Below are positions 1 to 64,000 of a stretch of 64,000 nucleotides of DNA, piece by piece; position 1 is the first letter of the stretch; each line of letters opens with the position of its first letter. The stretch is from NCBI GenBank assembly GCA_027531565.1, contig JAPZSB010000005.1, positions 124,001-188,000 of the forward strand, read 5' to 3'. The translations under genes were made by a program, and so were the position numbers. This stretch comes from Beijerinckiaceae bacterium. Lineage in GTDB: Bacteria; Pseudomonadota; Alphaproteobacteria; Rhizobiales; Beijerinckiaceae. Under the pieces are notes generated by a model. It was not told the DNA's origin and did not search any database. It saw only the letters and a program-made list of their open reading frames with translations.

Positions 1-593
1 TCCGGGCGGATGAGGCGCCCGATCGGCGGCAATTTCACCGCGATGGCCGCGCGTGCCGGGTCCTCCAGCATCGGCGTGGCCGTTGCCGCCGGTGCCACCA
101 CATTGGCGGTGATGCCGCGCGGTGCGAGTTCGATCGCCCAGGATCGGATCATGCCGACCATGGCCGCCTTGGTTGCCGCATACTGGCTGCGGCCGGCGGC
201 GCCGGTGGCGGTCCGGCTGCCGATCAGCACGAGGCGGCCGCCTTCCCCCATGGTCGGCACGAGACGATTGGCGAGATCCTCGGCCGCTGCCACATGGACC
301 TGCCACATCGCGGCCCGTGCTTCCGGGTCCAGCCCGCCCAGCGTGCCGCCACGCAGCAGGCCCGCCGCATGGACGAGGGCATCCACGCTGCCAAGCCCGC
401 CAAGGGCCTGTTGCCGTTCCGTCGGGTCTGCAAGGTCGCAGGCCCGGCCCGTGAAGGCGGGATGGCCAATTCCGGCCGGCCGGCGGGACAGGCCGGTGAC
501 GCGCCAGCCCTCCGCCAGAAGGCGGTTGGCGATCGCGGCTCCGATCCCGGAACTCGCGCCCGTCACAAGGGCATGGCGCTGCCGGTCCGGCAT
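1..593 (-). CDS. SDR family oxidoreductase (partial, 3' end off window)
   Basis: This is an NAD(P)-dependent short-chain dehydrogenase of the classical type; its substrate is unknown. About 197 codons are visible and the C-terminus lies beyond base 1. The protein starts MPDRQRHALVTGASSGIG, with the nucleotide-binding TGASSGIG at residues 11-18. The catalytic Ser falls in LIGSRT and the YxxxK motif reads YAATK, followed by a typical NVVAPAAT segment. The ATG (593-591) shares its A with the TGA of the upstream binding-protein gene (TGATG), so the two are translationally coupled and probably serve one catabolic operon. Family assignment is firm; the reaction cannot be named. Confidence 0.88.
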   Translation of the reverse strand, partial: MPDRQRHALVTGASSGIGAAIANRLLAEGWRVTGLSRRPAGIGHPAFTGRACDLADPTERQQALGGLGSVDALVHAAGLLRGGTLGGLDPEARAAMWQVHVAAAEDLANRLVPTMGEGGRLVLIGSRTATGAAGRSQYAATKAAMVGMIRSWAIELAPRGITANVVAPAATATPMLEDPARAAIAVKLPPIGRLIRP

Positions 594-1582
594 CAGGACG
601 GCTGGTAGTTGATGAGCTTCAGCAGTTCGCCGGCCCTCGCCACCTCGGACTTGATGAAGGCGCGCGTCTCCTCGATGCTCTCGGCCACCGGTTCGATCAG
701 CGTGGCCCGAAGCTTCTCGGCTGTCGCCTGGTCCTTCATCGTGGACTGGATCATCGCGTTGACCTTTTCCTGGATGGCCCGGGGGGTGCCCTTCGGCGCC
801 CAGATTCCATACCAGGAGTTGAACACGAAATCGGGGACGCCGCCTTCGGAAATCGTCGGCACTTCGGGCGCCAGCACCGACCGGGTCTTCGAGGCGATGC
901 CGAGCGCCTTGATCGTGCCGCCCTTGGCCTGCGGCAGCAGGGCGAAGGAGGGGTCGATCAGCAGCTGCACGGCGCCGCTCATCAGGTCCTGCAGGGCCGG
1001 CACCGTTCCCCGATAGGGCACGAGATTGATGTTCAGCCCGGCACGGCGCAGGAAATCGACCGTCGCGAGATGCCCGGCCGAACCGAGCGAGGAAATGGCG
1101 AAGGAGAATTCGCCCGGCTTTTCCTTCGCGGACTTCAGCAGTTCCGCCAGCGTGTTCTCGGGCCGCTGCTTCGACATGACCAGCACCAGCGGGGCGACCG
1201 CCGTGCGCGAGATCGCCTCGAGATCCACTTCGGGGTCGAAGGTGGCGGCCTTGAGCACTTTCGGCATGACCGCGGTGTTGAAGGCGCTCGCAAGGAAGGT
1301 GTAGCCATCCGGCTCGGCACGGATGACCTCGTTCGTGCCGATCAGGCCGGCCCCTCCGACCTTGTTCTCGGTGATCGAGGTCGCGCCCATCGTCTCCTGC
1401 AACCGCTGGGACACGAGCCGGCCCAGCGCATCATTCGCCGCTCCGGGCGGCCAGGGAACGATCACCTTGATCGTCTTGCTCTTGTCGGGCCAGGCGGCCT
1501 GGGCATGGGCCGCAGGCAGGCCGCCGAACGCGGCCATGCCGCCGGCGGCGCCCAACGCGGTCAGGAATTCGCGCCGTTTCAT
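593..1582 (-). CDS. Bug/TctC-family tripartite tricarboxylate transporter substrate-binding protein
   Basis: This is a periplasmic binding protein (329 aa) of the Bug family, which captures carboxylates and related small organic anions for TctAB-type permeases. An in-frame extension reaches 1699, but the ATG at 1582 is preferred: it follows an AGAGGA element and opens a signal sequence, MKRREFLTALGAAGG, with a Tat-like RREFL and an AHAQA cleavage region. The mature part begins WPDKSKTIKVIVPWPPGAANDALGR, the usual Bug ligand-loop layout, and later shows VPYRG and the IDPSFALLP region. No tctA or tctB homologue is adjacent in the window, so it is either an orphan or served by a permease elsewhere. 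It is coupled to the downstream SDR by a TGATG overlap. Confidence 0.9.
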   Translation of the reverse strand: MKRREFLTALGAAGGMAAFGGLPAAHAQAAWPDKSKTIKVIVPWPPGAANDALGRLVSQRLQETMGATSITENKVGGAGLIGTNEVIRAEPDGYTFLASAFNTAVMPKVLKAATFDPEVDLEAISRTAVAPLVLVMSKQRPENTLAELLKSAKEKPGEFSFAISSLGSAGHLATVDFLRRAGLNINLVPYRGTVPALQDLMSGAVQLLIDPSFALLPQAKGGTIKALGIASKTRSVLAPEVPTISEGGVPDFVFNSWYGIWAPKGTPRAIQEKVNAMIQSTMKDQATAEKLRATLIEPVAESIEETRAFIKSEVARAGELLKLINYQPS

Positions 1583-1679
1583 CCTCGTCGTTCCTCTCCG
1601 GGTCTCGGCCGAATACGGGTTCGGCTCTCTCTTGGCTGGAACCGCGCCGGCGAGCCGGGCGGACATCAAACTGATCGGA

Positions 1680-1699
1680 ATGCGAACATTAATTCGCAT
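1680..1699. promoter_or_regulatory. Palindromic operator candidate (ATGCGAA-N6-TTCGCAT)
   Basis: This is a perfect inverted repeat with 7-bp arms and a 6-bp spacer, lying just downstream of the predicted -10 and over the expected transcription start of the Bug operon. That is the usual place for a repressor site. The cognate regulator is not identifiable in the window; the IclR at 5788 has a different candidate site. Confidence 0.45.
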
Positions 1700-1704
1700 G
1701 ATGA

Positions 1705-1733
1705 ATATTCGCGCGGAATCCCCGGCGCGTCAA
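1705..1733 (-). promoter_or_regulatory. sigma70-like promoter of the Bug/SDR operon
   Basis: Reading the minus strand, TTGACG (1733-1728) and GAATAT (1710-1705) are separated by exactly 17 bp. Transcription would start near 1698, giving a leader of about 115 nt before the ATG at 1582. Sequence match only; no experimental support. Confidence 0.55.
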
Positions 1734-1830
1734 GCCGAGGCGGCGCGGGAGGGGCGTTCCCGCGGGGGGCGCGTGGAGCGCTGGTCCTTTTCGGGAGTTG
1801 GCAGCGGCTCCGGGCTCGGCAATGATGCTA

Positions 1831-2095
1831 GGACGTAAACTCATGAACCGGAGCGATTTTGATGACATCGGGATGTGAAAATGGCCGGAAGCGACGCGAA
1901 GCCCTGACGCCCGTCAGGGCAAGCGGCGATTTCGAGGCAGTTTTGCATCCCGGGGTCACCGGAGGCGCGGCAAATCCGGGCCATCTTTTCCGTCTTGCTC
2001 CTCGCAAGCCGGACGGCTTCCTTCGGATCAAGCCGGAAAACCTGATCACCGGATTTTCTCGCGTCAAAACGCGCCCGGTTTATGAGTATACGTCC
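1831..2095. mobile_element. MITE-like non-autonomous element with terminal inverted repeats
   Basis: A 265-bp segment is bounded by inverted repeats. The left end reads GGACGTAAACTCATGAACCG and the right end, on the opposite strand, reads GGACGTATACTCATAAACCG; only two of the first 21 bases differ, and weaker similarity continues inward through a shared GTTTTGA-like block. Both ends are flanked by TA (1829-1830 and 2096-2097), part of CTAG at each side, consistent with a TA or CTAG target duplication. No transposase is encoded. Inside is a perfect 8-bp stem (GCCCTGAC/GTCAGGGC, 1901-1920). The family is uncertain: IS5/IS427-like or IS630-like ends both fit. The rest of the 1583-2099 gap holds only the promoter and operator above. 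Confidence 0.72.
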
Positions 2096-2099
2096 TAGG

Positions 2100-3362
2100 A
2101 TGACCCAGCGTTTCACCGCCGATTATCTGATCGAGACGGCAGGCGATCCGGCCCGTGCGGCCGAGATGATGGCGGGCGAGCAATCCTCGGGCACGTTCGT
2201 GGCGGTCCCCGGCGAGACCGAGGAACTCAAGGCCCGCTTCGCCGCCCGCGTCGAGGCGCTGGAATGGCTTGGCACGGTAGACCGCCCCTCGCTGCCGGGC
2301 GCGGCTGCGCCGAAGCCGGGATCGCCGCCTCGCTGGCAGCAGGCGCGGGTGCGCCTGTCCTGGCCGCTGGAGGTGATCGGCCCGTCACTGCCCAACCTTG
2401 TCGCGACCATTGCCGGCAACCTGTTCGAGCTGAAGGCCTTTTCCGGGCTCCGCCTGCTGGATCTCGCCCTGCCGCCGGCTTTTGCCGCACGCTATGCCGG
2501 GCCGCGTTTCGGCGTGCCGGGCACCCGGCAGCTGACCGGCGTGCAGGACCGCCCGCTGATCGGAACGATCATCAAGCCCAGCGTCGGGCTCGATCCGGAC
2601 CAGACCGCCGGGTTCGTCGACCAGCTGGTGGCTGGCGGAATCGACTTCATCAAGGATGACGAGCTGCAATCCGACGGGCCGGCCTGTCCATTCGAGATGC
2701 GGGTCGACCGGGTGATGGCGGTGATCGAGCGCCATGCCGACCGAACGGGGCGGCGGGCCATGTTCGCCTTCAACCTGACGGGTGAACTGGACGAGATGCG
2801 CCGCCGGCATGACCATGTGCTCGCCCGGGGCGGCACATGCATCATGGCGAGCCTCAATTCCATCGGCCTCGCGGGGATGATCGAGCTCGGCCGGCACAGC
2901 CAATTGCCCATCCACGGCCACCGTAACGGGTGGGGCGCGCTGACCCGCGCGCCGATGCTCGGCTGGGCTTTCCCGGCCTGGTCCAAGCTCTGGCGATTGG
3001 CGGGGGTAGATCATTTGCATGTCAATGGCTTGCAGAACAAGTTTACGGAACCGGACGAAAGCGTGATCGCCTCCGCCCGGTCGCTGGGCGAGCCGCTTTT
3101 CCCCGGAAGCGCGATGGCGGCGATGCCGGTCTTCTCCTCCGGCCAGACCGTCTGGCAGGCCGCCGGAACCTTCGCCGCCCTCGGCTCGGCCGACCTGATC
3201 CATGCCGCCGGGGGCGGCATTCTCGCCCATCCGCACGGCATCGCTGCCGGCGTCGAGGCCTTCCGCGCCGCCTGGGACGCGGCGATGGCGGGCATTCCGA
3301 TCGAGCGCAAGGCCGAGACGGATCCTGCGCTGGCGGCGGCGCTCGGCGCCTTCGCGGGGTAG
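2100..3362 (+). CDS. RuBisCO-like protein (form IV); candidate 3-oxo-isoapionate-4-phosphate decarboxylase/transcarboxylase
   Basis: This is a RuBisCO large-subunit superfamily protein (420 aa) that is unlikely to fix CO2. It keeps the metal-site layout: Lys159 in IIKPS, then FIKDDE at 183-188 with Lys185 (equivalent to the carbamylated lysine), Asp187 and Glu188. It also has an HGHRNGWGA loop, an LQNKF loop in the loop-6 position, and phosphate-binding FSSGQ and AGGGI. RuBisCO-like proteins paired with a DUF1537 kinase act on 3-oxo-isoapionate 4-phosphate in D-apionate breakdown (OiaX decarboxylase, OiaT transcarboxylase/hydrolase). The kinase is the next gene, so this is the favoured reading, but which of the two reactions applies cannot be told. 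Start: ATG 2100 abuts the mobile element; an in-frame ATG at 2082 lies inside its terminal repeat. No clear Shine-Dalgarno is seen for either. Confidence 0.87.
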   Translation: MTQRFTADYLIETAGDPARAAEMMAGEQSSGTFVAVPGETEELKARFAARVEALEWLGTVDRPSLPGAAAPKPGSPPRWQQARVRLSWPLEVIGPSLPNLVATIAGNLFELKAFSGLRLLDLALPPAFAARYAGPRFGVPGTRQLTGVQDRPLIGTIIKPSVGLDPDQTAGFVDQLVAGGIDFIKDDELQSDGPACPFEMRVDRVMAVIERHADRTGRRAMFAFNLTGELDEMRRRHDHVLARGGTCIMASLNSIGLAGMIELGRHSQLPIHGHRNGWGALTRAPMLGWAFPAWSKLWRLAGVDHLHVNGLQNKFTEPDESVIASARSLGEPLFPGSAMAAMPVFSSGQTVWQAAGTFAALGSADLIHAAGGGILAHPHGIAAGVEAFRAAWDAAMAGIPIERKAETDPALAAALGAFAG

Positions 3363-3365
3363 GCC

Positions 3366-4721
3366 ATGGCGCCGGTCATCACCTTCTATGGCGATGATTT
3401 CACCGGCTCCTCGGCGGTGATGGAAGTGCTCGCCTTCGCTGGCCTTCCCTCCATCATGTTTCTCGATAGCCCCTCCGAGGCCATGCTGGCCCGGATCGAC
3501 GGCATGGCCGCTGTCGGCATCGCCGGCATCTCGCGCTCCAAGCCGCCGGAATGGATGGATGCGGAATTGCCGCGCATGTTCGCGGCGCTGAAGCGGCTCG
3601 GCGCGCCGATCCTTCACTACAAGACCTGCTCGACCTTTGATTCCGCCCCGCATCTCGGTTCGATCGGCCGGGCGATCGAACTCGGGCTGGTGGAGACCGG
3701 GGCGAGCTTCGTGCCGCTTGTCGTCGGCGCTCCGGCCATCGGGCGTTACCAGGTGTTCGGGAATCTGTTCGCTGCGCTGGATGGCATCGGCTACCGGCTG
3801 GACCGGCATCCCGTTATGGCGCGCCACCCGGCGACGCCGATGCACGAGGCCGATCTCTGCCGCCATCTCGAACCCCAGACAAGGCTGCCCTCCGCCGTGG
3901 TGGACTGGCGCGCGTTATTGGCCGGGCAGGGGGCAGAGGCTCTCCGCGCCGCGCGGCGGCAGGGTGCACGCATCATCGCCCTCGACCTGTTCGACCAGCC
4001 AACGCTTGAACAGGTCGGCGAGATCCTGTGGGAGGAGGCCCGGCAGGACCCGGTTTACGCGGTCGGCAGCCAGGGCATCGAATATGCGCTGGTTGCGCAT
4101 TTCCGGCGGATCGGGCGGTTGCCGGAGGCCCCGCCGCCGGTAGGGTTCGGGCCGGCGGAGCCGCTGCTCGTCGTCTCCGGCTCCTGTTCGGAAACCACGG
4201 CCCGGCAGATCGCGGCGGCGGGCGGGGCAGGGTTCCGCCTGCTGCTGCTCGATGCCAGCCTGGCGGTCGATCCGGAGGCGTGGACAGCCGAACTGGCGCG
4301 CATCGAACGGGCCATGCTCGAAACGCTCGGCACGGGAACCAGCCTCGTCGTCGCCACGGCCCGCGGCCCGGCTGACCCGGCGATTGCGCGCTTCCGCGAA
4401 CGGCTCGAATCCTCCGGCGTGGCGCCGGGGCCGGTCCATGACGGCATCGGGCAGGGGCTCGGCAGGCTGGTCCGGGCCGCGCGGCTGAAAGCGGGCCTGC
4501 GCCGCGCCATTTTCGCCGGCGGTGACACGTCCGGCCATGCGATGCTCGCGCTGGGCGCCGAGGCGCTCGAACCACTGGCGCCCCTCGCGGCGGGAGCGCC
4601 ACTCCTGCGCGTCCGCTCGATGGATCCGGCCATCGAGGGGCTCGAAGTCGCGCTCAAGGGCGGCCAGATGGGCGACGAGCCGGTCTTTGTCCGGGCGGCG
4701 CGGGGCGTGGTTCTGGCCTGA
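3366..4721 (+). CDS. DUF1537 / four-carbon acid sugar kinase family protein; candidate 3-oxo-isoapionate kinase
   Basis: This is an ATP-dependent sugar-acid kinase (451 aa) of the DUF1537 (OtnK/DtnK/OiaK) family. The N-terminal substrate domain begins ITFYGDDFTGSS, the family's DD-x-TG motif. The C-terminal nucleotide domain carries AIFAGGDTSG (about residues 380-389) and the closing LKGGQMGD loop typical of the family. It starts 3 bp after the RuBisCO-like gene, so the two form an operon. In the known pathway OiaK makes 3-oxo-isoapionate 4-phosphate, the substrate of OiaX/OiaT. No apionate oxidoisomerase gene is visible in the window, so the pathway assignment rests on this pair alone. Confidence 0.85.
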   Translation: MAPVITFYGDDFTGSSAVMEVLAFAGLPSIMFLDSPSEAMLARIDGMAAVGIAGISRSKPPEWMDAELPRMFAALKRLGAPILHYKTCSTFDSAPHLGSIGRAIELGLVETGASFVPLVVGAPAIGRYQVFGNLFAALDGIGYRLDRHPVMARHPATPMHEADLCRHLEPQTRLPSAVVDWRALLAGQGAEALRAARRQGARIIALDLFDQPTLEQVGEILWEEARQDPVYAVGSQGIEYALVAHFRRIGRLPEAPPPVGFGPAEPLLVVSGSCSETTARQIAAAGGAGFRLLLLDASLAVDPEAWTAELARIERAMLETLGTGTSLVVATARGPADPAIARFRERLESSGVAPGPVHDGIGQGLGRLVRAARLKAGLRRAIFAGGDTSGHAMLALGAEALEPLAPLAAGAPLLRVRSMDPAIEGLEVALKGGQMGDEPVFVRAARGVVLA

Positions 4722-4727
4722 GGGCTG

Positions 4728-5564
4728 TCAGCTGCGCATCGTCTCGGTCTGCCCGCCATCGACGGGCAGCGCCACCCCGGTGATGAAGCGGGATTCGTCC
4801 GAGGCGAGGAACAGGGCCGCGGCGGCAATGTCATACGCGGTGCCCATCTTGCCTGTCGGCACGGCCTGATTACGCTTGGCAATGACCTCCTCGACCGTAC
4901 CGAACGATCCGGCGATCTGCTGATAGACCAGCGGCGTGTTCATCATGCCCGGCAGGATCGCGTTGGCGCGGATATTCTGTGCCGCATGATGCAGGGCAAT
5001 GGCCTTGGTCGCCTGGATGACGGCAGCCTTGGCGGCGGAATAGATGAAATAGGGATAGCCGGTCCAGCGGATACCGGCGATCGAGGCGATATTGACGAAG
5101 ACGCCGTGGCCCTGCGCAAGGAAACGCGGCAGCATCACCTTGGCACTGCGCCAGACCGGCCCGAGATTGAGGTCGATCCCGCGCTGGAACCCTTCTTCGG
5201 TAATGTCGGCCGCACCGCCGGGAACCACCATGCCGACATTGTTGTGCACGACATCGATCCGGCCGAACCGGGCGATTGTGGCGGTCACGGCCTGCTCGAT
5301 CGACTCCAGTCGGGTCACGTCGGCCGCGAGCGCCATCGCCTCGCCGTTTTCCGCCGCGATCAGCCCGACCGTCTCCTCTGCCGCCTCGAGGTTGATGTCG
5401 ACGCAGGCGACGCGGGCACCTTCGCGGGCATAGAGCACCGCGGCGGCCTTGCCATTGCCCCAGCCGGGGCCGGAAGAGCCGGCGCCGAAGACAATGACCG
5501 TCTTTCCGGCCATGCGCGTGCCGGCCTTGTAGGGCGGCATCGGATTCGGGGGGATATGTGTCAT
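4728..5564 (-). CDS. SDR family oxidoreductase with atypical glycine-rich loop
   Basis: This is a short-chain dehydrogenase (278 aa). Its nucleotide-binding loop reads VFGAGSSGPGWGNGK rather than the usual TGxxxGxG, so this is a divergent SDR subgroup. The rest is standard: D-V-T for the adenine pocket, NNVG, NIASIAG with the catalytic Ser, YSAAK as YxxxK, and a C-terminal FITGVALPVDGGQ. The start at 5564 follows AGGAGGAAGGG. It is convergent with the DUF1537 kinase (6-bp gap) and divergent from the IclR regulator, sharing a 223-bp control region with two matching operator-like repeats. It probably oxidises a hydroxy-acid or polyol; the substrate is unknown. Confidence 0.88.
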   Translation of the reverse strand: MTHIPPNPMPPYKAGTRMAGKTVIVFGAGSSGPGWGNGKAAAVLYAREGARVACVDINLEAAEETVGLIAAENGEAMALAADVTRLESIEQAVTATIARFGRIDVVHNNVGMVVPGGAADITEEGFQRGIDLNLGPVWRSAKVMLPRFLAQGHGVFVNIASIAGIRWTGYPYFIYSAAKAAVIQATKAIALHHAAQNIRANAILPGMMNTPLVYQQIAGSFGTVEEVIAKRNQAVPTGKMGTAYDIAAAALFLASDESRFITGVALPVDGGQTETMRS

Positions 5565-5660
5565 GGCCTTGTTCCCTTCCTCCTGGCCAACCGGATGGAC
5601 CGTCAGGCCGGCACCGGAACGGCCCGAGCCTCCTGAGGATCCGAATGGGCAAACGATAGG

Positions 5661-5673
5661 TCCACGATATGGA
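5661..5673. promoter_or_regulatory. IclR operator candidate, copy 1 (TCCA-N5-TGGA)
   Basis: The inverted repeat TCCA-CGATA-TGGA extends to GTCCA/TGGAC (5660-5674). It lies in the divergent SDR/IclR spacer, nearer the SDR. The same architecture recurs at 5756-5768, which makes a regulator site more likely than chance. Confidence 0.45.
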
Positions 5674-5755
5674 CTTCAATACCCCATTTTTCGGTTGTCT
5701 ATTCTCACTCGCTGCAATAGCGTCCGAAGTCAACGGAAATTGACCGGATCAACAT

Positions 5756-5768
5756 TCCATAATGTGGA
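5756..5768. promoter_or_regulatory. IclR operator candidate, copy 2 (TCCA-N5-TGGA)
   Basis: The inverted repeat TCCA-TAATG-TGGA has the same arms and spacer length as the copy at 5661-5673. It ends 19 bp before the regulator's start codon, a good position for autoregulation. Confidence 0.45.
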
Positions 5769-5787
5769 CCAGAGCGCCGGAGCTGTG

Positions 5788-6618
5788 ATGGATTTCGATC
5801 CCGCCGAAGCCTTCGGGGCCCAGAGCGCGATCCGCACCCTGCGCCTGCTCCGGCTGCTGGGCGAGGCCGGCACGGAAGGTGCCTCGCTGGCCGCTCTGGT
5901 TCGCCAGTCGGGCCTGTCGAAGCCCACCTGCCGCCGCCTGCTGATCGCGCTGATCGAGGAAGGCATGGCGGTGCAGGACCCGACGACCCGCCTCTATTCC
6001 CTCGGCCGCGAGATCTACCTGCTCGGCATGGTCGCGGCGGATCGCTACGGCATCCATCGCGTCGCGCTCGACAGCGTGACCCGGCTTGCCCAGAAGACGG
6101 GCGATGCGGCCTTCCTGCAGGTCCGCCATGGCGAAGAGGTGGTCTGCCTCGCGCGGGAGGACGGGACCTTTCCGCTGCGCTCGCATGTCCTGAAGGCCGG
6201 AGATCGCCATCTGCTCGGTGCAGGGGCGGGGCCGCTCGCCCTTCTCGCCGCCCTGCCGGAAGCGGAGGCCGAATCCTATCTGGCCACCCATGCCCGCGCG
6301 CTGGCAGAGCGCTATCCCGCGCTGGTGCCGTTGCTGCCCGGCCTCGTCCGCGAGGCGCGCGAACGCGGCTACAGCCTCAATCGCGGCATTCTCTTTCCGG
6401 GGTCCTGGGGCATGGCGATGGCCATTCGCGGCCCCTCGGGCGGGGTCGAGGCCTGCCTGTCGCTTGCCGCCGTGGAAAGTCGCATGCAGCCGGACCGCGA
6501 GCCCGAACTGGCGGCCCTTCTCGCGGCGGAGGTACAGCTTGTCGAGCAGCGCCTCGCCCGGGAATCCGGCCCGCCAACCCCGCTCACCAGCCCCACCCGC
6601 ACAAGGAACCTGCCATGA
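5788..6618 (+). CDS. IclR family transcriptional regulator
   Basis: This is a DNA-binding regulator (276 aa) with an N-terminal winged helix-turn-helix (about residues 8-75; GLSKPTCRRLLIALIEEG is the recognition region) and a C-terminal IclR effector domain (LGAGAGPLALLAALPE, then a final LSLAAVESRM segment). The frame stays open upstream to 5563, but ATG 5788 matches the family's normal length and has GGAG 5 bp upstream. Its stop overlaps the thiolase start (ATGA), so the regulator is the first gene of the thiolase operon and also faces the divergent SDR. It probably senses the pathway substrate or a CoA-linked intermediate of the following genes; the ligand is unknown. Confidence 0.9.
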   Translation: MDFDPAEAFGAQSAIRTLRLLRLLGEAGTEGASLAALVRQSGLSKPTCRRLLIALIEEGMAVQDPTTRLYSLGREIYLLGMVAADRYGIHRVALDSVTRLAQKTGDAAFLQVRHGEEVVCLAREDGTFPLRSHVLKAGDRHLLGAGAGPLALLAALPEAEAESYLATHARALAERYPALVPLLPGLVREARERGYSLNRGILFPGSWGMAMAIRGPSGGVEACLSLAAVESRMQPDREPELAALLAAEVQLVEQRLARESGPPTPLTSPTRTRNLP

Positions 6619-7799
6619 GCCAGAATGCCCGGAACGGGGCTGCCATCGTCGGATGGAGCCATTCACCCTTCGGCAAGCTCGATATCCCCGATATCGAGGG
6701 CCTGATCGGCGCCGTCGCACAGGGCGCGCTCGATGATGCCGGGGTGACGGCCGCCGAGATCGATTTCGTCACGGTGGGCGTTCTGAATTGCGGCTTCTCG
6801 AAACAGGGTTTCGAAGCGGGGCTTGTCAGCGTCGCCATGCCGGAACTGGCCCATACCCCGGCCATGCATGTCGAGAATGCCTGCGCGACCGGCTCGGCGG
6901 CGATCCATGCCGCCATGGATGCGATCGAATGCGGCCGCGCCCGCATCGCCCTGGTGATCGGTGCCGAGAAGATGACGGCGACGCCGACAGCCGAGGTCGG
7001 CGATATCCTGCTCGCCGGCTGCTACCGCAAGGAGGAGGACCGGGTCGAGGCGGGCTTTGCGGGGATTTTCGGTCAGATCGCCAGCAGCTATTTCCAGCGC
7101 TACGGCGACCGTTCCGAGGAACTGGCAATGATCGCCGCCAAGAACCATGTCCATGGCCTCGCCAATCCCTATGCGCATATGCGCAAGGATTTCGGCTTCG
7201 CCTTCTGCAATACCGTGTCGGACAAGAATCCCCGCGTGGCAGGCCCGCTGCGCCGGACGGATTGCTCGCTGGTTTCCGATGGTGCGGCGGCGCTTGTCCT
7301 CGCCGATGCCGGAATTGCCGCCACGATGCGCCGCGCGGTGGCCTTCCGGGCACGCGAGCATGTCAATGATTTCATGCCGCTTTCCCGGCGCGACATGACG
7401 GCCTTCGAAGGTGCCCGCCGGGCCTGGAGCCAGGCGCGGGAACGGGCCGGCATCACGCTCGACGATCTTGATCTGGTCGAGACGCATGATTGTTTCACCA
7501 TGGCCGAGATGATCGAATACGAGGCGATGGGCCTTGCCCGTCCGGGGGAGGGGTGGAAGGTGGTGCGCGAGGGCATCACAAGCCGCGGTGGTCGCCTGCC
7601 GGTCAATCTCTCGGGCGGGCTGAAATCGCGCGGCCATCCGATCGGGGCGACCGGCGTCTCGCAGCATGTCATGGCGGCGATGCAGCTTTGCGGAGAGGCC
7701 GGCGAGATGCAATTGCCCGGCGCCACGCTGGCCGGCGTGTTCAATATGGGTGGCGCCGCCGTCGCCAATTATGTCTCGATCCTGGAGCGCCTGAAATGA
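6615..7799 (+). CDS. Thiolase family protein (SCP-x/acetyl-CoA acetyltransferase-like)
   Basis: This is a thiolase-fold acyltransferase (394 aa), predicted to cleave or condense a beta-ketoacyl-CoA in the cytoplasm. The nucleophilic Cys sits in ENACATGSAA (Cys about 93). The second half carries ETHDCFTMAE and LKSRGHPIGATG with the catalytic His. Length and the HDCF motif place it with the SCP-x/non-classical thiolases, some of which need a DUF35 partner; none is seen here. ATG 6615 overlaps the IclR stop, and its own stop overlaps the acyl-CoA synthetase start. It probably performs the last step of a CoA-dependent degradation begun by the ligase next door. Confidence 0.88.
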   Translation: MSQNARNGAAIVGWSHSPFGKLDIPDIEGLIGAVAQGALDDAGVTAAEIDFVTVGVLNCGFSKQGFEAGLVSVAMPELAHTPAMHVENACATGSAAIHAAMDAIECGRARIALVIGAEKMTATPTAEVGDILLAGCYRKEEDRVEAGFAGIFGQIASSYFQRYGDRSEELAMIAAKNHVHGLANPYAHMRKDFGFAFCNTVSDKNPRVAGPLRRTDCSLVSDGAAALVLADAGIAATMRRAVAFRAREHVNDFMPLSRRDMTAFEGARRAWSQARERAGITLDDLDLVETHDCFTMAEMIEYEAMGLARPGEGWKVVREGITSRGGRLPVNLSGGLKSRGHPIGATGVSQHVMAAMQLCGEAGEMQLPGATLAGVFNMGGAAVANYVSILERLK

Positions 7800-9424
7800 T
7801 GCCTGAAGGGCCGAAAGGCGGGCTCGCCCGCTGCTCGAACCGGGTGATGAACCTCGCCCATATGCTGCGCCAGAATGCCCGCCGCTTCCCCGACCGGCCC
7901 GGCTTCATCTGGGGCGAACAGAGCTGGAGCTGGGTCGAGGTCGAGCGCGCGGTGAACGCGCTGGCGGCAGCATTGCAGGCGCGCGGCCTCGGCAAGGGCG
8001 ACCGGCTGCTCGTCCATTCGAAAAACACGGCGCAGATGTTCTTCTCGCTGTTCGCCGCCTTCAAGCTTGGCGTGGTCTGGGTGCCGACCAATTTCCGACT
8101 GATGCCGGAGGAGGTGATCTATCTCGCCGATTTCTCGGGCTCGAAGGGCTTTCTCTGCCATGGTGACTTCCCGGATCACGCGGCGGCCGTCGCCGCCAAC
8201 GTGCCGGGAGTCGAGTTCATCTGGCGGATGGACGAGCAGGCCCGGCCCGGCCGCTTCGGCGAGGCGGATGTATCCGAGCGGATGGAGGCCTTCCGGGGCC
8301 AGATCGTGCCGGATACGCCGGTCGAGCATGATGACCCCTGCTGGTATTTCTTCACTTCCGGCACGACAGGGCGGTCCAAGGCCGCCGTGCTCACCCATGG
8401 CCAGATGGCCTTCGTCATCACCAACCATCTCTGTGACCTGCTGCCCGGCACGACCGAGGCGGATGCCTCGCTGGTCGTCGCGCCGCTGAGCCATGGCGCC
8501 GGCGTGCACCAGCTCAACATCGTCGCGCGCGGCGCACCGACAATCCTGCTGCCGACCGAGAAGTTCGATGTCGAGGAGGCCTGGCGCCTCGTCGAACATC
8601 ACCGCGTGACGAACATGTTCACCGTGCCGACGATCCTGAAGCTGCTGGTCGAGCATCCTGCCGTCGATCGTTTCGACCATTCCTCGTTGCGCTCCGTCAT
8701 CTATGCCGGCGCGCCGATGTATCGCGAGGACCAGAAATTCGCGCTGAAGAAGCTCGGCAAGGTCATCACGCAGTATTTCGGCCTCGGCGAGGTGACGGGC
8801 AACATCACCGTCCTTCCGCCCGCCCTCCACGATCCGGAGGATCAGGCCAACACGAAATTCGGCACCTGCGGTTTCGAGCGCACGGGAATGCAGGTCGCGA
8901 TCCAGAACGATGCCGGCGAAGAGCTGAAGCCCTTCGAAACCGGCGAGATCTGCGTGATCGGGCCGGCCGTCTTTGCGGGCTACTACAACAACCCGGAAGC
9001 CAATGCGAAAGCCTTCCGCAATGGTTGGTTCCGGACCGGCGATCTCGGCCACATGGACGAGCAGGGCTTCGTCTACATCACCGGCCGCGCCTCTGACATG
9101 TATATCTCCGGAGGTTCGAATATCTATCCGCGCGAGGTCGAGGAGAAGATCCTCACCCATCCGGCCATCGTGGAAGTGGCGGTTCTTGGCGTGCCCGACA
9201 AGCTCTGGGGCGAGGTCGGCGTTGCGGTCTGCGTGGCGCGGGAGCCGGTGGACGAAGCCGCGCTGGCGGCCTTCCTTGGCCCGAAAATCCCGCGTTACAA
9301 GATGCCCAAGCGGTTCTTCTTCTGGGAGGCGCTGCCGAAATCCGGGTATGGCAAGGTGCCCAAGCGCCTCGTGAAGGACGAACTGGTCGCCCGCGGCCTC
9401 GTCACCGAAGAGGGGCTGGCCTGA
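7796..9424 (+). CDS. AMP-dependent acyl-CoA synthetase/ligase (ANL superfamily)
   Basis: This enzyme activates a carboxylic acid to its CoA thioester with ATP (542 aa). Motifs in order: FTSGTTGRSK (phosphate loop, Thr187 onward), an FGLGEVTG segment for adenylate binding, WFRTGDLG, the hinge-region ITGRASD, and a C-terminal GYGKVPKR with the catalytic Lys. The start at ATG 7796 overlaps the thiolase TGA and has GGAG 7 bp upstream; a later ATG at 7847 opens the commonly seen MNLAHML N-terminus and is an alternative. The substrate cannot be read from sequence. Thiolase and dehydrogenase neighbours suggest a medium-chain, branched or aromatic acid. Confidence 0.9.
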   Translation: MMPEGPKGGLARCSNRVMNLAHMLRQNARRFPDRPGFIWGEQSWSWVEVERAVNALAAALQARGLGKGDRLLVHSKNTAQMFFSLFAAFKLGVVWVPTNFRLMPEEVIYLADFSGSKGFLCHGDFPDHAAAVAANVPGVEFIWRMDEQARPGRFGEADVSERMEAFRGQIVPDTPVEHDDPCWYFFTSGTTGRSKAAVLTHGQMAFVITNHLCDLLPGTTEADASLVVAPLSHGAGVHQLNIVARGAPTILLPTEKFDVEEAWRLVEHHRVTNMFTVPTILKLLVEHPAVDRFDHSSLRSVIYAGAPMYREDQKFALKKLGKVITQYFGLGEVTGNITVLPPALHDPEDQANTKFGTCGFERTGMQVAIQNDAGEELKPFETGEICVIGPAVFAGYYNNPEANAKAFRNGWFRTGDLGHMDEQGFVYITGRASDMYISGGSNIYPREVEEKILTHPAIVEVAVLGVPDKLWGEVGVAVCVAREPVDEAALAAFLGPKIPRYKMPKRFFFWEALPKSGYGKVPKRLVKDELVARGLVTEEGLA

Positions 9425-9425
9425 C

Positions 9426-10289
9426 ATGGCGCGCCCCGCCGTCATAACCCAGCCCGGTCCGCAGCAATCCCCCCGCATCCTCGCCGTCGAGGGCAGGGGC
9501 CGCGCCTTCCGCATGCCGCTCAAGGCGGGAACGCCGCTGCTCGAGGCAACGCGGGAGGGTTTCGCGGCGGAAGGCTTTGCCAGCGGCGCGCTCAATCTCG
9601 GCGCGCTGGCTTTGGGCCCTTTCGCCTATGTCATGCCCGCCCTGAGCGTCGACGGGAAGAACGCGGCCTTTTATTCGGAAACGTTCCGCCCCGCCGGTAT
9701 CAGCCGGCTCGAAGCCGGCGCGCTCACCTTCGGCTGGCGCGATGGCCAGCCCTTCTTCCATTGCCACGCGCTCTGGCGCGAGGCGGGCGGGCACCGGACC
9801 GGCGGGCATATCCTGCCGGACGAGGCGGTTCTGGCCGAGGATGCCGAGGTCGATGCCTTCGGGATCGACGGCGCGCACTTCGAGGGCAACCCGGACCCCG
9901 AGACCAATTTCAAGTTGTTCGGGCCGGTTCCGGCTGCCATGGCCGGCGCACGGGCTGACCGCCGCGCCTTCGCCGTGCGCCTCCGGCCGAACCAGTGTTT
10001 CCATGGCGCGCTTGAAACGCTGGTGCGGGAGCAGGGCCTCGCGAAGGCCCGGATCCATGGTGGCGTCGGTTCGCTGATCGGCTCTGCCTTCGAGGATGGC
10101 CTCGTGACAGAGCCCTTCGCCACCGAGGTCTTCGTCACCAGCGGTCTTATCCGCCCGGATGGCGCCGGGCTCCGTGCCGAGATCGACGCCGGCCTTGTCG
10201 ATTATACCGGCGGCCTTGCCGAAGGCCGTCTCCTGCGCGGCGCCAATCCGGTGCTGATGACCTTCGAACTGATCGTGGCGGAAGCCTGA
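9426..10289 (+). CDS. PPC (DUF296) domain protein with two tandem domains
   Basis: This 287-aa protein appears to contain two PPC/DUF296 domains, the fold also found in plant AT-hook proteins. The N-terminal copy runs about residues 25-125 (RAFRMPLKAG to PFFHCHALW). The C-terminal copy runs about 175-285 (FAVRLRPNQC, LETLVREQG, HGGVGS, TEVFVTSG, ending NPVLMTFELIV). No AT-hook or transmembrane segment is visible. It sits inside the thiolase/CoA-ligase operon, 1 bp after the ligase stop. Bacterial PPC proteins have no settled function, so any role as DNA-binding protein or partner of the thiolase is speculation. Confidence 0.75.
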   Translation: MARPAVITQPGPQQSPRILAVEGRGRAFRMPLKAGTPLLEATREGFAAEGFASGALNLGALALGPFAYVMPALSVDGKNAAFYSETFRPAGISRLEAGALTFGWRDGQPFFHCHALWREAGGHRTGGHILPDEAVLAEDAEVDAFGIDGAHFEGNPDPETNFKLFGPVPAAMAGARADRRAFAVRLRPNQCFHGALETLVREQGLAKARIHGGVGSLIGSAFEDGLVTEPFATEVFVTSGLIRPDGAGLRAEIDAGLVDYTGGLAEGRLLRGANPVLMTFELIVAEA

Positions 10290-10298
10290 GGATTGACC

Positions 10299-11084
10299 AT
10301 GACCCCGACCCCCATGAAAACCGCCCTGGTCACCGGCGCTGCCCGTGGCATCGGACTCGCCGCCGCCGAACGCTTCCTCGCCGAGGGCTGGGCCGTGGCC
10401 ATGCTCGACAACAATGTCGAGACGCTGGCGGCCGCGGTGCAGGCCATCAACCGGCCTGACCGCGTGCTGGAGCTGCCGCTCGATGTCTCGAAGCCCGCCG
10501 ATGCCGCAAGGGCCGCCGAGGCGATGCGCGCCCGGTTCGGGCGGATCAACGCTCTCGTCAACAATGCCGGCATCGCGCATTTCGGCATGGCGATCGATAC
10601 GCCGCTCGAGGTCTGGAACGAGATCATGGCGGTCAATCTGACCGGGCCTTTCATCATGACGCAGGCCCTGTTCCCGCTGATGCGCGAGACCGGCGGCGCG
10701 ATCGTCAACATCACCTCGATCTCGGGGCTGCGGGCCTCGACGCTGCGGATCGCCTACGGCACTTCGAAAGCCGGCCTTGCGCATCTCACCCGCCAGATGG
10801 CGGCCGAACTCGCGAGCTACGGCATCCGCGTCAACGCGGTTGCGCCTGGCCCGGTGGATACCGCCATGGCGAAGAAGGTTCACTCGCCCGAGATCCGCAA
10901 GGATTACCACGATGCCATCCCGCTGAACCGTTATGGCCTGCCGGAAGAACTGGCGGATGCGATCTACTATCTCTGCTCTCCGGGGTCGAGCTACATCACG
11001 GGGCAGGTTCTCGCGGTCGATGGCGGTTTCGACGCGGCAGGGATCGGCCTGCCGACCCTTCGCCGCGATCTCGGCAACGGCTGA
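10299..11084 (+). CDS. SDR family oxidoreductase
   Basis: This is a classical short-chain dehydrogenase (261 aa): TGAARGIG near the N-terminus, NNAG, ITSISG with the catalytic Ser, YGTSK as YxxxK, NAVAPGPVDT, and a C-terminal ITGQVLAVDGG. The ATG at 10299 is chosen because GAGG lies 7 bp upstream; a TTG at 10293 is in frame but not needed. It is the last gene of the thiolase operon and probably provides the beta-hydroxyacyl or alcohol oxidation step before thiolysis. It ends 6 bp from the convergent FAD oxidoreductase gene. Confidence 0.88.
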   Translation: MTPTPMKTALVTGAARGIGLAAAERFLAEGWAVAMLDNNVETLAAAVQAINRPDRVLELPLDVSKPADAARAAEAMRARFGRINALVNNAGIAHFGMAIDTPLEVWNEIMAVNLTGPFIMTQALFPLMRETGGAIVNITSISGLRASTLRIAYGTSKAGLAHLTRQMAAELASYGIRVNAVAPGPVDTAMAKKVHSPEIRKDYHDAIPLNRYGLPEELADAIYYLCSPGSSYITGQVLAVDGGFDAAGIGLPTLRRDLGNG

Positions 11085-11090
11085 CCGCGC

Positions 11091-12380
11091 TCACATCTCG
11101 GCGCCGGCCTTGCGCCGCTCCAGCGCCGAGATGACATGGAAGCCGAGGGTGCGGAACGGCTCCGGCGCGATGCGGTCGGCGCGGCCATAGGCGGCCTGCA
11201 GCGCTTCCTGCGGATCGCCGGTGACGATCATGTCCGCCAGCCGCTTGCCGAGCACCGTTCCCTTGACAAGGCCCGAGCCGTTGCAGCCCGCCGAGCCATA
11301 GAGGCCGGGTCCGAGCTGCCCCCAGCGCGGCGAGCCGTTCATCGTCAGCGCCGTGGTTCCGCCCCAGACATGCTCCAGCGGCACATGGCGGAGCATCGGG
11401 TAACGGCGATGGAAGCAGCCGGTCAGCGCGTCGCGGGCGCGCGCCGGATCGATCGGCTTCTCGTAGGCATAGAGCGAGCGCACCATCATCCGGTCGGGCC
11501 CAACGCGGCGGACGGTCGTGCCCAGCCGATGGGCCGGCAGGAGTCCCCAGGCCGGGATGCCCAGCTGCGCGGCATCCTCCGGCACCATCGCCTCGGTAAT
11601 CCCGGCATAGGTGTAGATCGTCACCAGCCCGTCCCGCCAGAAGCCGAAATGCTTGATCGCTGCATTGGTCGCGAGGATGACGATATCCGCTTCGATCTCG
11701 GCCTTTGCCGTGCGGACCCGCCGGGGCGCACCGCCTTCCAGCGCCAGGACGGGGCTGTTCTCGAACAGCCGGATTTCCGCCGGCAGGCTGTCGGCGAGCC
11801 CGCGGATGAGCGCCGCCGGCTGCAGGAGATAGCCCTCCTCGGTGCGGATGCCGCATCGGTAATACGCGCTCCCGATCAGACATCGCATGCCCTCGGCGTC
11901 GAGGAATTCATGCGCGAAACCATGGCTGCGCGCGCCCTCGGCCATGCTGCGGATCTTGGCCGCGCCGGGTTCTGTGGCCGCGCCGGTGATCCGCCCGGTC
12001 TTCTCGAGGTCGCAGGAGAAGCCGCCCCTGTCCATCGCCTCGATCAGATAGGCAAAGCCTTCGGCCGCGAATTCGTTGAGCTTTTCCGCCCGCTCCATCT
12101 GGGTGGTCGAGAGGCCGATCTTCGAATCGCGCGGATTGGCGAAGCCGGAATTCCGGCCCGACGAGCCTTCGCCGATCTCGGTGCCCTCCAGCACGACAAT
12201 GTCGGCGGACGGGTCGAGTTCATGCAGCCGCCGCGCGGCCGCAAGGCCTGTATAGCCGGCGCCGACAATCGCATAACGCGCCCGGATCCGGCCTTCGGCC
12301 ACCGGCTGCGGCTGCCGCGGGGACAACATCCGGTTCCAGCCGCAGGGATCGCGATAATCGGGGAGGGGCGAGGACGGCAT
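11091..12380 (-). CDS. FAD-dependent oxidoreductase (DAO/PuuB-like)
   Basis: This is an FAD-binding amine or amino-acid oxidase-type protein (429 aa) of the DAO superfamily. The dinucleotide-binding motif YAIVGAGYTGLAAARRL is at about residues 34-50 and is followed by LEGTEIGEGSSGRNSGF, the pattern of gamma-glutamylputrescine oxidase-type enzymes. The C-terminal FAD contact reads YGSAGCNGSG. An N-terminal open stretch to 12494 is rejected because ATG 12380 has GGAG 6 bp upstream. It is divergent from a second FAD oxidoreductase (12547) across a 166-bp spacer. The substrate is unknown; an N-substituted amino acid or polyamine derivative is plausible. Confidence 0.85.
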   Translation of the reverse strand: MPSSPLPDYRDPCGWNRMLSPRQPQPVAEGRIRARYAIVGAGYTGLAAARRLHELDPSADIVVLEGTEIGEGSSGRNSGFANPRDSKIGLSTTQMERAEKLNEFAAEGFAYLIEAMDRGGFSCDLEKTGRITGAATEPGAAKIRSMAEGARSHGFAHEFLDAEGMRCLIGSAYYRCGIRTEEGYLLQPAALIRGLADSLPAEIRLFENSPVLALEGGAPRRVRTAKAEIEADIVILATNAAIKHFGFWRDGLVTIYTYAGITEAMVPEDAAQLGIPAWGLLPAHRLGTTVRRVGPDRMMVRSLYAYEKPIDPARARDALTGCFHRRYPMLRHVPLEHVWGGTTALTMNGSPRWGQLGPGLYGSAGCNGSGLVKGTVLGKRLADMIVTGDPQEALQAAYGRADRIAPEPFRTLGFHVISALERRKAGAEM

Positions 12381-12546
12381 GGGCGCTCCGGCAGGCAGGA
12401 AGAGGCACGCAGGACAAGGCGGGGCAAGCCCCCGGACAGAACCGGCCCGGATCATGCAGGAGTGCAAATATTCCTGATGACGGGCGGCATCCATGCGTTA
12501 AGCTGGCTAGCCGCATACAGCATACATGGCTGCGCTGGAGGGTGAA

Positions 12547-13866
12547 GTGCCGATTACGATGGATCCGTTCGATCCCACGCCGGACATGCCGGCCTCGGTG
12601 GACATCGTCATCATCGGCGGCGGCATTATCGGCATCTCCACCGCGCTATTCCTTGCCGAACGCGGCATTTCCGTTGCCGTCTGCGAGAAAGGCAGGGTCG
12701 GCCATGAGCAATCCGGCCGGAACTGGGGCTGGGTCCGCGTCATGGGTCGCGAGATCAGCGAGATCCCGATGGCGCTGGAATCGCAGCGGATCTGGGAAGG
12801 CCTCGACAAGCGCGTCGGCGCCGATCTCGGCTTCACCCGCAGCGGCATTGTCTACGTCGCGGATACGCCCGAAGCCGTCCGCAAGCACGAGGAATGGCTC
12901 GAGCAGGCGCGGCCGTTCCAGCTCGGCTCGCGGATGCTCTCCTCGGGAGAGATCGAGCAGGTCCTGCCGGGCTCGGCCCGGGCCTATGCCGGCGCGATCT
13001 TCACGCCGAATGATTGCCGGGCCGAGCCCCAGAAAGCCGTGCCGGCCATTGCCCGCCGCGTGCGTGAACTGGGTGGCCATGTGCTGGAGGGCTGCGCCGT
13101 GCGCGGCCTCGACATGGCGGCAGGGCGCGTCAGCGGTGTGATCACCGAAAAGGGCGTGATTGCCTGCCAGCGTGTCGTCCTGTCGGGTGGGGCCTGGTCC
13201 CGGCTGTTCCTCGGCAATCTCGGGATCGATTTCCCGCAATTGAAGATCCTCGGCTCGGTCCTGCGCACAGCGCCGCTGGACGGCCCGCCGACCCATGCGG
13301 TCGGTGCCTCCGATTATGCCTTTCGCAAGCGGGCGGATGGCGGCTATTCGATTGCCCATCGCGGCGCCAGCCTGGCGCAGATCGTGCCGGACAGTTTCCG
13401 GCTCTTCTTCGATTTCTTCCCTGCCTTGATCAAGCAGCGCCACGAATTGCGGCTGCGGCTGGACGGGCGCTTCCTCGCTGAATGGCAGATGCCGCGCCGC
13501 TGGGCGATGGACGAGGTCACGCCGTTCGAGCAGGTGCGCGTTCTGGATCCGAAACCTGACGAGGCGATCCTCGCGGAGGCGCAGCGCAACCTCATCGCCG
13601 CCTTCCCGGCCTTCCGCGACATGAAGGTCGCGGCCAGCTGGGGCGGGCTGATCGACGCCATGCCCGATGCCGTGCCGGCCATTGGTGAAGTGCCGAAAAT
13701 GCCGGGCTTCTTCATCGCCACCGGCTTTTCCGGCCATGGTTTCGGCATCGGCCCCGGCGCCGGGCGGATGATCGCCGATCTCGTCTCCGGCGGGCTGCCA
13801 GCGGTCGACATGACACCCTTCCGCCTGGACCGGTTCGACCGGCTCGGCCGCACGGTGGCAGCCTGA
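12547..13866 (+). CDS. FAD-dependent oxidoreductase (DAO family), tandem copy 1
   Basis: This DAO-superfamily flavoprotein (439 aa from the GTG at 12547) has IVIIGGGIIGIST as the FAD-binding motif and EQSGRNWGWVR downstream. Near the C-terminus it shows GGLIDAMPDAVPAIGEV and GFSGHGFGIGPGAG, the second FAD-contact region. The start is uncertain: GTG 12547 has GGAGGG immediately upstream, while ATG 12559 and ATG 12526 are in frame but less well placed. The next gene shares the same C-terminal motifs, so the two are paralogues. Sarcosine, dimethylglycine or opine oxidation would fit the family; the actual substrate is unknown. Confidence 0.85.
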   Translation: MPITMDPFDPTPDMPASVDIVIIGGGIIGISTALFLAERGISVAVCEKGRVGHEQSGRNWGWVRVMGREISEIPMALESQRIWEGLDKRVGADLGFTRSGIVYVADTPEAVRKHEEWLEQARPFQLGSRMLSSGEIEQVLPGSARAYAGAIFTPNDCRAEPQKAVPAIARRVRELGGHVLEGCAVRGLDMAAGRVSGVITEKGVIACQRVVLSGGAWSRLFLGNLGIDFPQLKILGSVLRTAPLDGPPTHAVGASDYAFRKRADGGYSIAHRGASLAQIVPDSFRLFFDFFPALIKQRHELRLRLDGRFLAEWQMPRRWAMDEVTPFEQVRVLDPKPDEAILAEAQRNLIAAFPAFRDMKVAASWGGLIDAMPDAVPAIGEVPKMPGFFIATGFSGHGFGIGPGAGRMIADLVSGGLPAVDMTPFRLDRFDRLGRTVAA

Positions 13867-13868
13867 CC

Positions 13869-15020
13869 ATGCCGGATGTCATCGTCATCGGAGGGGGGAT
13901 CACCGGGCTGGCTACGGCCTGCGCCCTTGCCGATGCCGGGTTGGGCGTGAGCCTGATGGAAGCGCGCCAGCTCGGCGCGATGGCCTCCAGCTGGACGCTC
14001 GGCGGCGTGCGCCAGTCCGGCCGCGACCCGGCGGAACTGCCGCTGGCCCGCGCTGCCGTGGCGCAATGGGCGGAATGGCACCATGTGCTGGGCGCGGAGA
14101 CCGGCTATCGGCGGCGGGGCAATCTCCGCCTCGCGCGCAATGCGGCGGAGGCCGAGGCCATCCGCGCCATGGTCGCCGCACAGCGCGCGCTGGGCCTGAA
14201 CCTCGACTTTCTTGCGGATATCAAGGCGATCCGGGCCATCGCCCCGGCGATCGGGGATGGCGTTGTGGCGGCCTCCTTCTGCCCGGATGATGGCCATGCC
14301 GATCCGGACATGACGATCTCGGCTCTGGCGGGCCATGCCCGCCGGAAGGGCGTGATCCTGCAGGAACGGATGCCCGCCCTCCGTCTGCTTGTGCAGGGCG
14401 GCCGGGTCATCGGTGTCGAGACTCCCGTCGGTCACCTCCATGCGGATCGTGTCATTGTCGCCTGCGGATTGCAGAGCGCGGCTCTGATCCAGCCGCTCGG
14501 CCTCGCATTGCCCATGGTGGCGAAACGCGTCTGTGTGCTTCAGACCACGCCGCAACCGCCCGCCTTCGAGCAGGTCTTCGGCGTGGCCAACGCCGATTGT
14601 GCCGGCCGGCAGGAAATCGACGGGCGCTTCCGCGTGACGACCGGAATCGGTGACTGGCCAGGCGATCCGGCCCGGTGGACCGAGGCGACCCTGCGTCCGT
14701 CCTTTGCCGATACTGCGGCATTGATCGCCCGCACCGTACCCATCCTGCCGCTTCTGGCAGCGTCCGGCCTCGAACGGGTCTGGGGCGGGCTGATCGATCT
14801 CACCCCGGATGCGCTGCCAGTGCTGGATGCGCCGGCTGGCTGCCCGGGCCTTGTCATCGGCGCCGGGTTCTCGGGCCATGGCTTCGGCATCGGCCCGGTG
14901 AGCGGGCAGATCCTGCGGGCACTGGCCCTCGGCGAGACAACGCCCTTCGATCTCGCGCCCTTCCGGCTCGACCGGTTCTTTCCGGAAGCGGTCCAGATGC
15001 CGCTGACCTTGCACGGGTGA
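13869..15020 (+). CDS. FAD-dependent oxidoreductase (DAO family), tandem copy 2
   Basis: This 383-aa DAO-superfamily flavoprotein starts 2 bp after its paralogue. The FAD-binding motif is IVIGGGITGLATACAL at residues 4-19, followed by MEARQLGAMASSWTLGG. The C-terminal half repeats the paralogue's pattern: WGGLIDLTPDALPVLD, GFSGHGFGIGP and FRLDRFF. It resembles the beta subunit of heterotetrameric sarcosine oxidase or glycine oxidase, but no alpha, gamma or delta subunit is present. The tandem pair may form a hetero-oligomer or act on successive N-alkyl groups; both ideas are inference. Confidence 0.85.
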   Translation: MPDVIVIGGGITGLATACALADAGLGVSLMEARQLGAMASSWTLGGVRQSGRDPAELPLARAAVAQWAEWHHVLGAETGYRRRGNLRLARNAAEAEAIRAMVAAQRALGLNLDFLADIKAIRAIAPAIGDGVVAASFCPDDGHADPDMTISALAGHARRKGVILQERMPALRLLVQGGRVIGVETPVGHLHADRVIVACGLQSAALIQPLGLALPMVAKRVCVLQTTPQPPAFEQVFGVANADCAGRQEIDGRFRVTTGIGDWPGDPARWTEATLRPSFADTAALIARTVPILPLLAASGLERVWGGLIDLTPDALPVLDAPAGCPGLVIGAGFSGHGFGIGPVSGQILRALALGETTPFDLAPFRLDRFFPEAVQMPLTLHG

Positions 15021-15025
15021 GGGCG

Positions 15026-15736
15026 ATGCTGGCTCCGGATGACCGCGTGATCCTCGTTTCCGGCGCTTCCCGAGGTGTCGGCCGGGCGATTGCGGAGCAT
15101 CTGCTCGATCTGGGCTATCGCCTCGGCCTCGGCCTGCGCGATCCTGCCCGGCTGTCCGGGCCCTTGGCGGAGGCCCCGGCGGACCGCGTCCACCGCGCGT
15201 TGTTCAATGCCGAGGATCCGGCCACGCATCACGCCTGGATCGAGGCCGCTGCCCGGCATTTCGGCCGGATCGACGGCCTCGTCAACAATGCCGGGATCCA
15301 TCACGCGATGACCCTGCGCGATCCGGATTTCGAGGCACTGGACCGGCTCTGGTCCGTCAATTGCAAGGCACCGCTCAACCTTATCCATGGCGTCTTGCCG
15401 TATCTCGAGGCCTCAGGGGCCGGACGGATCGTCAACATCGCCTCCCTGTCGGGCAAGCGTGTACGGAACGATGCCGTGGCCTACAACATGACCAAACATG
15501 CGATGATCGCGCTCAACCATGCCGCGCGCCGCATCGCCTGGGACAGCGGCGTGCGGTCCACCGCAATCTGCCCGTCCTTCGTGCGGACCGACATGACAGC
15601 GGGTGCCGCCTTTCCCGCCGACCAGATGACCGACCCGGACGATCTCGCCCGGATCGTGTGCTCCGTCCTCGCCTTGCCGAACAACGCGGTGATGGCGGAA
15701 GTCCTTGTGAATTGCCGCCTTGAGGATACGCTGTAG
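15026..15736 (+). CDS. SDR family oxidoreductase
   Basis: This is a compact short-chain dehydrogenase (236 aa): VSGASRGVG, NNAGIHH, NIASLSG with the catalytic Ser, and YNMTK as YxxxK. The usual C-terminal DGG segment is replaced by a short MAEVLVNCRLEDTL tail. The ATG at 15026 lies 5 bp after the stop of the flavoprotein gene, preceded by GAGG. It belongs to the operon of tandem flavoproteins and the peptide-type importer, so it probably processes the carbon skeleton they release; the substrate is unknown. Confidence 0.86.
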   Translation: MLAPDDRVILVSGASRGVGRAIAEHLLDLGYRLGLGLRDPARLSGPLAEAPADRVHRALFNAEDPATHHAWIEAAARHFGRIDGLVNNAGIHHAMTLRDPDFEALDRLWSVNCKAPLNLIHGVLPYLEASGAGRIVNIASLSGKRVRNDAVAYNMTKHAMIALNHAARRIAWDSGVRSTAICPSFVRTDMTAGAAFPADQMTDPDDLARIVCSVLALPNNAVMAEVLVNCRLEDTL

Positions 15737-15777
15737 CTCATGGGCGGCGGCAGACCGCGACCAAACAGGAGGAACGG

Positions 15778-17328
15778 ATGAGAATGTCATGGATGGCGGG
15801 GGGCGCGCTTGTGGCCCTGCTCGCAGCGGGCCCGGCCCTCGCGCAGAAGACCACGTTGGTCATCGGGATGCAGACGCAGGATGCCGGCGTGCTGGATCCG
15901 CATATCAATTCCGGCACGCCCGGCAAGGCGCTGATGAACTGGATGTTCAACGGCCTCGTCCGGATCAAGCCCGGCCAGGCTTCGCCCGACCATATCGAGC
16001 CCGATATCGCCGAAAGCTGGACCTCCTCCGCCGATGGTCGCGAATGGACCTTCAAGCTGCGTCAGGGCGTGCAGTGCCACCATGATCTCGGCGAATTCAC
16101 CGCCGAGGACGCCGTCTTCTCGCTCCAGCGCGCGGGGAGCAAGGACAGTTCGGCCTTCTCCTCCGACTACTCCGCCTTCGATAAGGTCGAGGCCGTGGAC
16201 AAGTACACGGTGAAGATCACGCTGAAATCCGCCATTCCCAGCCTGCTCGGCCAGGTGATGAACTATCATGGCGGCAACATGGTCTGCAAAAAGGCCGTCG
16301 ACACGCTGGGCAAGGATGGTTTTGCGAGGAAGCCGGCCGGCACCGGTCCGTTCGTCTTCGCTGAGTACGTGCCGCAGCAATATGTGAAGCTGGTCGCGAA
16401 CCCGAAATATTTCCGTGGCGAGCCGAAGATCAAGGAAATCATCTACCGCTTCATCCCCTCCGACGCCGCGCGTGACCTCGCGCTTCAGGCGGGCGAGATC
16501 GACATGATGATCGGCCGGCAGGAACAGGCCTGGGTTGACCGCACCAACAAGATCCCCGGCCTGAAGGTGATCGCCTTCGGCCCGGCGGAAATGTCGGTCA
16601 TCCACCTCAACATGACCCAGCCACCGTTGGACAATATCAAGGTCCGACAGGCCATCGCCCATGCGATCGACCGAGCCGGCATCCAGCAGTTCCGTGGCAC
16701 GGCGATCTCGCGTCAGGCCGTCTCGGTTGTTCCCTCGGGCTATTTCGGCACGCATGAAACCGCGCCGCTCCTGCCGCACAACCTCGCCCGGGCGAAGCAG
16801 CTCCTCGCGGAAGCCGGCCATCCGAACGGCATCACCATCAAGGCGATCCACACCACCCTGCCGGGCATGATGGGCTTCATCGAGGCGGTGCAGGCCCAGC
16901 TCAAGCGGGCAGGCATCACGCTCGACATCACGCCGGTTGAACACCCGACCTTCCACCAGCAGATCCGTCAGGATCTTTCCCAGTTGGTCCATTTCCAGGC
17001 GGCGCGCTTCCCGATCGCCGACGTCTACCTGACGCAGTTCTTCCATTCGCGCTCGATCGTGAAAACGCCGACGGCCGTGACGAATTTCTCGCATTGCAAG
17101 GTGGCGGATGCCGAGATCGATGCGGCGCGCACCGAACAGGACAAGGCCAAGCAGGTCGCGCTCTGGAAGGCGGCGCAGGAAAAGATCATCAACGAGGTCT
17201 GCGCCGTGCCGGTCAACGAGATGCTGATGCTCTGGGCGTTCAAGGACAGCCTGGATCTCGGCTATGAGCTGAAGGGTTCGCTCAATCTCGGGCCGCCCAT
17301 CACCGAGCAGACCCGGTTCACGAAATAA
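15778..17328 (+). CDS. ABC transporter substrate-binding protein (SBP_bac_5, peptide/opine type)
   Basis: This is the periplasmic solute receptor (516 aa) of a peptide/opine/nickel-class importer. A signal peptide is clear: positively charged MRMSW, a hydrophobic core and a GPALAQK cleavage region at about residues 18-23. The mature protein shows the family landmarks LDPHINSG, EPDIAESW, WTFKLRQGVQCH and VRQAIAHAIDR. AGGAGGAACGG lies directly upstream of the ATG. It follows the SDR gene by 41 bp and precedes both permeases and the ATPase, so the importer is complete. The nearby flavoproteins suggest an amino-acid-like or opine-like ligand. Confidence 0.92.
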   Translation: MRMSWMAGGALVALLAAGPALAQKTTLVIGMQTQDAGVLDPHINSGTPGKALMNWMFNGLVRIKPGQASPDHIEPDIAESWTSSADGREWTFKLRQGVQCHHDLGEFTAEDAVFSLQRAGSKDSSAFSSDYSAFDKVEAVDKYTVKITLKSAIPSLLGQVMNYHGGNMVCKKAVDTLGKDGFARKPAGTGPFVFAEYVPQQYVKLVANPKYFRGEPKIKEIIYRFIPSDAARDLALQAGEIDMMIGRQEQAWVDRTNKIPGLKVIAFGPAEMSVIHLNMTQPPLDNIKVRQAIAHAIDRAGIQQFRGTAISRQAVSVVPSGYFGTHETAPLLPHNLARAKQLLAEAGHPNGITIKAIHTTLPGMMGFIEAVQAQLKRAGITLDITPVEHPTFHQQIRQDLSQLVHFQAARFPIADVYLTQFFHSRSIVKTPTAVTNFSHCKVADAEIDAARTEQDKAKQVALWKAAQEKIINEVCAVPVNEMLMLWAFKDSLDLGYELKGSLNLGPPITEQTRFTK

Positions 17329-17335
17329 GGCCAGA

Positions 17336-17361
17336 GGGGGGCGGGCTTCGGCCTGCCCCCC
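17336..17361 (+). terminator. Strong intercistronic hairpin (UUCG loop) between binding protein and permease
   Basis: An 11-bp stem with one G-U pair (GGGGGGCGGGC with GCCTGCCCCCC) closes a TTCG tetraloop, 7 bp after the binding-protein stop. No T-run follows, so it is more likely an mRNA-stabilising or attenuating structure than a full terminator. Such hairpins commonly raise binding-protein output relative to the permease genes. Confidence 0.6.
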
Positions 17362-17370
17362 GTTGCCGCC

Positions 17371-18309
17371 ATGGGTGCCTTTCTCGTCAAACGCATGTTG
17401 TTCGCGGTGGTCACGCTTTTTGCGGTGCTCACCCTTGTTTTCATCGTGATCCGGATTGTTCCGGGCGATCCCGCGCAGGTCATTCTCGGCGATCAGGCCG
17501 ATGCCACCGCGATCGCCGCCCTCCAGGCGCGCCTTGGTCTCGACCGCCCGATCTGGGAACAATATGTCAGCTTTCTCACCGGTGCGATCCGCGGCGATTG
17601 GGGCGTCTCGCTCGTCACCGGCCGCCCGGTCATCCGCGAGATCCTCGACGTCCTGCCCTGGACGCTCGAACTCACCGCCGTCTCGATGGTGCTCGGCACC
17701 GGGATCGGCGTGCCGCTCGGTGTCTGGGCCGCGATCAACCGCAACCGGATGCCGGATTACGTCACCCGGATCGGCTCGCTGATCGGCCTGTCCTTCCCGC
17801 CCTTCGTCTCGGCGATCCTGCTGCTCATCATCTTCTCCCTGGCCCTGCGCTGGTTCCCGGTCATCAGCGGCAACCGCGCGACACCCTGGGCCTGGTTCCA
17901 GTCGATCATGCTGCCGGCACTCAATCTCGGCCTGATCATGGCCGCCTACATCACCCGCGTCACCCGCTCCGCCATGCTGGAAGTGATGCAGGAGGATTAC
18001 GTCCGCACCGCCCGCGCGAAGGGCGTGCCCTGGACCGTCATCGTCTGGCGCCATGCCCTGCGCAATGCGCTGATCCCGATCGTCACGATCGTCGGGCTCT
18101 ATCTCGGCATCCTGATCGGGAATTCCGTACTGACGGAGATCGTCTTCAACCGTCCCGGCCTCGGCAAGCTGATCATCGGTGCGCTCAACCAGCGTGATTA
18201 CATGATGCTGCAGGGCATGATGGTCATCTACACGCTCATCGTCGTGGTGGTGAATGTCCTGACCGATCTTACCTATGCGCTGGTCGATCCGAGGGTGAAA
18301 CTGTCATGA
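17371..18309 (+). CDS. ABC transporter permease (DppB/OppB type)
   Basis: This inner-membrane permease (312 aa) opens with a helix at about residues 9-30 (MLFAVVTLFAVLTLVFIVIRIVPGDP is the family's N-terminal signature, split here by charge at its end). About five more helices follow. The cytoplasmic EAA-type loop reads YVRTARAKGVPWTVIVWRHALRNA (given as its first and last parts: YVRTARAKG and HALRNA). It pairs with the DppC-type subunit whose start overlaps its stop (ATGA). It imports the ligand of the 15778 receptor. Confidence 0.92.
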   Translation: MGAFLVKRMLFAVVTLFAVLTLVFIVIRIVPGDPAQVILGDQADATAIAALQARLGLDRPIWEQYVSFLTGAIRGDWGVSLVTGRPVIREILDVLPWTLELTAVSMVLGTGIGVPLGVWAAINRNRMPDYVTRIGSLIGLSFPPFVSAILLLIIFSLALRWFPVISGNRATPWAWFQSIMLPALNLGLIMAAYITRVTRSAMLEVMQEDYVRTARAKGVPWTVIVWRHALRNALIPIVTIVGLYLGILIGNSVLTEIVFNRPGLGKLIIGALNQRDYMMLQGMMVIYTLIVVVVNVLTDLTYALVDPRVKLS

Positions 18310-19192
18310 GCCTCTCCGTCTACAATGCCCTCCCGGCCGCACCGCGCCGCTGGCCCTGGCTGCACAACACCGTCAAGGCCTTCAATGCCAACAAGACCTC
18401 CTGGCTCGGCCTCGTCATCTTCCTTCTCGTCACGCTCCTTGCGCTGCTCGCCCCGTGGATCTCCCCGCATGATCCGCTCGAGCAGAATGTCTTCGCCAAG
18501 TTGAAGGCGCCATTCGAGAACTACTATCTCGGCACCGATTATTACGGCCGCGACATCCTCTCGCGGCTGCTCTACGGCGCGCAGATCTCGCTGGTGATCG
18601 GCATCGCCTCCACCGTGCTGGCGCTTGTCCTCGGCTCGATGATCGGCATCCTTGCCGGCTGGTATGGCGGCCGGTTCGACATCATCGTCATGCAGACGAT
18701 GGACATGCTGCTGGCCTTCCCCTCGCTGATCCTCGGGCTGATCCTTGTCGCCATGCTCGGGCCGTCGATGACGAACATCATCCTCGCCATCGCGCTGACC
18801 TCGATCCCGTCCTTCGCCCGTATTGCCCGCGCCCCGACCATCTCGGTCAAGCAGCGTGAATTCATCGATGCCGGCCGGGCGCTCGGCTTTTCCGATGCAC
18901 GGCTGATGGCGGGGCATGTCCTGCCCAACATCTTCCCCGAAATCCTCGTCATGGGGTCGATGTGGCTGGCCAATGCCATCCGCACCGAGGCCTCGCTCGC
19001 CTTTATCGGGCTGGGCGTCAAGCCGCCGATCCCTACCTGGGGCGGCATGATCCGCGAGGGCTTCGAGAACATTCTCGACAGCTACTGGCTGGTTCTCTCG
19101 CCGAGCATCGCCATCCTCGTCGTCGTGTTCGGCCTCAACATCCTCGGCGATGGCCTACGCGATGCCATCGACCCCAAACTGAAGGGCGAGCG

Positions 19193-19196
<4 letters not shown>
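18306..19196 (+). CDS. ABC transporter permease (DppC/OppC type)
   Basis: This is the second permease subunit (296 aa). It has the N-terminal helix followed by APWISPHDP and [15 protein letters not shown], both characteristic of OppC-type subunits, and later an EAA-type loop [15 protein letters not shown]. Its last cytoplasmic segment [12 protein letters not shown] is the family's usual C-terminus. ATG 18306 overlaps the DppB-type stop, and its TGA overlaps the ATPase start. Confidence 0.92.
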
Positions 19197-21010
<1,814 letters not shown>

Positions 21011-21051
21011 GCCTGTCCGTTCGCTGCGAAGTCGATCACGAAAATGTGGGC

Positions 21052-21087
21052 GGCTGCGGCGTCACAACCGCGTGACAAGCGGCAGCC
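21052..21087. other. Compound inverted repeat in the ABC / ior-sox spacer
   Basis: GGCTGC (21052-21057) pairs with GCAGCC (21082-21087), and within them GTCAC (21061-21065) pairs with GTGAC (21072-21076). It lies 42 bp after the ATPase stop and 50 bp before the next start. No T-run follows, so it may be a weak transcription barrier or a regulator site for the ior-sox operon. Confidence 0.35.
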
Positions 21088-21136
21088 CTCGGATAGTCTC
21101 GATCCATTCCAGAAAACACGTTCCGGGGAGGTCTCG

Positions 21137-21586
21137 ATGGCCAGCTTGAATGTCAACGGACGCGTCGTCGAGATCGACGCGCATCCGGATACGCCGCTGC
21201 TCTGGGCGCTGCGCGAGCAGGCCGGGCTGACGGGGACCAAATATGGCTGCGGCATCGCGCAATGCGGTGCCTGCACGGTCCATATCGACGGCGAACCGGT
21301 CCGCTCCTGTTCGATCACGCTGGGCTCGCTCGGGGCCAACCAGAAAATCGTGACGATCGAAGGCCTCTCGCCGGATGTCAGCCACCCGATCCAGAAGGCC
21401 TGGCTCGAACTCGACGTGCCGCAATGCGGCTATTGCCAGTCCGGCATGATCATGGCGGCGGCGGCGCTTCTGGCAAGGAAGCCCAAGCCCACCGATGCCG
21501 ATATCGACGAGGCGATGACCAATATCTGCCGCTGCGGCACCTATAACCGCGTGCGGGCGGGCATCAAGCTCGCTGCCGGCATCTGA
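21137..21586 (+). CDS. (2Fe-2S)-binding small subunit, isoquinoline 1-oxidoreductase alpha (IorA) type
   Basis: This is the iron-sulfur subunit (149 aa) of a molybdenum hydroxylase, carrying electrons from the Mo site to an acceptor. The N-terminal plant-ferredoxin cluster is bound by Cys38, Cys43, Cys46 and Cys58 ([11 protein letters not shown]). The C-terminal helical cluster is bound by Cys97, Cys100, Cys131 and Cys133 (CGYC and CRC). The ATG at 21137 has GGGGAGG 5 bp upstream. It is followed after 12 bp by the Mo subunit and then by sox genes. The isoquinoline name is a family label; aldehydes or N-heterocycles are usual substrates. Confidence 0.92.
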
Positions 21587-21598
21587 GGGGAGGCGACC

Positions 21599-23770
21599 AT
21601 GGCCGATAACGCTGTCATTTCCCGCCGCTCCCTGCTGAAGGCCTCGGCTGCCGCGGCCGGTGCTTTCACGCTGGGCTTCTCCATCCCGTTCACCGCGGCC
21701 GAAGCGCAGGGCGCGACGCCGGAAGTCAATGCCTGGGTGGTGATCCACCCGGATGACCGGATCGTCGTCCGGATCGCCCGCTCGGAAATGGGGCAGGGCA
21801 CGTTGACCGGCCTCGCCCAGCTCGTCGCCGAGGAGCTGGAAGCCGATTGGTCGAAGGTCAGCTGGGAATACCCGACCCCCGGCGAGAATCTCCGGCGCAA
21901 CCGCGTCTGGCGGAACTTCTCCACCGGCGGTTCGCGCGGAATCCGCGAGAGCCATCAATATGTCCGCGAGGGTGGAGCAGCGGCCCGGATCATGCTGGTC
22001 CAGGCGGCGGCGAAAGAATGGGGCGTGCCGGAAGGCGAATGCCGGGCGGCGAAGAGCGTCATTACCCACACGCCCACCGGCCGCACGGTCACCTATGGCA
22101 AGGTCGCTGCGGCTGCCGCGAAGCTCGAGGTGCCGAAGGAGGTCAAGCTCAAGCCGGCCAGTGAGTGGACGATCGTCGGCAAGCCGGTCAAGCGGCTCGA
22201 TACCGTCGACAAGCTGAACGGCAAGCAGGTCTATGGCGCTGACATCAAGCTGCCGGGCATGCTCAACGCCGCCATCAAGGCCTGCCCGGTCTTCGGCGGC
22301 ACCTTGGTCAGCTTCGATGCGGCCAAGGTCATGGGCATGCCGGGCGTGAAAAAGGTTGTGCAGGTTGACCGGCGCTCCGTCGCCGTGATTGCCGACCATT
22401 GGTGGCAGGCCAAGACCGCGCTCGATGCGCTGCCCATCACCTGGGACAATGGCCCGCATGCCTCGGCCTCGTCCGAGACCATCGCCGCCACCCTGCGCGA
22501 GGGGCTCGATGCCGAGCAGGCTTTCGAGGGCAACAAGGCGGGCGATGCAAAAGGCGCCATCGCCTCGGCGGCCAAGCGGGTGGAAGCGACCTATTCCTAT
22601 CCGTTCCAGAACCATGCCTGCATGGAGCCGATGAACGCCACCGCGCTCTGGACGCCGGAGAAATGCGAGGTCTGGTGCCCGACGCAGAACGGGGAATCGG
22701 CGCTCGCTGCCGCCATCGAGGCATCCGGCCATCCGGCGGCGAAATGCGATGTGTACAAGGTCCATCTCGGGGGCGGTTTCGGCCGGCGCGGCCGCTCGGA
22801 CTATGTCACGCAGGCCGTCCTGATCGCGAAGCAGATGCCCGGCACGCCGGTCAAGCTGCTCTGGAGCCGCGAGGAGGACATGCTGCAGGGCACCTACCAC
22901 CCGATCACCATGGCGCGCATGGTCGGCGGGCTGGACAAGGACGGCAATCTTGTCGGCCTGCATATGCGGATTTCTGGCCAGTCGATCCTCTCCGGTGTCA
23001 ATCCGCAGGGGCTGCAGAACGGCCGCGATCCGGTGGTGTTCCAGGGGCTGAATCCGGGCGGGCAGGAAGGCCCGTTCGGCTATGGCATCCCGAACCTGCT
23101 GATCGACCATGCCATGCGCAACCCGCATGTGCCGCCGGGCTTCTGGCGCGGGGTCAACCTCAACCAGAATGCCATCTATGTCGAATGCTTCATGGATGAG
23201 CTGGCCCATGCGGCGGGCATTGATCCGCTCGAGTTCCGGCGCAGGTTGATGAAGAACACGCCCAAGCATCTCGCGGTGCTCGAGGCGGTGGCCAAGGGCA
23301 TCGGCTGGGGCTCGCCTGCCGCGCCGGGCACCGCGAAAGGCCTGGCCCAGATCATGGGGTTCGGGTCCTATGTCGCCGCGGCGGCGGAGGTTTCGGTGTC
23401 GAATGCCGGCGAAATCAAGGTCCATCGCATCGTCGCGGCCACCAATCCCGGCCATGTCGTCAACCCGGACCAGGTGGCGGCGCAGGTCGAGGGCTCTTTC
23501 GTCTATGGCCTCTCGGCGGCGTTCCACCAGGAATGCACGGTGAAGAACGGCCGGATTGTCGAGGAGAACTTCGACACCTACCCGGCCATGCGGATCAACG
23601 AGATGCCGAAGGTCGAGAGCATCCTTCTGCCCTCGGGCGATTTCTGGGGCGGCGTCGGCGAGCCGACCATCGCTGTTGCGGCCCCGGCGGTGATGAACGC
23701 GATCTTTGCTGCCACCGGCAAGCGCGTGCGTTCGCTGCCGCTCAAGAACGCGGATCTGCGCCGCGCGTGA
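21599..23770 (+). CDS. Molybdopterin-binding large subunit, isoquinoline 1-oxidoreductase beta (IorB) type, Tat-exported
   Basis: This is the catalytic subunit (723 aa) of a xanthine-oxidase-superfamily Mo hydroxylase of the membrane/periplasm-facing type. It carries a twin-arginine signal (SRRSLLK, residues 8-14) and a hydrophobic stretch ending near AEAQG, so the enzyme should fold with cofactor in the cytoplasm and be exported. Motifs include RSEMGQGTLTGLAQ, GGGFGRRG, GFWRGVN and a C-terminal GGVGEPTIAV, where Glu is the expected catalytic base. The final GTGA overlaps the start of soxX, tying it to the sox genes. Electrons probably pass to a c-type cytochrome, for which SoxX or SoxA are candidates here. 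Confidence 0.9.
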   Translation: MADNAVISRRSLLKASAAAAGAFTLGFSIPFTAAEAQGATPEVNAWVVIHPDDRIVVRIARSEMGQGTLTGLAQLVAEELEADWSKVSWEYPTPGENLRRNRVWRNFSTGGSRGIRESHQYVREGGAAARIMLVQAAAKEWGVPEGECRAAKSVITHTPTGRTVTYGKVAAAAAKLEVPKEVKLKPASEWTIVGKPVKRLDTVDKLNGKQVYGADIKLPGMLNAAIKACPVFGGTLVSFDAAKVMGMPGVKKVVQVDRRSVAVIADHWWQAKTALDALPITWDNGPHASASSETIAATLREGLDAEQAFEGNKAGDAKGAIASAAKRVEATYSYPFQNHACMEPMNATALWTPEKCEVWCPTQNGESALAAAIEASGHPAAKCDVYKVHLGGGFGRRGRSDYVTQAVLIAKQMPGTPVKLLWSREEDMLQGTYHPITMARMVGGLDKDGNLVGLHMRISGQSILSGVNPQGLQNGRDPVVFQGLNPGGQEGPFGYGIPNLLIDHAMRNPHVPPGFWRGVNLNQNAIYVECFMDELAHAAGIDPLEFRRRLMKNTPKHLAVLEAVAKGIGWGSPAAPGTAKGLAQIMGFGSYVAAAAEVSVSNAGEIKVHRIVAATNPGHVVNPDQVAAQVEGSFVYGLSAAFHQECTVKNGRIVEENFDTYPAMRINEMPKVESILLPSGDFWGGVGEPTIAVAAPAVMNAIFAATGKRVRSLPLKNADLRRA

Positions 23771-24222
23771 CCGGGCGGACCGGACATGCCGGTAATGGAA
23801 GGCCGCGCGGGCTCGCCATCGCTGCCTTCCTCGCGGTTCTCGCCATGCCGGCGCGGGCCCAGCCTGTGCCGGAAGCGGCGCCCCTGCCGGTTTCGCGGCC
23901 GGCGGATCCGGAGAATGGCCGCCGGATCGTGATGGACCGGCGGAAGGGCCTGTGCCTGCTCTGTCATTCCGGGCCCTTTCCGGAAATGCGTTTCCAGGGT
24001 GATCTCGCGCCGTCCCTAGCGGGCGCGGGTTCGCGCTGGACACCGGCACAATTGCGCGCCCGGCTGATCGACAGCCGGCTGTTCAATGGCGAAACCATCA
24101 TGCCGCCCTATTTCCGGGCGGAGGGTCAAACCCGGATGGCGCGGGCCTTTGCCGGCCGGACCATCCTCACGGCCGAGGAGATCGAGGATGTCACGGCGTT
24201 TCTCGCCACCCTTCGCGAGTGA
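23767..24222 (+). CDS. soxX: Sulfur oxidation c-type cytochrome SoxX
   Basis: This is a periplasmic monohaem cytochrome (151 aa), partner of SoxA in the SoxXA complex that oxidatively couples a sulfur substrate to the SoxY cysteine. The start is GTG 23767, overlapping the IorB stop; no better in-frame start precedes the signal peptide (GLAIAAFLAVLAMPARA, residues 15-31). Haem binding is CLLCH at 63-67. The axial Met is expected at Met112 in TIMPPYF, and the family's GPFPEMRFQGDLAPSLAG segment follows the haem. The C-terminal IEDVTAFLATLR is typical. The 3' end overlaps soxY by 35 bp. Confidence 0.92.
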   Translation: MTGRTGHAGNGRPRGLAIAAFLAVLAMPARAQPVPEAAPLPVSRPADPENGRRIVMDRRKGLCLLCHSGPFPEMRFQGDLAPSLAGAGSRWTPAQLRARLIDSRLFNGETIMPPYFRAEGQTRMARAFAGRTILTAEEIEDVTAFLATLRE

Positions 24223-24664
24223 GACGAGCCGGCGGGCCGTGCTCGCCGGTGGCATGGCCGCCATCGGCCTGGCGACACTGCGCCCTGTCCGGGCGGAGCC
24301 GGAAGACATGGCCCGCGCCATCCGCGACTTCACTGGCGGCATCGAGCCTCGCATTGGGAAGGTCACGCTTGATATCGCGCCGCTGGTCGAGAACGGCAAT
24401 GCCGTATCGTTCGAGGTGCTGGTCGACCACCCGATGACCCCGCAGGACCATGTCCGGGAAATCGCGTTGTTCACCGACAAGAATCCCTTGCCGGATGTGG
24501 CCCTGTTCCGGCTGACGCCGCAGATGGGCAAGGCGCATGTCGTCTGCCGGATGCGGCTGGCCACCACGCAGCATGTCACTGCGGTCGCCCGCCTGTCCGA
24601 TGGGTCGTTCTGGGCCGACCGTCGCGAAGTCATCGTCACCATCGCCGCCTGCACGGAGGAATAG
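24188..24664 (+). CDS. soxY: SoxY-like sulfur carrier subunit with non-canonical C-terminus
   Basis: This SoxY-family protein (158 aa) forms the SoxYZ carrier to which sulfur intermediates are attached. The start ATG 24188 has GAGGAG upstream and gives a twin-arginine signal (TSRRAVLAGG, about residues 13-22), as expected for exported SoxY. The SoxY fold is recognisable in VSFEVLVDHPMT, VREIALFTDKNPLPDVALF and VVCRMRLATTQHVTAVARLSDG (read in sections). The protein ends VTIAACTEE: Cys155 remains, but the flexible GGCGG arm that makes the canonical carrier cysteine reachable is replaced. It either carries a different substrate, works with different partners, or is impaired. Confidence 0.85.
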   Translation: MSRRFSPPFASETSRRAVLAGGMAAIGLATLRPVRAEPEDMARAIRDFTGGIEPRIGKVTLDIAPLVENGNAVSFEVLVDHPMTPQDHVREIALFTDKNPLPDVALFRLTPQMGKAHVVCRMRLATTQHVTAVARLSDGSFWADRREVIVTIAACTEE

Positions 24665-24666
24665 CC

Positions 24667-24996
24667 ATGGCCACGGCAATGATCCTGCTGCCACGGACCG
24701 TGATCCGGGCCGGCGATGTCGTGATGCTCAAGGCGATGATCTCGCATCCGATGGAGACCGGGTTCCGCCGCACCGAAACCGGCGGCGAGATCCCGCGGAA
24801 CATCATCCGGCAGTTTTCCTGCCGCTATATGGGCGAGCTGGTCTTTTCCTGCGACTTCCACCCCGCCATCGCGGCAAACCCGTTCCTCTCCTTCCCCGTC
24901 ATCGCAGCACGGACAGGGCCGCTGGAATTCGTCTGGCGCGGCGATAACGGCTTTCTCCACCGCGAGCAGGCCATGCTGCAGGTCGCGGCTTCGTGA
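24667..24996 (+). CDS. soxZ: SoxZ, sulfur carrier complex subunit
   Basis: This is a 109-aa immunoglobulin-like subunit that dimerises with SoxY in the periplasm. The family pattern is clear: a start in the middle of a strand (ILLPRTVIRAGDVVMLKAMISHPMETG, read in sections), IPRNIIRQFSC, then LEFVWRGDNG close to the C-terminus. Like other SoxZ it has no signal peptide and is expected to be exported together with Tat-targeted SoxY. It starts 2 bp after soxY, and its stop overlaps the GTG of soxA. Confidence 0.92.
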   Translation: MATAMILLPRTVIRAGDVVMLKAMISHPMETGFRRTETGGEIPRNIIRQFSCRYMGELVFSCDFHPAIAANPFLSFPVIAARTGPLEFVWRGDNGFLHREQAMLQVAAS

Positions 24997-25772
24997 CGCG
25001 CCGGGCTGCGCTTGCACTTGCTCTGGGCTGTCTCCTGCTCGGACCGGCCCCGGCGGACGAGATCCACGCCAGCCAGCGTCTCTCCGGCTACGACATGATG
25101 GGCGCCGAGGCGCAGGCCATGCAGCGGGACGATTTCGCCAATCCCGCCATGCTGGCCGTCAAGGAGGGCGAAGGCCTCTGGAATGCAGTGCCGGGGCAGG
25201 GGCGGCCCTCCTGCCAGTCCTGCCACGGGAATGCGGCTGCCAGCATGAAGGGGGTCGCTGCCCGCTATCCCGCCCGCGAGGCATCGACGGGACGGGTTCT
25301 CGACCTGCCGGGGCAGATCCAGACCTGCCAGAGCGAACGGCAGGGCATCGCTCCGGCCGCGCGGGAAAGCGCCGCCCTTCTCGCGCTCGAGGCCTTTCTC
25401 GCCATGCAGTCACGCGGTGCGCCGCTGGCCTCGCCGCGCGCGCGGGGGCTGGACGATGCGGTTTCGCGCGGGGAGGCGCTCTATCGCCAGCGCTTCGGCC
25501 AGCTCGATCTCTCCTGCGCCCAATGCCACAGCCAGAACTGGGGCCGTTCGCTAGGCGGAACGCGCATCCCGCAGGCGCATCCCACAGGCTATCCACTGTT
25601 CCGGATGGAGTGGCAGGCGATCGGCTCGCTCCAGCGCCGGTTCCGCAACTGCATGACCGGGATCCGTGCCGAACCGTTTCCGCCTGGCGCGGCGGAATGG
25701 ATCGATCTCGAGATCTACCTGAAGGAACGCGCTGCCGGCATGGCGATGGACGCGCCGGCCGTCCGGCCCTGA
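24993..25772 (+). CDS. soxA: Sulfur oxidation c-type cytochrome SoxA (dihaem)
   Basis: This is the catalytic subunit (259 aa) of SoxXA. A Sec signal peptide occupies residues 1-21 (ending PAPADE). Two haem motifs are present, CQSCH at 74-78 and CAQCH at 175-179, so this is the dihaem type. Cys220 in RRFRNCMTGIR matches the active-site cysteine that is persulfidated in SoxA. The start is GTG 24993, overlapping soxZ (GTGA). All SoxA catalytic features look intact, which contrasts with the altered SoxY arm. No soxB or soxCD follows; the next gene is convergent after 4 bp. Confidence 0.92.
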   Translation: MTRRAALALALGCLLLGPAPADEIHASQRLSGYDMMGAEAQAMQRDDFANPAMLAVKEGEGLWNAVPGQGRPSCQSCHGNAAASMKGVAARYPAREASTGRVLDLPGQIQTCQSERQGIAPAARESAALLALEAFLAMQSRGAPLASPRARGLDDAVSRGEALYRQRFGQLDLSCAQCHSQNWGRSLGGTRIPQAHPTGYPLFRMEWQAIGSLQRRFRNCMTGIRAEPFPPGAAEWIDLEIYLKERAAGMAMDAPAVRP

Positions 25773-25776
25773 TCAC

Positions 25777-26514
25777 CTATTGCCCGGTTTCGGGCACGCG
25801 CACGATGTTCCAGTCTCCATCCCACAGGCCGCGCTTCGCCGCTTGCGCGCCATCCCGCGCCGCCAGCTTCTCCCGGTCCGGCAAGGGGCCTCCCGGCTTT
25901 GCCCAGCCGCCCTCGACAAGCAGCAGCGCGAGGTCGCGTCCATCCACAAGGCAGGTCCAGCGCGCCGTGCCGGGATCACGCGGGGAGCGGATCGGCTGGC
26001 CGGATTGCAGCGTGCAGAGCAGGTCCTTGCCGCGGACATGGCCGATCAGGGCCGCGCGGGCCTGCAGGCCGCAGGCCCAGAGGCGCTTGTCCCCGCCGAG
26101 GCAGATCGCCGAGGCGGGCGGACTGTCGAGACCGTCCAGCGCGATGGCCACTTCCTCGTTGGTCAGGATATCGCCTCGCAAGGGCTCGAACGGCCCGGCA
26201 ATCCGGACAGCCCGCGCGAAACGGGAGCGATGGCCGAAATCCCGTGGCGTGAAGGGCGAAAGCCGCTCTTCGCCGGCCTCGTCCTGAGGAACGGCATTCA
26301 CCGGCGGGCGCGGCGCCTGCGGCACACCGATCAGGATGCCCGGCGGCTTGGGCCGCAGCGCCGGTACATAGCGGTAGGCGGCAAGGCCGATCGCCACGAC
26401 GATGAGGCTGCCCAGGGCAGTCAGCGTCAGGCTGCCCGGACCCGGCCGTGGCCGTCGGGATTCGGCGTCCTGCTTCGGCCCCGTTCCGGGGGCCTGGCTC
26501 AATCGTGGCGGCAT
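25777..26514 (-). CDS. Membrane-anchored SNase-like (thermonuclease-fold) protein
   Basis: This 245-aa protein has a proline-rich N-terminus, a transmembrane helix at about residues 29-46 (LTALGSLIVVAIGLAAY) and a C-terminal staphylococcal-nuclease-like OB-fold (about 110-240). DGLDSPP, WACGLQARAAL and AAKRGLWDGDW match the usual DGIDAPE, GxxAR and AxxxxRGLW positions. The Glu expected before the ARA motif is Gln here, so nuclease activity is doubtful. ATG 26514 is chosen over an open stretch to 26754 that has no features. It faces soxA and is divergent from the peptidase gene; no functional link to either is apparent. Confidence 0.78.
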   Translation of the reverse strand: MPPRLSQAPGTGPKQDAESRRPRPGPGSLTLTALGSLIVVAIGLAAYRYVPALRPKPPGILIGVPQAPRPPVNAVPQDEAGEERLSPFTPRDFGHRSRFARAVRIAGPFEPLRGDILTNEEVAIALDGLDSPPASAICLGGDKRLWACGLQARAALIGHVRGKDLLCTLQSGQPIRSPRDPGTARWTCLVDGRDLALLLVEGGWAKPGGPLPDREKLAARDGAQAAKRGLWDGDWNIVRVPETGQ

Positions 26515-26701
26515 TCGAGCCCCGGATGGATGTCTGCCCGACGATAAGCCCAAACCCGGGCCGGGTGTCCAGCCTCCGGATCGTCGATGCTGCGCACGAT
26601 CGGCGTCAGGCAAGGAGTTCCTCAGGCAGGCATCTCCTCTTGCGCATGCGCCCGGGCTGGAGAACAGTTGGTGCAACCTTGAATCTGCCGGAACCCCAGC
26701 C

Positions 26702-28096
26702 ATGTCCCAGTCCGATCGTCGCGCCGCCCTTGCCCGTGCGGCCGAAACCTTCACGTCCGGAGCGTTCCGGACAAAACTCGCGCGCCGGATCGCCTTGCCG
26801 ACCGAAAGCCAGAACCCGGACCGGGCGGAGGCGCTGGTCGCCTACCTGACCGACGAGATGGTGCCCGATTTCACGGCGATGGGCTTCACCACCGAGATCC
26901 TGCCCAATCCGAAGGGCGGCGGGCCGTTCCTCCTTGCGGCCCGGATCGAGGATCCGGCCCTGCCAACCGTGCTTGGCTACGGCCATGGCGATGTCATCCG
27001 CGGTATGGATGCGGAATGGGCGGAGGGCCTCTCGCCCTGGCAGCTCGTCGAGCGGGGGGATCGCTGGTATGGCCGCGGCGTCGTCGACAACAAGGGCCAG
27101 CACCAGATCAACATGGAGGCCCTGCGCGCCGTGCTGGAAACCCGCGGCAAGCTCGGCTTCAACGCGAAATACATTATCGAGATGGGCGAGGAGATGGGCT
27201 CTCCGGGCCTGCGCGAGATCTGCGAGCAGAACCGCGAAAAGCTGGCGGCCGACCTGCTCGTCGCCTCCGACGGACCGCGCCTCTCGGCCGCCCGCCCAAC
27301 CATCTTTCTCGGCGCCCGCGGCGGCTTCACCTTCGATCTCTGGATCGATGCACGGGATGGCGGGCATCATTCCGGGAATTGGGGCGGGCTGATCTCCAAT
27401 CCGGGGATCGAGCTGGCCCATGCCATCGCCTCGCTGGTCGGGCCCACCGGGCAGATCCGGGTGCCGGAATTCGTCCCGCCGGAGATTCCGGCCTCTGTCC
27501 GCCGGGTGCTGGCGGATATCGAGGTGACCTCGAACGAGGGTGGCCCCGCGCTCGAACCGCATTGGGGCGAGCCGGGCCTGACTTTGGCCGAGAAGGTGTT
27601 CGGCTGGTGCAACCTCGAGGTGCTTGCCTTCGAATGCGGCAATCCGAAAGCCCCGGTCAACGCCATTCCGCCCCGCGCCTGGGCCCGGATGCAGCTGCGC
27701 TTCGTCGTCGGGATCGATACCGACAACCTGATGGCCAACCTGCGTCGTTTCCTCGACCGGCAGGGCTTTGCCCATGTGAAGATCGGCCCGTCCCGCGATT
27801 CCATGTTCATCGCGACGCGCATGGACCCGGATCATCCGCAGGTGCAGTTCGCCATCCGCAGCCTCACGGCGACGCATGGCACCGCGCCGGCCATCCTGCC
27901 CAATCTCGGCGGTTCGCTGCCCAATGATATTTTCACCGATGTGCTCGGCCTGACAACAATCTGGGTGCCGCATTCCTATCCGGCCTGCTCGCAGCATGCG
28001 CCGAACGAGCATGTCCCCGTCGAGATCATCCGGCAGGGTCTTGAGCTGATGGCCGGCCTCTACTGGGATATCGGGGAGGGCCTTCCGCGCGGCTGA
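26702..28096 (+). CDS. M20 family metallopeptidase/deacylase
   Basis: This is a zinc-dependent amidohydrolase (464 aa) of the M20 family, which trims dipeptides or removes N-acyl groups. Metal ligands are visible: His95 and Asp97 in YGHGD, Asp129 in VVDNKGQ, the catalytic Glu163-Glu164 in MGEEMGS, and a C-terminal HAPNEHVP motif. A dimerisation domain sits in the middle (residues about 210-330). There is no signal peptide, so it is cytoplasmic. It starts divergently from the SNase-like gene and ends 6 bp from the convergent Ntn hydrolase. With the peptide-type importer downstream it may hydrolyse an imported peptide or N-acyl amino acid. Confidence 0.9.
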   Translation: MSQSDRRAALARAAETFTSGAFRTKLARRIALPTESQNPDRAEALVAYLTDEMVPDFTAMGFTTEILPNPKGGGPFLLAARIEDPALPTVLGYGHGDVIRGMDAEWAEGLSPWQLVERGDRWYGRGVVDNKGQHQINMEALRAVLETRGKLGFNAKYIIEMGEEMGSPGLREICEQNREKLAADLLVASDGPRLSAARPTIFLGARGGFTFDLWIDARDGGHHSGNWGGLISNPGIELAHAIASLVGPTGQIRVPEFVPPEIPASVRRVLADIEVTSNEGGPALEPHWGEPGLTLAEKVFGWCNLEVLAFECGNPKAPVNAIPPRAWARMQLRFVVGIDTDNLMANLRRFLDRQGFAHVKIGPSRDSMFIATRMDPDHPQVQFAIRSLTATHGTAPAILPNLGGSLPNDIFTDVLGLTTIWVPHSYPACSQHAPNEHVPVEIIRQGLELMAGLYWDIGEGLPRG

Positions 28097-28102
28097 GGGC
28101 TC

Positions 28103-30487
28103 TCAGCCCGGCTGCAACGTCCAGGTGAAATGCGTGGCCTCCGCGATGGCGGCGTCGGAATAGAGCATCGGCACATACTCACCCCGGGCCCAGAGCGGCG
28201 CGAGATCGGCGTAATGCGCCGAGCGCGGATCGCCCGACTGCCCGGGCGCATTGATCGTTACCGATCGGTCGGGATCGGCGAGATCCACGACCATCCGGAA
28301 GCTCGCGCCATGCGTGACGCGGAAATCCGACGGCCGGTAGCCCGCATGCATCGGCGAGGAGGCCGAGCCGCCTTTCGGCAACGGGCCGATATCGAGGCTG
28401 CGCGCCGGGTTCCGCTGCAGAAGCGCGGAAAGGGGATGCTCGAACAGGCCGTGATGCAGCCGGCCCCATTGCCAGCGGGCCGGGTCGGGGCCGAGGCGCT
28501 GGATCGCATCGGCCCAGGCTGCCGCAAGCGTTTCCAAGAGCAGCTCGTCGCGGGCGGCTTGAGGAGAGGCGCCCCAGCGCGCATCCGGTTCTTCCAGCGC
28601 GCGGCAGATCCCCTCGACATCGCCGGGCAGCAGCAGCTTCCGCACGGCTTCCGGCGCCAGCCGTGCCAAGACGGCGTGGCGGATATGGCGGGTATACCAG
28701 AGCTCGAACAATGCCGCCGGGCCGCTTCCGGCGGCCAGCACATGATCCCAGCCGGACAGCAGCGCCAGCGCCGGAGCGAGCGCTGCCGGCGGTTCGGCCA
28801 AGGCGTGCAGCAGCGCACAGAGGCGTCGCGCCGGCACCGAGAAGGCATCGGTCTGGAGGGCCTGGCTTTCCGCCACGCCCACCGGCCTGTCTCCGGCCAG
28901 CACCTCGTGGATCCGTGTCGCGCGGCTGGATTCGGTCCATTCGAAGCCAATCGGCATGGCGTCATGCGGCCAGTCCGCGGGAAGGTTCATCTCGTTCGCC
29001 GTCGCCACGAAGCCGGTTTCGGGGTTCCGCAGGAAGGGCAGGCGCCCGGCATCGAGGAACCCGTCCCATTCATGGCTGCCGGTGCCGGGAACGGGGGTCA
29101 GGCCTTTCCAGTTCCGCCGGGCCGGCATGAACCCGCCGGGCGACCAGGCGATCTCGCCCTGCCGGTCGGCATAGACGAGGTTGACCGAGGGTGAGCCCCA
29201 GCGTTCCGCGCTGGCCCGGAAGGCCTCGGGCGAGCGCGTCCGCAGCATGGTGAGGCTCTGGAGATAGGGCGCCGAGCCCGGCTCGAACCAGACCGAGCGC
29301 AGGGCGACGGCGCGCGTCCCTTTCGCATTCCGCCACAGGATTGGGCCGTGATGCGAGAAAACGAGGCGGCACGGCTGATCCGGATGCCCTTTCACGGGAA
29401 TCCGCTCTTCGAGGATTGTCATCTCCCGCAACATGCCGTCGAACCGGTAATGATCGGGGCGGGCGGGGTCGGTCTCGAGGAGATAGACATCCTCCTGATC
29501 GGCACCGAAAATCGTCAACCCGAATGCCGCATCGCCATTATGCCCGATCGAGAGGCCCGGCACACAGGGTTCTCCGCCGCCGATCGCATCGAAGCCCGGC
29601 GCCGTGAGATGCTGGATATAGCGCAGGCTCGGCAGCGAATGGGCGCGATGCGGGTCCGAGGCGAGGATCGGCTTCCCTGTCGGGCTGCGCGCCCCGGCAA
29701 TGACCCAATTGTTCGAGCCCGAAACCTCGGCATCGAACAAAACCTCGTTGAGATCATTGACCTGCCGCCAGCGCGAGGCCTCGTCCAGCCGCGCTGCCAG
29801 CCGTTCCGGCGAGAACGTGACATTGGCCTGAGCCAGCCGGAAGGGCAGCAAGGCCTCGATCGGGCAATCCTCGGCGCGGATTCCTTCAGGCAACACGGTC
29901 TCGACCATGGGGTAGAGATATTTCCGCAGGAGATCGGTCTCGGCATCGGCACCGGCGAGCACATGCAGGCGTTGCACCTCCCAGAGGGCGTTCCGCGTCA
30001 GCCCATGGCTGCGGATGCGGACGACATCCTCCGCGCGCCACCGGGCCGGCTGCGTGCCGAGCATCGCGAATTCCGGCGGCATGAGCCCCGGCTCGTGCTC
30101 TGCAAGGCCGATATAGGCGTTGATGCCGGCGGCGAAGCGCGCGCAGATCGTCTCGGCATCGGGCGCATAGGCGGCCCATTCCGCGGCCAGGTCACCGCGA
30201 TAGAGGAACATCCGCGCCGCCCGGTCCTGTTCGAGGAAGCCCGGGCCGAAATCCGCCGCGAGGAGGCCGAGGCCGCGCTTGCGCCAGAGATCGATCTGGA
30301 ACAGCCGGTCCCGCGCGGCGTTGAAGCCCTGCACGAACCAGAGATCATCGAGAGTCCCGGCCTCCAGATGGGGAATGCCCCAGCGATCCACCCGGATGCG
30401 CCCCGGCTTGGCGAGGCCGGGCAGTCGGAAAGACAGGTCCCGCTCGAGCGGCGAGGGCGGGGCAGCGGCAGGATCGGGCGCAGGCAT
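28103..30487 (-). CDS. Penicillin acylase family (Ntn-hydrolase) protein
   Basis: This is a 794-aa self-processing amidase precursor of the penicillin/AHL/cephalosporin acylase family. The alpha part includes WFVQGFNAARDRLFQIDLWR. Autocleavage is expected between Gly257 and Ser258 of SGSNNW, exposing Ser258 as the nucleophile. The beta part contains ILASDPHRAH, GLSIGHNGDAAFGLT and a late ATANEMN segment. Most relatives are exported, but no signal peptide is visible at this N-terminus (MPAPDPAAAPPSPLE), suggesting a cytoplasmic enzyme. It is divergent from the second peptide-type importer. Candidate substrates are N-acyl amino acids, acyl-homoserine lactones or related amides. Confidence 0.9.
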   Translation of the reverse strand: MPAPDPAAAPPSPLERDLSFRLPGLAKPGRIRVDRWGIPHLEAGTLDDLWFVQGFNAARDRLFQIDLWRKRGLGLLAADFGPGFLEQDRAARMFLYRGDLAAEWAAYAPDAETICARFAAGINAYIGLAEHEPGLMPPEFAMLGTQPARWRAEDVVRIRSHGLTRNALWEVQRLHVLAGADAETDLLRKYLYPMVETVLPEGIRAEDCPIEALLPFRLAQANVTFSPERLAARLDEASRWRQVNDLNEVLFDAEVSGSNNWVIAGARSPTGKPILASDPHRAHSLPSLRYIQHLTAPGFDAIGGGEPCVPGLSIGHNGDAAFGLTIFGADQEDVYLLETDPARPDHYRFDGMLREMTILEERIPVKGHPDQPCRLVFSHHGPILWRNAKGTRAVALRSVWFEPGSAPYLQSLTMLRTRSPEAFRASAERWGSPSVNLVYADRQGEIAWSPGGFMPARRNWKGLTPVPGTGSHEWDGFLDAGRLPFLRNPETGFVATANEMNLPADWPHDAMPIGFEWTESSRATRIHEVLAGDRPVGVAESQALQTDAFSVPARRLCALLHALAEPPAALAPALALLSGWDHVLAAGSGPAALFELWYTRHIRHAVLARLAPEAVRKLLLPGDVEGICRALEEPDARWGASPQAARDELLLETLAAAWADAIQRLGPDPARWQWGRLHHGLFEHPLSALLQRNPARSLDIGPLPKGGSASSPMHAGYRPSDFRVTHGASFRMVVDLADPDRSVTINAPGQSGDPRSAHYADLAPLWARGEYVPMLYSDAAIAEATHFTWTLQPG

Positions 30488-30695
30488 GATCGGGAGAATC
30501 CGGCTGGGGAGGAGCTATCAAACCATCCCGGCTCCGGTTGCGCCACCCCCGGCACGCCGCTTGCTGGGCAGGTGCTGTCCTGATCGAGGTCCCGTCTTGG
30601 TTGTTGACTCGTCCGGCTTGGCCCGCCGACACTGTGATCAAAGACAGGGGCCGGGCCGTCGGGAAGCCTGCACCCCCCATACGGGAGATCGTCAG

Positions 30696-32210
30696 ATGCG
30701 TCTGCTTACCCTTGCCACTCTCGCGCTGGCGGCCAGCGCCAGCTTCACACCGGTTCTGGCGCAGAAGGCGCAGAATGCCGTCCGCTTCGGCTATGATCAG
30801 GTGCCGGAGAACATCGATCCCTATTTCAACAATGTCCGGATCGGCGTCATCCTCGGCCAGCATGTCTGGGACACGCTGATCTACCGCGATCCCAACACCA
30901 ACGAATACAAGGGCCAGCTCGCCAAGGCGTGGAAATGGGTCGATGACAAGACCCTCGAATTCAGCCTCCGCGAGGGCGTGAAATTCCACAATGGCGAGGA
31001 ATTCGATGCGGATGACGTCGTCTACACGCTGAATTTCGTCTCCAAGCCTGAGAACAAGGTTGTTACCCAGACCAACGTGAACTGGATCGACACCGCCGAA
31101 AAGGTCGACAAATACACCGTCCGCGTGAAGCTGAAGCGCACCTTCCCGGCAGCGATCGAATATCTCGCTGGTCCGGTCGTGATCCACCCGAACGAATACT
31201 ATGCCAAGGTCGGCCCGGGCGGCATGAACACGGCCGCCATTGGTTCCGGCCCCTACAAGGTTGTCGAGCATGTCGTCGGCAAGTCGGTCAGGCTGCAGCG
31301 CAATCCGGATTACTTCAGGGACAGCCCGAAGCCGCAGCCGAAGCTGGAGCGGATCGAGGTGCGCTTCATCCCCGATCGCCAGACCCAGATGGCCGAGATG
31401 CTCGCCGGCGGGCTCGACTTCATCATGAATGTCCCTCCGGATCAGGCGGATCAGCTCAAGGCCGTGCCGCATCTCGCCGTCACCAGCGGCGAGACGATGC
31501 GCATCGTCTTCCTCAACCTCAACACCCTGCCGGATGGCCCGGCCCCGGCCTTGCGGGATATCCGCGTCCGACAGGCAATCCAGCACGCGATCGACCGGCC
31601 GACCATGGTGAAGCAGCTGGTGGGCGAGGGCGCCCGTGTCCTCAACGTGATCTGCTATCCGTCGCAGTTCGGCTGCTCGGACGAGAAGGCGAAGAAATTC
31701 GACTACAACCCGGCCCGCGCGAAGCAGTTGCTGGCCGAAGCCGGCTTCGCCAACGGACTCGAGATGGATCTCTTCGCCTATCGCGAGCGCCCGCAATCCG
31801 AAGCGATGATCAATTACCTCCGGGCCGTGGGCATCAAGGTCAATCTGCGGTTCATGCAATATGCCGCCATGCGCGAGCAGGTGCGCGGCAACAAGGCGGC
31901 CATGGCGCACCAGACCTGGGGCTCGTTCTCGGTCAACGATACCTCGGCCTCCACGCCGGTCTATTTCGGCGGCGGGCCGGATGACATCAACAAGGATCCT
32001 CAGGTGATCGAGCTGCTCAAGAAGGGCGATAATTCGGTCGATCCTGCCGTCCGCAAGGCGGCCTATGCCGAAGCGCTCGGGCTCATCGCCGAGCGGGCCA
32101 TGGGCGTGCCGCTCTATGCCCTCGTCACCTTCTATGTCAGCGGGAAGGGCCTCGACTACAAGACCTATGCCGACGAGATCCCCCGCTTCTGGGAAATGAG
32201 CTGGAAGTAA
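30696..32210 (+). CDS. ABC transporter substrate-binding protein (SBP_bac_5, peptide type)
   Basis: This is the receptor (504 aa) for the second peptide-class importer. The signal peptide is MRLLTLATLALAASAS with cleavage near VLAQKA. Family landmarks are NIDPYFNN, LAKAWKW, LEFSLREGVKFHNGEEF and VRQAIQHAIDRP. The ATG at 30696 has GGGAGA upstream. The long open stretch before it overlaps the divergent acylase and is not coding. It is followed after 4 bp by the permease genes, and its divergent partner is the acylase, so the ligand is probably an amide-linked compound. Its sequence differs clearly from the 15778 receptor. Confidence 0.92.
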   Translation: MRLLTLATLALAASASFTPVLAQKAQNAVRFGYDQVPENIDPYFNNVRIGVILGQHVWDTLIYRDPNTNEYKGQLAKAWKWVDDKTLEFSLREGVKFHNGEEFDADDVVYTLNFVSKPENKVVTQTNVNWIDTAEKVDKYTVRVKLKRTFPAAIEYLAGPVVIHPNEYYAKVGPGGMNTAAIGSGPYKVVEHVVGKSVRLQRNPDYFRDSPKPQPKLERIEVRFIPDRQTQMAEMLAGGLDFIMNVPPDQADQLKAVPHLAVTSGETMRIVFLNLNTLPDGPAPALRDIRVRQAIQHAIDRPTMVKQLVGEGARVLNVICYPSQFGCSDEKAKKFDYNPARAKQLLAEAGFANGLEMDLFAYRERPQSEAMINYLRAVGIKVNLRFMQYAAMREQVRGNKAAMAHQTWGSFSVNDTSASTPVYFGGGPDDINKDPQVIELLKKGDNSVDPAVRKAAYAEALGLIAERAMGVPLYALVTFYVSGKGLDYKTYADEIPRFWEMSWK

Positions 32211-32214
32211 CGGG

Positions 32215-33132
32215 GTGCTTGGCTACGCGCTCAAGCGTCTCGGGCTGGCCCTGCTGGTCGCGCTCGCGGTTTCGGCCGCGAGCTTCGTCCTGCTGCGCCT
32301 CTCGGGCGATGTTGCGCTGGCCATCGCCGGAGAGGGCGCCCGTGCCGAGGATATCGACCTCGTCCGCAAGACCTACGGGCTCGATAGGCCGCTCCTCATC
32401 CAGTATGCGGACTGGCTGTTCCGCACGCTTTCGGGCGATTTCGGCCAGTCGCTCTATTTCAAGACCGGCGTGACCGGCCTGATCCGCGAGAAGATCGGCG
32501 TGACGCTGGTGCTCGCCTTCGCCTCGCTGGCGCTGGCCCTCGCTCTGGCGATCCCGCTCGGCGTTTTGGCCGCGCTGTTTCCCAATACCTGGATCGACCG
32601 CCTCAGCCTGGCTCTGGCCGTGGCCGGGCAGGCCCTGCCGAACTTCTTCTTCGCGCTGGTTCTGGTGATGATCTTCTCGATCAAGCTGCGCTGGCTGCCG
32701 GTTTCCGGCTCCGAGACCTGGGCGCATTTCGTCCTGCCGACCCTCTCGCTCGGCCTCTACATCACGCCCCCCTTCATGCGGCTGATCCGCGCCGGCATGA
32801 TCGAGGTGCTGGCGGCGGATTACATCCGCACCGCGCGGGCCAAGGGGCTCTCGCCCGCAAGCGTGGTGCTCAAGCATGCCCTCCGCAATGCGCTGGTGCC
32901 GGTCGTGGCGCTCGCCGCCGTGCAGCTCGGCTTCCTGCTCGGGGGGTCGATCGTGATCGAGACGATCTTTGCCCTCGATGGCCTCGGCTATCTGGCTTAC
33001 CAGTCGATCACCCACAAGGATTTCCCGGTCACGCAGGCGGTGCTGCTCATCCTCTCGGTAGCCTATGTGCTGCTGACGCTCTGTGCCGATCTGGTCAATG
33101 CGTGGATCGACCCGCGCCTGAGGGTTGCCTGA
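32215..33132 (+). CDS. ABC transporter permease (DppB/OppB type)
   Basis: This inner-membrane permease (305 aa) begins at GTG 32215, 4 bp after the binding-protein stop and preceded by GGAAG. It has an N-terminal helix LALLVALAVSAASFVLLRL, the conserved TYGLDRPLLIQYADW periplasmic segment, the EAA-type loop YIRTARAKGLSP and a C-terminal NAWIDPRLRVA. Its TGA shares bases with the next ATG (TGATG). It forms the translocation channel together with the 33132 subunit. Confidence 0.92.
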   Translation: MLGYALKRLGLALLVALAVSAASFVLLRLSGDVALAIAGEGARAEDIDLVRKTYGLDRPLLIQYADWLFRTLSGDFGQSLYFKTGVTGLIREKIGVTLVLAFASLALALALAIPLGVLAALFPNTWIDRLSLALAVAGQALPNFFFALVLVMIFSIKLRWLPVSGSETWAHFVLPTLSLGLYITPPFMRLIRAGMIEVLAADYIRTARAKGLSPASVVLKHALRNALVPVVALAAVQLGFLLGGSIVIETIFALDGLGYLAYQSITHKDFPVTQAVLLILSVAYVLLTLCADLVNAWIDPRLRVA

Positions 33133-34024
33133 TGGCGGATGTCGCTTCAACCGTCGCCGCGCCACCGGAACTCTCGCAGCGGGCCCTGCTCTGGCGGCGC
33201 ATCCGGGGCCACAAGGGCTTCCTCGCCGGCGCGACCTTGCTGGCGCTCATCATCCTTGCCTCGCTGCTTGCGCCGTGGATCGCCCCGCATGATCCCTACG
33301 CGCAGGATCTGACGAAGCGGATGATTCCGCCGATCTGGGAAGCGCGTGGCCAATGGGCCCATCCGCTCGGGACCGACAATCTCGGCCGCGACTATCTCTC
33401 CCGCGTGCTCTGGGGCGGGCAGATCTCGCTGCTGATCGGCCTGTCGGTCATGGTGATCTCGGGCCTGATCGGCGCCGGTCTCGGCCTTGCGGCGGGCTAT
33501 TTCGGCGGTCGGATCGACCTTGCCATCACCTTCATCATCACCACGCGCCTGGCCCTGCCGGTCGTGCTGGTCGCCCTGGCGGTCGTGGCGATGATTTCCG
33601 GCTCGCTGCTGGTGGTGATCCTGATCCTCGGCCTTTTGAAATGGGACCGGTTCGCCGTGGTCATGCGTTCTGCCACGCAGCAGGTGCGGGGGCTGGACTA
33701 TGTCGCCGCCGCCGAGGCGGCCGGCGCCTCGACGCCGCGGATCATCCTGCGCGAGGTGCTGCCGAACGTGGCGCCGCAACTGATCGTCGTGGCGACAGTC
33801 GAGGCGGCGAGCGCCATCCTGCTCGAAGCGGCCCTGTCCTTCCTCGGCCTCGGCGTGCAGCCGCCATTGCCCAGCTGGGGGCTGATGATCTCCGAGGCCA
33901 AGGCCTACATGTTCTTCTCGTTCTGGCTGATCGCCATTCCCGGCTCCGCGCTCGCCCTGCTGGTCCTGGCGATCAATCTCGTCGGCGATGGCCTGCGCGA
34001 CGTTCTCGCCCCGGATGGCCGCGC

Positions 34025-34028
<4 letters not shown>
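33132..34028 (+). CDS. ABC transporter permease (DppC/OppC type)
   Basis: This is the second channel subunit (298 aa). After a short cytoplasmic N-terminus it shows LLAPWIAPHDPYAQD and HPLGTDNLGRDYLSR, the DppC hallmark. The EAA-type loop is YVAAAEAAGASTPRI and it ends with VGDGLRDVLAPDGRA. It is coupled to the upstream permease by a TGATG overlap and to the downstream ATPase by an ATGA overlap. Confidence 0.92.
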
Positions 34029-35964
<1,936 letters not shown>

Positions 35965-37011
35965 TCGGCGAAGGCCAGAGAGACCATCTGCCCCTCGGGC
36001 ATGATCTCGCGGGTGCCGTGCCGCGTGACATAGAAATCGCCGGCCTCGGTTGCGATCTCGAGATCGAGATGGTTGCCGAGATAGGCGCATTTCCGGATCG
36101 TTCCGGGCAGCAGATTGGGGCCACCTGCCTCGACAATCAGCAGCGATTCCGGCCGGATCGCCATCTTCGCCTTGCCCGGCTTCATGCCGCGTGACGGCAG
36201 CGACAGCGTGACCGGACCGAGCCGGATCTCGGCGCGGTCCCCTGTCACCGAGACGATCTCTGCCTCGACAAGATTGGCATCGCCGATGAAGTCGGCCACG
36301 AACACATCCGCCGGCTCTTCGTAGAGCTGCCTCGGCGCGCCTTCCTGCGCGATCACCGCGTTCGACATCACGATGATCCGGTCGGAAACCGCCAGGGCTT
36401 CCTCCTGGTCATGCGTGACATAGGCGACGGTGAGGTTGAGCTTGCGCTGCAGGTCGCGGATCTCCTCGCGCATGCGGCGGCGCAGCTTGGCGTCGAGGTT
36501 CGAGAGCGGTTCGTCGAACAGCAGCACCTGCGGTTCGAGCACCAGCGCGCGCGCCACCGCGACACGCTGCTGCTGCCCGCCCGAGAGTTCGGAGGGGAGG
36601 CGGTCCTCGTAGCCCTTCATGCCGACAACGGCCAGCTTTTCGCGCGCCATGTCATGCGCCTGCGCCTTGGGCACGCGCTTCACGGTCGGGCCATAGGCCA
36701 CATTCTCGAGCACCGTCATGTGCGGGAACAACGCGTAGGACTGGAACACCATGCTGACATCGCGATCGGCGGCGGAAAGCCGCGTCACATCCTTGCCGCC
36801 GATCAGGATCTGGCCCTCGCTGGCCATTTCGAGCCCGGCGATCATGCGCAGGGTCGTGGTCTTGCCGCAGCCGGAAGGGCCAAGCAGCGTGACGAGCGAG
36901 CCCGCCTCGATGGTGAAGCTGATATCGTTGACCGCCGTCACCGAGCCGTAGCGCTTGGTCACGTTGCGGAATTCCACCGAAGCCGGCCCTGCTTTCTGCA
37001 TCATTCCCATC

Positions 37012-39210
37012 CTAAGCGCCTGCCATCGCCGGCGATGCGGCGGTTTCGGTTGTCCGTCGCCCGAGCTTCCGTTCGCCCACCCCGAGCTGGATGATCGCGA
37101 TTCCCAGTGCCATCACCACGATGAGCACCGAGGAATAGGCGATGGCCAGCCCGAATTCGCCCGCCTCGACACGGCCGACAATATACGCGGTGGCGAGATT
37201 GTATTCGGCGGAAACAAGGAAGATCACCGCGCTGACGGCGGTCATCGCCCGGACGAAGGAATAGACGAGCGCCGCCACAAGGGCCGGGCGCAGCAGCGGC
37301 AGCACCACGCGCCACAGCGTCGTCGCCGAACGGGCGCTGAGCGTGGCCGAGGCCTCGTCAAGGCTCTTGTCGATCTGCGACAGCCCGGCAATGCCCGAGC
37401 GCACGCCGACCGGCATGTTCCGGAAGATGAAGGCGATCACGAGGATCAGGCCCGTCCCCGTCATCTCGATCGGCGGCACATTGAAGGCGAGGATATAGGC
37501 CACGCCGAGCACGGTGCCGGGAATGGCGAAGGACAGCATCGTCGAGAACTCGAGGGCTGCGCGCCCCTGGAAAGTCTGCCGCTTGAGAAGATAGGCCGCC
37601 AGCAGCCCGACAATTGCGGTCAGTGGCGCCGAGATGGCGGCCAGCTTCACCGTGGTGAAGAAGGAATCCCAGGCGGCGCCCTCGAAATAGAGGCCGCGGC
37701 TGAAATCGATCCGGAAGCCGGTCAGGAAATGCTCGAGCGTCGGGGTGTAGTCGCGCCCCATCGACTTCACGAAGCCGCCGGTCAGGATGATGATGTAGAT
37801 CACGACCGTCAGGATGACCCACGGGATGACTGTGGCCGAAGCCAGCCAGCTCACGCGGCGGGGCAGGGGCGTCGGCAGGCCGGCATCGCCCTTGCCGGTC
37901 AGCGTCGTGTAGGATTTCTTGCCCAGCCAGCGCTGCTGGAGCCAGAAGGCCCCGAGCGTGAAGGCCAGCAGGACCATGGCCAGCACGGCAGCCTGCCCCT
38001 CGTTATGGGCGGCCCCGACCACGGCGAAGAAGATCTTGGTCGAGAGCACCTCGAAATTCCCGCCAAGCACCAGCGGATTGCCGAAATCGGCCATGCTCTC
38101 GACAAACCCGATCAGGAAGGCATTGGCGATGCCCGGGCGCAGCAGCGGCCAGGTCACGGTCGAGAAGGTTTCCCAGCGCCGGGCACCGAGGGTCTGCGAG
38201 GCTTCCTCGAGGCTCGGCGCGATGCCCTGCACCACGCCGATCAGGACGAGGAAGGCGATCGGCGCGAAGGCGAGCACCTGCGCGAGCAGCACGCCCGGCA
38301 GGCCGTAGATCCAGCGCGTGCGCGGCACGTCGAACCACTCGTACATGAAATTGGAGACGAGCCCGGTCCGGCCGAAAATCAGGATCAGCGCCAGCCCGAT
38401 GACGAAAGGCGGGGTGATGATCGGCAGCACGGTCAGGGCCCGGAGCAGCCATTTCGCCGGCATGCCCGTCCGGAGGATCAGCAGCGCCGAGGCGAGTCCG
38501 AGCAGGGTGGTGATGGCGCCGCACAATACCGCCAGAAGCAGGGTGTTCCACGCCACTCCGCAGCTGACATCGCGCGTCAGGCAGCCAAGCCCCCAGATCG
38601 AGGAATCGAGGAACCGATCGAGGAAGGCCCCGAAATCGATCGTCCCGGCACTGCCGATCAGCGCGCCTTTCAGTACCGTGACGACCGGGAAGAAGATGAA
38701 CAGCCCGATCATCAGTACAAGCAGACCGATCATCGAGCAGGTGAAGACATCGCCCCGGCAGAATCCGCGATAGGCGAGGCCATGGCAGAAGAGCAGCAGA
38801 AGCCCGACAATCGTGACGAGCGCGCCCGGACCCATGCCGGCCTGCGCGGCGCCGCTTGCGCCGAACAGGGCGGCGAGCCAGGGAATCCCCTGTCCGCGCA
38901 GGGTGATGGCGAAACCCTGCAGGAAGAACAGGGTGAAGCCGATCGCCCCGGCCCAGAGAAGGACCGTCGCCGCGCGCTGTTCATCCTGTTTCGGCCAGGC
39001 CAGCCCGGCCACGAGCAGCATCGCCCCTCCCGGCAGCAGCCATGGCGCGGCGCCCGAAAGACCGAGCGCCAGCCCGCTGCCGCCCTTGCCGAACGGATAG
39101 CCTGACAGCCAGCCGAGCGACCTCAGGCCCATCCCCTCGGTGAAGTACCAGGGGAGGAGCCCGAAGCCGCAGAGGGCCAGCAGGAACAGCAGGCGGGTCG
39201 AGGGCCGCAT
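37012..39210 (-). CDS. ABC transporter permease, FbpB type with extra N-terminal membrane region
   Basis: This is an inner-membrane permease (732 aa) with two fused transport domains. EAA-type loops occur in SLEEASQTLGARRWE and SLDEASATLSARSAT. Before the first domain there are roughly 170 extra residues with about four to five predicted helices (LLFLLALCGFGLLPWYF, then LLPGGAMLLVAGLAW and others), which ordinary FbpB-like permeases of about 550 aa lack; the analogous protein at 50551 has 569. It lies between the binding protein and the ATPase. The function of the extension is unknown. Confidence 0.9.
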   Translation of the reverse strand: MRPSTRLLFLLALCGFGLLPWYFTEGMGLRSLGWLSGYPFGKGGSGLALGLSGAAPWLLPGGAMLLVAGLAWPKQDEQRAATVLLWAGAIGFTLFFLQGFAITLRGQGIPWLAALFGASGAAQAGMGPGALVTIVGLLLLFCHGLAYRGFCRGDVFTCSMIGLLVLMIGLFIFFPVVTVLKGALIGSAGTIDFGAFLDRFLDSSIWGLGCLTRDVSCGVAWNTLLLAVLCGAITTLLGLASALLILRTGMPAKWLLRALTVLPIITPPFVIGLALILIFGRTGLVSNFMYEWFDVPRTRWIYGLPGVLLAQVLAFAPIAFLVLIGVVQGIAPSLEEASQTLGARRWETFSTVTWPLLRPGIANAFLIGFVESMADFGNPLVLGGNFEVLSTKIFFAVVGAAHNEGQAAVLAMVLLAFTLGAFWLQQRWLGKKSYTTLTGKGDAGLPTPLPRRVSWLASATVIPWVILTVVIYIIILTGGFVKSMGRDYTPTLEHFLTGFRIDFSRGLYFEGAAWDSFFTTVKLAAISAPLTAIVGLLAAYLLKRQTFQGRAALEFSTMLSFAIPGTVLGVAYILAFNVPPIEMTGTGLILVIAFIFRNMPVGVRSGIAGLSQIDKSLDEASATLSARSATTLWRVVLPLLRPALVAALVYSFVRAMTAVSAVIFLVSAEYNLATAYIVGRVEAGEFGLAIAYSSVLIVVMALGIAIIQLGVGERKLGRRTTETAASPAMAGA

Positions 39211-39234
39211 CGTGGAATCCCGGGCGCTGCCGGC

Positions 39235-40272
39235 TTATTTCGGCAGCTTCTTCACCTCGTTGTCCCACTTGCTCAGCAGGCGCTTGCGCTCCGCCGAGGA
39301 GCCGTATTTGGCGAAGTCGTAATCGATGAGCTTCACATCGGCCAGCTTCGGCGATTGCGGCGGCGGCACCACGTTCTTGTTCGACGGAACCTGATAGGAC
39401 TTCGCCTCCTCGGCCAGCTTCTGCGCGGCCGGGGTCAGGGCCCAGTCATAGAATTTCTTGGCATTGTCGAGATTGCGCGCACCCTTGACGATCGACATCG
39501 AGCCGATCTCGTAGCCGGTGCCCTCGCAGGGGGCGACGACCTTCACCGGGCCGCCATTGACCACCATCGTCACCATGTCATGCATGAAGGTGATCCCGAC
39601 CGTGGTCTCGCCGAGGCTGGTCGCCTTGGCCGGGGCCGCGCCAGACTTGGTATACTGGTTGATGTTCCTGTGCAGCGCCTTGAGATAGTCGAAGGCCTTG
39701 TCCTCGCCCATCAGCTGCACCAGCGTTGCCAGCATGGTGTAGGACGTGCCCGAGGAGTTCGGATCCGCCACCTGCACCTCGTCCTTCAGCTTGGCATTGA
39801 TTAGGTCGGACCAGCATTTCGGTTCCGGGATCCCGCGCGATTGCACCTGCTTGGTGTTGAAGCCGAAGCCCAGCGCGCCGGCATAGATGCCGATCGTGCG
39901 CCCCTGCGAGCCCTTCCACTGCCGGACGGCCCAATCATGCAATTCGGCCATCTTCGGGCTTTCATAGGCCTCGGTCAGGCCTTCCTCAGCCGCCTGCAGA
40001 TGCGGATCGCCCGTGCCACCCCACCAGACATCGCCGCGCGGGTTCGAGGCTTCCGCCTTGATCTGCGCATAGGTCTCGCCCGAGCTCTTGCGGGTCATCG
40101 ACACCTTGATCCCGGTTTCCTTCTCGAAGGCGCTGGCCATCGGCCGGCACCATTCCTCCTGCACCGAGCAATACAGCACCAGCGTGCCCTGGGCCTGGGC
40201 GGCGGCGCTGGTAAGGAGAGCGGTTGTCGCCAGCGCGAAGGCCGTGGCGATCTTACGGGTCGATCCGGACAT
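39235..40272 (-). CDS. ABC transporter substrate-binding protein (FbpA-like, SBP_bac_6/13 class)
   Basis: This is a periplasmic receptor (345 aa) of the class also used for ferric iron, phosphonates, phosphorylated sugars and polyamines. A strong Shine-Dalgarno (AGGAGG) is followed by a signal peptide ending AAAQAQ at about residues 23-28. The mature protein begins TLVLYCSVQEEW and contains GDVWWGGTGDPH, FGFNTKQV and LGETTVGITFMHD. No Tyr-Tyr iron-binding pair is evident near the C-terminus, so iron is not the likely ligand. Being 66 bp downstream of an inositol-monophosphatase-like gene in the iol regulon, it probably binds a phosphorylated polyol. Confidence 0.88.
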   Translation of the reverse strand: MSGSTRKIATAFALATTALLTSAAAQAQGTLVLYCSVQEEWCRPMASAFEKETGIKVSMTRKSSGETYAQIKAEASNPRGDVWWGGTGDPHLQAAEEGLTEAYESPKMAELHDWAVRQWKGSQGRTIGIYAGALGFGFNTKQVQSRGIPEPKCWSDLINAKLKDEVQVADPNSSGTSYTMLATLVQLMGEDKAFDYLKALHRNINQYTKSGAAPAKATSLGETTVGITFMHDMVTMVVNGGPVKVVAPCEGTGYEIGSMSIVKGARNLDNAKKFYDWALTPAAQKLAEEAKSYQVPSNKNVVPPPQSPKLADVKLIDYDFAKYGSSAERKRLLSKWDNEVKKLPK

Positions 40273-40338
40273 TGTTTCCTCCTGTCTGAGTTATTTTTTT
40301 CTTATGTCTTGTAGTTGTGCCGGAAACGCGGGCCGGTT

Positions 40339-41130
40339 TCAACGCCGGCAAACGATCCCGGTGATGCTTTCCAGAGCCTCCGCCAGCCCGGGCGTGACGC
40401 ACAGGATGGGGTTTCCCCGGGCGATTCCGTCGCCGGCGAAGAAATCATTCGTCACTGCCCCGGCCTCGCCGGCAATCACCATGCCGGCCGCCACGTCCCA
40501 TGCGTTGATATGCCGCTCCGCATAGGCATCGGTCCGGCCATTCGCGACATGGCAAAGGCCGAGCGCCCCGCTGGCCGAACGTTTCACCGAGGCGCCGGCC
40601 TCGAAAGCCCGCCGCACCATGGCGAGGTAATCGTCGAGCGGCACGCGCTTGGACCATCCCATCTCGATCGAGGCGCGGCGGATGTCGCGGCCATCCGACG
40701 CCCGGATCGGTACACCGTTCAGCGTGGCGCCGCGCCCGCGCCGGCCGGAATAGGTCTCGCCGAGCGACGGTGCGGCGATCACTCCGATTTCCGGTACCCC
40801 GTCCACCAGCAGCCCGATGGAGATGCACCAGTTCCGGTCACCCCGGGCGAAATTCGCCGTTCCGTCGATCGGATCGATGATCCAGGTCGCCTGCGAGGCC
40901 GCGCCGCCGCCTTCCTCTCCGATCACGGTGTCATCGGGAAAGAGGATGGCGATCCGCTCGCGCAGATAGGCCTCCACGGCGCCATCGGCCACGGTCAGCC
41001 AGTCCTGGTCGCCCTTCATGGTCACGCCGAGGCTTTCCTTGCGCAGGAAATAGTCCAGCGCCATCACCGAGACTTCGGCAACAAGGCCCTGGATGGCATA
41101 CTGGCGGCGGTCGAGTTCGGCAGCGTTCAT
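40339..41130 (-). CDS. Inositol monophosphatase family protein
   Basis: This is a Mg-dependent phosphatase (263 aa) of the IMPase/FBPase superfamily, cytoplasmic. Metal-site motifs are GEEGG (71-75), DPIDGT (86-91) and WDVAAG (211-216), all intact, so it should be active. It lies 3 bp after iolG and 66 bp before the importer genes, all on the minus strand. That placement suggests it removes phosphate from an imported inositol phosphate (or glycerophosphoinositol product) to supply myo-inositol to IolG. Other family activities, such as histidinol-phosphate or sugar phosphatase, cannot be excluded. Confidence 0.9.
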   Translation of the reverse strand: MNAAELDRRQYAIQGLVAEVSVMALDYFLRKESLGVTMKGDQDWLTVADGAVEAYLRERIAILFPDDTVIGEEGGGAASQATWIIDPIDGTANFARGDRNWCISIGLLVDGVPEIGVIAAPSLGETYSGRRGRGATLNGVPIRASDGRDIRRASIEMGWSKRVPLDDYLAMVRRAFEAGASVKRSASGALGLCHVANGRTDAYAERHINAWDVAAGMVIAGEAGAVTNDFFAGDGIARGNPILCVTPGLAEALESITGIVCRR

Positions 41131-41133
41131 GAC

Positions 41134-42129
41134 TCAGTCCAGGGTCACGGCAACCGGCTTGCCGGTTGTCCAGGATTCGGTGGCGGCATCGGCGAGGATC
41201 TGCGCCTTCAGCCCGTCGAGGCCGGACGGCGAGGGGGCGGCCCCGCCGGCAATCGCGGCGATGAAGGCATCGAGTTCGGCCCGGTAGGCGGAGGCATAGC
41301 GCTCGAGGAAGAAATTCTGCACCGGATCGGCGCGGAAGCCCTGGCCCGTGGCGCTCTCGACGCTGGTTTCGTGGATATTGCCGGCGCGCAGCATCCCGCC
41401 GGAGCCATGAACCTCGATCCGCTGGTCATAGCCATAGGTGGCGCGGCGCGAATTCGAGATCTGCGCGATCTTGCCCGAGCGGGTCTTCATCAGGACGGCC
41501 GCGGTATCGACATCACCGGCCGCACCGATGGCCGGATCGACCAGCGACGATCCGAGCGCAAAGACTTCCACCGGCTCCTCTCCCAGCAGGAAGCGCGCCA
41601 TGTCGAAATCATGGATCATCATGTCGCGGAACAGACCGCCCGAGCGCTTCACATACTCGACCGGTGGCGGCCCGGGATCGCGCGAGATGACCGAGACAAT
41701 CTCGATCGCCCCGATCTCGCCGGCATGGAGCCGCCGGCGCAGCGCAGCGAAATTCGGGTCGAACCGCCGGTTGAAACCGATCATCAGCGGCTTGCCCGTG
41801 CCCGCCACCACTTCAAGGCAGCGGCGGATCCGCCCGGCATCGAGATCGACCGGCTTCTCGCAGAACACGGCCTTGCCGGCACGCGTTGCCGCCTCGATCA
41901 GGTCGGCATGCATATCGGTCGGCGTGCAGATCAGCACGGCATCGATGCCGGAATCGCCGAGGATGGCCTCGATCGTCGAGACACCGGCCCCGCTGTCCCG
42001 GGCGAGGCTGCGTGCCGCCGCGTCGGAGGCATCCGCCACCGAGACAAGTCGGGCATCGCCGCGCGCCGCCACGTTCAGCCCATGGATGCGCCCGATCCGG
42101 CCGGCGCCGAGCAGCCCGAACCGGATCAT
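41134..42129 (-). CDS. iolG: Gfo/Idh/MocA family oxidoreductase, inositol 2-dehydrogenase (IolG)
   Basis: This is an NAD-dependent dehydrogenase (331 aa) that converts myo-inositol to scyllo-inosose, the first step of inositol breakdown. The Rossmann motif is GLLGAGRIGRIH (residues 5-16). The catalytic Lys is in FCEKPVD, and the substrate domain contains GFNRRFDP and DMMIHDFDMARFL with the expected Asp and His. It is second in the leftward operon (after the SDR) and divergent from iolRCDEB, which makes the inositol assignment strong within an otherwise broad family. Confidence 0.9.
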   Translation of the reverse strand: MIRFGLLGAGRIGRIHGLNVAARGDARLVSVADASDAAARSLARDSGAGVSTIEAILGDSGIDAVLICTPTDMHADLIEAATRAGKAVFCEKPVDLDAGRIRRCLEVVAGTGKPLMIGFNRRFDPNFAALRRRLHAGEIGAIEIVSVISRDPGPPPVEYVKRSGGLFRDMMIHDFDMARFLLGEEPVEVFALGSSLVDPAIGAAGDVDTAAVLMKTRSGKIAQISNSRRATYGYDQRIEVHGSGGMLRAGNIHETSVESATGQGFRADPVQNFFLERYASAYRAELDAFIAAIAGGAAPSPSGLDGLKAQILADAATESWTTGKPVAVTLD

Positions 42130-42172
42130 CGGGCAGGCCTTCCGGCCGGGAAGGGGAGGTCAGCGCGCGTCA

Positions 42173-42973
42173 TCAGTCATGGGCTCCGAGGATGGTCTGG
42201 TCGAAATCGATATTGCTGCCGGTCATCAGACCGGATTCGCCGGAGGCAAGATAGGCCACGGCCTTGGCCACCTCGCGCGGGTCGATCAGCCGGCCGAACG
42301 GGCGACCCTTCGCCGCCTCGTCGAGCCAGCCATCCTGCGCCTGATGGTGCCGCCGCATGATGGCATCCTCGCCTGGCGTGGCCATCCAGCCGATATTGAG
42401 CCCGTTGACGCGGATCCTCTCCGCCAGAAGCGCGTAGGCGACATTGCGCGTCAGCATCGCCAGTGCGCCCTTGGAGACGGAATAGGGCGTCAGGAACGGC
42501 TGGCCGCCATGGGCCGACATCGACTGGATGTTGATGATCGACCCGGCAATGCCCTTCCGCTTCATCAGGTTGACGGCATCCTGGATCAGGAAGAACGGCG
42601 CCCGCAGGTTGACCGCCATGATCCGCTCGTAAAGTTCGGGCGTGGTATCGCAGATCGTGCCGCGATCCGTATCGCCGGCCGCATTGACCAGGATGTCGAG
42701 CCGTCCGAATGCGGCCTCGGCGGCAGGAACGAGCGTCCGCACCGCATCGAGATCGGCGAGATCTGCGGCGTGGAAAACGATGCGGCACCCGTCACGGCGG
42801 AGGGAATCGGCCACCTCTGCGCCCCGCCGGGCATTGCGGCCGGTCAGCAGCAGGCTGGAGATCCCGCCTTCCACGAATTCCCGCGCGATGGCCTCGCCGA
42901 GGCCCTGTGTCGCCCCGGTGACAAGGGCCACCTTGCCGGAGAGATCGCGGCTGAAATCGACGGTTCCGGTCAC
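42173..42973 (-). CDS. SDR family oxidoreductase in inositol gene cluster
   Basis: This is a short-chain dehydrogenase (266 aa from GTG 42973, preceded by GAGGCGAGGAA). VTGATQGLG binds the nucleotide, followed by NAAGDTD, IQSMSAHG with the catalytic Ser, YSVSK as YxxxK and a C-terminal MTGSNIDFDQ. The open frame reaches 43216 but would run through the promoter region. It is the first gene of the leftward iol operon. It may oxidise another inositol isomer or interconvert inososes, as dehydrogenases beside iolG often do; the exact substrate is unknown. Confidence 0.86.
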   Translation of the reverse strand: MTGTVDFSRDLSGKVALVTGATQGLGEAIAREFVEGGISSLLLTGRNARRGAEVADSLRRDGCRIVFHAADLADLDAVRTLVPAAEAAFGRLDILVNAAGDTDRGTICDTTPELYERIMAVNLRAPFFLIQDAVNLMKRKGIAGSIINIQSMSAHGGQPFLTPYSVSKGALAMLTRNVAYALLAERIRVNGLNIGWMATPGEDAIMRRHHQAQDGWLDEAAKGRPFGRLIDPREVAKAVAYLASGESGLMTGSNIDFDQTILGAHD

Positions 42974-42992
42974 GGGTTCCTCGCCTCGGGTG

Positions 42993-43009
42993 ATACGTTT
43001 GTTTCGTAT
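42993..43009. promoter_or_regulatory. Second inverted repeat in the iol control region (ATACG-N7-CGTAT)
   Basis: This is a perfect 5-bp inverted repeat with a 7-bp spacer, 12 bp left of the GGAA-N6-TTCC site and just downstream of the leftward promoter. It may be an auxiliary operator; no known motif was recognised. Confidence 0.3.
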
Positions 43010-43012
43010 TTC

Positions 43013-43041
43013 TTGACTGTTGGAACAAACATTCCATATTG
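43013..43041 (+). promoter_or_regulatory. sigma70-like promoter of iolRCDEB
   Basis: TTGACT (43013-43018) and ATATTG (43036-43041) are separated by 17 bp, with the IolR-type palindrome filling the spacer. The start codon of iolR follows 47 bp later. Confidence 0.55.
43022..43035. promoter_or_regulatory. IolR operator (GGAA-N6-TTCC)
   Basis: GGAACAAACATTCC matches the GGAA-N6-TTCC palindrome described for the RpiR-type IolR of Sinorhizobium, and extends to TGGAA/TTCCA at 43021-43036. It lies inside the spacer of the rightward promoter and covers the -10 of the leftward one, so one bound repressor could silence both operons. Confidence 0.72.
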
Positions 43042-43057
43042 CCGTCGCGCCCGTCAA
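43029..43057 (-). promoter_or_regulatory. sigma70-like promoter of the leftward SDR-iolG operon
   Basis: On the minus strand TTGACG (43057-43052) and GAATGT (43034-43029) have 17-bp spacing and overlap the operator. The -10 match is modest. Confidence 0.4.
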
Positions 43058-43087
43058 GCGGATTGCGCCACCGGTCGAAGGGAATCC

Positions 43088-43939
43088 ATGCCGCCCGAAA
43101 TCGCCGCCCTGCCTGCGCCGCCCGGCGATTATGCGGAGCTGGTCCGCCGGCTCCGGGCCGAGGGCGCGCGCCTGCCGCCCCGCCTCAGGCAGGTGGCCGA
43201 ACATATGCTTGCCCATCCCGAGGACATGGCCTTCCAGACAACCGCCGAAATCGCCGCGCGGGCCGGGGTCCAGCCCTCGACGCTGGTCCGGTTCGCGCAG
43301 GCGCTGGATTACCCCGGCTTCAGCGACCTCCAGCAGGTTTTCCGCAATCGCCTGCGGCGGGAAAGTTCAGACCACCGCGCCCGTCTGGCGGCCTTGCGGG
43401 GCGAAGCGTCCGGCGAGGGGGGCATGGCGCGCACCCTGCTCGAAGGGTTCATCCGCGCGAGCCAGGCCTCGCTTGAAACCCTGTCCGGCCGTACCGACTC
43501 CGCCCTGATCGAGACCGCCGCGGCCCGGCTGGCCCGGGCCGGGACGGTCTATCTGGTCGGCGCCCGGCGCATGTTCCCCGTCGTGTCCTATCTCGCCTAT
43601 GCCTTCGGCAAGCTCGGCATCCGCGCCGTGCTCGTCGACAATGTCGGCGGCCTCGGGGCCGAACAGGCCGCCATGGCCGGCCCCGGCGATGCGATGATTG
43701 CGGTAAGCTTCGCGCCCTACACGCCGCAGACCGTCGAAATCGCCCGAGAGGCCCATCGCAGCGGCGTGCCGGTCATCGCGCTGACCGATGGCGCGCTGAG
43801 TCCGCTGGCCGTCGAATGCGATATCCTTCTCGAGGTGGTCGAGGCCGATTTCGGCGCCTTCCGCTCCATGGCGGCCACCTTCGCCCTCGCCATGACGCTC
43901 TCCGTCGCCACTGCCGAAAAGATCCGCGCCGATGCCTGA
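43088..43939 (+). CDS. iolR: MurR/RpiR family transcriptional regulator, IolR
   Basis: This is a regulator (283 aa) with an N-terminal RpiR helix-turn-helix (about residues 15-90; TTAEIAARAGVQPSTLVRFAQ in two parts, then FSDLQQVFRNRLR) and a C-terminal SIS sugar-phosphate-sensing domain (about 120-270; YLVGARRMFPVVSYLAY, then DAMIAVSFAPYTPQTVEIA in two parts). In rhizobia IolR senses a phosphorylated inositol intermediate and represses iol genes. ATG 43088 has AAGGGA upstream. Here it leads the iolRCDEB operon and overlaps iolC by 8 bp, so it would be autoregulated through the site at 43022. Confidence 0.9.
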   Translation: MPPEIAALPAPPGDYAELVRRLRAEGARLPPRLRQVAEHMLAHPEDMAFQTTAEIAARAGVQPSTLVRFAQALDYPGFSDLQQVFRNRLRRESSDHRARLAALRGEASGEGGMARTLLEGFIRASQASLETLSGRTDSALIETAAARLARAGTVYLVGARRMFPVVSYLAYAFGKLGIRAVLVDNVGGLGAEQAAMAGPGDAMIAVSFAPYTPQTVEIAREAHRSGVPVIALTDGALSPLAVECDILLEVVEADFGAFRSMAATFALAMTLSVATAEKIRADA

Positions 43940-45845
43940 ACCCGTGCTCGACCTCATCACGATCGGCCGCTCCTCGGTCGATCTCTATGGCCAGCAGATC
44001 GGCGGCCGGCTGGAGGATATGGGCACCTTCGTCAAGGCGGTCGGCGGCTGCCCGGCCAATATCGCCATCGGAACGGCCCGCCTCGGCCTGAAATCGGCTC
44101 TGGTCAGCCGGGTCGGCGATGAACAGATGGGCCGGTTCATCCTCGAACAACTGGCGCGCGAGGGCGTCGAGACGGCCGGCGTGAAGACCGATCCGAAGCG
44201 GCTCACCGCACTTGTCATTCTCGGTGTGCGCGATGAAACCACCTTCCCGCTGATCTTCTACCGCACCGACTGTGCCGATGCCGCGCTCGAACCTGACGAT
44301 ATCGACCCGGATTTCATCGCCTCCGCGCGGGCCATCGTCGTCACCGGCACGCATTTCGCCGCGCCATCACCCGCCGAGGCGCAGAAAAAGGCGATCCGGA
44401 TCGCGAAGGAAAACGGCCGCAAGGTCGTGTTCGACATCGATTACCGGCCCAATCTCTGGGGGCTGGCGGGCCATGCGGACGGTGAATCGCGCTACATCCG
44501 CTCCGACCGCGTGACGCAGCACCTGCAGGCCATCCTCCCCGATTGCGACCTGATCGTCGGCACCGAGGAGGAGCTGCATATTGCCGGCGGGTCGGAAGAC
44601 ACGCTGGAGGCGATCCGGGCGATCCGCACCCTCAGCGCTGCCACCATTGTCTGCAAGCGCGGGCCGATGGGCTGCGTCGTCTTCCCCGCAGCCATTCCCG
44701 CCAGCCTCGACGAGGGTATCCGCGGCCCGGGCTTCCCGGTCGAGGTCTATAATGTGCTCGGCGCGGGCGATGCCTTCCTCTCCGGGTTCCTGCGCGGCTG
44801 GCTTGGCGGCGAGCCGCTGCAAACCGCCTGCGCCTGGGCCAATGCCTGCGGCGCTTTCGCCGTGTCGCGCCTCCTTTGCTCGCCGGAAAGTCCGACCTTT
44901 GCGGAGCTCCAGTTCTTCCTGAAGAACGGCTCCCCGCACCGCGCACTCCGGCGGGACGAGGCGATCAACCATATCCATTGGGCCACGACGCGCCGGTCGG
45001 TCTCGACGCCGCTTTTCGCCCTCGCCATCGACCATCGTGCCCAGCTGGAGGAAATGGCCGATGCCATCGGCGCCCCGCGCGGGCGGATTGCCGCCTTCAA
45101 GACCCTTGCTGTCAGGGCGGCGGCGCGGGTTGCGGCGGGGCGGCCCGGCTTCGGCATGCTGCTCGACGGCACCCATGGGCGCGAGGGCCTGTTCCGCGCC
45201 CGCGACCATGGCTTCTGGGTGGCGCGCCCGCTTGAAAAGCCCGGTTCCCGCCCGCTGGCCCTCGAATGCGAGGAAGCCGGCGCCCTCGGCACCGAACTGG
45301 CGGAATGGCCGGTCGATCATGTCGCCAAATGCCTGTGTTTCTATCACCCGGACGATCCGGTGGCACTCCGCACCGAACAGGAGGCCCTGCTGCTGCGCGT
45401 GGCCCGGACCTGCCGGCAGGTCGGCCGCGAATTGCTGGTCGAGATCATTGCCTCCCGGCACGGGCCTGTCGGGCCACAGACGGTCGCCACGATCCTCGAA
45501 CGGCTCTATGCCCTCGGAATCCGCCCGGATTGGTGGAAGCTCGAACCGCAGGCGGAGCCGGCGGCCTGGGCGGCGATCGATGCCGTGATCGCCCGCGAGG
45601 ACCCGTATTGCCGCGGCGTATTGCTGCTCGGCCTCGACGCCCCGGAGGCGGAGCTTGCCAAGGGCTTCAGCTTGGCCCACCACGCGAACTCCGTGCGCGG
45701 GTTCGCGGTGGGGCGCACGATATTCGCGCAGCCGGCGCGGGACTGGCTCTCGGGTGCCATCGACGACGAGGGAGCCATCACCGCGATGGCGGCAGGGTTC
45801 GCCCGGCTGATGACAGCGTGGGAACAGGCGGAGGAGCAAGCATGA
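43932..45845 (+). CDS. iolC: Bifunctional 5-dehydro-2-deoxygluconokinase / DUF2090 protein (IolC fusion)
   Basis: This is a 637-aa fusion. The N-terminal PfkB kinase (about residues 1-320) has GGCPANIAIGTARLG and the catalytic NVLGAGDAFLSGF with Asp; it phosphorylates 5-dehydro-2-deoxygluconate. The C-terminal DUF2090 domain (about 335-635; PLFALAIDHRAQLEEM, FKTLAVRAA, WKLEPQ) is aldolase-like and is thought to take the IolJ role, splitting the product to malonate semialdehyde and dihydroxyacetone phosphate. The fusion is common in Alphaproteobacteria. Its stop overlaps iolD (ATGA). Confidence 0.93.
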   Translation: MPEPVLDLITIGRSSVDLYGQQIGGRLEDMGTFVKAVGGCPANIAIGTARLGLKSALVSRVGDEQMGRFILEQLAREGVETAGVKTDPKRLTALVILGVRDETTFPLIFYRTDCADAALEPDDIDPDFIASARAIVVTGTHFAAPSPAEAQKKAIRIAKENGRKVVFDIDYRPNLWGLAGHADGESRYIRSDRVTQHLQAILPDCDLIVGTEEELHIAGGSEDTLEAIRAIRTLSAATIVCKRGPMGCVVFPAAIPASLDEGIRGPGFPVEVYNVLGAGDAFLSGFLRGWLGGEPLQTACAWANACGAFAVSRLLCSPESPTFAELQFFLKNGSPHRALRRDEAINHIHWATTRRSVSTPLFALAIDHRAQLEEMADAIGAPRGRIAAFKTLAVRAAARVAAGRPGFGMLLDGTHGREGLFRARDHGFWVARPLEKPGSRPLALECEEAGALGTELAEWPVDHVAKCLCFYHPDDPVALRTEQEALLLRVARTCRQVGRELLVEIIASRHGPVGPQTVATILERLYALGIRPDWWKLEPQAEPAAWAAIDAVIAREDPYCRGVLLLGLDAPEAELAKGFSLAHHANSVRGFAVGRTIFAQPARDWLSGAIDDEGAITAMAAGFARLMTAWEQAEEQA

Positions 45846-47686
45846 CCACCATTCGTCTCACCGCCGCACAGGCCATGGTCCGCTACCTCGCGGCACAGCG
45901 CACACGGATCGACGGAAGCGAAATGCCGCTCTTCGCCGGGATCTGGGCGATTTTCGGCCATGGCAATGTCGCCGGCATGGGCGAGGCGCTGGCGGAAAGC
46001 ACCGAGACCCTGCCCACCTTCCGCGCCCATAACGAGCAGGCCATGGCCCATGCCGCCATCGCCTTCGCCAAGCAGAGCCGCCGCCGCCGGATGATGGCCT
46101 GTACCTCCTCGATCGGGCCGGGCGCCACCAACATGGTCACTGCCGCCGCGCTGGCGCATGTGAACCGCCTGCCGGTTCTGCTCATCCCGGGCGATGTCTA
46201 TGCCAGCCGCCGGCCGGACCCGGTGCTGCAACAGGTCGAGTGCTTTGCCGATGCCACCGTTTCGGCCAATGACTGTTTTCGCCCGGTCTCCCGCTTTTTT
46301 GACCGGATCACCCGGCCGGAACAGCTGCTGGCCAGCCTGCCGCGCGCCCTCGATGTGCTGACGGATCCGGCCGAGTGCGGCCCCGTCACGCTCGCCTTCT
46401 GCCAGGATGTGCAGGCCGAGGCCTATGACTGGCCGGAGAGCTTCTTCCAGCCGCGCCTGCGTGAGCCACGTCGGCCCCGTCCGGCCCGGAACGAGCTTCA
46501 GGCCGCTCTGGAGGCGCTCAAGGCGGCGAAAGCGCCCTTGATTGTTGCTGGCGGTGGCGTGCTCTATTCCGGTGCCGAATCTCGCCTTGCGCGGTTCGCC
46601 GCGAAGGCGGGCATTCCCGTTGCCGAGACGCAGGCCGGCAAGGGCGCCATGCCGCGCGACCATGCGATGGCGATGGGCGCCATCGGTGTCACCGGCACCA
46701 CGGCGGCCAACCAGCTCGCCCGGCAGGCCGATTGCGTGCTCGCCATTGGCACGCGGCTGCAGGATTTCACGACCGGTTCGCGCAGCCTGTTCGAAAACCC
46801 GGCCATGCGCCTGATCGGACTCAACGTTCAGCCCTTCGATGCCGCCAAGCACGGAGCCTTGCCGCTGGTCGGCGATGCCGAGGAAGGCCTCGCCGAGCTC
46901 TCGGCCGCCCTTGCGGGCTGGTCCGCCCCGGCCAGCTGGGGCGAAGCCGCCCGCGAGGCCCGGACGGCCTGGAATGCCGAGGCGGCTGTCAGCCTCGCGC
47001 CGGTTGCCGCCTCGCGCCCCCGGGATCCGGCAGTGATCGGCGCCGTCCTCCGCCAGAGCCGCAAGACCGATGTGGTGGTCTGCGCGGCCGGCGGCCTGCC
47101 GGGCGAATTGCACAAGCTCTGGGAAGCCGGAGCGCCCGGCGGCTACCATCTCGAATACGGCTTCTCGACCATGGGCTACGAGATTGCCGGCGGCCTCGGC
47201 GTCAAGATGGCCGAGCCTGAGCGCGAGGTTTTCGTGCTGGTCGGCGATGGCTCCTACCTGATGATGAACTCGGAACTCGCCACCTCGGTCATGCTGGGGC
47301 TCAAGCTGACGCTCGTCCTGCTCGACAATGGCGGCTATGGCTGCATCGACAGGCTCCAGCGCGCCACCGGATCGGCCAGCTTCAACAACCTTCTCAGCAC
47401 CGCCCGCCATGTGACTCTGCCGGCGGTGGATTTCGTCGCCCACGCCCGCAGCCTCGGCGCGAAGGCCACCAAGGTCAGCAGCCTTTCGGGGCTGGAAACG
47501 GCGTTGAAGAAGGCCCGCCGCTCCCTCCAGACCGAGGTGATCGTCATCGAGACCGATCCGTCCGAAGGCTCGGGCATCGGCGGCCATTGGTGGGATGTCG
47601 CCGTGCCGGAAGTCTCCGCCCGGCCGGCCGTCAAGGCGGCCCGCAAGGCCTATGACGCGGCGCGCAAGGCCCAGAAGCTCGTCTGA
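45842..47686 (+). CDS. iolD: 3D-(3,5/4)-trihydroxycyclohexane-1,2-dione acylhydrolase (IolD)
   Basis: This ThDP-dependent hydrolase (614 aa) opens the inositol-derived ring to give 5-deoxyglucuronate. The catalytic Glu of the ThDP fold lies in RAHNEQAMAHAA. The central domain carries APLIVAGGGVLYSGA. The ThDP-binding motif begins VGDGSYLMMNSE and closes LLDNGGYGC. ATG 45842 overlaps the iolC stop. It is fourth in the order R-C-D-E-B and is cytoplasmic. Confidence 0.94.
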   Translation: MTTIRLTAAQAMVRYLAAQRTRIDGSEMPLFAGIWAIFGHGNVAGMGEALAESTETLPTFRAHNEQAMAHAAIAFAKQSRRRRMMACTSSIGPGATNMVTAAALAHVNRLPVLLIPGDVYASRRPDPVLQQVECFADATVSANDCFRPVSRFFDRITRPEQLLASLPRALDVLTDPAECGPVTLAFCQDVQAEAYDWPESFFQPRLREPRRPRPARNELQAALEALKAAKAPLIVAGGGVLYSGAESRLARFAAKAGIPVAETQAGKGAMPRDHAMAMGAIGVTGTTAANQLARQADCVLAIGTRLQDFTTGSRSLFENPAMRLIGLNVQPFDAAKHGALPLVGDAEEGLAELSAALAGWSAPASWGEAAREARTAWNAEAAVSLAPVAASRPRDPAVIGAVLRQSRKTDVVVCAAGGLPGELHKLWEAGAPGGYHLEYGFSTMGYEIAGGLGVKMAEPEREVFVLVGDGSYLMMNSELATSVMLGLKLTLVLLDNGGYGCIDRLQRATGSASFNNLLSTARHVTLPAVDFVAHARSLGAKATKVSSLSGLETALKKARRSLQTEVIVIETDPSEGSGIGGHWWDVAVPEVSARPAVKAARKAYDAARKAQKLV

Positions 47687-47705
47687 CTTGACAGGGAAAC
47701 CCAAG

Positions 47706-48602
47706 ATGATCCGCATCGGCGCCAACCCTATCGGCTGGTCGAATGACGACCTTCAGCATATCGGCGGCGCCACGCCGCTGGAGACCTGCCTCGCCGAGGC
47801 CCGCGAGGCCGGCTTCGAAGGCATGGAACTGGGCCATAAATTCCCGCGCGAAGCCGCGGCGCTGAAAGCTGCGCTCGCGCCCTATGGCATGGCCTGCATC
47901 TCCGGCTGGTATTCCGCCGAATTGCTCCGCCGTGATGCCGCCGAGGAATTGCGCCATCTCCGCCCGCATCTCGATCTGCTCAAGGCCATGGGCTCGAATG
48001 TGCTGGTCTTTGCCGAGACATCGAACGCCATTCATGGCAACCGGGCCGTGCTGCTTTCGCGCCGTCCGCGCCTCGGGGCAGGGGAATGGACGCGATGGGG
48101 TGCACGCCTGACCGCCGTCGCCGAGGCGACCCTTCAGGAGGGCGTCCGGCTGGTCTACCACCACCATATGGGCACGATCGTCGAGGATGCCGAGGATATC
48201 TCGGCGCTGATGGCGCATACCGGCGAGGCGGTTCATCTGCTGCTCGATACCGGCCATGCGACCTGGGGCGGGGCTGACCCTGCCGAATTGGCCCGCACCT
48301 ACCGCCACCGCATCAGCCATGTCCATGCCAAGGATGTCCGCCGTGATGTCATGGAGCGTGCCCGCCGCGAGGACTGGAGCTTCCTCGATGCCATTCTCGG
48401 CCCGGGGGCCGAACTCGGGGTCTACACCGTTCCGGGGGACGGGATGGTCGATTACGAGGCCGTGTTCCGCGCGCTGCCGGGCTATTCCGGCTGGGTGGTG
48501 GTGGAGGCCGAGCAGGACCCCGAGAAAGCCCATCCGCTGACCTATGCGAAGAAGGGTGTCGCCCATCTCCGGGCCTGCCTGAAGGCTGCCGGACTGGCCT
48601 GA
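47706..48602 (+). CDS. iolE: Myo-inosose-2 dehydratase (IolE)
   Basis: This is a TIM-barrel dehydratase (298 aa) that converts scyllo-inosose to the trihydroxycyclohexane-dione used by IolD. Family marks: IGANPIGWSNDD at the start, GFEGMELGHKFP, YHHHMGTIVED, LLDTGHATWGG with metal-site Asp and His, and HVHAKDVR. ATG 47706 follows iolD by 19 bp with AGGGAAA upstream. Confidence 0.94.
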   Translation: MIRIGANPIGWSNDDLQHIGGATPLETCLAEAREAGFEGMELGHKFPREAAALKAALAPYGMACISGWYSAELLRRDAAEELRHLRPHLDLLKAMGSNVLVFAETSNAIHGNRAVLLSRRPRLGAGEWTRWGARLTAVAEATLQEGVRLVYHHHMGTIVEDAEDISALMAHTGEAVHLLLDTGHATWGGADPAELARTYRHRISHVHAKDVRRDVMERARREDWSFLDAILGPGAELGVYTVPGDGMVDYEAVFRALPGYSGWVVVEAEQDPEKAHPLTYAKKGVAHLRACLKAAGLA

Positions 48603-48613
48603 GGGAGAACGCC

Positions 48614-49423
48614 ATGCCGTCGCTGCTCATCAAGGCCGGCCCCGCCAATGACGGCGGTTATCGCCACCGTGTCACGCCCGCCTCGGCCGGCTGGACGTAT
48701 GTCGGCTTCGAGACGGCCCGGTTGGCCTCAGGCGAGGCCCTGTCCCGGCAGGAGCCGGGGCGCGAGACCTGCCTCGTCCTTCTGGCAGGCAAGGCCCGTG
48801 TCAGCGCGGGCGGCACGGATTTCGGCGTGATCGGCGGCCGTTCATCCCCGTTCGAGCCCGAGGTCTGGTCGTTCTACGTCCCCGCCGGGATGGAATGGCA
48901 GGCCATTGGGGAAGGCCCGTGCGAACTCGCGCTCTGTACCGCACCGGGCAGGCCCGGCCTCCCGGCGCGGGTGATCGCACCGGCCGATGTGGGCATGCTG
49001 ACCCGCGGCACGGGCAGCAATACCCGACATGTCCGGAACATCCTGCCGGAAACCGAGCCGGCCAACAGCCTGCTGGTGGTCGAGGTGATCACGCCTTCGG
49101 GCAACTGGTCGAGCTACCCGCCGCACAAGCATGATACGGACAATCTCCCCGCGGAATCCCTTCTGGAAGAGACCTATTACCACCGGTTCAACCCGCCGCA
49201 GGGCTTCGGCTTCCAGCGTGTCTATACCGATGACCGCAGCCTCGACGAGACGATGACGATCGGCGATCGCGATATCGTGCTGGTGCCGCGCGGCTACCAT
49301 CCGGTCGGGGCGGCGCATGGCTATGATCTCTATTATCTCAACGTCATGGCCGGTCCGAAGCGGATCTGGAAATTCCACAACGATCCGGCGCATGAATGGA
49401 TGCTGGCCCCGAAGGCCGGCTGA
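48614..49423 (+). CDS. iolB: 5-deoxy-glucuronate isomerase (IolB)
   Basis: This is a cupin-fold isomerase (269 aa) that turns 5-deoxyglucuronate into 5-dehydro-2-deoxygluconate, the IolC substrate. The metal-binding cupin is seen in SSYPPHKHDTDNLPAESLLEE (in two parts), FQRVYTDDRSLDE and VPRGYHPVGAAHGYDLYYLNVMAG (in parts). It is last in the iol operon, 11 bp after iolE. The next gene is convergent, 9 bp away. iolA (malonate-semialdehyde dehydrogenase) is not in the window. Confidence 0.94.
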   Translation: MPSLLIKAGPANDGGYRHRVTPASAGWTYVGFETARLASGEALSRQEPGRETCLVLLAGKARVSAGGTDFGVIGGRSSPFEPEVWSFYVPAGMEWQAIGEGPCELALCTAPGRPGLPARVIAPADVGMLTRGTGSNTRHVRNILPETEPANSLLVVEVITPSGNWSSYPPHKHDTDNLPAESLLEETYYHRFNPPQGFGFQRVYTDDRSLDETMTIGDRDIVLVPRGYHPVGAAHGYDLYYLNVMAGPKRIWKFHNDPAHEWMLAPKAG

Positions 49424-49432
49424 AGGCCGGGT

Positions 49433-50527
49433 TCAGCCCGGGAAGAACAGCGCCCGTCCGTGATCGAGCAGGACCTGCACCTCCGTGCCGGCCGGGAGCA
49501 GCACCGCGCCCGCCTGATGTGGCACATCGACCAGCACCTCGTCCTCGCCGATCCGGATGCCATAGCGCAAGGCCGCGCCGAGGAACTCCGAGTGGATGAC
49601 CGTTCCGGGCAGGGCGGTCAGCCCGGCTTCCGCCGCCGTGCCTTCGCCGGCCAGCCGGGCATTCTGTGGGCGGAACACCACGCGGGCCGGGCCTTCCGGG
49701 CTGCCGGCGGGAGCCGGCATGGCGTTGCCGTCGCGCAGGCTGAACACCCCGCCCGCCTGCGTGCCCTGCAGGATGTTCGCCGTCCCGAGGAACCCGGCGA
49801 CGAACAGGTCGGCCGGGCGGTCATACAGCGCCATCGGCGTGCCGACCTGCAGGACGCGACCCTCGTTCATCACGGCGATCCGGTCACAGATCGTGTTGGC
49901 CTCCTCCTGGTCATGCGTCACGAAAATCGTCGTGATGCCGAGGCTCTGCTGGAGGTCGCGCAATTCCCGCCGCACCTGCACGCGCATCCGCGCATCGAGG
50001 TTGGAGAGCGGTTCATCCAGCAGCAGGATCTTGGGCCGGATCGCGATCGTGCGGGCGAGGGCGACACGCTGTTGCTGCCCGCCGGAAAGCTGTGATGGCC
50101 GGCGGTCCTTCAGATGGCGGAGATTGACGAGATCCAGCGCCTGATCGACGCGGTTGACGATCTCGTCCCGCGGGAGGCGGCGTTCCTCGAGCCCGAAGGC
50201 GACATTCTTCGCCACGCTCATATGCGGCCAGAGCGCATAGGACTGGAACACCATGCCGACATCGCGCTTCCAGGGCGGCAGGGTGGAAATATCGGTCCCG
50301 CCGACAATCACCTGCCCGGTCTGGGCGTTGTTGAACCCGGCGATCAGGCGCAGCAGGGTCGTCTTGCCGCAGCCGGACGGGCCGAGAAAGGCGAAGAACT
50401 CGCCCGGATGGATCGTCAGGCTGACATCCTTGAGGACATGGGTCCGGCCATAGGACAGGTTGACGCCGCTGACCTCGATCCCCGAGGCCGCGCGGCGGAT
50501 GGCTTCACCAAGCTGGTTGCTGGACAT
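49433..50527 (-). CDS. ABC transporter ATP-binding protein (FbpC/PotA type)
   Basis: This is the ATPase (364 aa) of the second FbpABC-type importer. Walker A GPSGCGKT (about residues 50-57), FQSYALWPHMSV, signature LSGGQQQRV, Walker B LLLDEPLSNLDAR, H-loop FVTHDQEE, and a C-terminal TOBE domain. ATG 50527 has AGGAGA upstream; open sequence beyond it overlaps the permease in another frame. It is last in the order binding protein-permease-ATPase and convergent with iolB. Confidence 0.92.
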   Translation of the reverse strand: MSSNQLGEAIRRAASGIEVSGVNLSYGRTHVLKDVSLTIHPGEFFAFLGPSGCGKTTLLRLIAGFNNAQTGQVIVGGTDISTLPPWKRDVGMVFQSYALWPHMSVAKNVAFGLEERRLPRDEIVNRVDQALDLVNLRHLKDRRPSQLSGGQQQRVALARTIAIRPKILLLDEPLSNLDARMRVQVRRELRDLQQSLGITTIFVTHDQEEANTICDRIAVMNEGRVLQVGTPMALYDRPADLFVAGFLGTANILQGTQAGGVFSLRDGNAMPAPAGSPEGPARVVFRPQNARLAGEGTAAEAGLTALPGTVIHSEFLGAALRYGIRIGEDEVLVDVPHQAGAVLLPAGTEVQVLLDHGRALFFPG

Positions 50528-50550
50528 GGGATTCTCCTGCGGCCGCCTGT

Positions 50551-52260
50551 TCAGCCGCCGGCCTTGGCGCGACGGTCGCGCTCGGCCAGGCTCTGCGACA
50601 GATAGGTGGAAATCCCCACGATCAGCACGGCGATGATGCCGAGCGCCGCGCCGGCACCGCGGCCGGCAGGGGATTGCATGAACACGTAGAGCCCGTAGGC
50701 GAGGGGGGCATCGGCCGTGTTCTGGACCAGCATCATGGTCGCCGAAAGCTCGACCGCCGCCGTGGCAAAGCTGGTGACGAAGCCGGCCAGCAGCCCGCCC
50801 GTCATCAGCGGCATCACGATCCGGCGGATCGTGCTCGATTTGGTGGCGCCGAGATTCTCGGCCGCCTCTTCCAGCGAGACGCTGATCTGCTGCATCGCTG
50901 CCATGCAGGCCCTGAGCGCATAGGGCAGTCGCCGTACGGCGAGCGCGATCACGATGATGATCCAGAAGCTTGTCAGCGGCTGCCCGCCGGGCAGGGGGAT
51001 GCCGAAATAGGTGCGGAGATAGCCGATGCCGAGCACCACGCCCGGTACCGCAAGCGCGGCACTGGCGACGTAATCCAGCCATTCCCGGCCGGGAATACGT
51101 GTGCGCAGGACGATATAGGAGATCGCCGTGCCGATACCGATCCCGATCAGCCCCGCCAGCGTGGCATAGAGCAGCGTGTTCCAGATGAACTGCCCGCTTT
51201 CGGCCAGCACGCGGCTGTAATGGGCGAGCGTATAACCGTCCGGCAGCGGCGAGAACGACCAGATCGTGGCGATCGACAGCAGGAACAGGCCGATATGGGG
51301 CGCCAGAACCAGCGCCAGGATGAGGAGGATGACGCCATAGGCCATCACCGCATCGAGCGGCCTCAGCGGGCGTTTTGACAGCCCGCCACCGCCGCGCTGG
51401 ACCGTGGCATAATCCCGCCCGCGCGTCGCCTGCGTGGCGATGAACAGCGACAGGATCGAGAAGACGATCAGCACCACGGAAATGACATAGCCCATGGGAT
51501 CGTTGAGCCCGACGGAGGTGATCCGCAGATAGGCCTGCGGGGCGAGCATGTCCTTCACATTGAGGAGCAGCGGCGTCGCGAGATCATCGAATACCTTGAT
51601 GAAGACGAGGCTTGCCCCGGCAATGTAGCCCGGCATGGCCAGCGGAAAGACGATCCGGCGGAACAGCCGGAAACCGGACGCGCCGAGATTCTGGGCGGCC
51701 TCCTCCATGGAGCGGTCGATATTCCGCAGCGAGGCCGTCAGATTGATCAGGATGAACGGGAAATAATGCACGCTCTGGACGAAGATCACGCCGTTCAGCC
51801 CGTCCATGAAGGGCAGCTTGAAGGCGAACCATTCATCGAGCAGCAGGTTGATCGAGCCGTTCTGGCCGAAGAGAAGCTGCATCGCGATGGCGCCGGCAAA
51901 GGGCGGCATGATCAACGGGATGACGCCGAGCGTCTGGATGATCGCCGCGCCGCGGAACTCGAACCGGGTCGTGAAATACGCCAGCGGCAGGGCAAGGAGT
52001 GTCGCCCAGACCACCGACATGCCGGAGACATAGAGCGAATTCGCAAAGGAACGCAGGAACAGCTCGTTCCGTGCGAAATCCGCGAAATTCACCAGCGTCA
52101 GCGCGCCGGTATTCGGATCCTGGAAGGCCACGAGGATGACCATCGCGACCGGGATGACGAGAAACAGGCCAAGGAAGGCGGCGATTCCGAGAATCGTGAG
52201 CCATTGGCCGGGCGTGGCCAGCGCCATGCGCGGGGCGGGCAGCGAGCGGGCGGCCTGCAT
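50551..52260 (-). CDS. ABC transporter permease, two-domain FbpB type
   Basis: This inner-membrane permease (569 aa) has two transport domains of about six helices each. EAA-type loops read SMEEAAQNLGASGFRLF and SLEEAAENLGATKSSTI. The first helix (LTILGIAAFLGLFLVIPVAM) starts near residue 22. An AGGA lies 7-10 bp before the ATG. It has the usual length for FbpB-like fused permeases, unlike the 732-aa protein at 37012. It lies between the receptor and ATPase genes. Confidence 0.92.
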   Translation of the reverse strand: MQAARSLPAPRMALATPGQWLTILGIAAFLGLFLVIPVAMVILVAFQDPNTGALTLVNFADFARNELFLRSFANSLYVSGMSVVWATLLALPLAYFTTRFEFRGAAIIQTLGVIPLIMPPFAGAIAMQLLFGQNGSINLLLDEWFAFKLPFMDGLNGVIFVQSVHYFPFILINLTASLRNIDRSMEEAAQNLGASGFRLFRRIVFPLAMPGYIAGASLVFIKVFDDLATPLLLNVKDMLAPQAYLRITSVGLNDPMGYVISVVLIVFSILSLFIATQATRGRDYATVQRGGGGLSKRPLRPLDAVMAYGVILLILALVLAPHIGLFLLSIATIWSFSPLPDGYTLAHYSRVLAESGQFIWNTLLYATLAGLIGIGIGTAISYIVLRTRIPGREWLDYVASAALAVPGVVLGIGYLRTYFGIPLPGGQPLTSFWIIIVIALAVRRLPYALRACMAAMQQISVSLEEAAENLGATKSSTIRRIVMPLMTGGLLAGFVTSFATAAVELSATMMLVQNTADAPLAYGLYVFMQSPAGRGAGAALGIIAVLIVGISTYLSQSLAERDRRAKAGG

Positions 52261-52322
52261 GCGGCGATCCTTTCAGGGAGGCAGGGGAAAGCCGGGCCCG
52301 TTGCCGGGCCCGGCCATGCCGG

Positions 52323-53654
52323 TCAGCGCGACTGCGCGACGGCCTGTTCCGCAAGCGTCTTTGCCTTGGCGTAGTTCTCCTTGGCGAAAGCCGCCCAGCG
52401 CTGCTCGAACTCGGCGCGGCGGGTCTTGGCATCCGCCCCGCCCCGGAAGGCGCCGACAATCTGCGGATCCTTGCTGGCCTGCTCTTCCGTGATCGGCATC
52501 GCCGCGATCAGCTTGCGCGCCTCGGCGAGGGCGGTACGGGCCGGGGCCGAATCCTTCTTCGCGAGGTTGGCCTCCGCTTCGTGCAGCATCTTGGTGATGG
52601 CCTTGAGGTCGTTCAGGTGGAACGAGATCAGTTGGTCGAAGAGCGTATCGACCACCGCCGTCCGCCCTTCGGAGCGATCGACGTCGAACGTCATCATCGC
52701 CTTGAAATTCGCGTCCTTGAACGGGTTGGGGAACCCGGCCGGCGCCTTGGCATAGACTTCCGGGTTGACGGGGAGGCGGCGGATCGTCGGCTCGAGCAGC
52801 ACCTCCTGCCCCGCCGGCGAGAGGATGAACTCGATGAACGCTTCCGCCCCGGCCCGGTTGGGCGCGCCGGCGATGATCGCCACATTTGCCGGCACAACGG
52901 TGGTCACGCTCGGATAGGCGAACTTGACCGGGAACCCGGCTCCCTGCGCGGAAAAGGCAAAGAAGTCGATTACGATGCCGATGCCGACCTGCCCGGAATT
53001 GACCGCATCCGGCACGCCGAAGGAGCGCTCGGCGATCTGGTTGAAATTGCCGGCCATGGCCTTGATCGTGCCCCAGCCCTTGTCCCAGCCTTCGCCCTGC
53101 AGGATCGTCTCGATCGTCAGATGGGTCGTTCCTGAACGCGCCGGCGAGGCAATCGAGACGTGGTTGTGATAGGCCGCCTTGGTCAGGTCGCTCCACTCTT
53201 TCGGTTCGGGAATCCGGTTCGCGCGGAGATAGCGCTCGTTCCACATGATTCCGTAGCCCGAAGCCGCGAAGCCGAAATAGGCGCCGTCCCTGTCATTGAT
53301 CGGATAGGCGCCGACCTTTTCCGGAATGCCCTTGGCCTTGGGCTGGTAGGTCTGGAGGAGCTTCTTGTTCTTCAGCACCTCGAACGCATCCGGCGCGGAG
53401 GCCCAGAACAGGTCACTCTGAGGGTTGGACCGGGTTTCCTCGATGAATTTCACGCCCGCATTGGTATTGCGGTTCTGGACCTCGAGGGTCAGGCCGGGAT
53501 TCGCCTTCTCGAACGCCTTCTTGATCGGGTCGGTCACGTCCTTCGAGAAGGACGTCACGACGGTCACCTTGCCCTGCTGCGCCATGGCCGGCGCGCCGAA
53601 CGTGATGGCGGCCGAAAGCGCGAGCGTGGCCATCAGGACCCTGCGGTTCTGCAT
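52323..53654 (-). CDS. ABC transporter substrate-binding protein (FbpA-like) with C-terminal extension
   Basis: This is a periplasmic receptor (443 aa). The start at ATG 53654 gives a signal peptide MQNRRVLMATLALSAA with cleavage near PAMAQQ. The core (about residues 25-330) has VTVVTSFSKDVTDPIKKAF, GFAASGYGIMWNERY and the RSGTTHLT and FSAQGAGFP segments of the class. About 100 further residues form a charged, helical, Ala/Lys/Glu-rich tail (MLHEAEANLAKKD to the C-terminus) not usual for this family. The ligand is unknown; the position beside iol genes suggests a phosphorylated polyol or glycerophosphodiester. Confidence 0.88.
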   Translation of the reverse strand: MQNRRVLMATLALSAAITFGAPAMAQQGKVTVVTSFSKDVTDPIKKAFEKANPGLTLEVQNRNTNAGVKFIEETRSNPQSDLFWASAPDAFEVLKNKKLLQTYQPKAKGIPEKVGAYPINDRDGAYFGFAASGYGIMWNERYLRANRIPEPKEWSDLTKAAYHNHVSIASPARSGTTHLTIETILQGEGWDKGWGTIKAMAGNFNQIAERSFGVPDAVNSGQVGIGIVIDFFAFSAQGAGFPVKFAYPSVTTVVPANVAIIAGAPNRAGAEAFIEFILSPAGQEVLLEPTIRRLPVNPEVYAKAPAGFPNPFKDANFKAMMTFDVDRSEGRTAVVDTLFDQLISFHLNDLKAITKMLHEAEANLAKKDSAPARTALAEARKLIAAMPITEEQASKDPQIVGAFRGGADAKTRRAEFEQRWAAFAKENYAKAKTLAEQAVAQSR

Positions 53655-53718
53655 GTTCTCTGTCTCCCTGAACGTTTCCTCCGCCCTTGCTGCAGGCGGT
53701 TCCCGCCAGTCTGGCATA

Positions 53719-53736
53719 GAGACGGCTAACTGTCTC
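53719..53736. promoter_or_regulatory. Inverted repeat GAGAC-N8-GTCTC upstream of the second FbpABC-type operon
   Basis: This is a perfect 5-bp inverted repeat in the 221-bp spacer between the divergent binding-protein and alcohol-dehydrogenase genes, 65 bp from the binding-protein start. It is a possible regulator site. The GGAA-N6-TTCC motif was not seen in this spacer. Confidence 0.28.
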
Positions 53737-53875
53737 CTGAGAAGACATACTGAGCCTGCGTCAATGCAGCCTGTTCACAAGTCCGGCGGGTGTGCTTCCG
53801 CGGTTGCGCGTGGCGCTCAGGGTTGACTTGGCCCGCCGCACCGGAAACCCTCGCGTTCACATCAAGGAGAATCCC

Positions 53876-55003
53876 ATGAAAACCCGCGCCGCTGTCGCCT
53901 GGGAGGCCAAGGCGCCTCTCACCATCGAAACCATCGAGATCGCCGGCCCGAAGCCCGGCGAGGTTCTGGTGGAGATCATGGCGACGGGCGTCTGCCACAC
54001 GGATGCGTACACGCTGTCCGGTCTTGATTCCGAAGGGAAATTCCCGGCCATCCTCGGGCATGAGGGGGCAGGCATCGTCCGCGAGGTCGGTGCCGGCGTG
54101 ACAAGCGTCCGCCCGGGCGACCATGTCATCCCGCTCTACACACCCGAATGTCGCGGCTGCAAGACCTGCCTGTCGCAGCGCTCGAATCTCTGCACGGCGA
54201 TCCGCGCCACGCAGGGTCAGGGGCTGATGCCGGACGGCACCTCGCGCTTCTCCTGCGAGCCGGTCGGGCCGCGGCCGGGCGAGATTTTCCATTACATGGG
54301 CTGCTCGACCTTCTCGAATTTCACCGTCCTGCCGGAGATCGCCGTCGCGAAGGTCCGCGAGGACGCGCCGTTCGACAAGATCTGCTATATCGGCTGCGGT
54401 GTGACCACGGGCATCGGCGCGGTGATCTACACGGCAAAGGTCTGGCCGGGCGCGAATGTCGTCGTCTTCGGGCTTGGTGGCATCGGCCTGAATGTCATCC
54501 AGGCCGCCCGGATGGTGGGGGCCGACAGGATCATCGGTGTCGATCTCAACCCCGCCAAGGCGGTGATGGCGCGGAAATTCGGCATGACCGACTTCGTGAA
54601 CCCGGATGAGGTCGGCCGAGACAAGGTTGTCCAGGCGATTGTCGACCTGACGGGCGGCGGGGCGGATTTCTCGTTCGAGTGCATCGGCAATACCACGACG
54701 ATGCGGCAGGCGCTGGAATGCTGCCATCGCGGCTGGGGCGAGAGCATCATCATCGGCGTGGCGCCTTCGGGGGCGGAAATTGCCACGCGGCCCTTCCAGC
54801 TCGTGACCGGAAGAGTATGGAAAGGCTCGGCTTTCGGCGGTGCGCGCGGCCGGACCGACGTGCCGAAAATCGTGGACTGGTACATGGAGGGGAAGATCAA
54901 TATCGATGATCTGATCACCCACACCATGCCGCTGGACGAGATCAACCATGCCTTCGACCTGATGCATGAGGGCAAGAGCATCCGGTCGGTCGTGGTGTTC
55001 TGA
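53876..55003 (+). CDS. frmA: S-(hydroxymethyl)glutathione dehydrogenase / class III alcohol dehydrogenase
   Basis: This is a zinc alcohol dehydrogenase (375 aa) that oxidises the formaldehyde-glutathione adduct. The catalytic zinc site is [12 protein letters not shown] and GHEGAG. The structural zinc uses the four cysteines of [15 protein letters not shown]. The Rossmann motif is [11 protein letters not shown]. The class III mark is the Arg-containing segment near [18 protein letters not shown] 53876 has AAGGAGA upstream. It stands alone. Formaldehyde would arise if the flavoproteins at 12547-15020 demethylate N-methyl amines, but that link is inference. It ends 5 bp from the convergent dinB. 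Confidence 0.95.
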
Positions 55004-55008
55004 ACCGT

Positions 55009-56151
55009 TCAGGATCCGTTGCCGAACAGGTCGAACTGGCGGATTTCCGGTTCCTCGGCCACGGCGTCGAAGGACGAGAGGGTCACGCCCAGCAGCCGGA
55101 TATCCTTGGCCAGCGGGAAGAGCGGGCCGAGGAGCTGGACAACCGTTTCGTCCAGCGCGACAAGCGAAGCGAGCGGCTGGGCGAAAGTCCGGCTGCGGGT
55201 GATGAGCTGGAAATCGGTGAACTTCACCTTCAGCGTCACGGTCCGGGCCTTCAGCTGGTGCCGTTCACAATGGCTCCAGACCTTGGCCATCAGGGGGCGC
55301 AGCCCCTCATGGGCGCCGGCGAAGTCGATGATATCGCTGGAGAATGTATCCTCGGCTCCGACCGATTTCCGTACCCGCTCCGGCCGGACGGGGCGATGGT
55401 CGATCCCGCGGGACAGCCAGTAATAATAGGGCCCGGACTTGCCGAACCTGTCCTGCAGGAAGGCAAGCGTCCGGTCCTTCAGATCCGCGCCCGTGCGGAT
55501 GCCGAGCCTGTTCATCTTCGCCTCGGTTGCCGGGCCGATGCCATGGAACTTCCCGATCGGCAGGGCTTCCACGAAGGCCGGGCCGGCCTGCGGCGGAATG
55601 ACGAACTGGCCGTCGGGCTTGCGCTGCCCCGACGCCATCTTGGCGAGGAACTTGTTGTAGCTGATGCCGGCCGAGGCCGTCAGTCCGGTTTCCTCGCGGA
55701 TGCGGGCGCGGATCCGGGCCGCGACCTCGGTCGCAAGAGCAATGCCTGCGAGATTCTCGGTCACGTCGAGATAGGCCTCGTCAAGCGAGAGGGGCTCGAT
55801 CAGCGGCGTAAACGCCGAGAATATCTCGTGAATCTGGTTCGAGACGGCGCGGTAGGTCTCGAAGCGCGGCCGCACGAAGATCAGTTCCGGGCATTTCCGC
55901 AACGCCGTTACCGAGGGCATGGCGGAATGAACGTCGAAGCGGCGCGCCTCGTAGCTCGCGGCGGCAACGACGCCGCGCTTGGCGCCGAACCCCACGGCGA
56001 CCGGCTTCCCGCGCAGCTCCGGGTTGTCACGCTGCTCGACGGAGGCATAGAAGGCATCCATGTCGACATGGATGATCTTGCGGATATCCTTGAAGGAATC
56101 CGTCCCGTTCAGAATCGGGGGGAGGGGCGTTTCGTTCATGCCCTGGGCCAT
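55009..56151 (-). CDS. dinB: DNA polymerase IV (Y-family translesion polymerase)
   Basis: This is an error-prone Y-family polymerase (380 aa) for lesion bypass. The catalytic carboxylates are in HVDMDAFYASVE and SLDEAYLDV. SYEARRFDVHSAMP, GISYNKFLAKMASG and the helix-hairpin-helix GIGPATEAKMNRLGI follow, then the little-finger domain. The C-terminus IRQFDLF fits a beta-clamp-binding motif. ATG 56151 is chosen because AGGAAG lies 5 bp upstream; a TTG at 56166 and ATG 56139 are alternatives. No LexA-like site was recognised upstream. Confidence 0.95.
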   Translation of the reverse strand: MAQGMNETPLPPILNGTDSFKDIRKIIHVDMDAFYASVEQRDNPELRGKPVAVGFGAKRGVVAAASYEARRFDVHSAMPSVTALRKCPELIFVRPRFETYRAVSNQIHEIFSAFTPLIEPLSLDEAYLDVTENLAGIALATEVAARIRARIREETGLTASAGISYNKFLAKMASGQRKPDGQFVIPPQAGPAFVEALPIGKFHGIGPATEAKMNRLGIRTGADLKDRTLAFLQDRFGKSGPYYYWLSRGIDHRPVRPERVRKSVGAEDTFSSDIIDFAGAHEGLRPLMAKVWSHCERHQLKARTVTLKVKFTDFQLITRSRTFAQPLASLVALDETVVQLLGPLFPLAKDIRLLGVTLSSFDAVAEEPEIRQFDLFGNGS

Positions 56152-56230
56152 GCCGTCTTCCTGCAACGGCCACGGATCCTAGCACGAACACCGTTCCTGA
56201 ACGAGCCTCTTGGCCCGTTCCGGCGCCTTT

Positions 56231-56249
56231 CCTGCCACATCCTGGCAGG
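56231..56249. terminator. Hairpin downstream of the flavin hydroxylase gene
   Basis: CCTGCCA and TGGCAGG form a perfect 7-bp stem with a 5-nt loop, 8 bp beyond the hydroxylase stop and 79 bp upstream of dinB. No T-run follows on the minus strand, so termination is only a guess. Confidence 0.3.
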
Positions 56250-56257
56250 AGCAGCCC

Positions 56258-58201
56258 TCAGCCTTGCGGCATCAGGATACGCTCGAAAAAGGCCCCGGTT
56301 TCCGCATGCGCATCGAGCGGAAAAAGCGCCGAAACGAACTGGTCAGGACGCAGAATGACCACACAACCGCGCGCGGAATCGATGCTCCGATTGACAAAAA
56401 TATTTTGACGATCCGCCGGATCGTTACAGAAAATTTTCTCATAATCGCGGAGCCGGAGGCTGCCGGTCAGCGGCAGGAGAAACGAGGGCATGCGCTCGAT
56501 GGCCAGCGACCGGTGCGGCTTGCGGAAGATCGCGCGGACATCGATCACCGCATCGGCATCGGCGCCGGGCGGCGTGAACCGGCGGACCGGCGAGGCCTCG
56601 CTCTCGAGAAAGCGGCAGAGCCGGGCGATCCCCCCCTCGGGCCCGCCCTCATCATCCGCATCCGCGAAGGCAAACAGCCGCCATCGCCCGTCCGCCTTGA
56701 CGACATGGCCAAGATGCATCGGTCTGGCATCGGCCAGCCGGATGACCGGGGCGGAATGGAACCGCGTGCCGATCGTGAAGCCCGGTGCCAGCGCCTGATG
56801 CCGGGCGTCCTCCGTCAGCAGCGACGGCCGGTATTGGGTGGCGGTTCCGGCGGTATAGCGGCCATGCTGCACGAAATAGCGCTGCGTCTCGGCCGGATCA
56901 TAAGGCAGGCCGGCCGCCGCCGCCTCCTTGGCCTTGCCGAGAATGCCGGCCCATTCCTTGTCGAACTCGATCAGTTCGCGGGCAATGGCTTGTCTCTCCA
57001 CCGAATAGGTGGCGAGCAGCTCCGGCCGGGCGAGGCCGCGCAGCACCTGCGCGAGCTTCCAGCCCAGATTGAAACTGTCCTGCATGGACACATTCATGCC
57101 CTGGCCGGCCTTGGGGCTGTGGGTGTGGCAGGCATCGCCGGCGATGAAGATCCGCGGCAGGCGGCTGGCCGGCGCGCCCTCGGGCCGGTCATCGAAGCGC
57201 GGGCAAAGCCTTTGGCCGATCTCGTAGACCGACCACCACGGAATGTCCTTCACCTCCAGCGTGTAGGGATGGAGGATGCGCCGGGCCGTGACGACGAGAT
57301 CCTCCGCCGTGATCGCCCGCTGGCTGACGCGCTCGCCCTCGGCCAGCTTGTCCAGCTCGACATAGAGCCGGACCATATGGCCGCCCTCCCGCGGGATCAG
57401 CACCATCGAGCCGTCCTTGGCGGACTGGATCAGCGCCTTCATCCGGATATCCGGAAAATCGGTGACGGCGAGCAGGTCCATCACGCCCCAGGCCTGATTG
57501 GCGGAATCGCCCTCGAGCGCGAGGCCCATCGCCCTGCGCACGGCGCTGCGTGCGCCGTCGCAGCCGATGACGAACCGGGCGCGGATCGTCTCGGTCCGGC
57601 CCTCATGCGAGGGGTCGAGCCGTTCGAGGACCGCCGTGACAGGATATGCCGCGCCGAACGGTTGGCTCGCGGCGGCTTCGTCGACATGAAGGGAGATCAA
57701 CCGCCGGCTGTAATGCGGCGCCAGCCGGGCCGGGGCCTTGCGCATCACGTCGAGGTAGAAATCCTGCACGCGGGCCTGGTTGAGGATGACATGCGGGAAT
57801 TCCGACAGGCCGTCCTCCGTGTCCTGCACCCGCCCGGACCGGGCGATCTGGTCCGGCCGGGCCTCGTCCGGCTTCCAGAAGGTGGTCTCGAGGATCCAGC
57901 AGGCCTCGCGGGCCACGCGCTCGGCAAAACCGAACGCCTCGAACATCTCCATCGTGCGGCAGGCAATGCCATCCGCCTGCCCGCGATAGAGCCGGGTCGG
58001 GCGCTGCTCGACGATGCAGGTGCGGATGTCCGGGAAGGCGGCGAGTTGCGCCGCCAGCGTCAGCCCGGCCGGCCCGGTGCCGACAATCAGCACATCCACC
58101 TCGTCCGGAACCGGCCCCGCTGCGCCGCCATGGCGATAGCGCTCGGCCGGGTCATGGTTTTCCGGATCGCCGGGCTCGTAGCCATTCTGGTGGAACTGCA
58201 T
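56258..58201 (-). CDS. FAD-dependent aromatic monooxygenase (phenol 2-monooxygenase / 3-hydroxybenzoate 4-monooxygenase type)
   Basis: This is a class A flavin hydroxylase (647 aa) that adds an OH group to a phenolic ring using NAD(P)H and O2. The FAD fold is VLIVGTGPAGLTLAAQLA (about 37-54), with GCDGARSAVRR (the DG motif) mid-protein and IFIAGDACHTHSPKAGQGMN as the second FAD contact, in two parts. A C-terminal thioredoxin-like domain (about residues 450-640) places it with the larger phenol hydroxylase and MobA enzymes rather than with 400-aa PobA. It is divergent from a MarR regulator and shares a palindromic control region. No ring-cleavage gene is nearby, so the substrate is uncertain. 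Confidence 0.9.
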   Translation of the reverse strand: MQFHQNGYEPGDPENHDPAERYRHGGAAGPVPDEVDVLIVGTGPAGLTLAAQLAAFPDIRTCIVEQRPTRLYRGQADGIACRTMEMFEAFGFAERVAREACWILETTFWKPDEARPDQIARSGRVQDTEDGLSEFPHVILNQARVQDFYLDVMRKAPARLAPHYSRRLISLHVDEAAASQPFGAAYPVTAVLERLDPSHEGRTETIRARFVIGCDGARSAVRRAMGLALEGDSANQAWGVMDLLAVTDFPDIRMKALIQSAKDGSMVLIPREGGHMVRLYVELDKLAEGERVSQRAITAEDLVVTARRILHPYTLEVKDIPWWSVYEIGQRLCPRFDDRPEGAPASRLPRIFIAGDACHTHSPKAGQGMNVSMQDSFNLGWKLAQVLRGLARPELLATYSVERQAIARELIEFDKEWAGILGKAKEAAAAGLPYDPAETQRYFVQHGRYTAGTATQYRPSLLTEDARHQALAPGFTIGTRFHSAPVIRLADARPMHLGHVVKADGRWRLFAFADADDEGGPEGGIARLCRFLESEASPVRRFTPPGADADAVIDVRAIFRKPHRSLAIERMPSFLLPLTGSLRLRDYEKIFCNDPADRQNIFVNRSIDSARGCVVILRPDQFVSALFPLDAHAETGAFFERILMPQG

Positions 58202-58275
58202 GATGGCTTGCCTCCCTCGCGCTCAATCGGCCGGCGCTGTTCAGGCTGCTGGACGCCCTGGCCTGATAATGATAC

Positions 58276-58296
58276 GTACACTGATTATCAGTATAC
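58276..58296. promoter_or_regulatory. MarR operator candidate (21-bp near-perfect palindrome)
   Basis: The core ACTGAT-T-ATCAGT (58280-58292) is a perfect 13-bp palindrome. Flanking bases extend it to 58276-58296 with a single mismatched pair. TGATAAT (58264-58270) and ATTATCA (58284-58290) add a second, overlapping inverted repeat. A minus-strand TTGACA (58302-58297) abuts it, so binding would block the hydroxylase promoter. The plus-strand TATACT (58292-58297) could be a -10 for marR. Confidence 0.62.
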
Positions 58297-58310
58297 TGTC
58301 AATTTAGGTG

Positions 58311-58409
58311 GCGTTGCGAGCGACGGGAAGAAACCCGCCCTTGCCCGGTTCTCCGGGCATGGGCCAGGCGCGAAGGCGCCGCCGAGTAGCCGCGCAGCGG
58401 CGTTGCGAG
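58311..58409 (+). other. Structured marR leader with two hairpins and a direct repeat
   Basis: GCGTTGCGAG occurs at 58311-58320 and again at 58400-58409; with the next ten bases, 18 of 20 positions agree. Between the copies are GCCCGG-TTCT-CCGGGC (58343-58358) and GGCGC-GAAG-GCGCC (58367-58380). The block would be part of the marR transcript leader. Its function is unknown; a small repeat element or an RNA structure are both possible. Confidence 0.4.
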
Positions 58410-58429
58410 GGACCGGAAGGAAAAGAGAG

Positions 58430-58891
58430 ATGCACGATCATTCCGATATGCCCGGCCATCTCGCGCGGCGTTTCCAGCAGATCGCGGTGGCGATCTTCCA
58501 CGAGGAGGCGGAGGCGGCAGGGTTTGACCTGACGCCGGTGCAGTATGTCGCGCTGGCGGTCCTGCGGCAGCATCCCGGCATCGACCAGGCCACATTGGCC
58601 GGTCTGATCGCCTATGACCGCACGACCATCGGCGGGGTGATCGACCGTCTTGTGCAGAAAGGCCTGATGGCGCGGGCGATCAGCCCGAAGGACCGGCGGG
58701 CCCATGTGCTGCACCTGACGGAGGCGGGGCTGGCCACACTGGAGGGAATCCAGCCGGCCGTGGAGGCGGCGCAACGCAGGATGGTGGCGGGGCTGGAACC
58801 GGCGGAAGTGACCGAGTTCATCCGCCTGTTCCGGAAAGCGATTGCCGCCGCGACCGAGCGCAGCCGCGTGCCCGCCAAGCCGGCGCCCTGA
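58430..58891 (+). CDS. MarR family transcriptional regulator
   Basis: This is a winged-helix repressor (153 aa). Helices around TPVQYVALAVLRQHPGIDQ, the recognition helix AYDRTTIGGVIDRLVQKG (in which TTIGGVIDRL contacts DNA) and the wing AISPKDRRAHVLHLTEAG are typical. ATG 58430 has GGAAGG upstream. It is divergent from the flavin hydroxylase and very probably represses it through the palindrome at 58276, releasing on binding a phenolic ligand. That regulatory link is inference from position. Confidence 0.92.
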   Translation: MHDHSDMPGHLARRFQQIAVAIFHEEAEAAGFDLTPVQYVALAVLRQHPGIDQATLAGLIAYDRTTIGGVIDRLVQKGLMARAISPKDRRAHVLHLTEAGLATLEGIQPAVEAAQRRMVAGLEPAEVTEFIRLFRKAIAAATERSRVPAKPAP

Positions 58892-58902
58892 GGGCGGGGC
58901 GG

Positions 58903-59781
58903 TTACCCGACAGGGATGACATCCACCGTGTGATGGCCGGATTGCCCGCCGACCATCCGGCTGACGCCCCGGATCGGCGCGACATCGGAATAATCGCGGC
59001 CATAGCCGACAAGGATGTGATCGTCGGCTACGGCCATGGCATTGGTCGGGTCATATTCAAGCCAGCCGATGCCGTTGCCGCACCAGACGCGCACCCAGGC
59101 ATGCATGGCATCGGCGCCGGGCAGGCGCTCTTCGCCCGGGGGCGGCAGGGTGCGCAGGAACCCGCTGACATAGCCGGCGGGAATGCCGACCGCGCGCAGG
59201 CTGGCGATCATGATCTGGCTGTAATCCTGGCAGACGCCGCGCCCGGCCTCGAAGGCAGCGAGCGGGGGCGTGTCGACATCGGTGGCCGTATCGTCGAATT
59301 CCATATGCGCCGAGAGCGCCGCGCCGATGGCCCGCATCGCTTCGACGGGGCTCATGTCCGGCAGCACGGCGGCCATCGCGAAGTCGCGGAAGGGCAGGAG
59401 ATCGGGAATGCGCGGCGAGGGGGCTAGGAAATGGAGCGGTGAATCCGGCCCGAGGTCATTCAGGCCTCCCAGTTCCCGCCGCATCCGGTCGATCGACGGG
59501 GCGACATCAAGGACCGGCAGCGCGCTGTGCCGCTCGACATAGGCGAGGAGCCGGAGGTCGATCTCGGCATGATCCTCGTGGAAATGGAGGGAATGGACGA
59601 TGTTGCCGAAGAAATCCGTCCGGACCGCGCGTTCCGGGGTGTCGGGCTCGACATCAAGCCGCGCCGCCACCAGCCTTTGCATGCCGGGCACCGTGCGCGG
59701 TTGCAGGCGCAGCAGGTGCCGGGCCTGCGCGACAGGATGGGCATAGGCATAACCGAGCCGGAGGGTGATCTCGTATTGCAT
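58903..59781 (-). CDS. Transglutaminase-like cysteine protease/amidase family protein
   Basis: This 292-aa protein has an N-terminal bacterial transglutaminase-associated domain (YEITLRLGYAYAHPV) and a transglutaminase core with a complete triad: Cys184 in GVCQDYSQ, His227 in DAMHAWVRVW and Asp244 in EYDPTN. There is no signal peptide. It is third in a leftward cluster after the ATP-grasp/alpha-E protein (6-bp gap) and the DUF2126 protein. This trio is widespread in proteobacteria and has been proposed to build and cut an amide- or peptide-linked product; its actual substrate is not known. Confidence 0.92.
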   Translation of the reverse strand: MQYEITLRLGYAYAHPVAQARHLLRLQPRTVPGMQRLVAARLDVEPDTPERAVRTDFFGNIVHSLHFHEDHAEIDLRLLAYVERHSALPVLDVAPSIDRMRRELGGLNDLGPDSPLHFLAPSPRIPDLLPFRDFAMAAVLPDMSPVEAMRAIGAALSAHMEFDDTATDVDTPPLAAFEAGRGVCQDYSQIMIASLRAVGIPAGYVSGFLRTLPPPGEERLPGADAMHAWVRVWCGNGIGWLEYDPTNAMAVADDHILVGYGRDYSDVAPIRGVSRMVGGQSGHHTVDVIPVG

Positions 59782-59787
59782 CGGCGC

Positions 59788-62172
59788 TCAGGCGAAATAC
59801 GTGTCGGTCAGGGAGTCCGACAGCCCGGCAATGCGCCATTTCAGATCGAGCAGCCATTCCGGCGTAATGGCCTCGGCCGGCATCGTTGCCACATCGGCAC
59901 GCAGCTTGAGCAGGGCCTGTCCGAGTGGCGAGAGGCGGTTCTCGCGGCGCGAACCGGGCAGCAGGTCGATATGGGCCTGCATCCGCTCCAGTTCGAACAG
60001 GATCGAGCGGGGGTTCAGCGAGTCGAGGACCATCAGGTCGCACACGCTTTCCGGCACCGCCATGGCATAGCGGCGGCGATGCGTCATCACGCTGTCGCCG
60101 ACCTCGATCATCAGGTCGAGCGCGCCGTCCGGCGCATCGGCCGGGATCATCGCGGCGAGCCAGTCCGCCATGCCGATCGCGCGCTCGATCGCCTGCCCGA
60201 TCGTCAGGAAGCGCCAGCCCATGGCGCGGTACATGTTCTCGTGCACCAGCCCGGAAAACCCGGTGAGCTTGCGGATCAGCACGCTGATCGCCCGGGCGGC
60301 ATCGTCACCCGGCTGGACCTGCCGGCCGATCTGCTCGGCGGAATGGGCGAGATCGACCAGCGCCGACCACCCATCGAGCGAGAACCGGTCGCGGATCTTG
60401 CCTGCGCTTGTCACGGCCGACTGGATGGTCGAATTGACCTCGGACGGGAGCGGCTGGGCCAGGTCCATCCCGTAGGTCTCGAGCAGCCCGGCCACGCGCT
60501 GCAGCAGCGGCGCATCGGTGTCGGCGCTCTCCGCGAGGCGGCCGTGATAGGCCCGCAGCAGGCGCAGCATGCCCTCGGTGCGCTCGACATACCGGCCGAG
60601 CCAGAACAGGTTGTCCGCCGCGCGGGCGGGCAGGGTGCCCGGCTGCTTGCGGATGAAGGCCGCGCCGTCCTTGCGCAGGAGGCTGGGTTCCGGCACCGGC
60701 CGGTCACCGACGATCCAGACATCGGCGACCGTCGAGCCATGCCGCATGGCGATGCTGCCCGGTTCGAGCGTCTGCCCGACGCGCGCGAAGCCGCCGGGCA
60801 TGACGCGCCAGCCCTCCGGCGTCCGGGCGAGGAAGACGCGCAGGGTCATCGGTCGGGGTGCGAGAACGCCGTCCTTCCAGGCGGGCGTGGTCGAGAGCCG
60901 GACGGCTTCCTGCCCGACCAGCTCATGCCGCTCCTCGTCGAGCCAGCTTTCAAGCGCGGCGCCATCCGGCTGCAGGCCGCCCTGCGGGTCGAGTTCGATC
61001 GGCAGGCGGTTGGCATTGGCCCGGGAAATCACCAGCCGGTGGCGGTTCTCGCGGACATAGCGATATTCCGCTTCCTGCCCGCACCACCAGGTCGCGACAT
61101 TCGGAATGGCGAGGCTCTCGCCGCGCAGCCGCTCGCAGAGACGGGGCAGGAAGGCGAGGAAGGCCTGCGTTTCCAGCGCGCCGGCGCCGAGCGCATTCGC
61201 CATCGTCACCTCGCCGGCGCGGATCGCCTCCAGCAGGCCGGGCGTGCCGAGGCGGGAGCGCTCGTCGAGTTCGAGCGGGTCGCACCACGGGCTTTCGAGC
61301 CGCCGCCACAGCACGCTGATCGGCTGCGGCCCGTCGATGGTGCGCACCTTGAGCTGCTGGTCCTCGACGATGAGATCCTCGCCCTCCAGCAGCGACAGGC
61401 CGAGATAGCGGGCGATATAGGCCTGCTCGTAATAGGTCTCGTTGAACAGGCCGGACGTCAGCAGCCCGACGCTGCCCGTGCCCGGCATGCGCAGCCGGTC
61501 CAGCGCATCGCGGAAGGCGCCGAAGAAGCCGGCAAGGCGATGCACGTTCGACTGACGGTAGATCTCGGTGAAAACGCGCGAGGTCGCCACGCGCGTTTCC
61601 AGGGCGAAGCCGGCGCCCGAGGGCGCCTCGGTCCGGTCGCCCAGAACCCACCAGCCGCCATCCTCGCCGCGGCCGAGATCCATCGCGATGAAATGCAGGA
61701 AATGCCCCGAGGCCGGCTTCACCCCGACAAGCGGGCGCAGCCAGTGCGGGTTGGCGGCGAGCAGGGTGCCCGGCAGGTCGCCGCTCGCCAGCAGCCGGTT
61801 CTCGCCGTAGATATCGGCCATCACCGCCTCGAGCAGTTCGGCGCGCTGCACCAGCCCGCCGGCCAGCGCCTGCCATTCGCTCTCGGCGAGGATGACCGGC
61901 ACATGGCTCAGCGGCCAGTCCCGGCTGGCGACATCGCCCTTGCCATAATGCCGGTAATAGACGCCGGCATCGCGCAGATACTGGTCGCCGCGGCCGAACC
62001 GGGCGGCGGTCTCCGCCGGCGAGAGTGCGGACAGGTGGGCGAGCAGCGGCAGCCACGGCGCGCGGATCCGGCCGTCCGGCCCGATCATCTCGTCCGGAAT
62101 GCCGTCCAGCGGCCGATAACCCGCCACCAGCGGGGACAAACCGTCCGCCGTTTCGCGGGAAGCCGCACTCAT
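59788..62172 (-). CDS. Circularly permuted ATP-grasp (type 2) / alpha-E domain fusion protein
   Basis: This 794-aa two-part protein has a circularly permuted ATP-grasp peptide-ligase-like domain in its N-terminal half (about residues 60-470; [37 protein letters not shown] in parts, [24 protein letters not shown]). An alpha-E (DUF403) helical domain forms the C-terminal half (about 490-790; [30 protein letters not shown] in parts). In many genomes these are two genes; here they are fused. ATG 62172 overlaps the DUF2126 stop (ATGA). A ligase forming an amide bond is expected. Confidence 0.92.
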
Positions 62173-64000
62173 GAGACAGATCCCGGAGGCATCCGGAGGT
62201 CAAGGGTCATCGGGAATTCGGGATGCGGTTGCGTGCGGGCCGGAACATAGGAGCCGGCAGAATGGCCATAAGGCTCGAACCGGGCAAGACGCCGGGCCTG
62301 CGCTTCGTTCGAATTGACGGGAAAGGTCTCGTAGTTCCGCCCGCCGGGATGCGCGACGTGGTAGACGCAGCCGCCGAGCGCGCGGCCGGAATGGGTATCG
62401 AACACGTCGAAGGTGAGGGGCGTATCCACCGGCAGGACCGGGTGCAGCCCGTTCGGCGGCTGCCAGGCCTTGTAGCGCACGCCGCCGACGCCGATTCCGC
62501 TCGACCCGATGCGCGTCAGCGGCACCAGCCGCCGGTTGCAGGCGACATGATAGCGCGACGGATCACCCGTCATCAGCTTGACCTGCAGCCGCTCCACCGA
62601 GGAATCGACGAAGCGCACCGTGCCACCGATGGCGCCGGTCTCGCCCAGCACATGCCACGGCTCCAGCGCCTGCCGGACCTCCAGCTTCACGCCCTCGAAC
62701 TCCACCTCTCCGCAGGTCGGGAAGCGGAACTCGAACTGCGCTTCATACCATTCCGGCAGCAGCGGGAAGCCATGGCGGCCGAGATCGTCCAGCACTTCGA
62801 GGAAGTCGGCCCAGATCATGTGGGGCAGCATGAAACGGTCATGCAGTTGCGTGCCCCAGCGCGTGAGCGGGCCATCCAGTGGCGCCTGCCACAGCCGGGC
62901 GATCAGCGCGCGGATCAGCACCTGCTGCGCCAGGCTCATCCGGGCATTGGGCGGCATCTCGAAGCCGCGGAATTCGACAAGGCCAAGCCGCCCCGTCGGG
63001 CCATCCGGCGAGAACAGCTTGTCGATGCAGATTTCGGCCCGGTGCGTGTTGCCGGTGACATCGACCAGCATGTTGCGGAGCAGCCGGTCGACCAGCCATG
63101 GCGGCGGGGCCTGCCCCTCGCCGGGGCGGGGGATCTGCCGCAGCGCGATTTCCAGCTCGTAGAGGCTGTCATGCCGGGCCTCGTCGATCCGCGGCGCCTG
63201 GCTGGTCGGGCCGATGAAGAGGCCGGAAAACAGGTAGGACAGGCTGGGATGGCGGTTCCAGTGCAGGATGAGGCTGCGCAGCAGGTCGGGCCGGCGCAGG
63301 AACGGGCTGTCGAGCGGCGTCGCCCCGCCGACAACTACGTGATTTCCGCCGCCGGTCCCGCAATGGCGGCCATCGATCATGAATTTGTCGGCGCCGAGCC
63401 GGCAGAGCCGTGCTTCCTCGTAGATCGCCTCGCTCGTGGCCACGCATTCGCCCCAGCTCGAGGCGGGATGGATGTTCACCTCGATGACGCCGGGATCGGG
63501 CGCGACGCGGATCACGTTGAGCCGCGGATCGTTCGGCGGGGAATAGCCCTCGATATGCACCGCGAGGCCCCGGCCGGCGACCTTCTCCTCGATGATCGCG
63601 AGCAGTTCGAGGTAATCCTCGGCCCGCTCCACGGGCGGCATGAAGATGCAGATCCGGCCATCACGCACTTCGATCGACATCGCCGTGCGAACGGCCGGCC
63701 CCTCGGAGACAAGCTGCTGCTCCGCCCGTTCCTGGCCCGGAGCAGCGCTCTCGACCGAAACGAAGGCCTGCCCGGCCGGGTCGGGCCGCTGGCGCGGCTC
63801 GAAAACCGGGAGATCACCGGAAATCGCGGTCGGATCGATCGGATAGGTATAGGGATAAGAGGCCGCCGGCACATGCGGCAGCGCCTTGAGCGGCAGGCGG
63901 AACCCGGCCGGGCTGTCGCCGGGAATGAGAGTCAGCTTGCCGCGCCGCGTCTGCCATTTCTCGCTCCGCCACGGACGATGCTGCGCCTGCGCCCGCTGCA
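62169..64000 (-). CDS. DUF2126 transglutaminase-family protein (partial, 5' end off window)
   Basis: This is the C-terminal part (about 610 codons) of a large protein that in relatives is about 1,100 aa, with a transglutaminase domain followed by DUF2126. Reading continues in frame from the window edge ([20 protein letters not shown] near 63930), so the GTG at 63872 is internal and not a start. DUF2126 landmarks include [21 protein letters not shown] in parts, [20 protein letters not shown] in parts, [12 protein letters not shown] and [31 protein letters not shown] in parts. It leads the three-gene amidoligase/transglutaminase cluster and is coupled to the next gene by ATGA. Confidence 0.93.

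Follow-up and report, generated by a model that had tools for sequence, protein, structure and literature searches.

A molybdenum hydroxylase gene pair conserved beside SoxY-related carriers with an AAC arm

In a Beijerinckiaceae bacterium, the genes iorA and iorB of a molybdenum hydroxylase adjoin soxX, soxY, soxZ and soxA, and the SoxY encoded there carries an altered C-terminal arm; this iorAB-SoxY partnership is conserved in alpha-, beta- and gammaproteobacterial records, retains its catalytic residues and occurs in genomes in which no SoxB was found. The six genes (iorA-iorB-soxX-soxY-soxZ-soxA, 21137-25772 on the forward strand of the window, the whole 64,000-nucleotide stretch analysed) are all intact and lie where the original prediction had placed them (Table 1). 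The overlapping ends it described are borne out by the DNA, in which neighbouring gene ends overlap or nearly touch: 12 bases lie between the iorA stop and the iorB start, the stop of iorB and the GTG start of soxX share bases (GTGA at 23767), the soxY ATG (24188) falls 35 bases inside soxX, 2 bases separate the soxY stop from the soxZ ATG, and the stop of soxZ shares bases with the GTG start of soxA (GTGA at 24993). An Rfam search of the window gave nothing at gathering thresholds. The original prediction also knew of no description of the combination, and a search of the open-licence literature found no description of the iorAB-soxXYZA pairing; the sox genes of Polynucleobacter have been given as common to Bradyrhizobium, in a paper whose available text contains neither "isoquinoline" nor "molybd" (PMC3308952).

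Table 1. Genes of the iorAB-sox cluster, in window coordinates, with their best family evidence.
Gene	Position	Strand	Product and features	Family match
iorA	21137..21586	+	[2Fe-2S] subunit of xanthine-oxidase-family Mo hydroxylase, 149 aa	Pfam Fer2, Fer2_2
iorB	21599..23770	+	Mo-binding subunit, 723 aa, twin-arginine signal	Pfam MoCoBD_1/MoCoBD_2
soxX	23767..24222	+	c-type cytochrome, one CxxCH, Met112	TIGR04485, 76 bits (cut-off 61)
soxY variant	24188..24664	+	Tat-type signal (by eye), Cys155, tail VTIAACTEE	TIGR04487, 187.8 bits (cut-off 172)
soxZ	24667..24996	+	carrier partner	Pfam SoxZ, 84.8 bits; TIGR04490, 72.9 bits (just under cut-off 76)
soxA	24993..25772	+	dihaem c-type cytochrome, two CxxCH, Cys220 in RNCMTGIR	TIGR04484, 203.9 bits (cut-off 110)

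The SoxY tail reads VTIAACTEE where canonical SoxY has VTIGGCGG, with the single cysteine Cys155, as originally predicted, and the match to SoxY of the PDB extends to this cysteine. A sequencing error at the 3' end of soxY is ruled out, because the AACTEE tail recurs in five neighbouring genomes (nine loci, four of the genomes being represented twice), partly with different codons; Ala154 and Cys155 are kept in 56/56 aligned rows. Nor is the altered SoxY an oddity of this genome: it scores above the cut-off of a named NCBI family, TIGR04487 "SoxY-related AACIE arm protein", whose arm type it shares, and below that of true SoxY, TIGR04488 (88.7 against 125 bits). Neither the name nor the description of TIGR04487 goes beyond SoxY or gives it a function, and the present analysis adds the iorAB partner, the genomes in which no SoxB was found and the structure of the clade. 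In a recent phylogeny of SoxY, sequences lacking the GGC motif were taken out, according to its available text (PMC11237559), and a TIGR04487-type branch would therefore be missing from it by design.

The partner of this arm is conserved. Genomes were gathered through the SoxY family in successive searches (14 above the cut-off, the source genome included, then 25 and 17 new ones, of which 5/25 and 4/17 fell below the curated cut-off and were retained for their AC-type arms), and iorAB adjoins the AAC-type SoxY in 52 of these 56; in the remaining four, an IorB 67-91% identical to that of the window is encoded on another contig. Three contig splits are presumed: in G007 and G130 the contig ends just after iorB, and in G152 the soxX side begins at a contig end, the iorB stretch not being seen to end. 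In L180, one of the 52, IorB is read in two frames. A further genome with a GAC arm at 129 bits and iorAB adjoining (G055, locus L050) is not among the 56. As a control, 24 loci with a GGCGG SoxY (the source genome's own plus 3 and 20, all sub-cut-off matches of at least 124 bits and a part of those in that range) had iorB near SoxY in 0/24 and soxB in 23/24, the sole locus without soxB nearby being L258. Locus L051, with a GGCLT arm, was left out of both counts; within reach of its SoxY, iorB and soxB are both missing. Chance neighbourhood is thus ruled out by the SoxY-led searches and the control, and the check that the original prediction proposed, a look for iorAB directly beside soxXYZA in other genomes, yields a conserved linkage specific to the altered arm.

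Searching from the side of the enzyme gave the same association. Among the best 80 of 218 IorB matches, a set weighted to Bradyrhizobium, 71 have soxY in the stretch read, none of them (0/71) with a GGCGG ending; in 7 of the other 9 the stretch runs out no more than about 1.5 kb past iorB, and two are truly without soxY there. These two, a Comamonadaceae MAG (L081) and a Mesorhizobium MAG (L122), have an IorB of the clade and no TIGR04487 SoxY: in L081 the only SoxY found has a GGCGG arm, and in L122 there are one SoxY whose tail reads, unusually, DGCA and one carrier-like protein. Incompleteness of either MAG is possible. Across 53 loci, identity in IorB correlates with identity in SoxY (r 0.72), which would be expected if the two travel together as a unit. 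In two betaproteobacterial MAGs iorAB stands with soxYZ alone and soxXA lies outside the cluster (L073, L126).

IorA and IorB belong to the xanthine-oxidase family of molybdenum hydroxylases, IorAB type, by two [2Fe-2S] motifs, two molybdenum-binding domains and the glutamate of a GVGE motif, which is presumably the catalytic residue of the family; neither reaches an equivalog cut-off in NCBIfam. All eight cluster cysteines of IorA are conserved, C97, C100, C131 and C133 in 56/56 aligned rows and C38, C43, C46 and C58 in 55/56, the exception (L158) having iorA split into two frames. IorB keeps GGGFGRR and, in 56/56 rows, the catalytic-type Glu688. No signal peptide of its own was seen by eye on IorA, and the TAT signal of IorB narrowly passes the cut-off of NCBIfam (17.5 against 16.7) and falls short of that of Pfam. 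With periplasmic enzymes of the IorAB or aldehyde dehydrogenase type the pair shares the 2Fe-2S clusters, molybdenum domains and Tat-type signal, and IorB matches the solved aldehyde dehydrogenase large subunit 8gy3_C over its full length (265 bits). In comparison with other IorAB-type hydroxylases, the Sox-linked IorBs form a separate clade: in a tree of 55 loci chosen by eye for diversity plus the window, they stand as one clade (SH-aLRT 100) against 13 paralogs from six of nine genomes searched (a weak fragment, L239, was left out; L236-L238 are second pieces of paralog genes already among the 13). Members of the clade are 60-98% identical to the window IorB in the rows seen, the paralogs reach no more than 45% over the aligned stretches, and some residues of the clade are missing from nearly all paralogs. 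None of the 13 paralogs (0/13) has soxX, soxY, soxZ or soxA within 1.5 kb on either side.

The conjugating cytochrome is likewise preserved. The haem sites of SoxX and SoxA and the SoxA active cysteine are retained, in agreement with the original prediction: C63, C66, H67 and M112 of SoxX, and both CxxCH motifs, C220 and R225 of SoxA, are kept in 54/54 aligned rows, and residues 27-258 of SoxA align with the solved SoxA chains 1h31 and 2c1d. Because no aligned row lacks SoxA Cys220, the haem motifs, SoxY Cys155 or IorB Glu688, both SoxXA and the molybdenum enzyme look active, judged from sequence.

Compared with the canonical Sox system (SoxXA, SoxYZ with a GGCGG arm, SoxB, SoxCD), the cluster has homologous SoxX, SoxA and SoxZ with haem sites and active cysteine kept; it has an AAC arm instead of GGC, and iorAB instead of SoxB and SoxC. 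The original prediction stated that soxB and soxCD were missing, which holds at the iorAB-sox locus and fails for the genome: a separate canonical locus on contig C13 (about 656,900-662,400) encodes soxB, soxC, SoxA, SoxZ and a GGCGG SoxY, with a cytochrome c gene in the soxD position that no SoxD family model matches. The two loci are different systems. The original prediction would have been refuted by a canonical set elsewhere joined to a lack of conserved linkage; the former is present here, the linkage is conserved. That the six-gene set cannot by itself run the standard cycle is supported. In none of the 55 clusters tabulated (the loci of the tree) do soxB and soxC occur. Of 39 carrier genomes tested, 25 gave no SoxB (3/14 and 22/25) and 14 gave one, among them the source genome, where help in trans is therefore possible.

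The favoured reading, put forward tentatively and with a little less than an even chance of being right, is an autonomous, Sox-like periplasmic carrier pathway made from Sox parts. SoxXA would oxidatively join a sulfur compound in reduced form to SoxY Cys155, passing the electrons to cytochrome c; this compound would most likely be an organic thiol or some other small molecule with sulfur and an oxidisable carbon. The carrier would then offer its bound group to IorAB, and the molybdenum centre of that enzyme would hydroxylate or oxidise the carbon next to the sulfur, in the role that SoxB and SoxCD play when thiosulfate is oxidised. The change of arm from GGCGG to AAC[TIVL]E would reflect a fit to IorB now needed and a fit to SoxB and SoxCD needed no longer. 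An FccB-type flavoprotein, where present, might oxidise sulfur that stays on the carrier or leaves it as sulfide. Such a flavocytochrome-c-type FccB is encoded in 34/55 of the relatives' clusters (one example, L072, passes both FCSD Pfam models) and is missing from 21/55; the window cluster has no FccB/SoxF-type gene, and in this genus the job, if needed, could fall to a flavoprotein elsewhere, a candidate being the product of the FccB-type gene that neighbours the canonical sox locus. The direct SoxY-IorB contact, the substrate and the chemistry are inferred. In Bradyrhizobium diazoefficiens, thiosulfate oxidation requires soxY1 and not soxY2, as the available part of PMC5748708 reports; soxY2 is probably the AAC-type SoxY, since another strain has one GGCGG SoxY, one AAC SoxY in an iorAB cluster and one fused SoxYZ-like carrier. 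For the carrier pathway count this result, the partnership, a partner that follows the arm type, autonomy from SoxB, the IorB clade, the kept residues and the co-travel of IorB and SoxY; against it count the clusters lacking FccB, the two MAGs with soxXA apart, L081 and L122, the genomes (this one included) where SoxB might help in trans, and the flanks, in which no shared catabolic gene hinting at a carbon product was found. Flanking genes, named by eye, differ between genera; peptide-type ABC parts, tripartite-type binding proteins and two-component regulators recur only in some genera and were rejected as a common substrate clue. The range of carrier-bound groups able to react is also limited, because the usual targets of xanthine-oxidase-family enzymes are aldehydes and heterocycles (PMC3877041, in its available text).

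Most enzymes of this family are inactive without a sulfido ligand, and SoxYZ might instead carry sulfane sulfur that restores this terminal ligand on the IorB molybdenum after export, with SoxXA and SoxYZ carrying no substrate and IorAB oxidising an ordinary aldehyde or heterocycle. Although we judge it unlikely, this would explain the molybdenum hydroxylase as constant partner, the dispensability of SoxB and SoxCD, the clusters of iorAB with soxYZ alone and the two MAGs that keep IorB without an AAC SoxY, as an optional helper would allow; it also suits the aldehyde dehydrogenase that is the closest solved relative of IorB. However, sulfuration probably occurs in the cytoplasm, before export, the 13 paralogs presumably work without adjoining sox genes, and this reading leaves unexplained why SoxXA should be needed in place of a simple persulfide donor. 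The chemistry has precedent in the reactivation of desulfo-xanthine oxidase by sulfide plus dithionite, but the same source reports an aldehyde oxidoreductase of the family that needs no sulfido ligand (PMC3877041, available text).

A truncated oxidation system, in which SoxXA, SoxYZ and FccAB turn thiosulfate or sulfide into sulfane sulfur and IorAB has no more in common with them than the operon or the pool of cytochrome c, is quite unlikely: the sulfur-oxidation families of SoxX, SoxA and SoxZ, the two flavocytochrome c sulfide dehydrogenase domains of the relatives' flavoprotein and the SoxB available in trans in some genomes speak for it, whereas the iorAB linkage absent from the control, the single IorB clade, the many genomes and clusters without SoxB or FccB and the dispensable soxY2 (its identity being probable) speak against. 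Among known systems, SAR324 offers a likeness by description: in the available text, its FccB stands beside low-identity SoxYZ with no other sox genes, and an isoquinoline 1-oxidoreductase is reported separately, not joined into one cluster (PMC4782131). Improbable, finally, is that Cys155 traps an aldehyde as a thiohemiacetal for IorAB, SoxXA serving mainly as electron acceptor of IorAB; the aldehyde dehydrogenase relationship of IorB agrees with it, and another SoxYZ-like carrier, the quinoprotein-dehydrogenase-associated TIGR04557 (Pseudomonas putida PP_2677), goes with alcohol dehydrogenases and is tied, as here, to a periplasmic redox enzyme (PMC12997753). That carrier is however a fused SoxYZ with a PQQ enzyme and, in the available text, no mention of SoxXA; in the window, SoxY and SoxZ come from separate genes and score 49.6 and 41.9 bits against its cut-off of 140, and the SoxA active cysteine, needless for such trapping, is invariant.

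The cluster is widespread and may serve to oxidise a sulfur compound of some kind while bypassing the customary enzymes. Genomes that hold it may be mistaken for thiosulfate oxidisers on the strength of soxX, soxY, soxZ and soxA, an inference that misleads if the cluster does something else. Gene deletion is routine in Bradyrhizobium and Mesorhizobium, both of which carry the cluster. The match of arm type to partner enzyme offers a simple genomic hint of SoxY cargo. It is possible, though less likely than not, that alpha-, beta- and gammaproteobacteria share a separate branch of Sox chemistry, independent of SoxB and SoxCD, whose molybdenum hydroxylase acts directly on a sulfur compound bound to a remodelled SoxY arm, and organic sulfur would thus be oxidised in the periplasm while held covalently by its carrier.

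The cluster coupling a molybdenum hydroxylase of the xanthine oxidase family (IorA, the 2Fe-2S subunit, and IorB, the Mo-binding subunit) to soxXYZA stands as originally observed (see table); it belongs to contig 9 of a 3.67 Mb genome, and its IorB is 98% identical to proteins of Beijerinckiaceae MAGs and 97% identical to that of Rhabdaerophilum sp. SD176. Twin-arginine signals are present at the N-termini of IorB (by eye and by a model match) and SoxY (by eye), while SoxX and SoxA carry apparent Sec signals (by eye). At the sites that could be judged in the alignment, four of the eight cluster cysteines of IorA are kept in 56/56 rows and four in 55/56, Glu688 of IorB and Cys155 of SoxY in 56/56, and the CxxCH motif and Met112 of SoxX, like the two CxxCH motifs and Cys220 of SoxA, in 54/54.

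Features of the window, of its own genome (G000) and of two other loci (L122 and L051)
Feature	Position	Strand	Remarks
iorA, iorB, soxX, soxY, soxZ, soxA, in order	window 21137-25772	+	head to tail; ends overlap or almost touch
Oligopeptide-type ABC transporter set	window 15778-21010		one side of cluster; binding protein matches SBP_bac_5 (Pfam), remaining parts named by eye
Oligopeptide-type ABC transporter set	window about 30700-35960		other side of cluster; binding protein matches SBP_bac_5 (Pfam), remaining parts named by eye
Gene convergent with soxA	window 25777-26754	-	no Pfam match at E 1e-4
M20 peptidase	window, ending 28096	+	between the ABC sets
Penicillin amidase	window 28103-30487	-	641 bits; between the ABC sets
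SoxB	G000 C13:658803-660485		828 bits, cut-off 550; outside window
SoxY, GGCGG arm	G000 C13 sox locus		over TIGR04488 cut-off
SoxZ	G000 C13 sox locus		
SoxC	G000 C13 sox locus		over TIGR04555 cut-off
SoxA	G000 C13 sox locus		over TIGR04484 cut-off
Flavoprotein	G000 C13 sox locus		has the two Pfam domains of flavocytochrome c sulfide dehydrogenase
Second IorB paralog (L227)	G000 C12:713438-715576		39% identical; outside sox-linked clade; no adjoining sox genes
iorAB, then short open frame with CxxCH	Mesorhizobium MAG, L122:9400-12460		open frame without Pfam match; fccB-soxXYZA absent there
SoxYZ, arm GGCLT	L051:6560-8714		adjoins FccB-type gene; no iorB or soxB within the 14 kb read

The replacement of the GGCGG arm by the tail VTIAACTEE is real: the window SoxY scores above the threshold of TIGR04487 (NCBIfam, "SoxY-related AACIE arm protein") and below that of the true GGCGG SoxY model. 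Across 56 SoxY rows including the window, the five letters round the cysteine read AACTE (15), AACVE (11), AACIE (9), AACLE (6), SACTE (4) or rarer forms (11), and GGCGG in none; judged from these sequences, the tail is no accident. This AAC-arm family is thus already named, and neither the model output nor the literature passages found state a function for it.

Searches with TIGR04487 gave 14 genomes over the cut-off among 61 near relatives (own genome included), 25 more at E <= 1e-45 among 385 genomes of the class, and 17 not previously counted at E <= 1e-42 among 398 genomes of the phylum. In neighbourhoods read up to about 7 kb on each side of SoxY, contig permitting, iorAB lies beside the AAC-type SoxY in 52 of the 56 genomes (13/14, 22/25 and 17/17, respectively), so that the linkage is conserved in relatives. 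The remaining four (G007, G130, G152 and G150) have IorB on another contig, 91, 71, 74 and 67% identical to that of the window, respectively; the separation is probably a contig break in the first three and looks like a true one in G150. Twenty-four GGCGG SoxY loci read alike as a control had iorB in no case and soxB in 23: the arm type of SoxY predicts the partner enzyme.

The same linkage is seen from the side of IorB, soxY being present in the stretch read for 71 of 80 loci with named records (the best 80 of 218 matches); these 71 include betaproteobacterial MAGs and Luteimonas (Gammaproteobacteria), besides Bradyrhizobium, Mesorhizobium, Azospirillum, Belnapia, Xanthobacter and Reyranella. 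A tree was built from the IorB of 56 clusters, from 13 paralogs of six genomes and from three clade members with no sox genes in the stretch read, one of which is truncated by the end of its contig. A branch with an SH-aLRT of 100 separates the 59 cluster and clade proteins from the paralogs, by a quick method and with long-branch warnings for the paralogs; soxX, Y, Z or A adjoins none of the 13 paralogs within 1.5 kb on each side. Over 53 loci, pairwise identities correlate with those of IorB at 0.72 for SoxY, 0.68 for SoxA and 0.64 for SoxZ, which, as the rows are not independent, is no more than consistent with joint inheritance. For Luteimonas, the nearest rows include Mesorhizobium and Azospirillum for IorB, SoxY, SoxA and SoxZ alike, a pattern suggesting that the cluster was transferred as a whole.

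Among 55 loci chosen for diversity, iorA, soxY and soxZ occur in all, soxX and soxA in 53, a gene for an FccB-type flavoprotein in 34, and soxB and soxC in none. For the two loci without soxXA in the cluster (L073 and L126), another soxXYZA, its arm reading TACLD, is found at a different place in the genome. In two betaproteobacterial MAGs such a TACLD-arm soxXYZA (L266, L268) lies on a separate contig, besides the AACLE SoxY adjoining iorAB; one of them has a further canonical-type SoxY (L270) and the other a weak third match. L126 is titled Bordetella parapertussis and L125 Candidatus Marinimicrobia; both are MAGs whose labels may be wrong. Because the FccB-type gene is missing from the window and from the five closest tabulated clusters (L052, L055, L057, L058, L059), the window cluster may be a shortened form. 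Four genomes of 1.7-2.1 Mb from one genus in the phylum (G615, G701, G778, G567; L197-L200) also keep iorAB-soxXYZA without this gene.

Two loci with a clade IorB depart from the pattern. In a Comamonadaceae MAG (L081), the sole SoxY found is of the GGCGG type; the Mesorhizobium MAG L122 has a carrier-like protein and one SoxY whose tail, DGCA, is unusual, both below the TIGR04487 cut-off. Either IorAB can stand alone, or parts have been lost or missed; in L122, the rest of the cluster may have been deleted. The DGCA-tail SoxY of that genome is accompanied by SoxZ (L281) and represents another arm type, and the GGCLT-arm SoxYZ of L051 may be a further one.

The original statement that soxB and soxCD are missing needs correction, as a check of the genome outside the window found SoxB and SoxC at a locus on C13, where the gene in the soxD position encodes a cytochrome c domain and matches no SoxD model. 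The genome has two genes with a SoxY domain (Pfam), one AAC-arm and one GGCGG; as it thus holds an ordinary Sox locus and one SoxY of each kind, the window cluster is a second, different system. SoxB was not found in 3 of 14 near-relative carrier genomes (E <= 1e-100) or in 22 of 25 at class level (E <= 1e-60), absences that depend on genome completeness (21 of the 25 are given as at least 95% complete); because of these, the AAC-type system can exist without thiosulfohydrolase.

As SoxA retains the cysteine and haem sites of solved enzymes, SoxXA is probably still able to join a sulfur compound to SoxY via a disulfide-type bond. If SoxB and SoxCD are lacking, the steps that usually follow are closed. 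The constant new partner is a Mo hydroxylase whose active site has the expected residues. The simplest reading, which we infer in line with the original prediction, is that this enzyme acts on the carrier-bound group. Its main rival has SoxYZ supplying the sulfido ligand of molybdenum, a ligand covered in PMC3877041. Both require SoxY and IorB to meet, and the correlation between arm and partner suggests such a meeting.

Passages from the literature touch on parts of this system. Bradyrhizobium diazoefficiens has soxY1 and soxY2, of which soxY1 alone is reported there as essential for thiosulfate oxidation (PMC5748708). In its strain SZCCT0449, one SoxY exceeds the TIGR04488 cut-off, an AAC SoxY lies in an iorAB cluster and a fused carrier exceeds the TIGR04557 cut-off; the AAC gene is therefore probably soxY2. 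Other excerpts describe SoxY sequences without GGC being discarded ahead of tree building (PMC11237559), a PQQ-linked SoxYZ-like carrier (PMC12997753), Polynucleobacter sox genes that resemble those of Bradyrhizobium, their energy use being unproven (PMC3308952), and FccB adjoining SoxYZ in SAR324 (PMC4782131); the excerpt of PMC12815253 has a subject other than the iorAB-sox cluster, and no description of the pairing was found in the open-licence passages. With its mechanism at the stage of a proposal, the cluster is real and conserved, a variant Sox carrier system that is coupled with a molybdenum hydroxylase.
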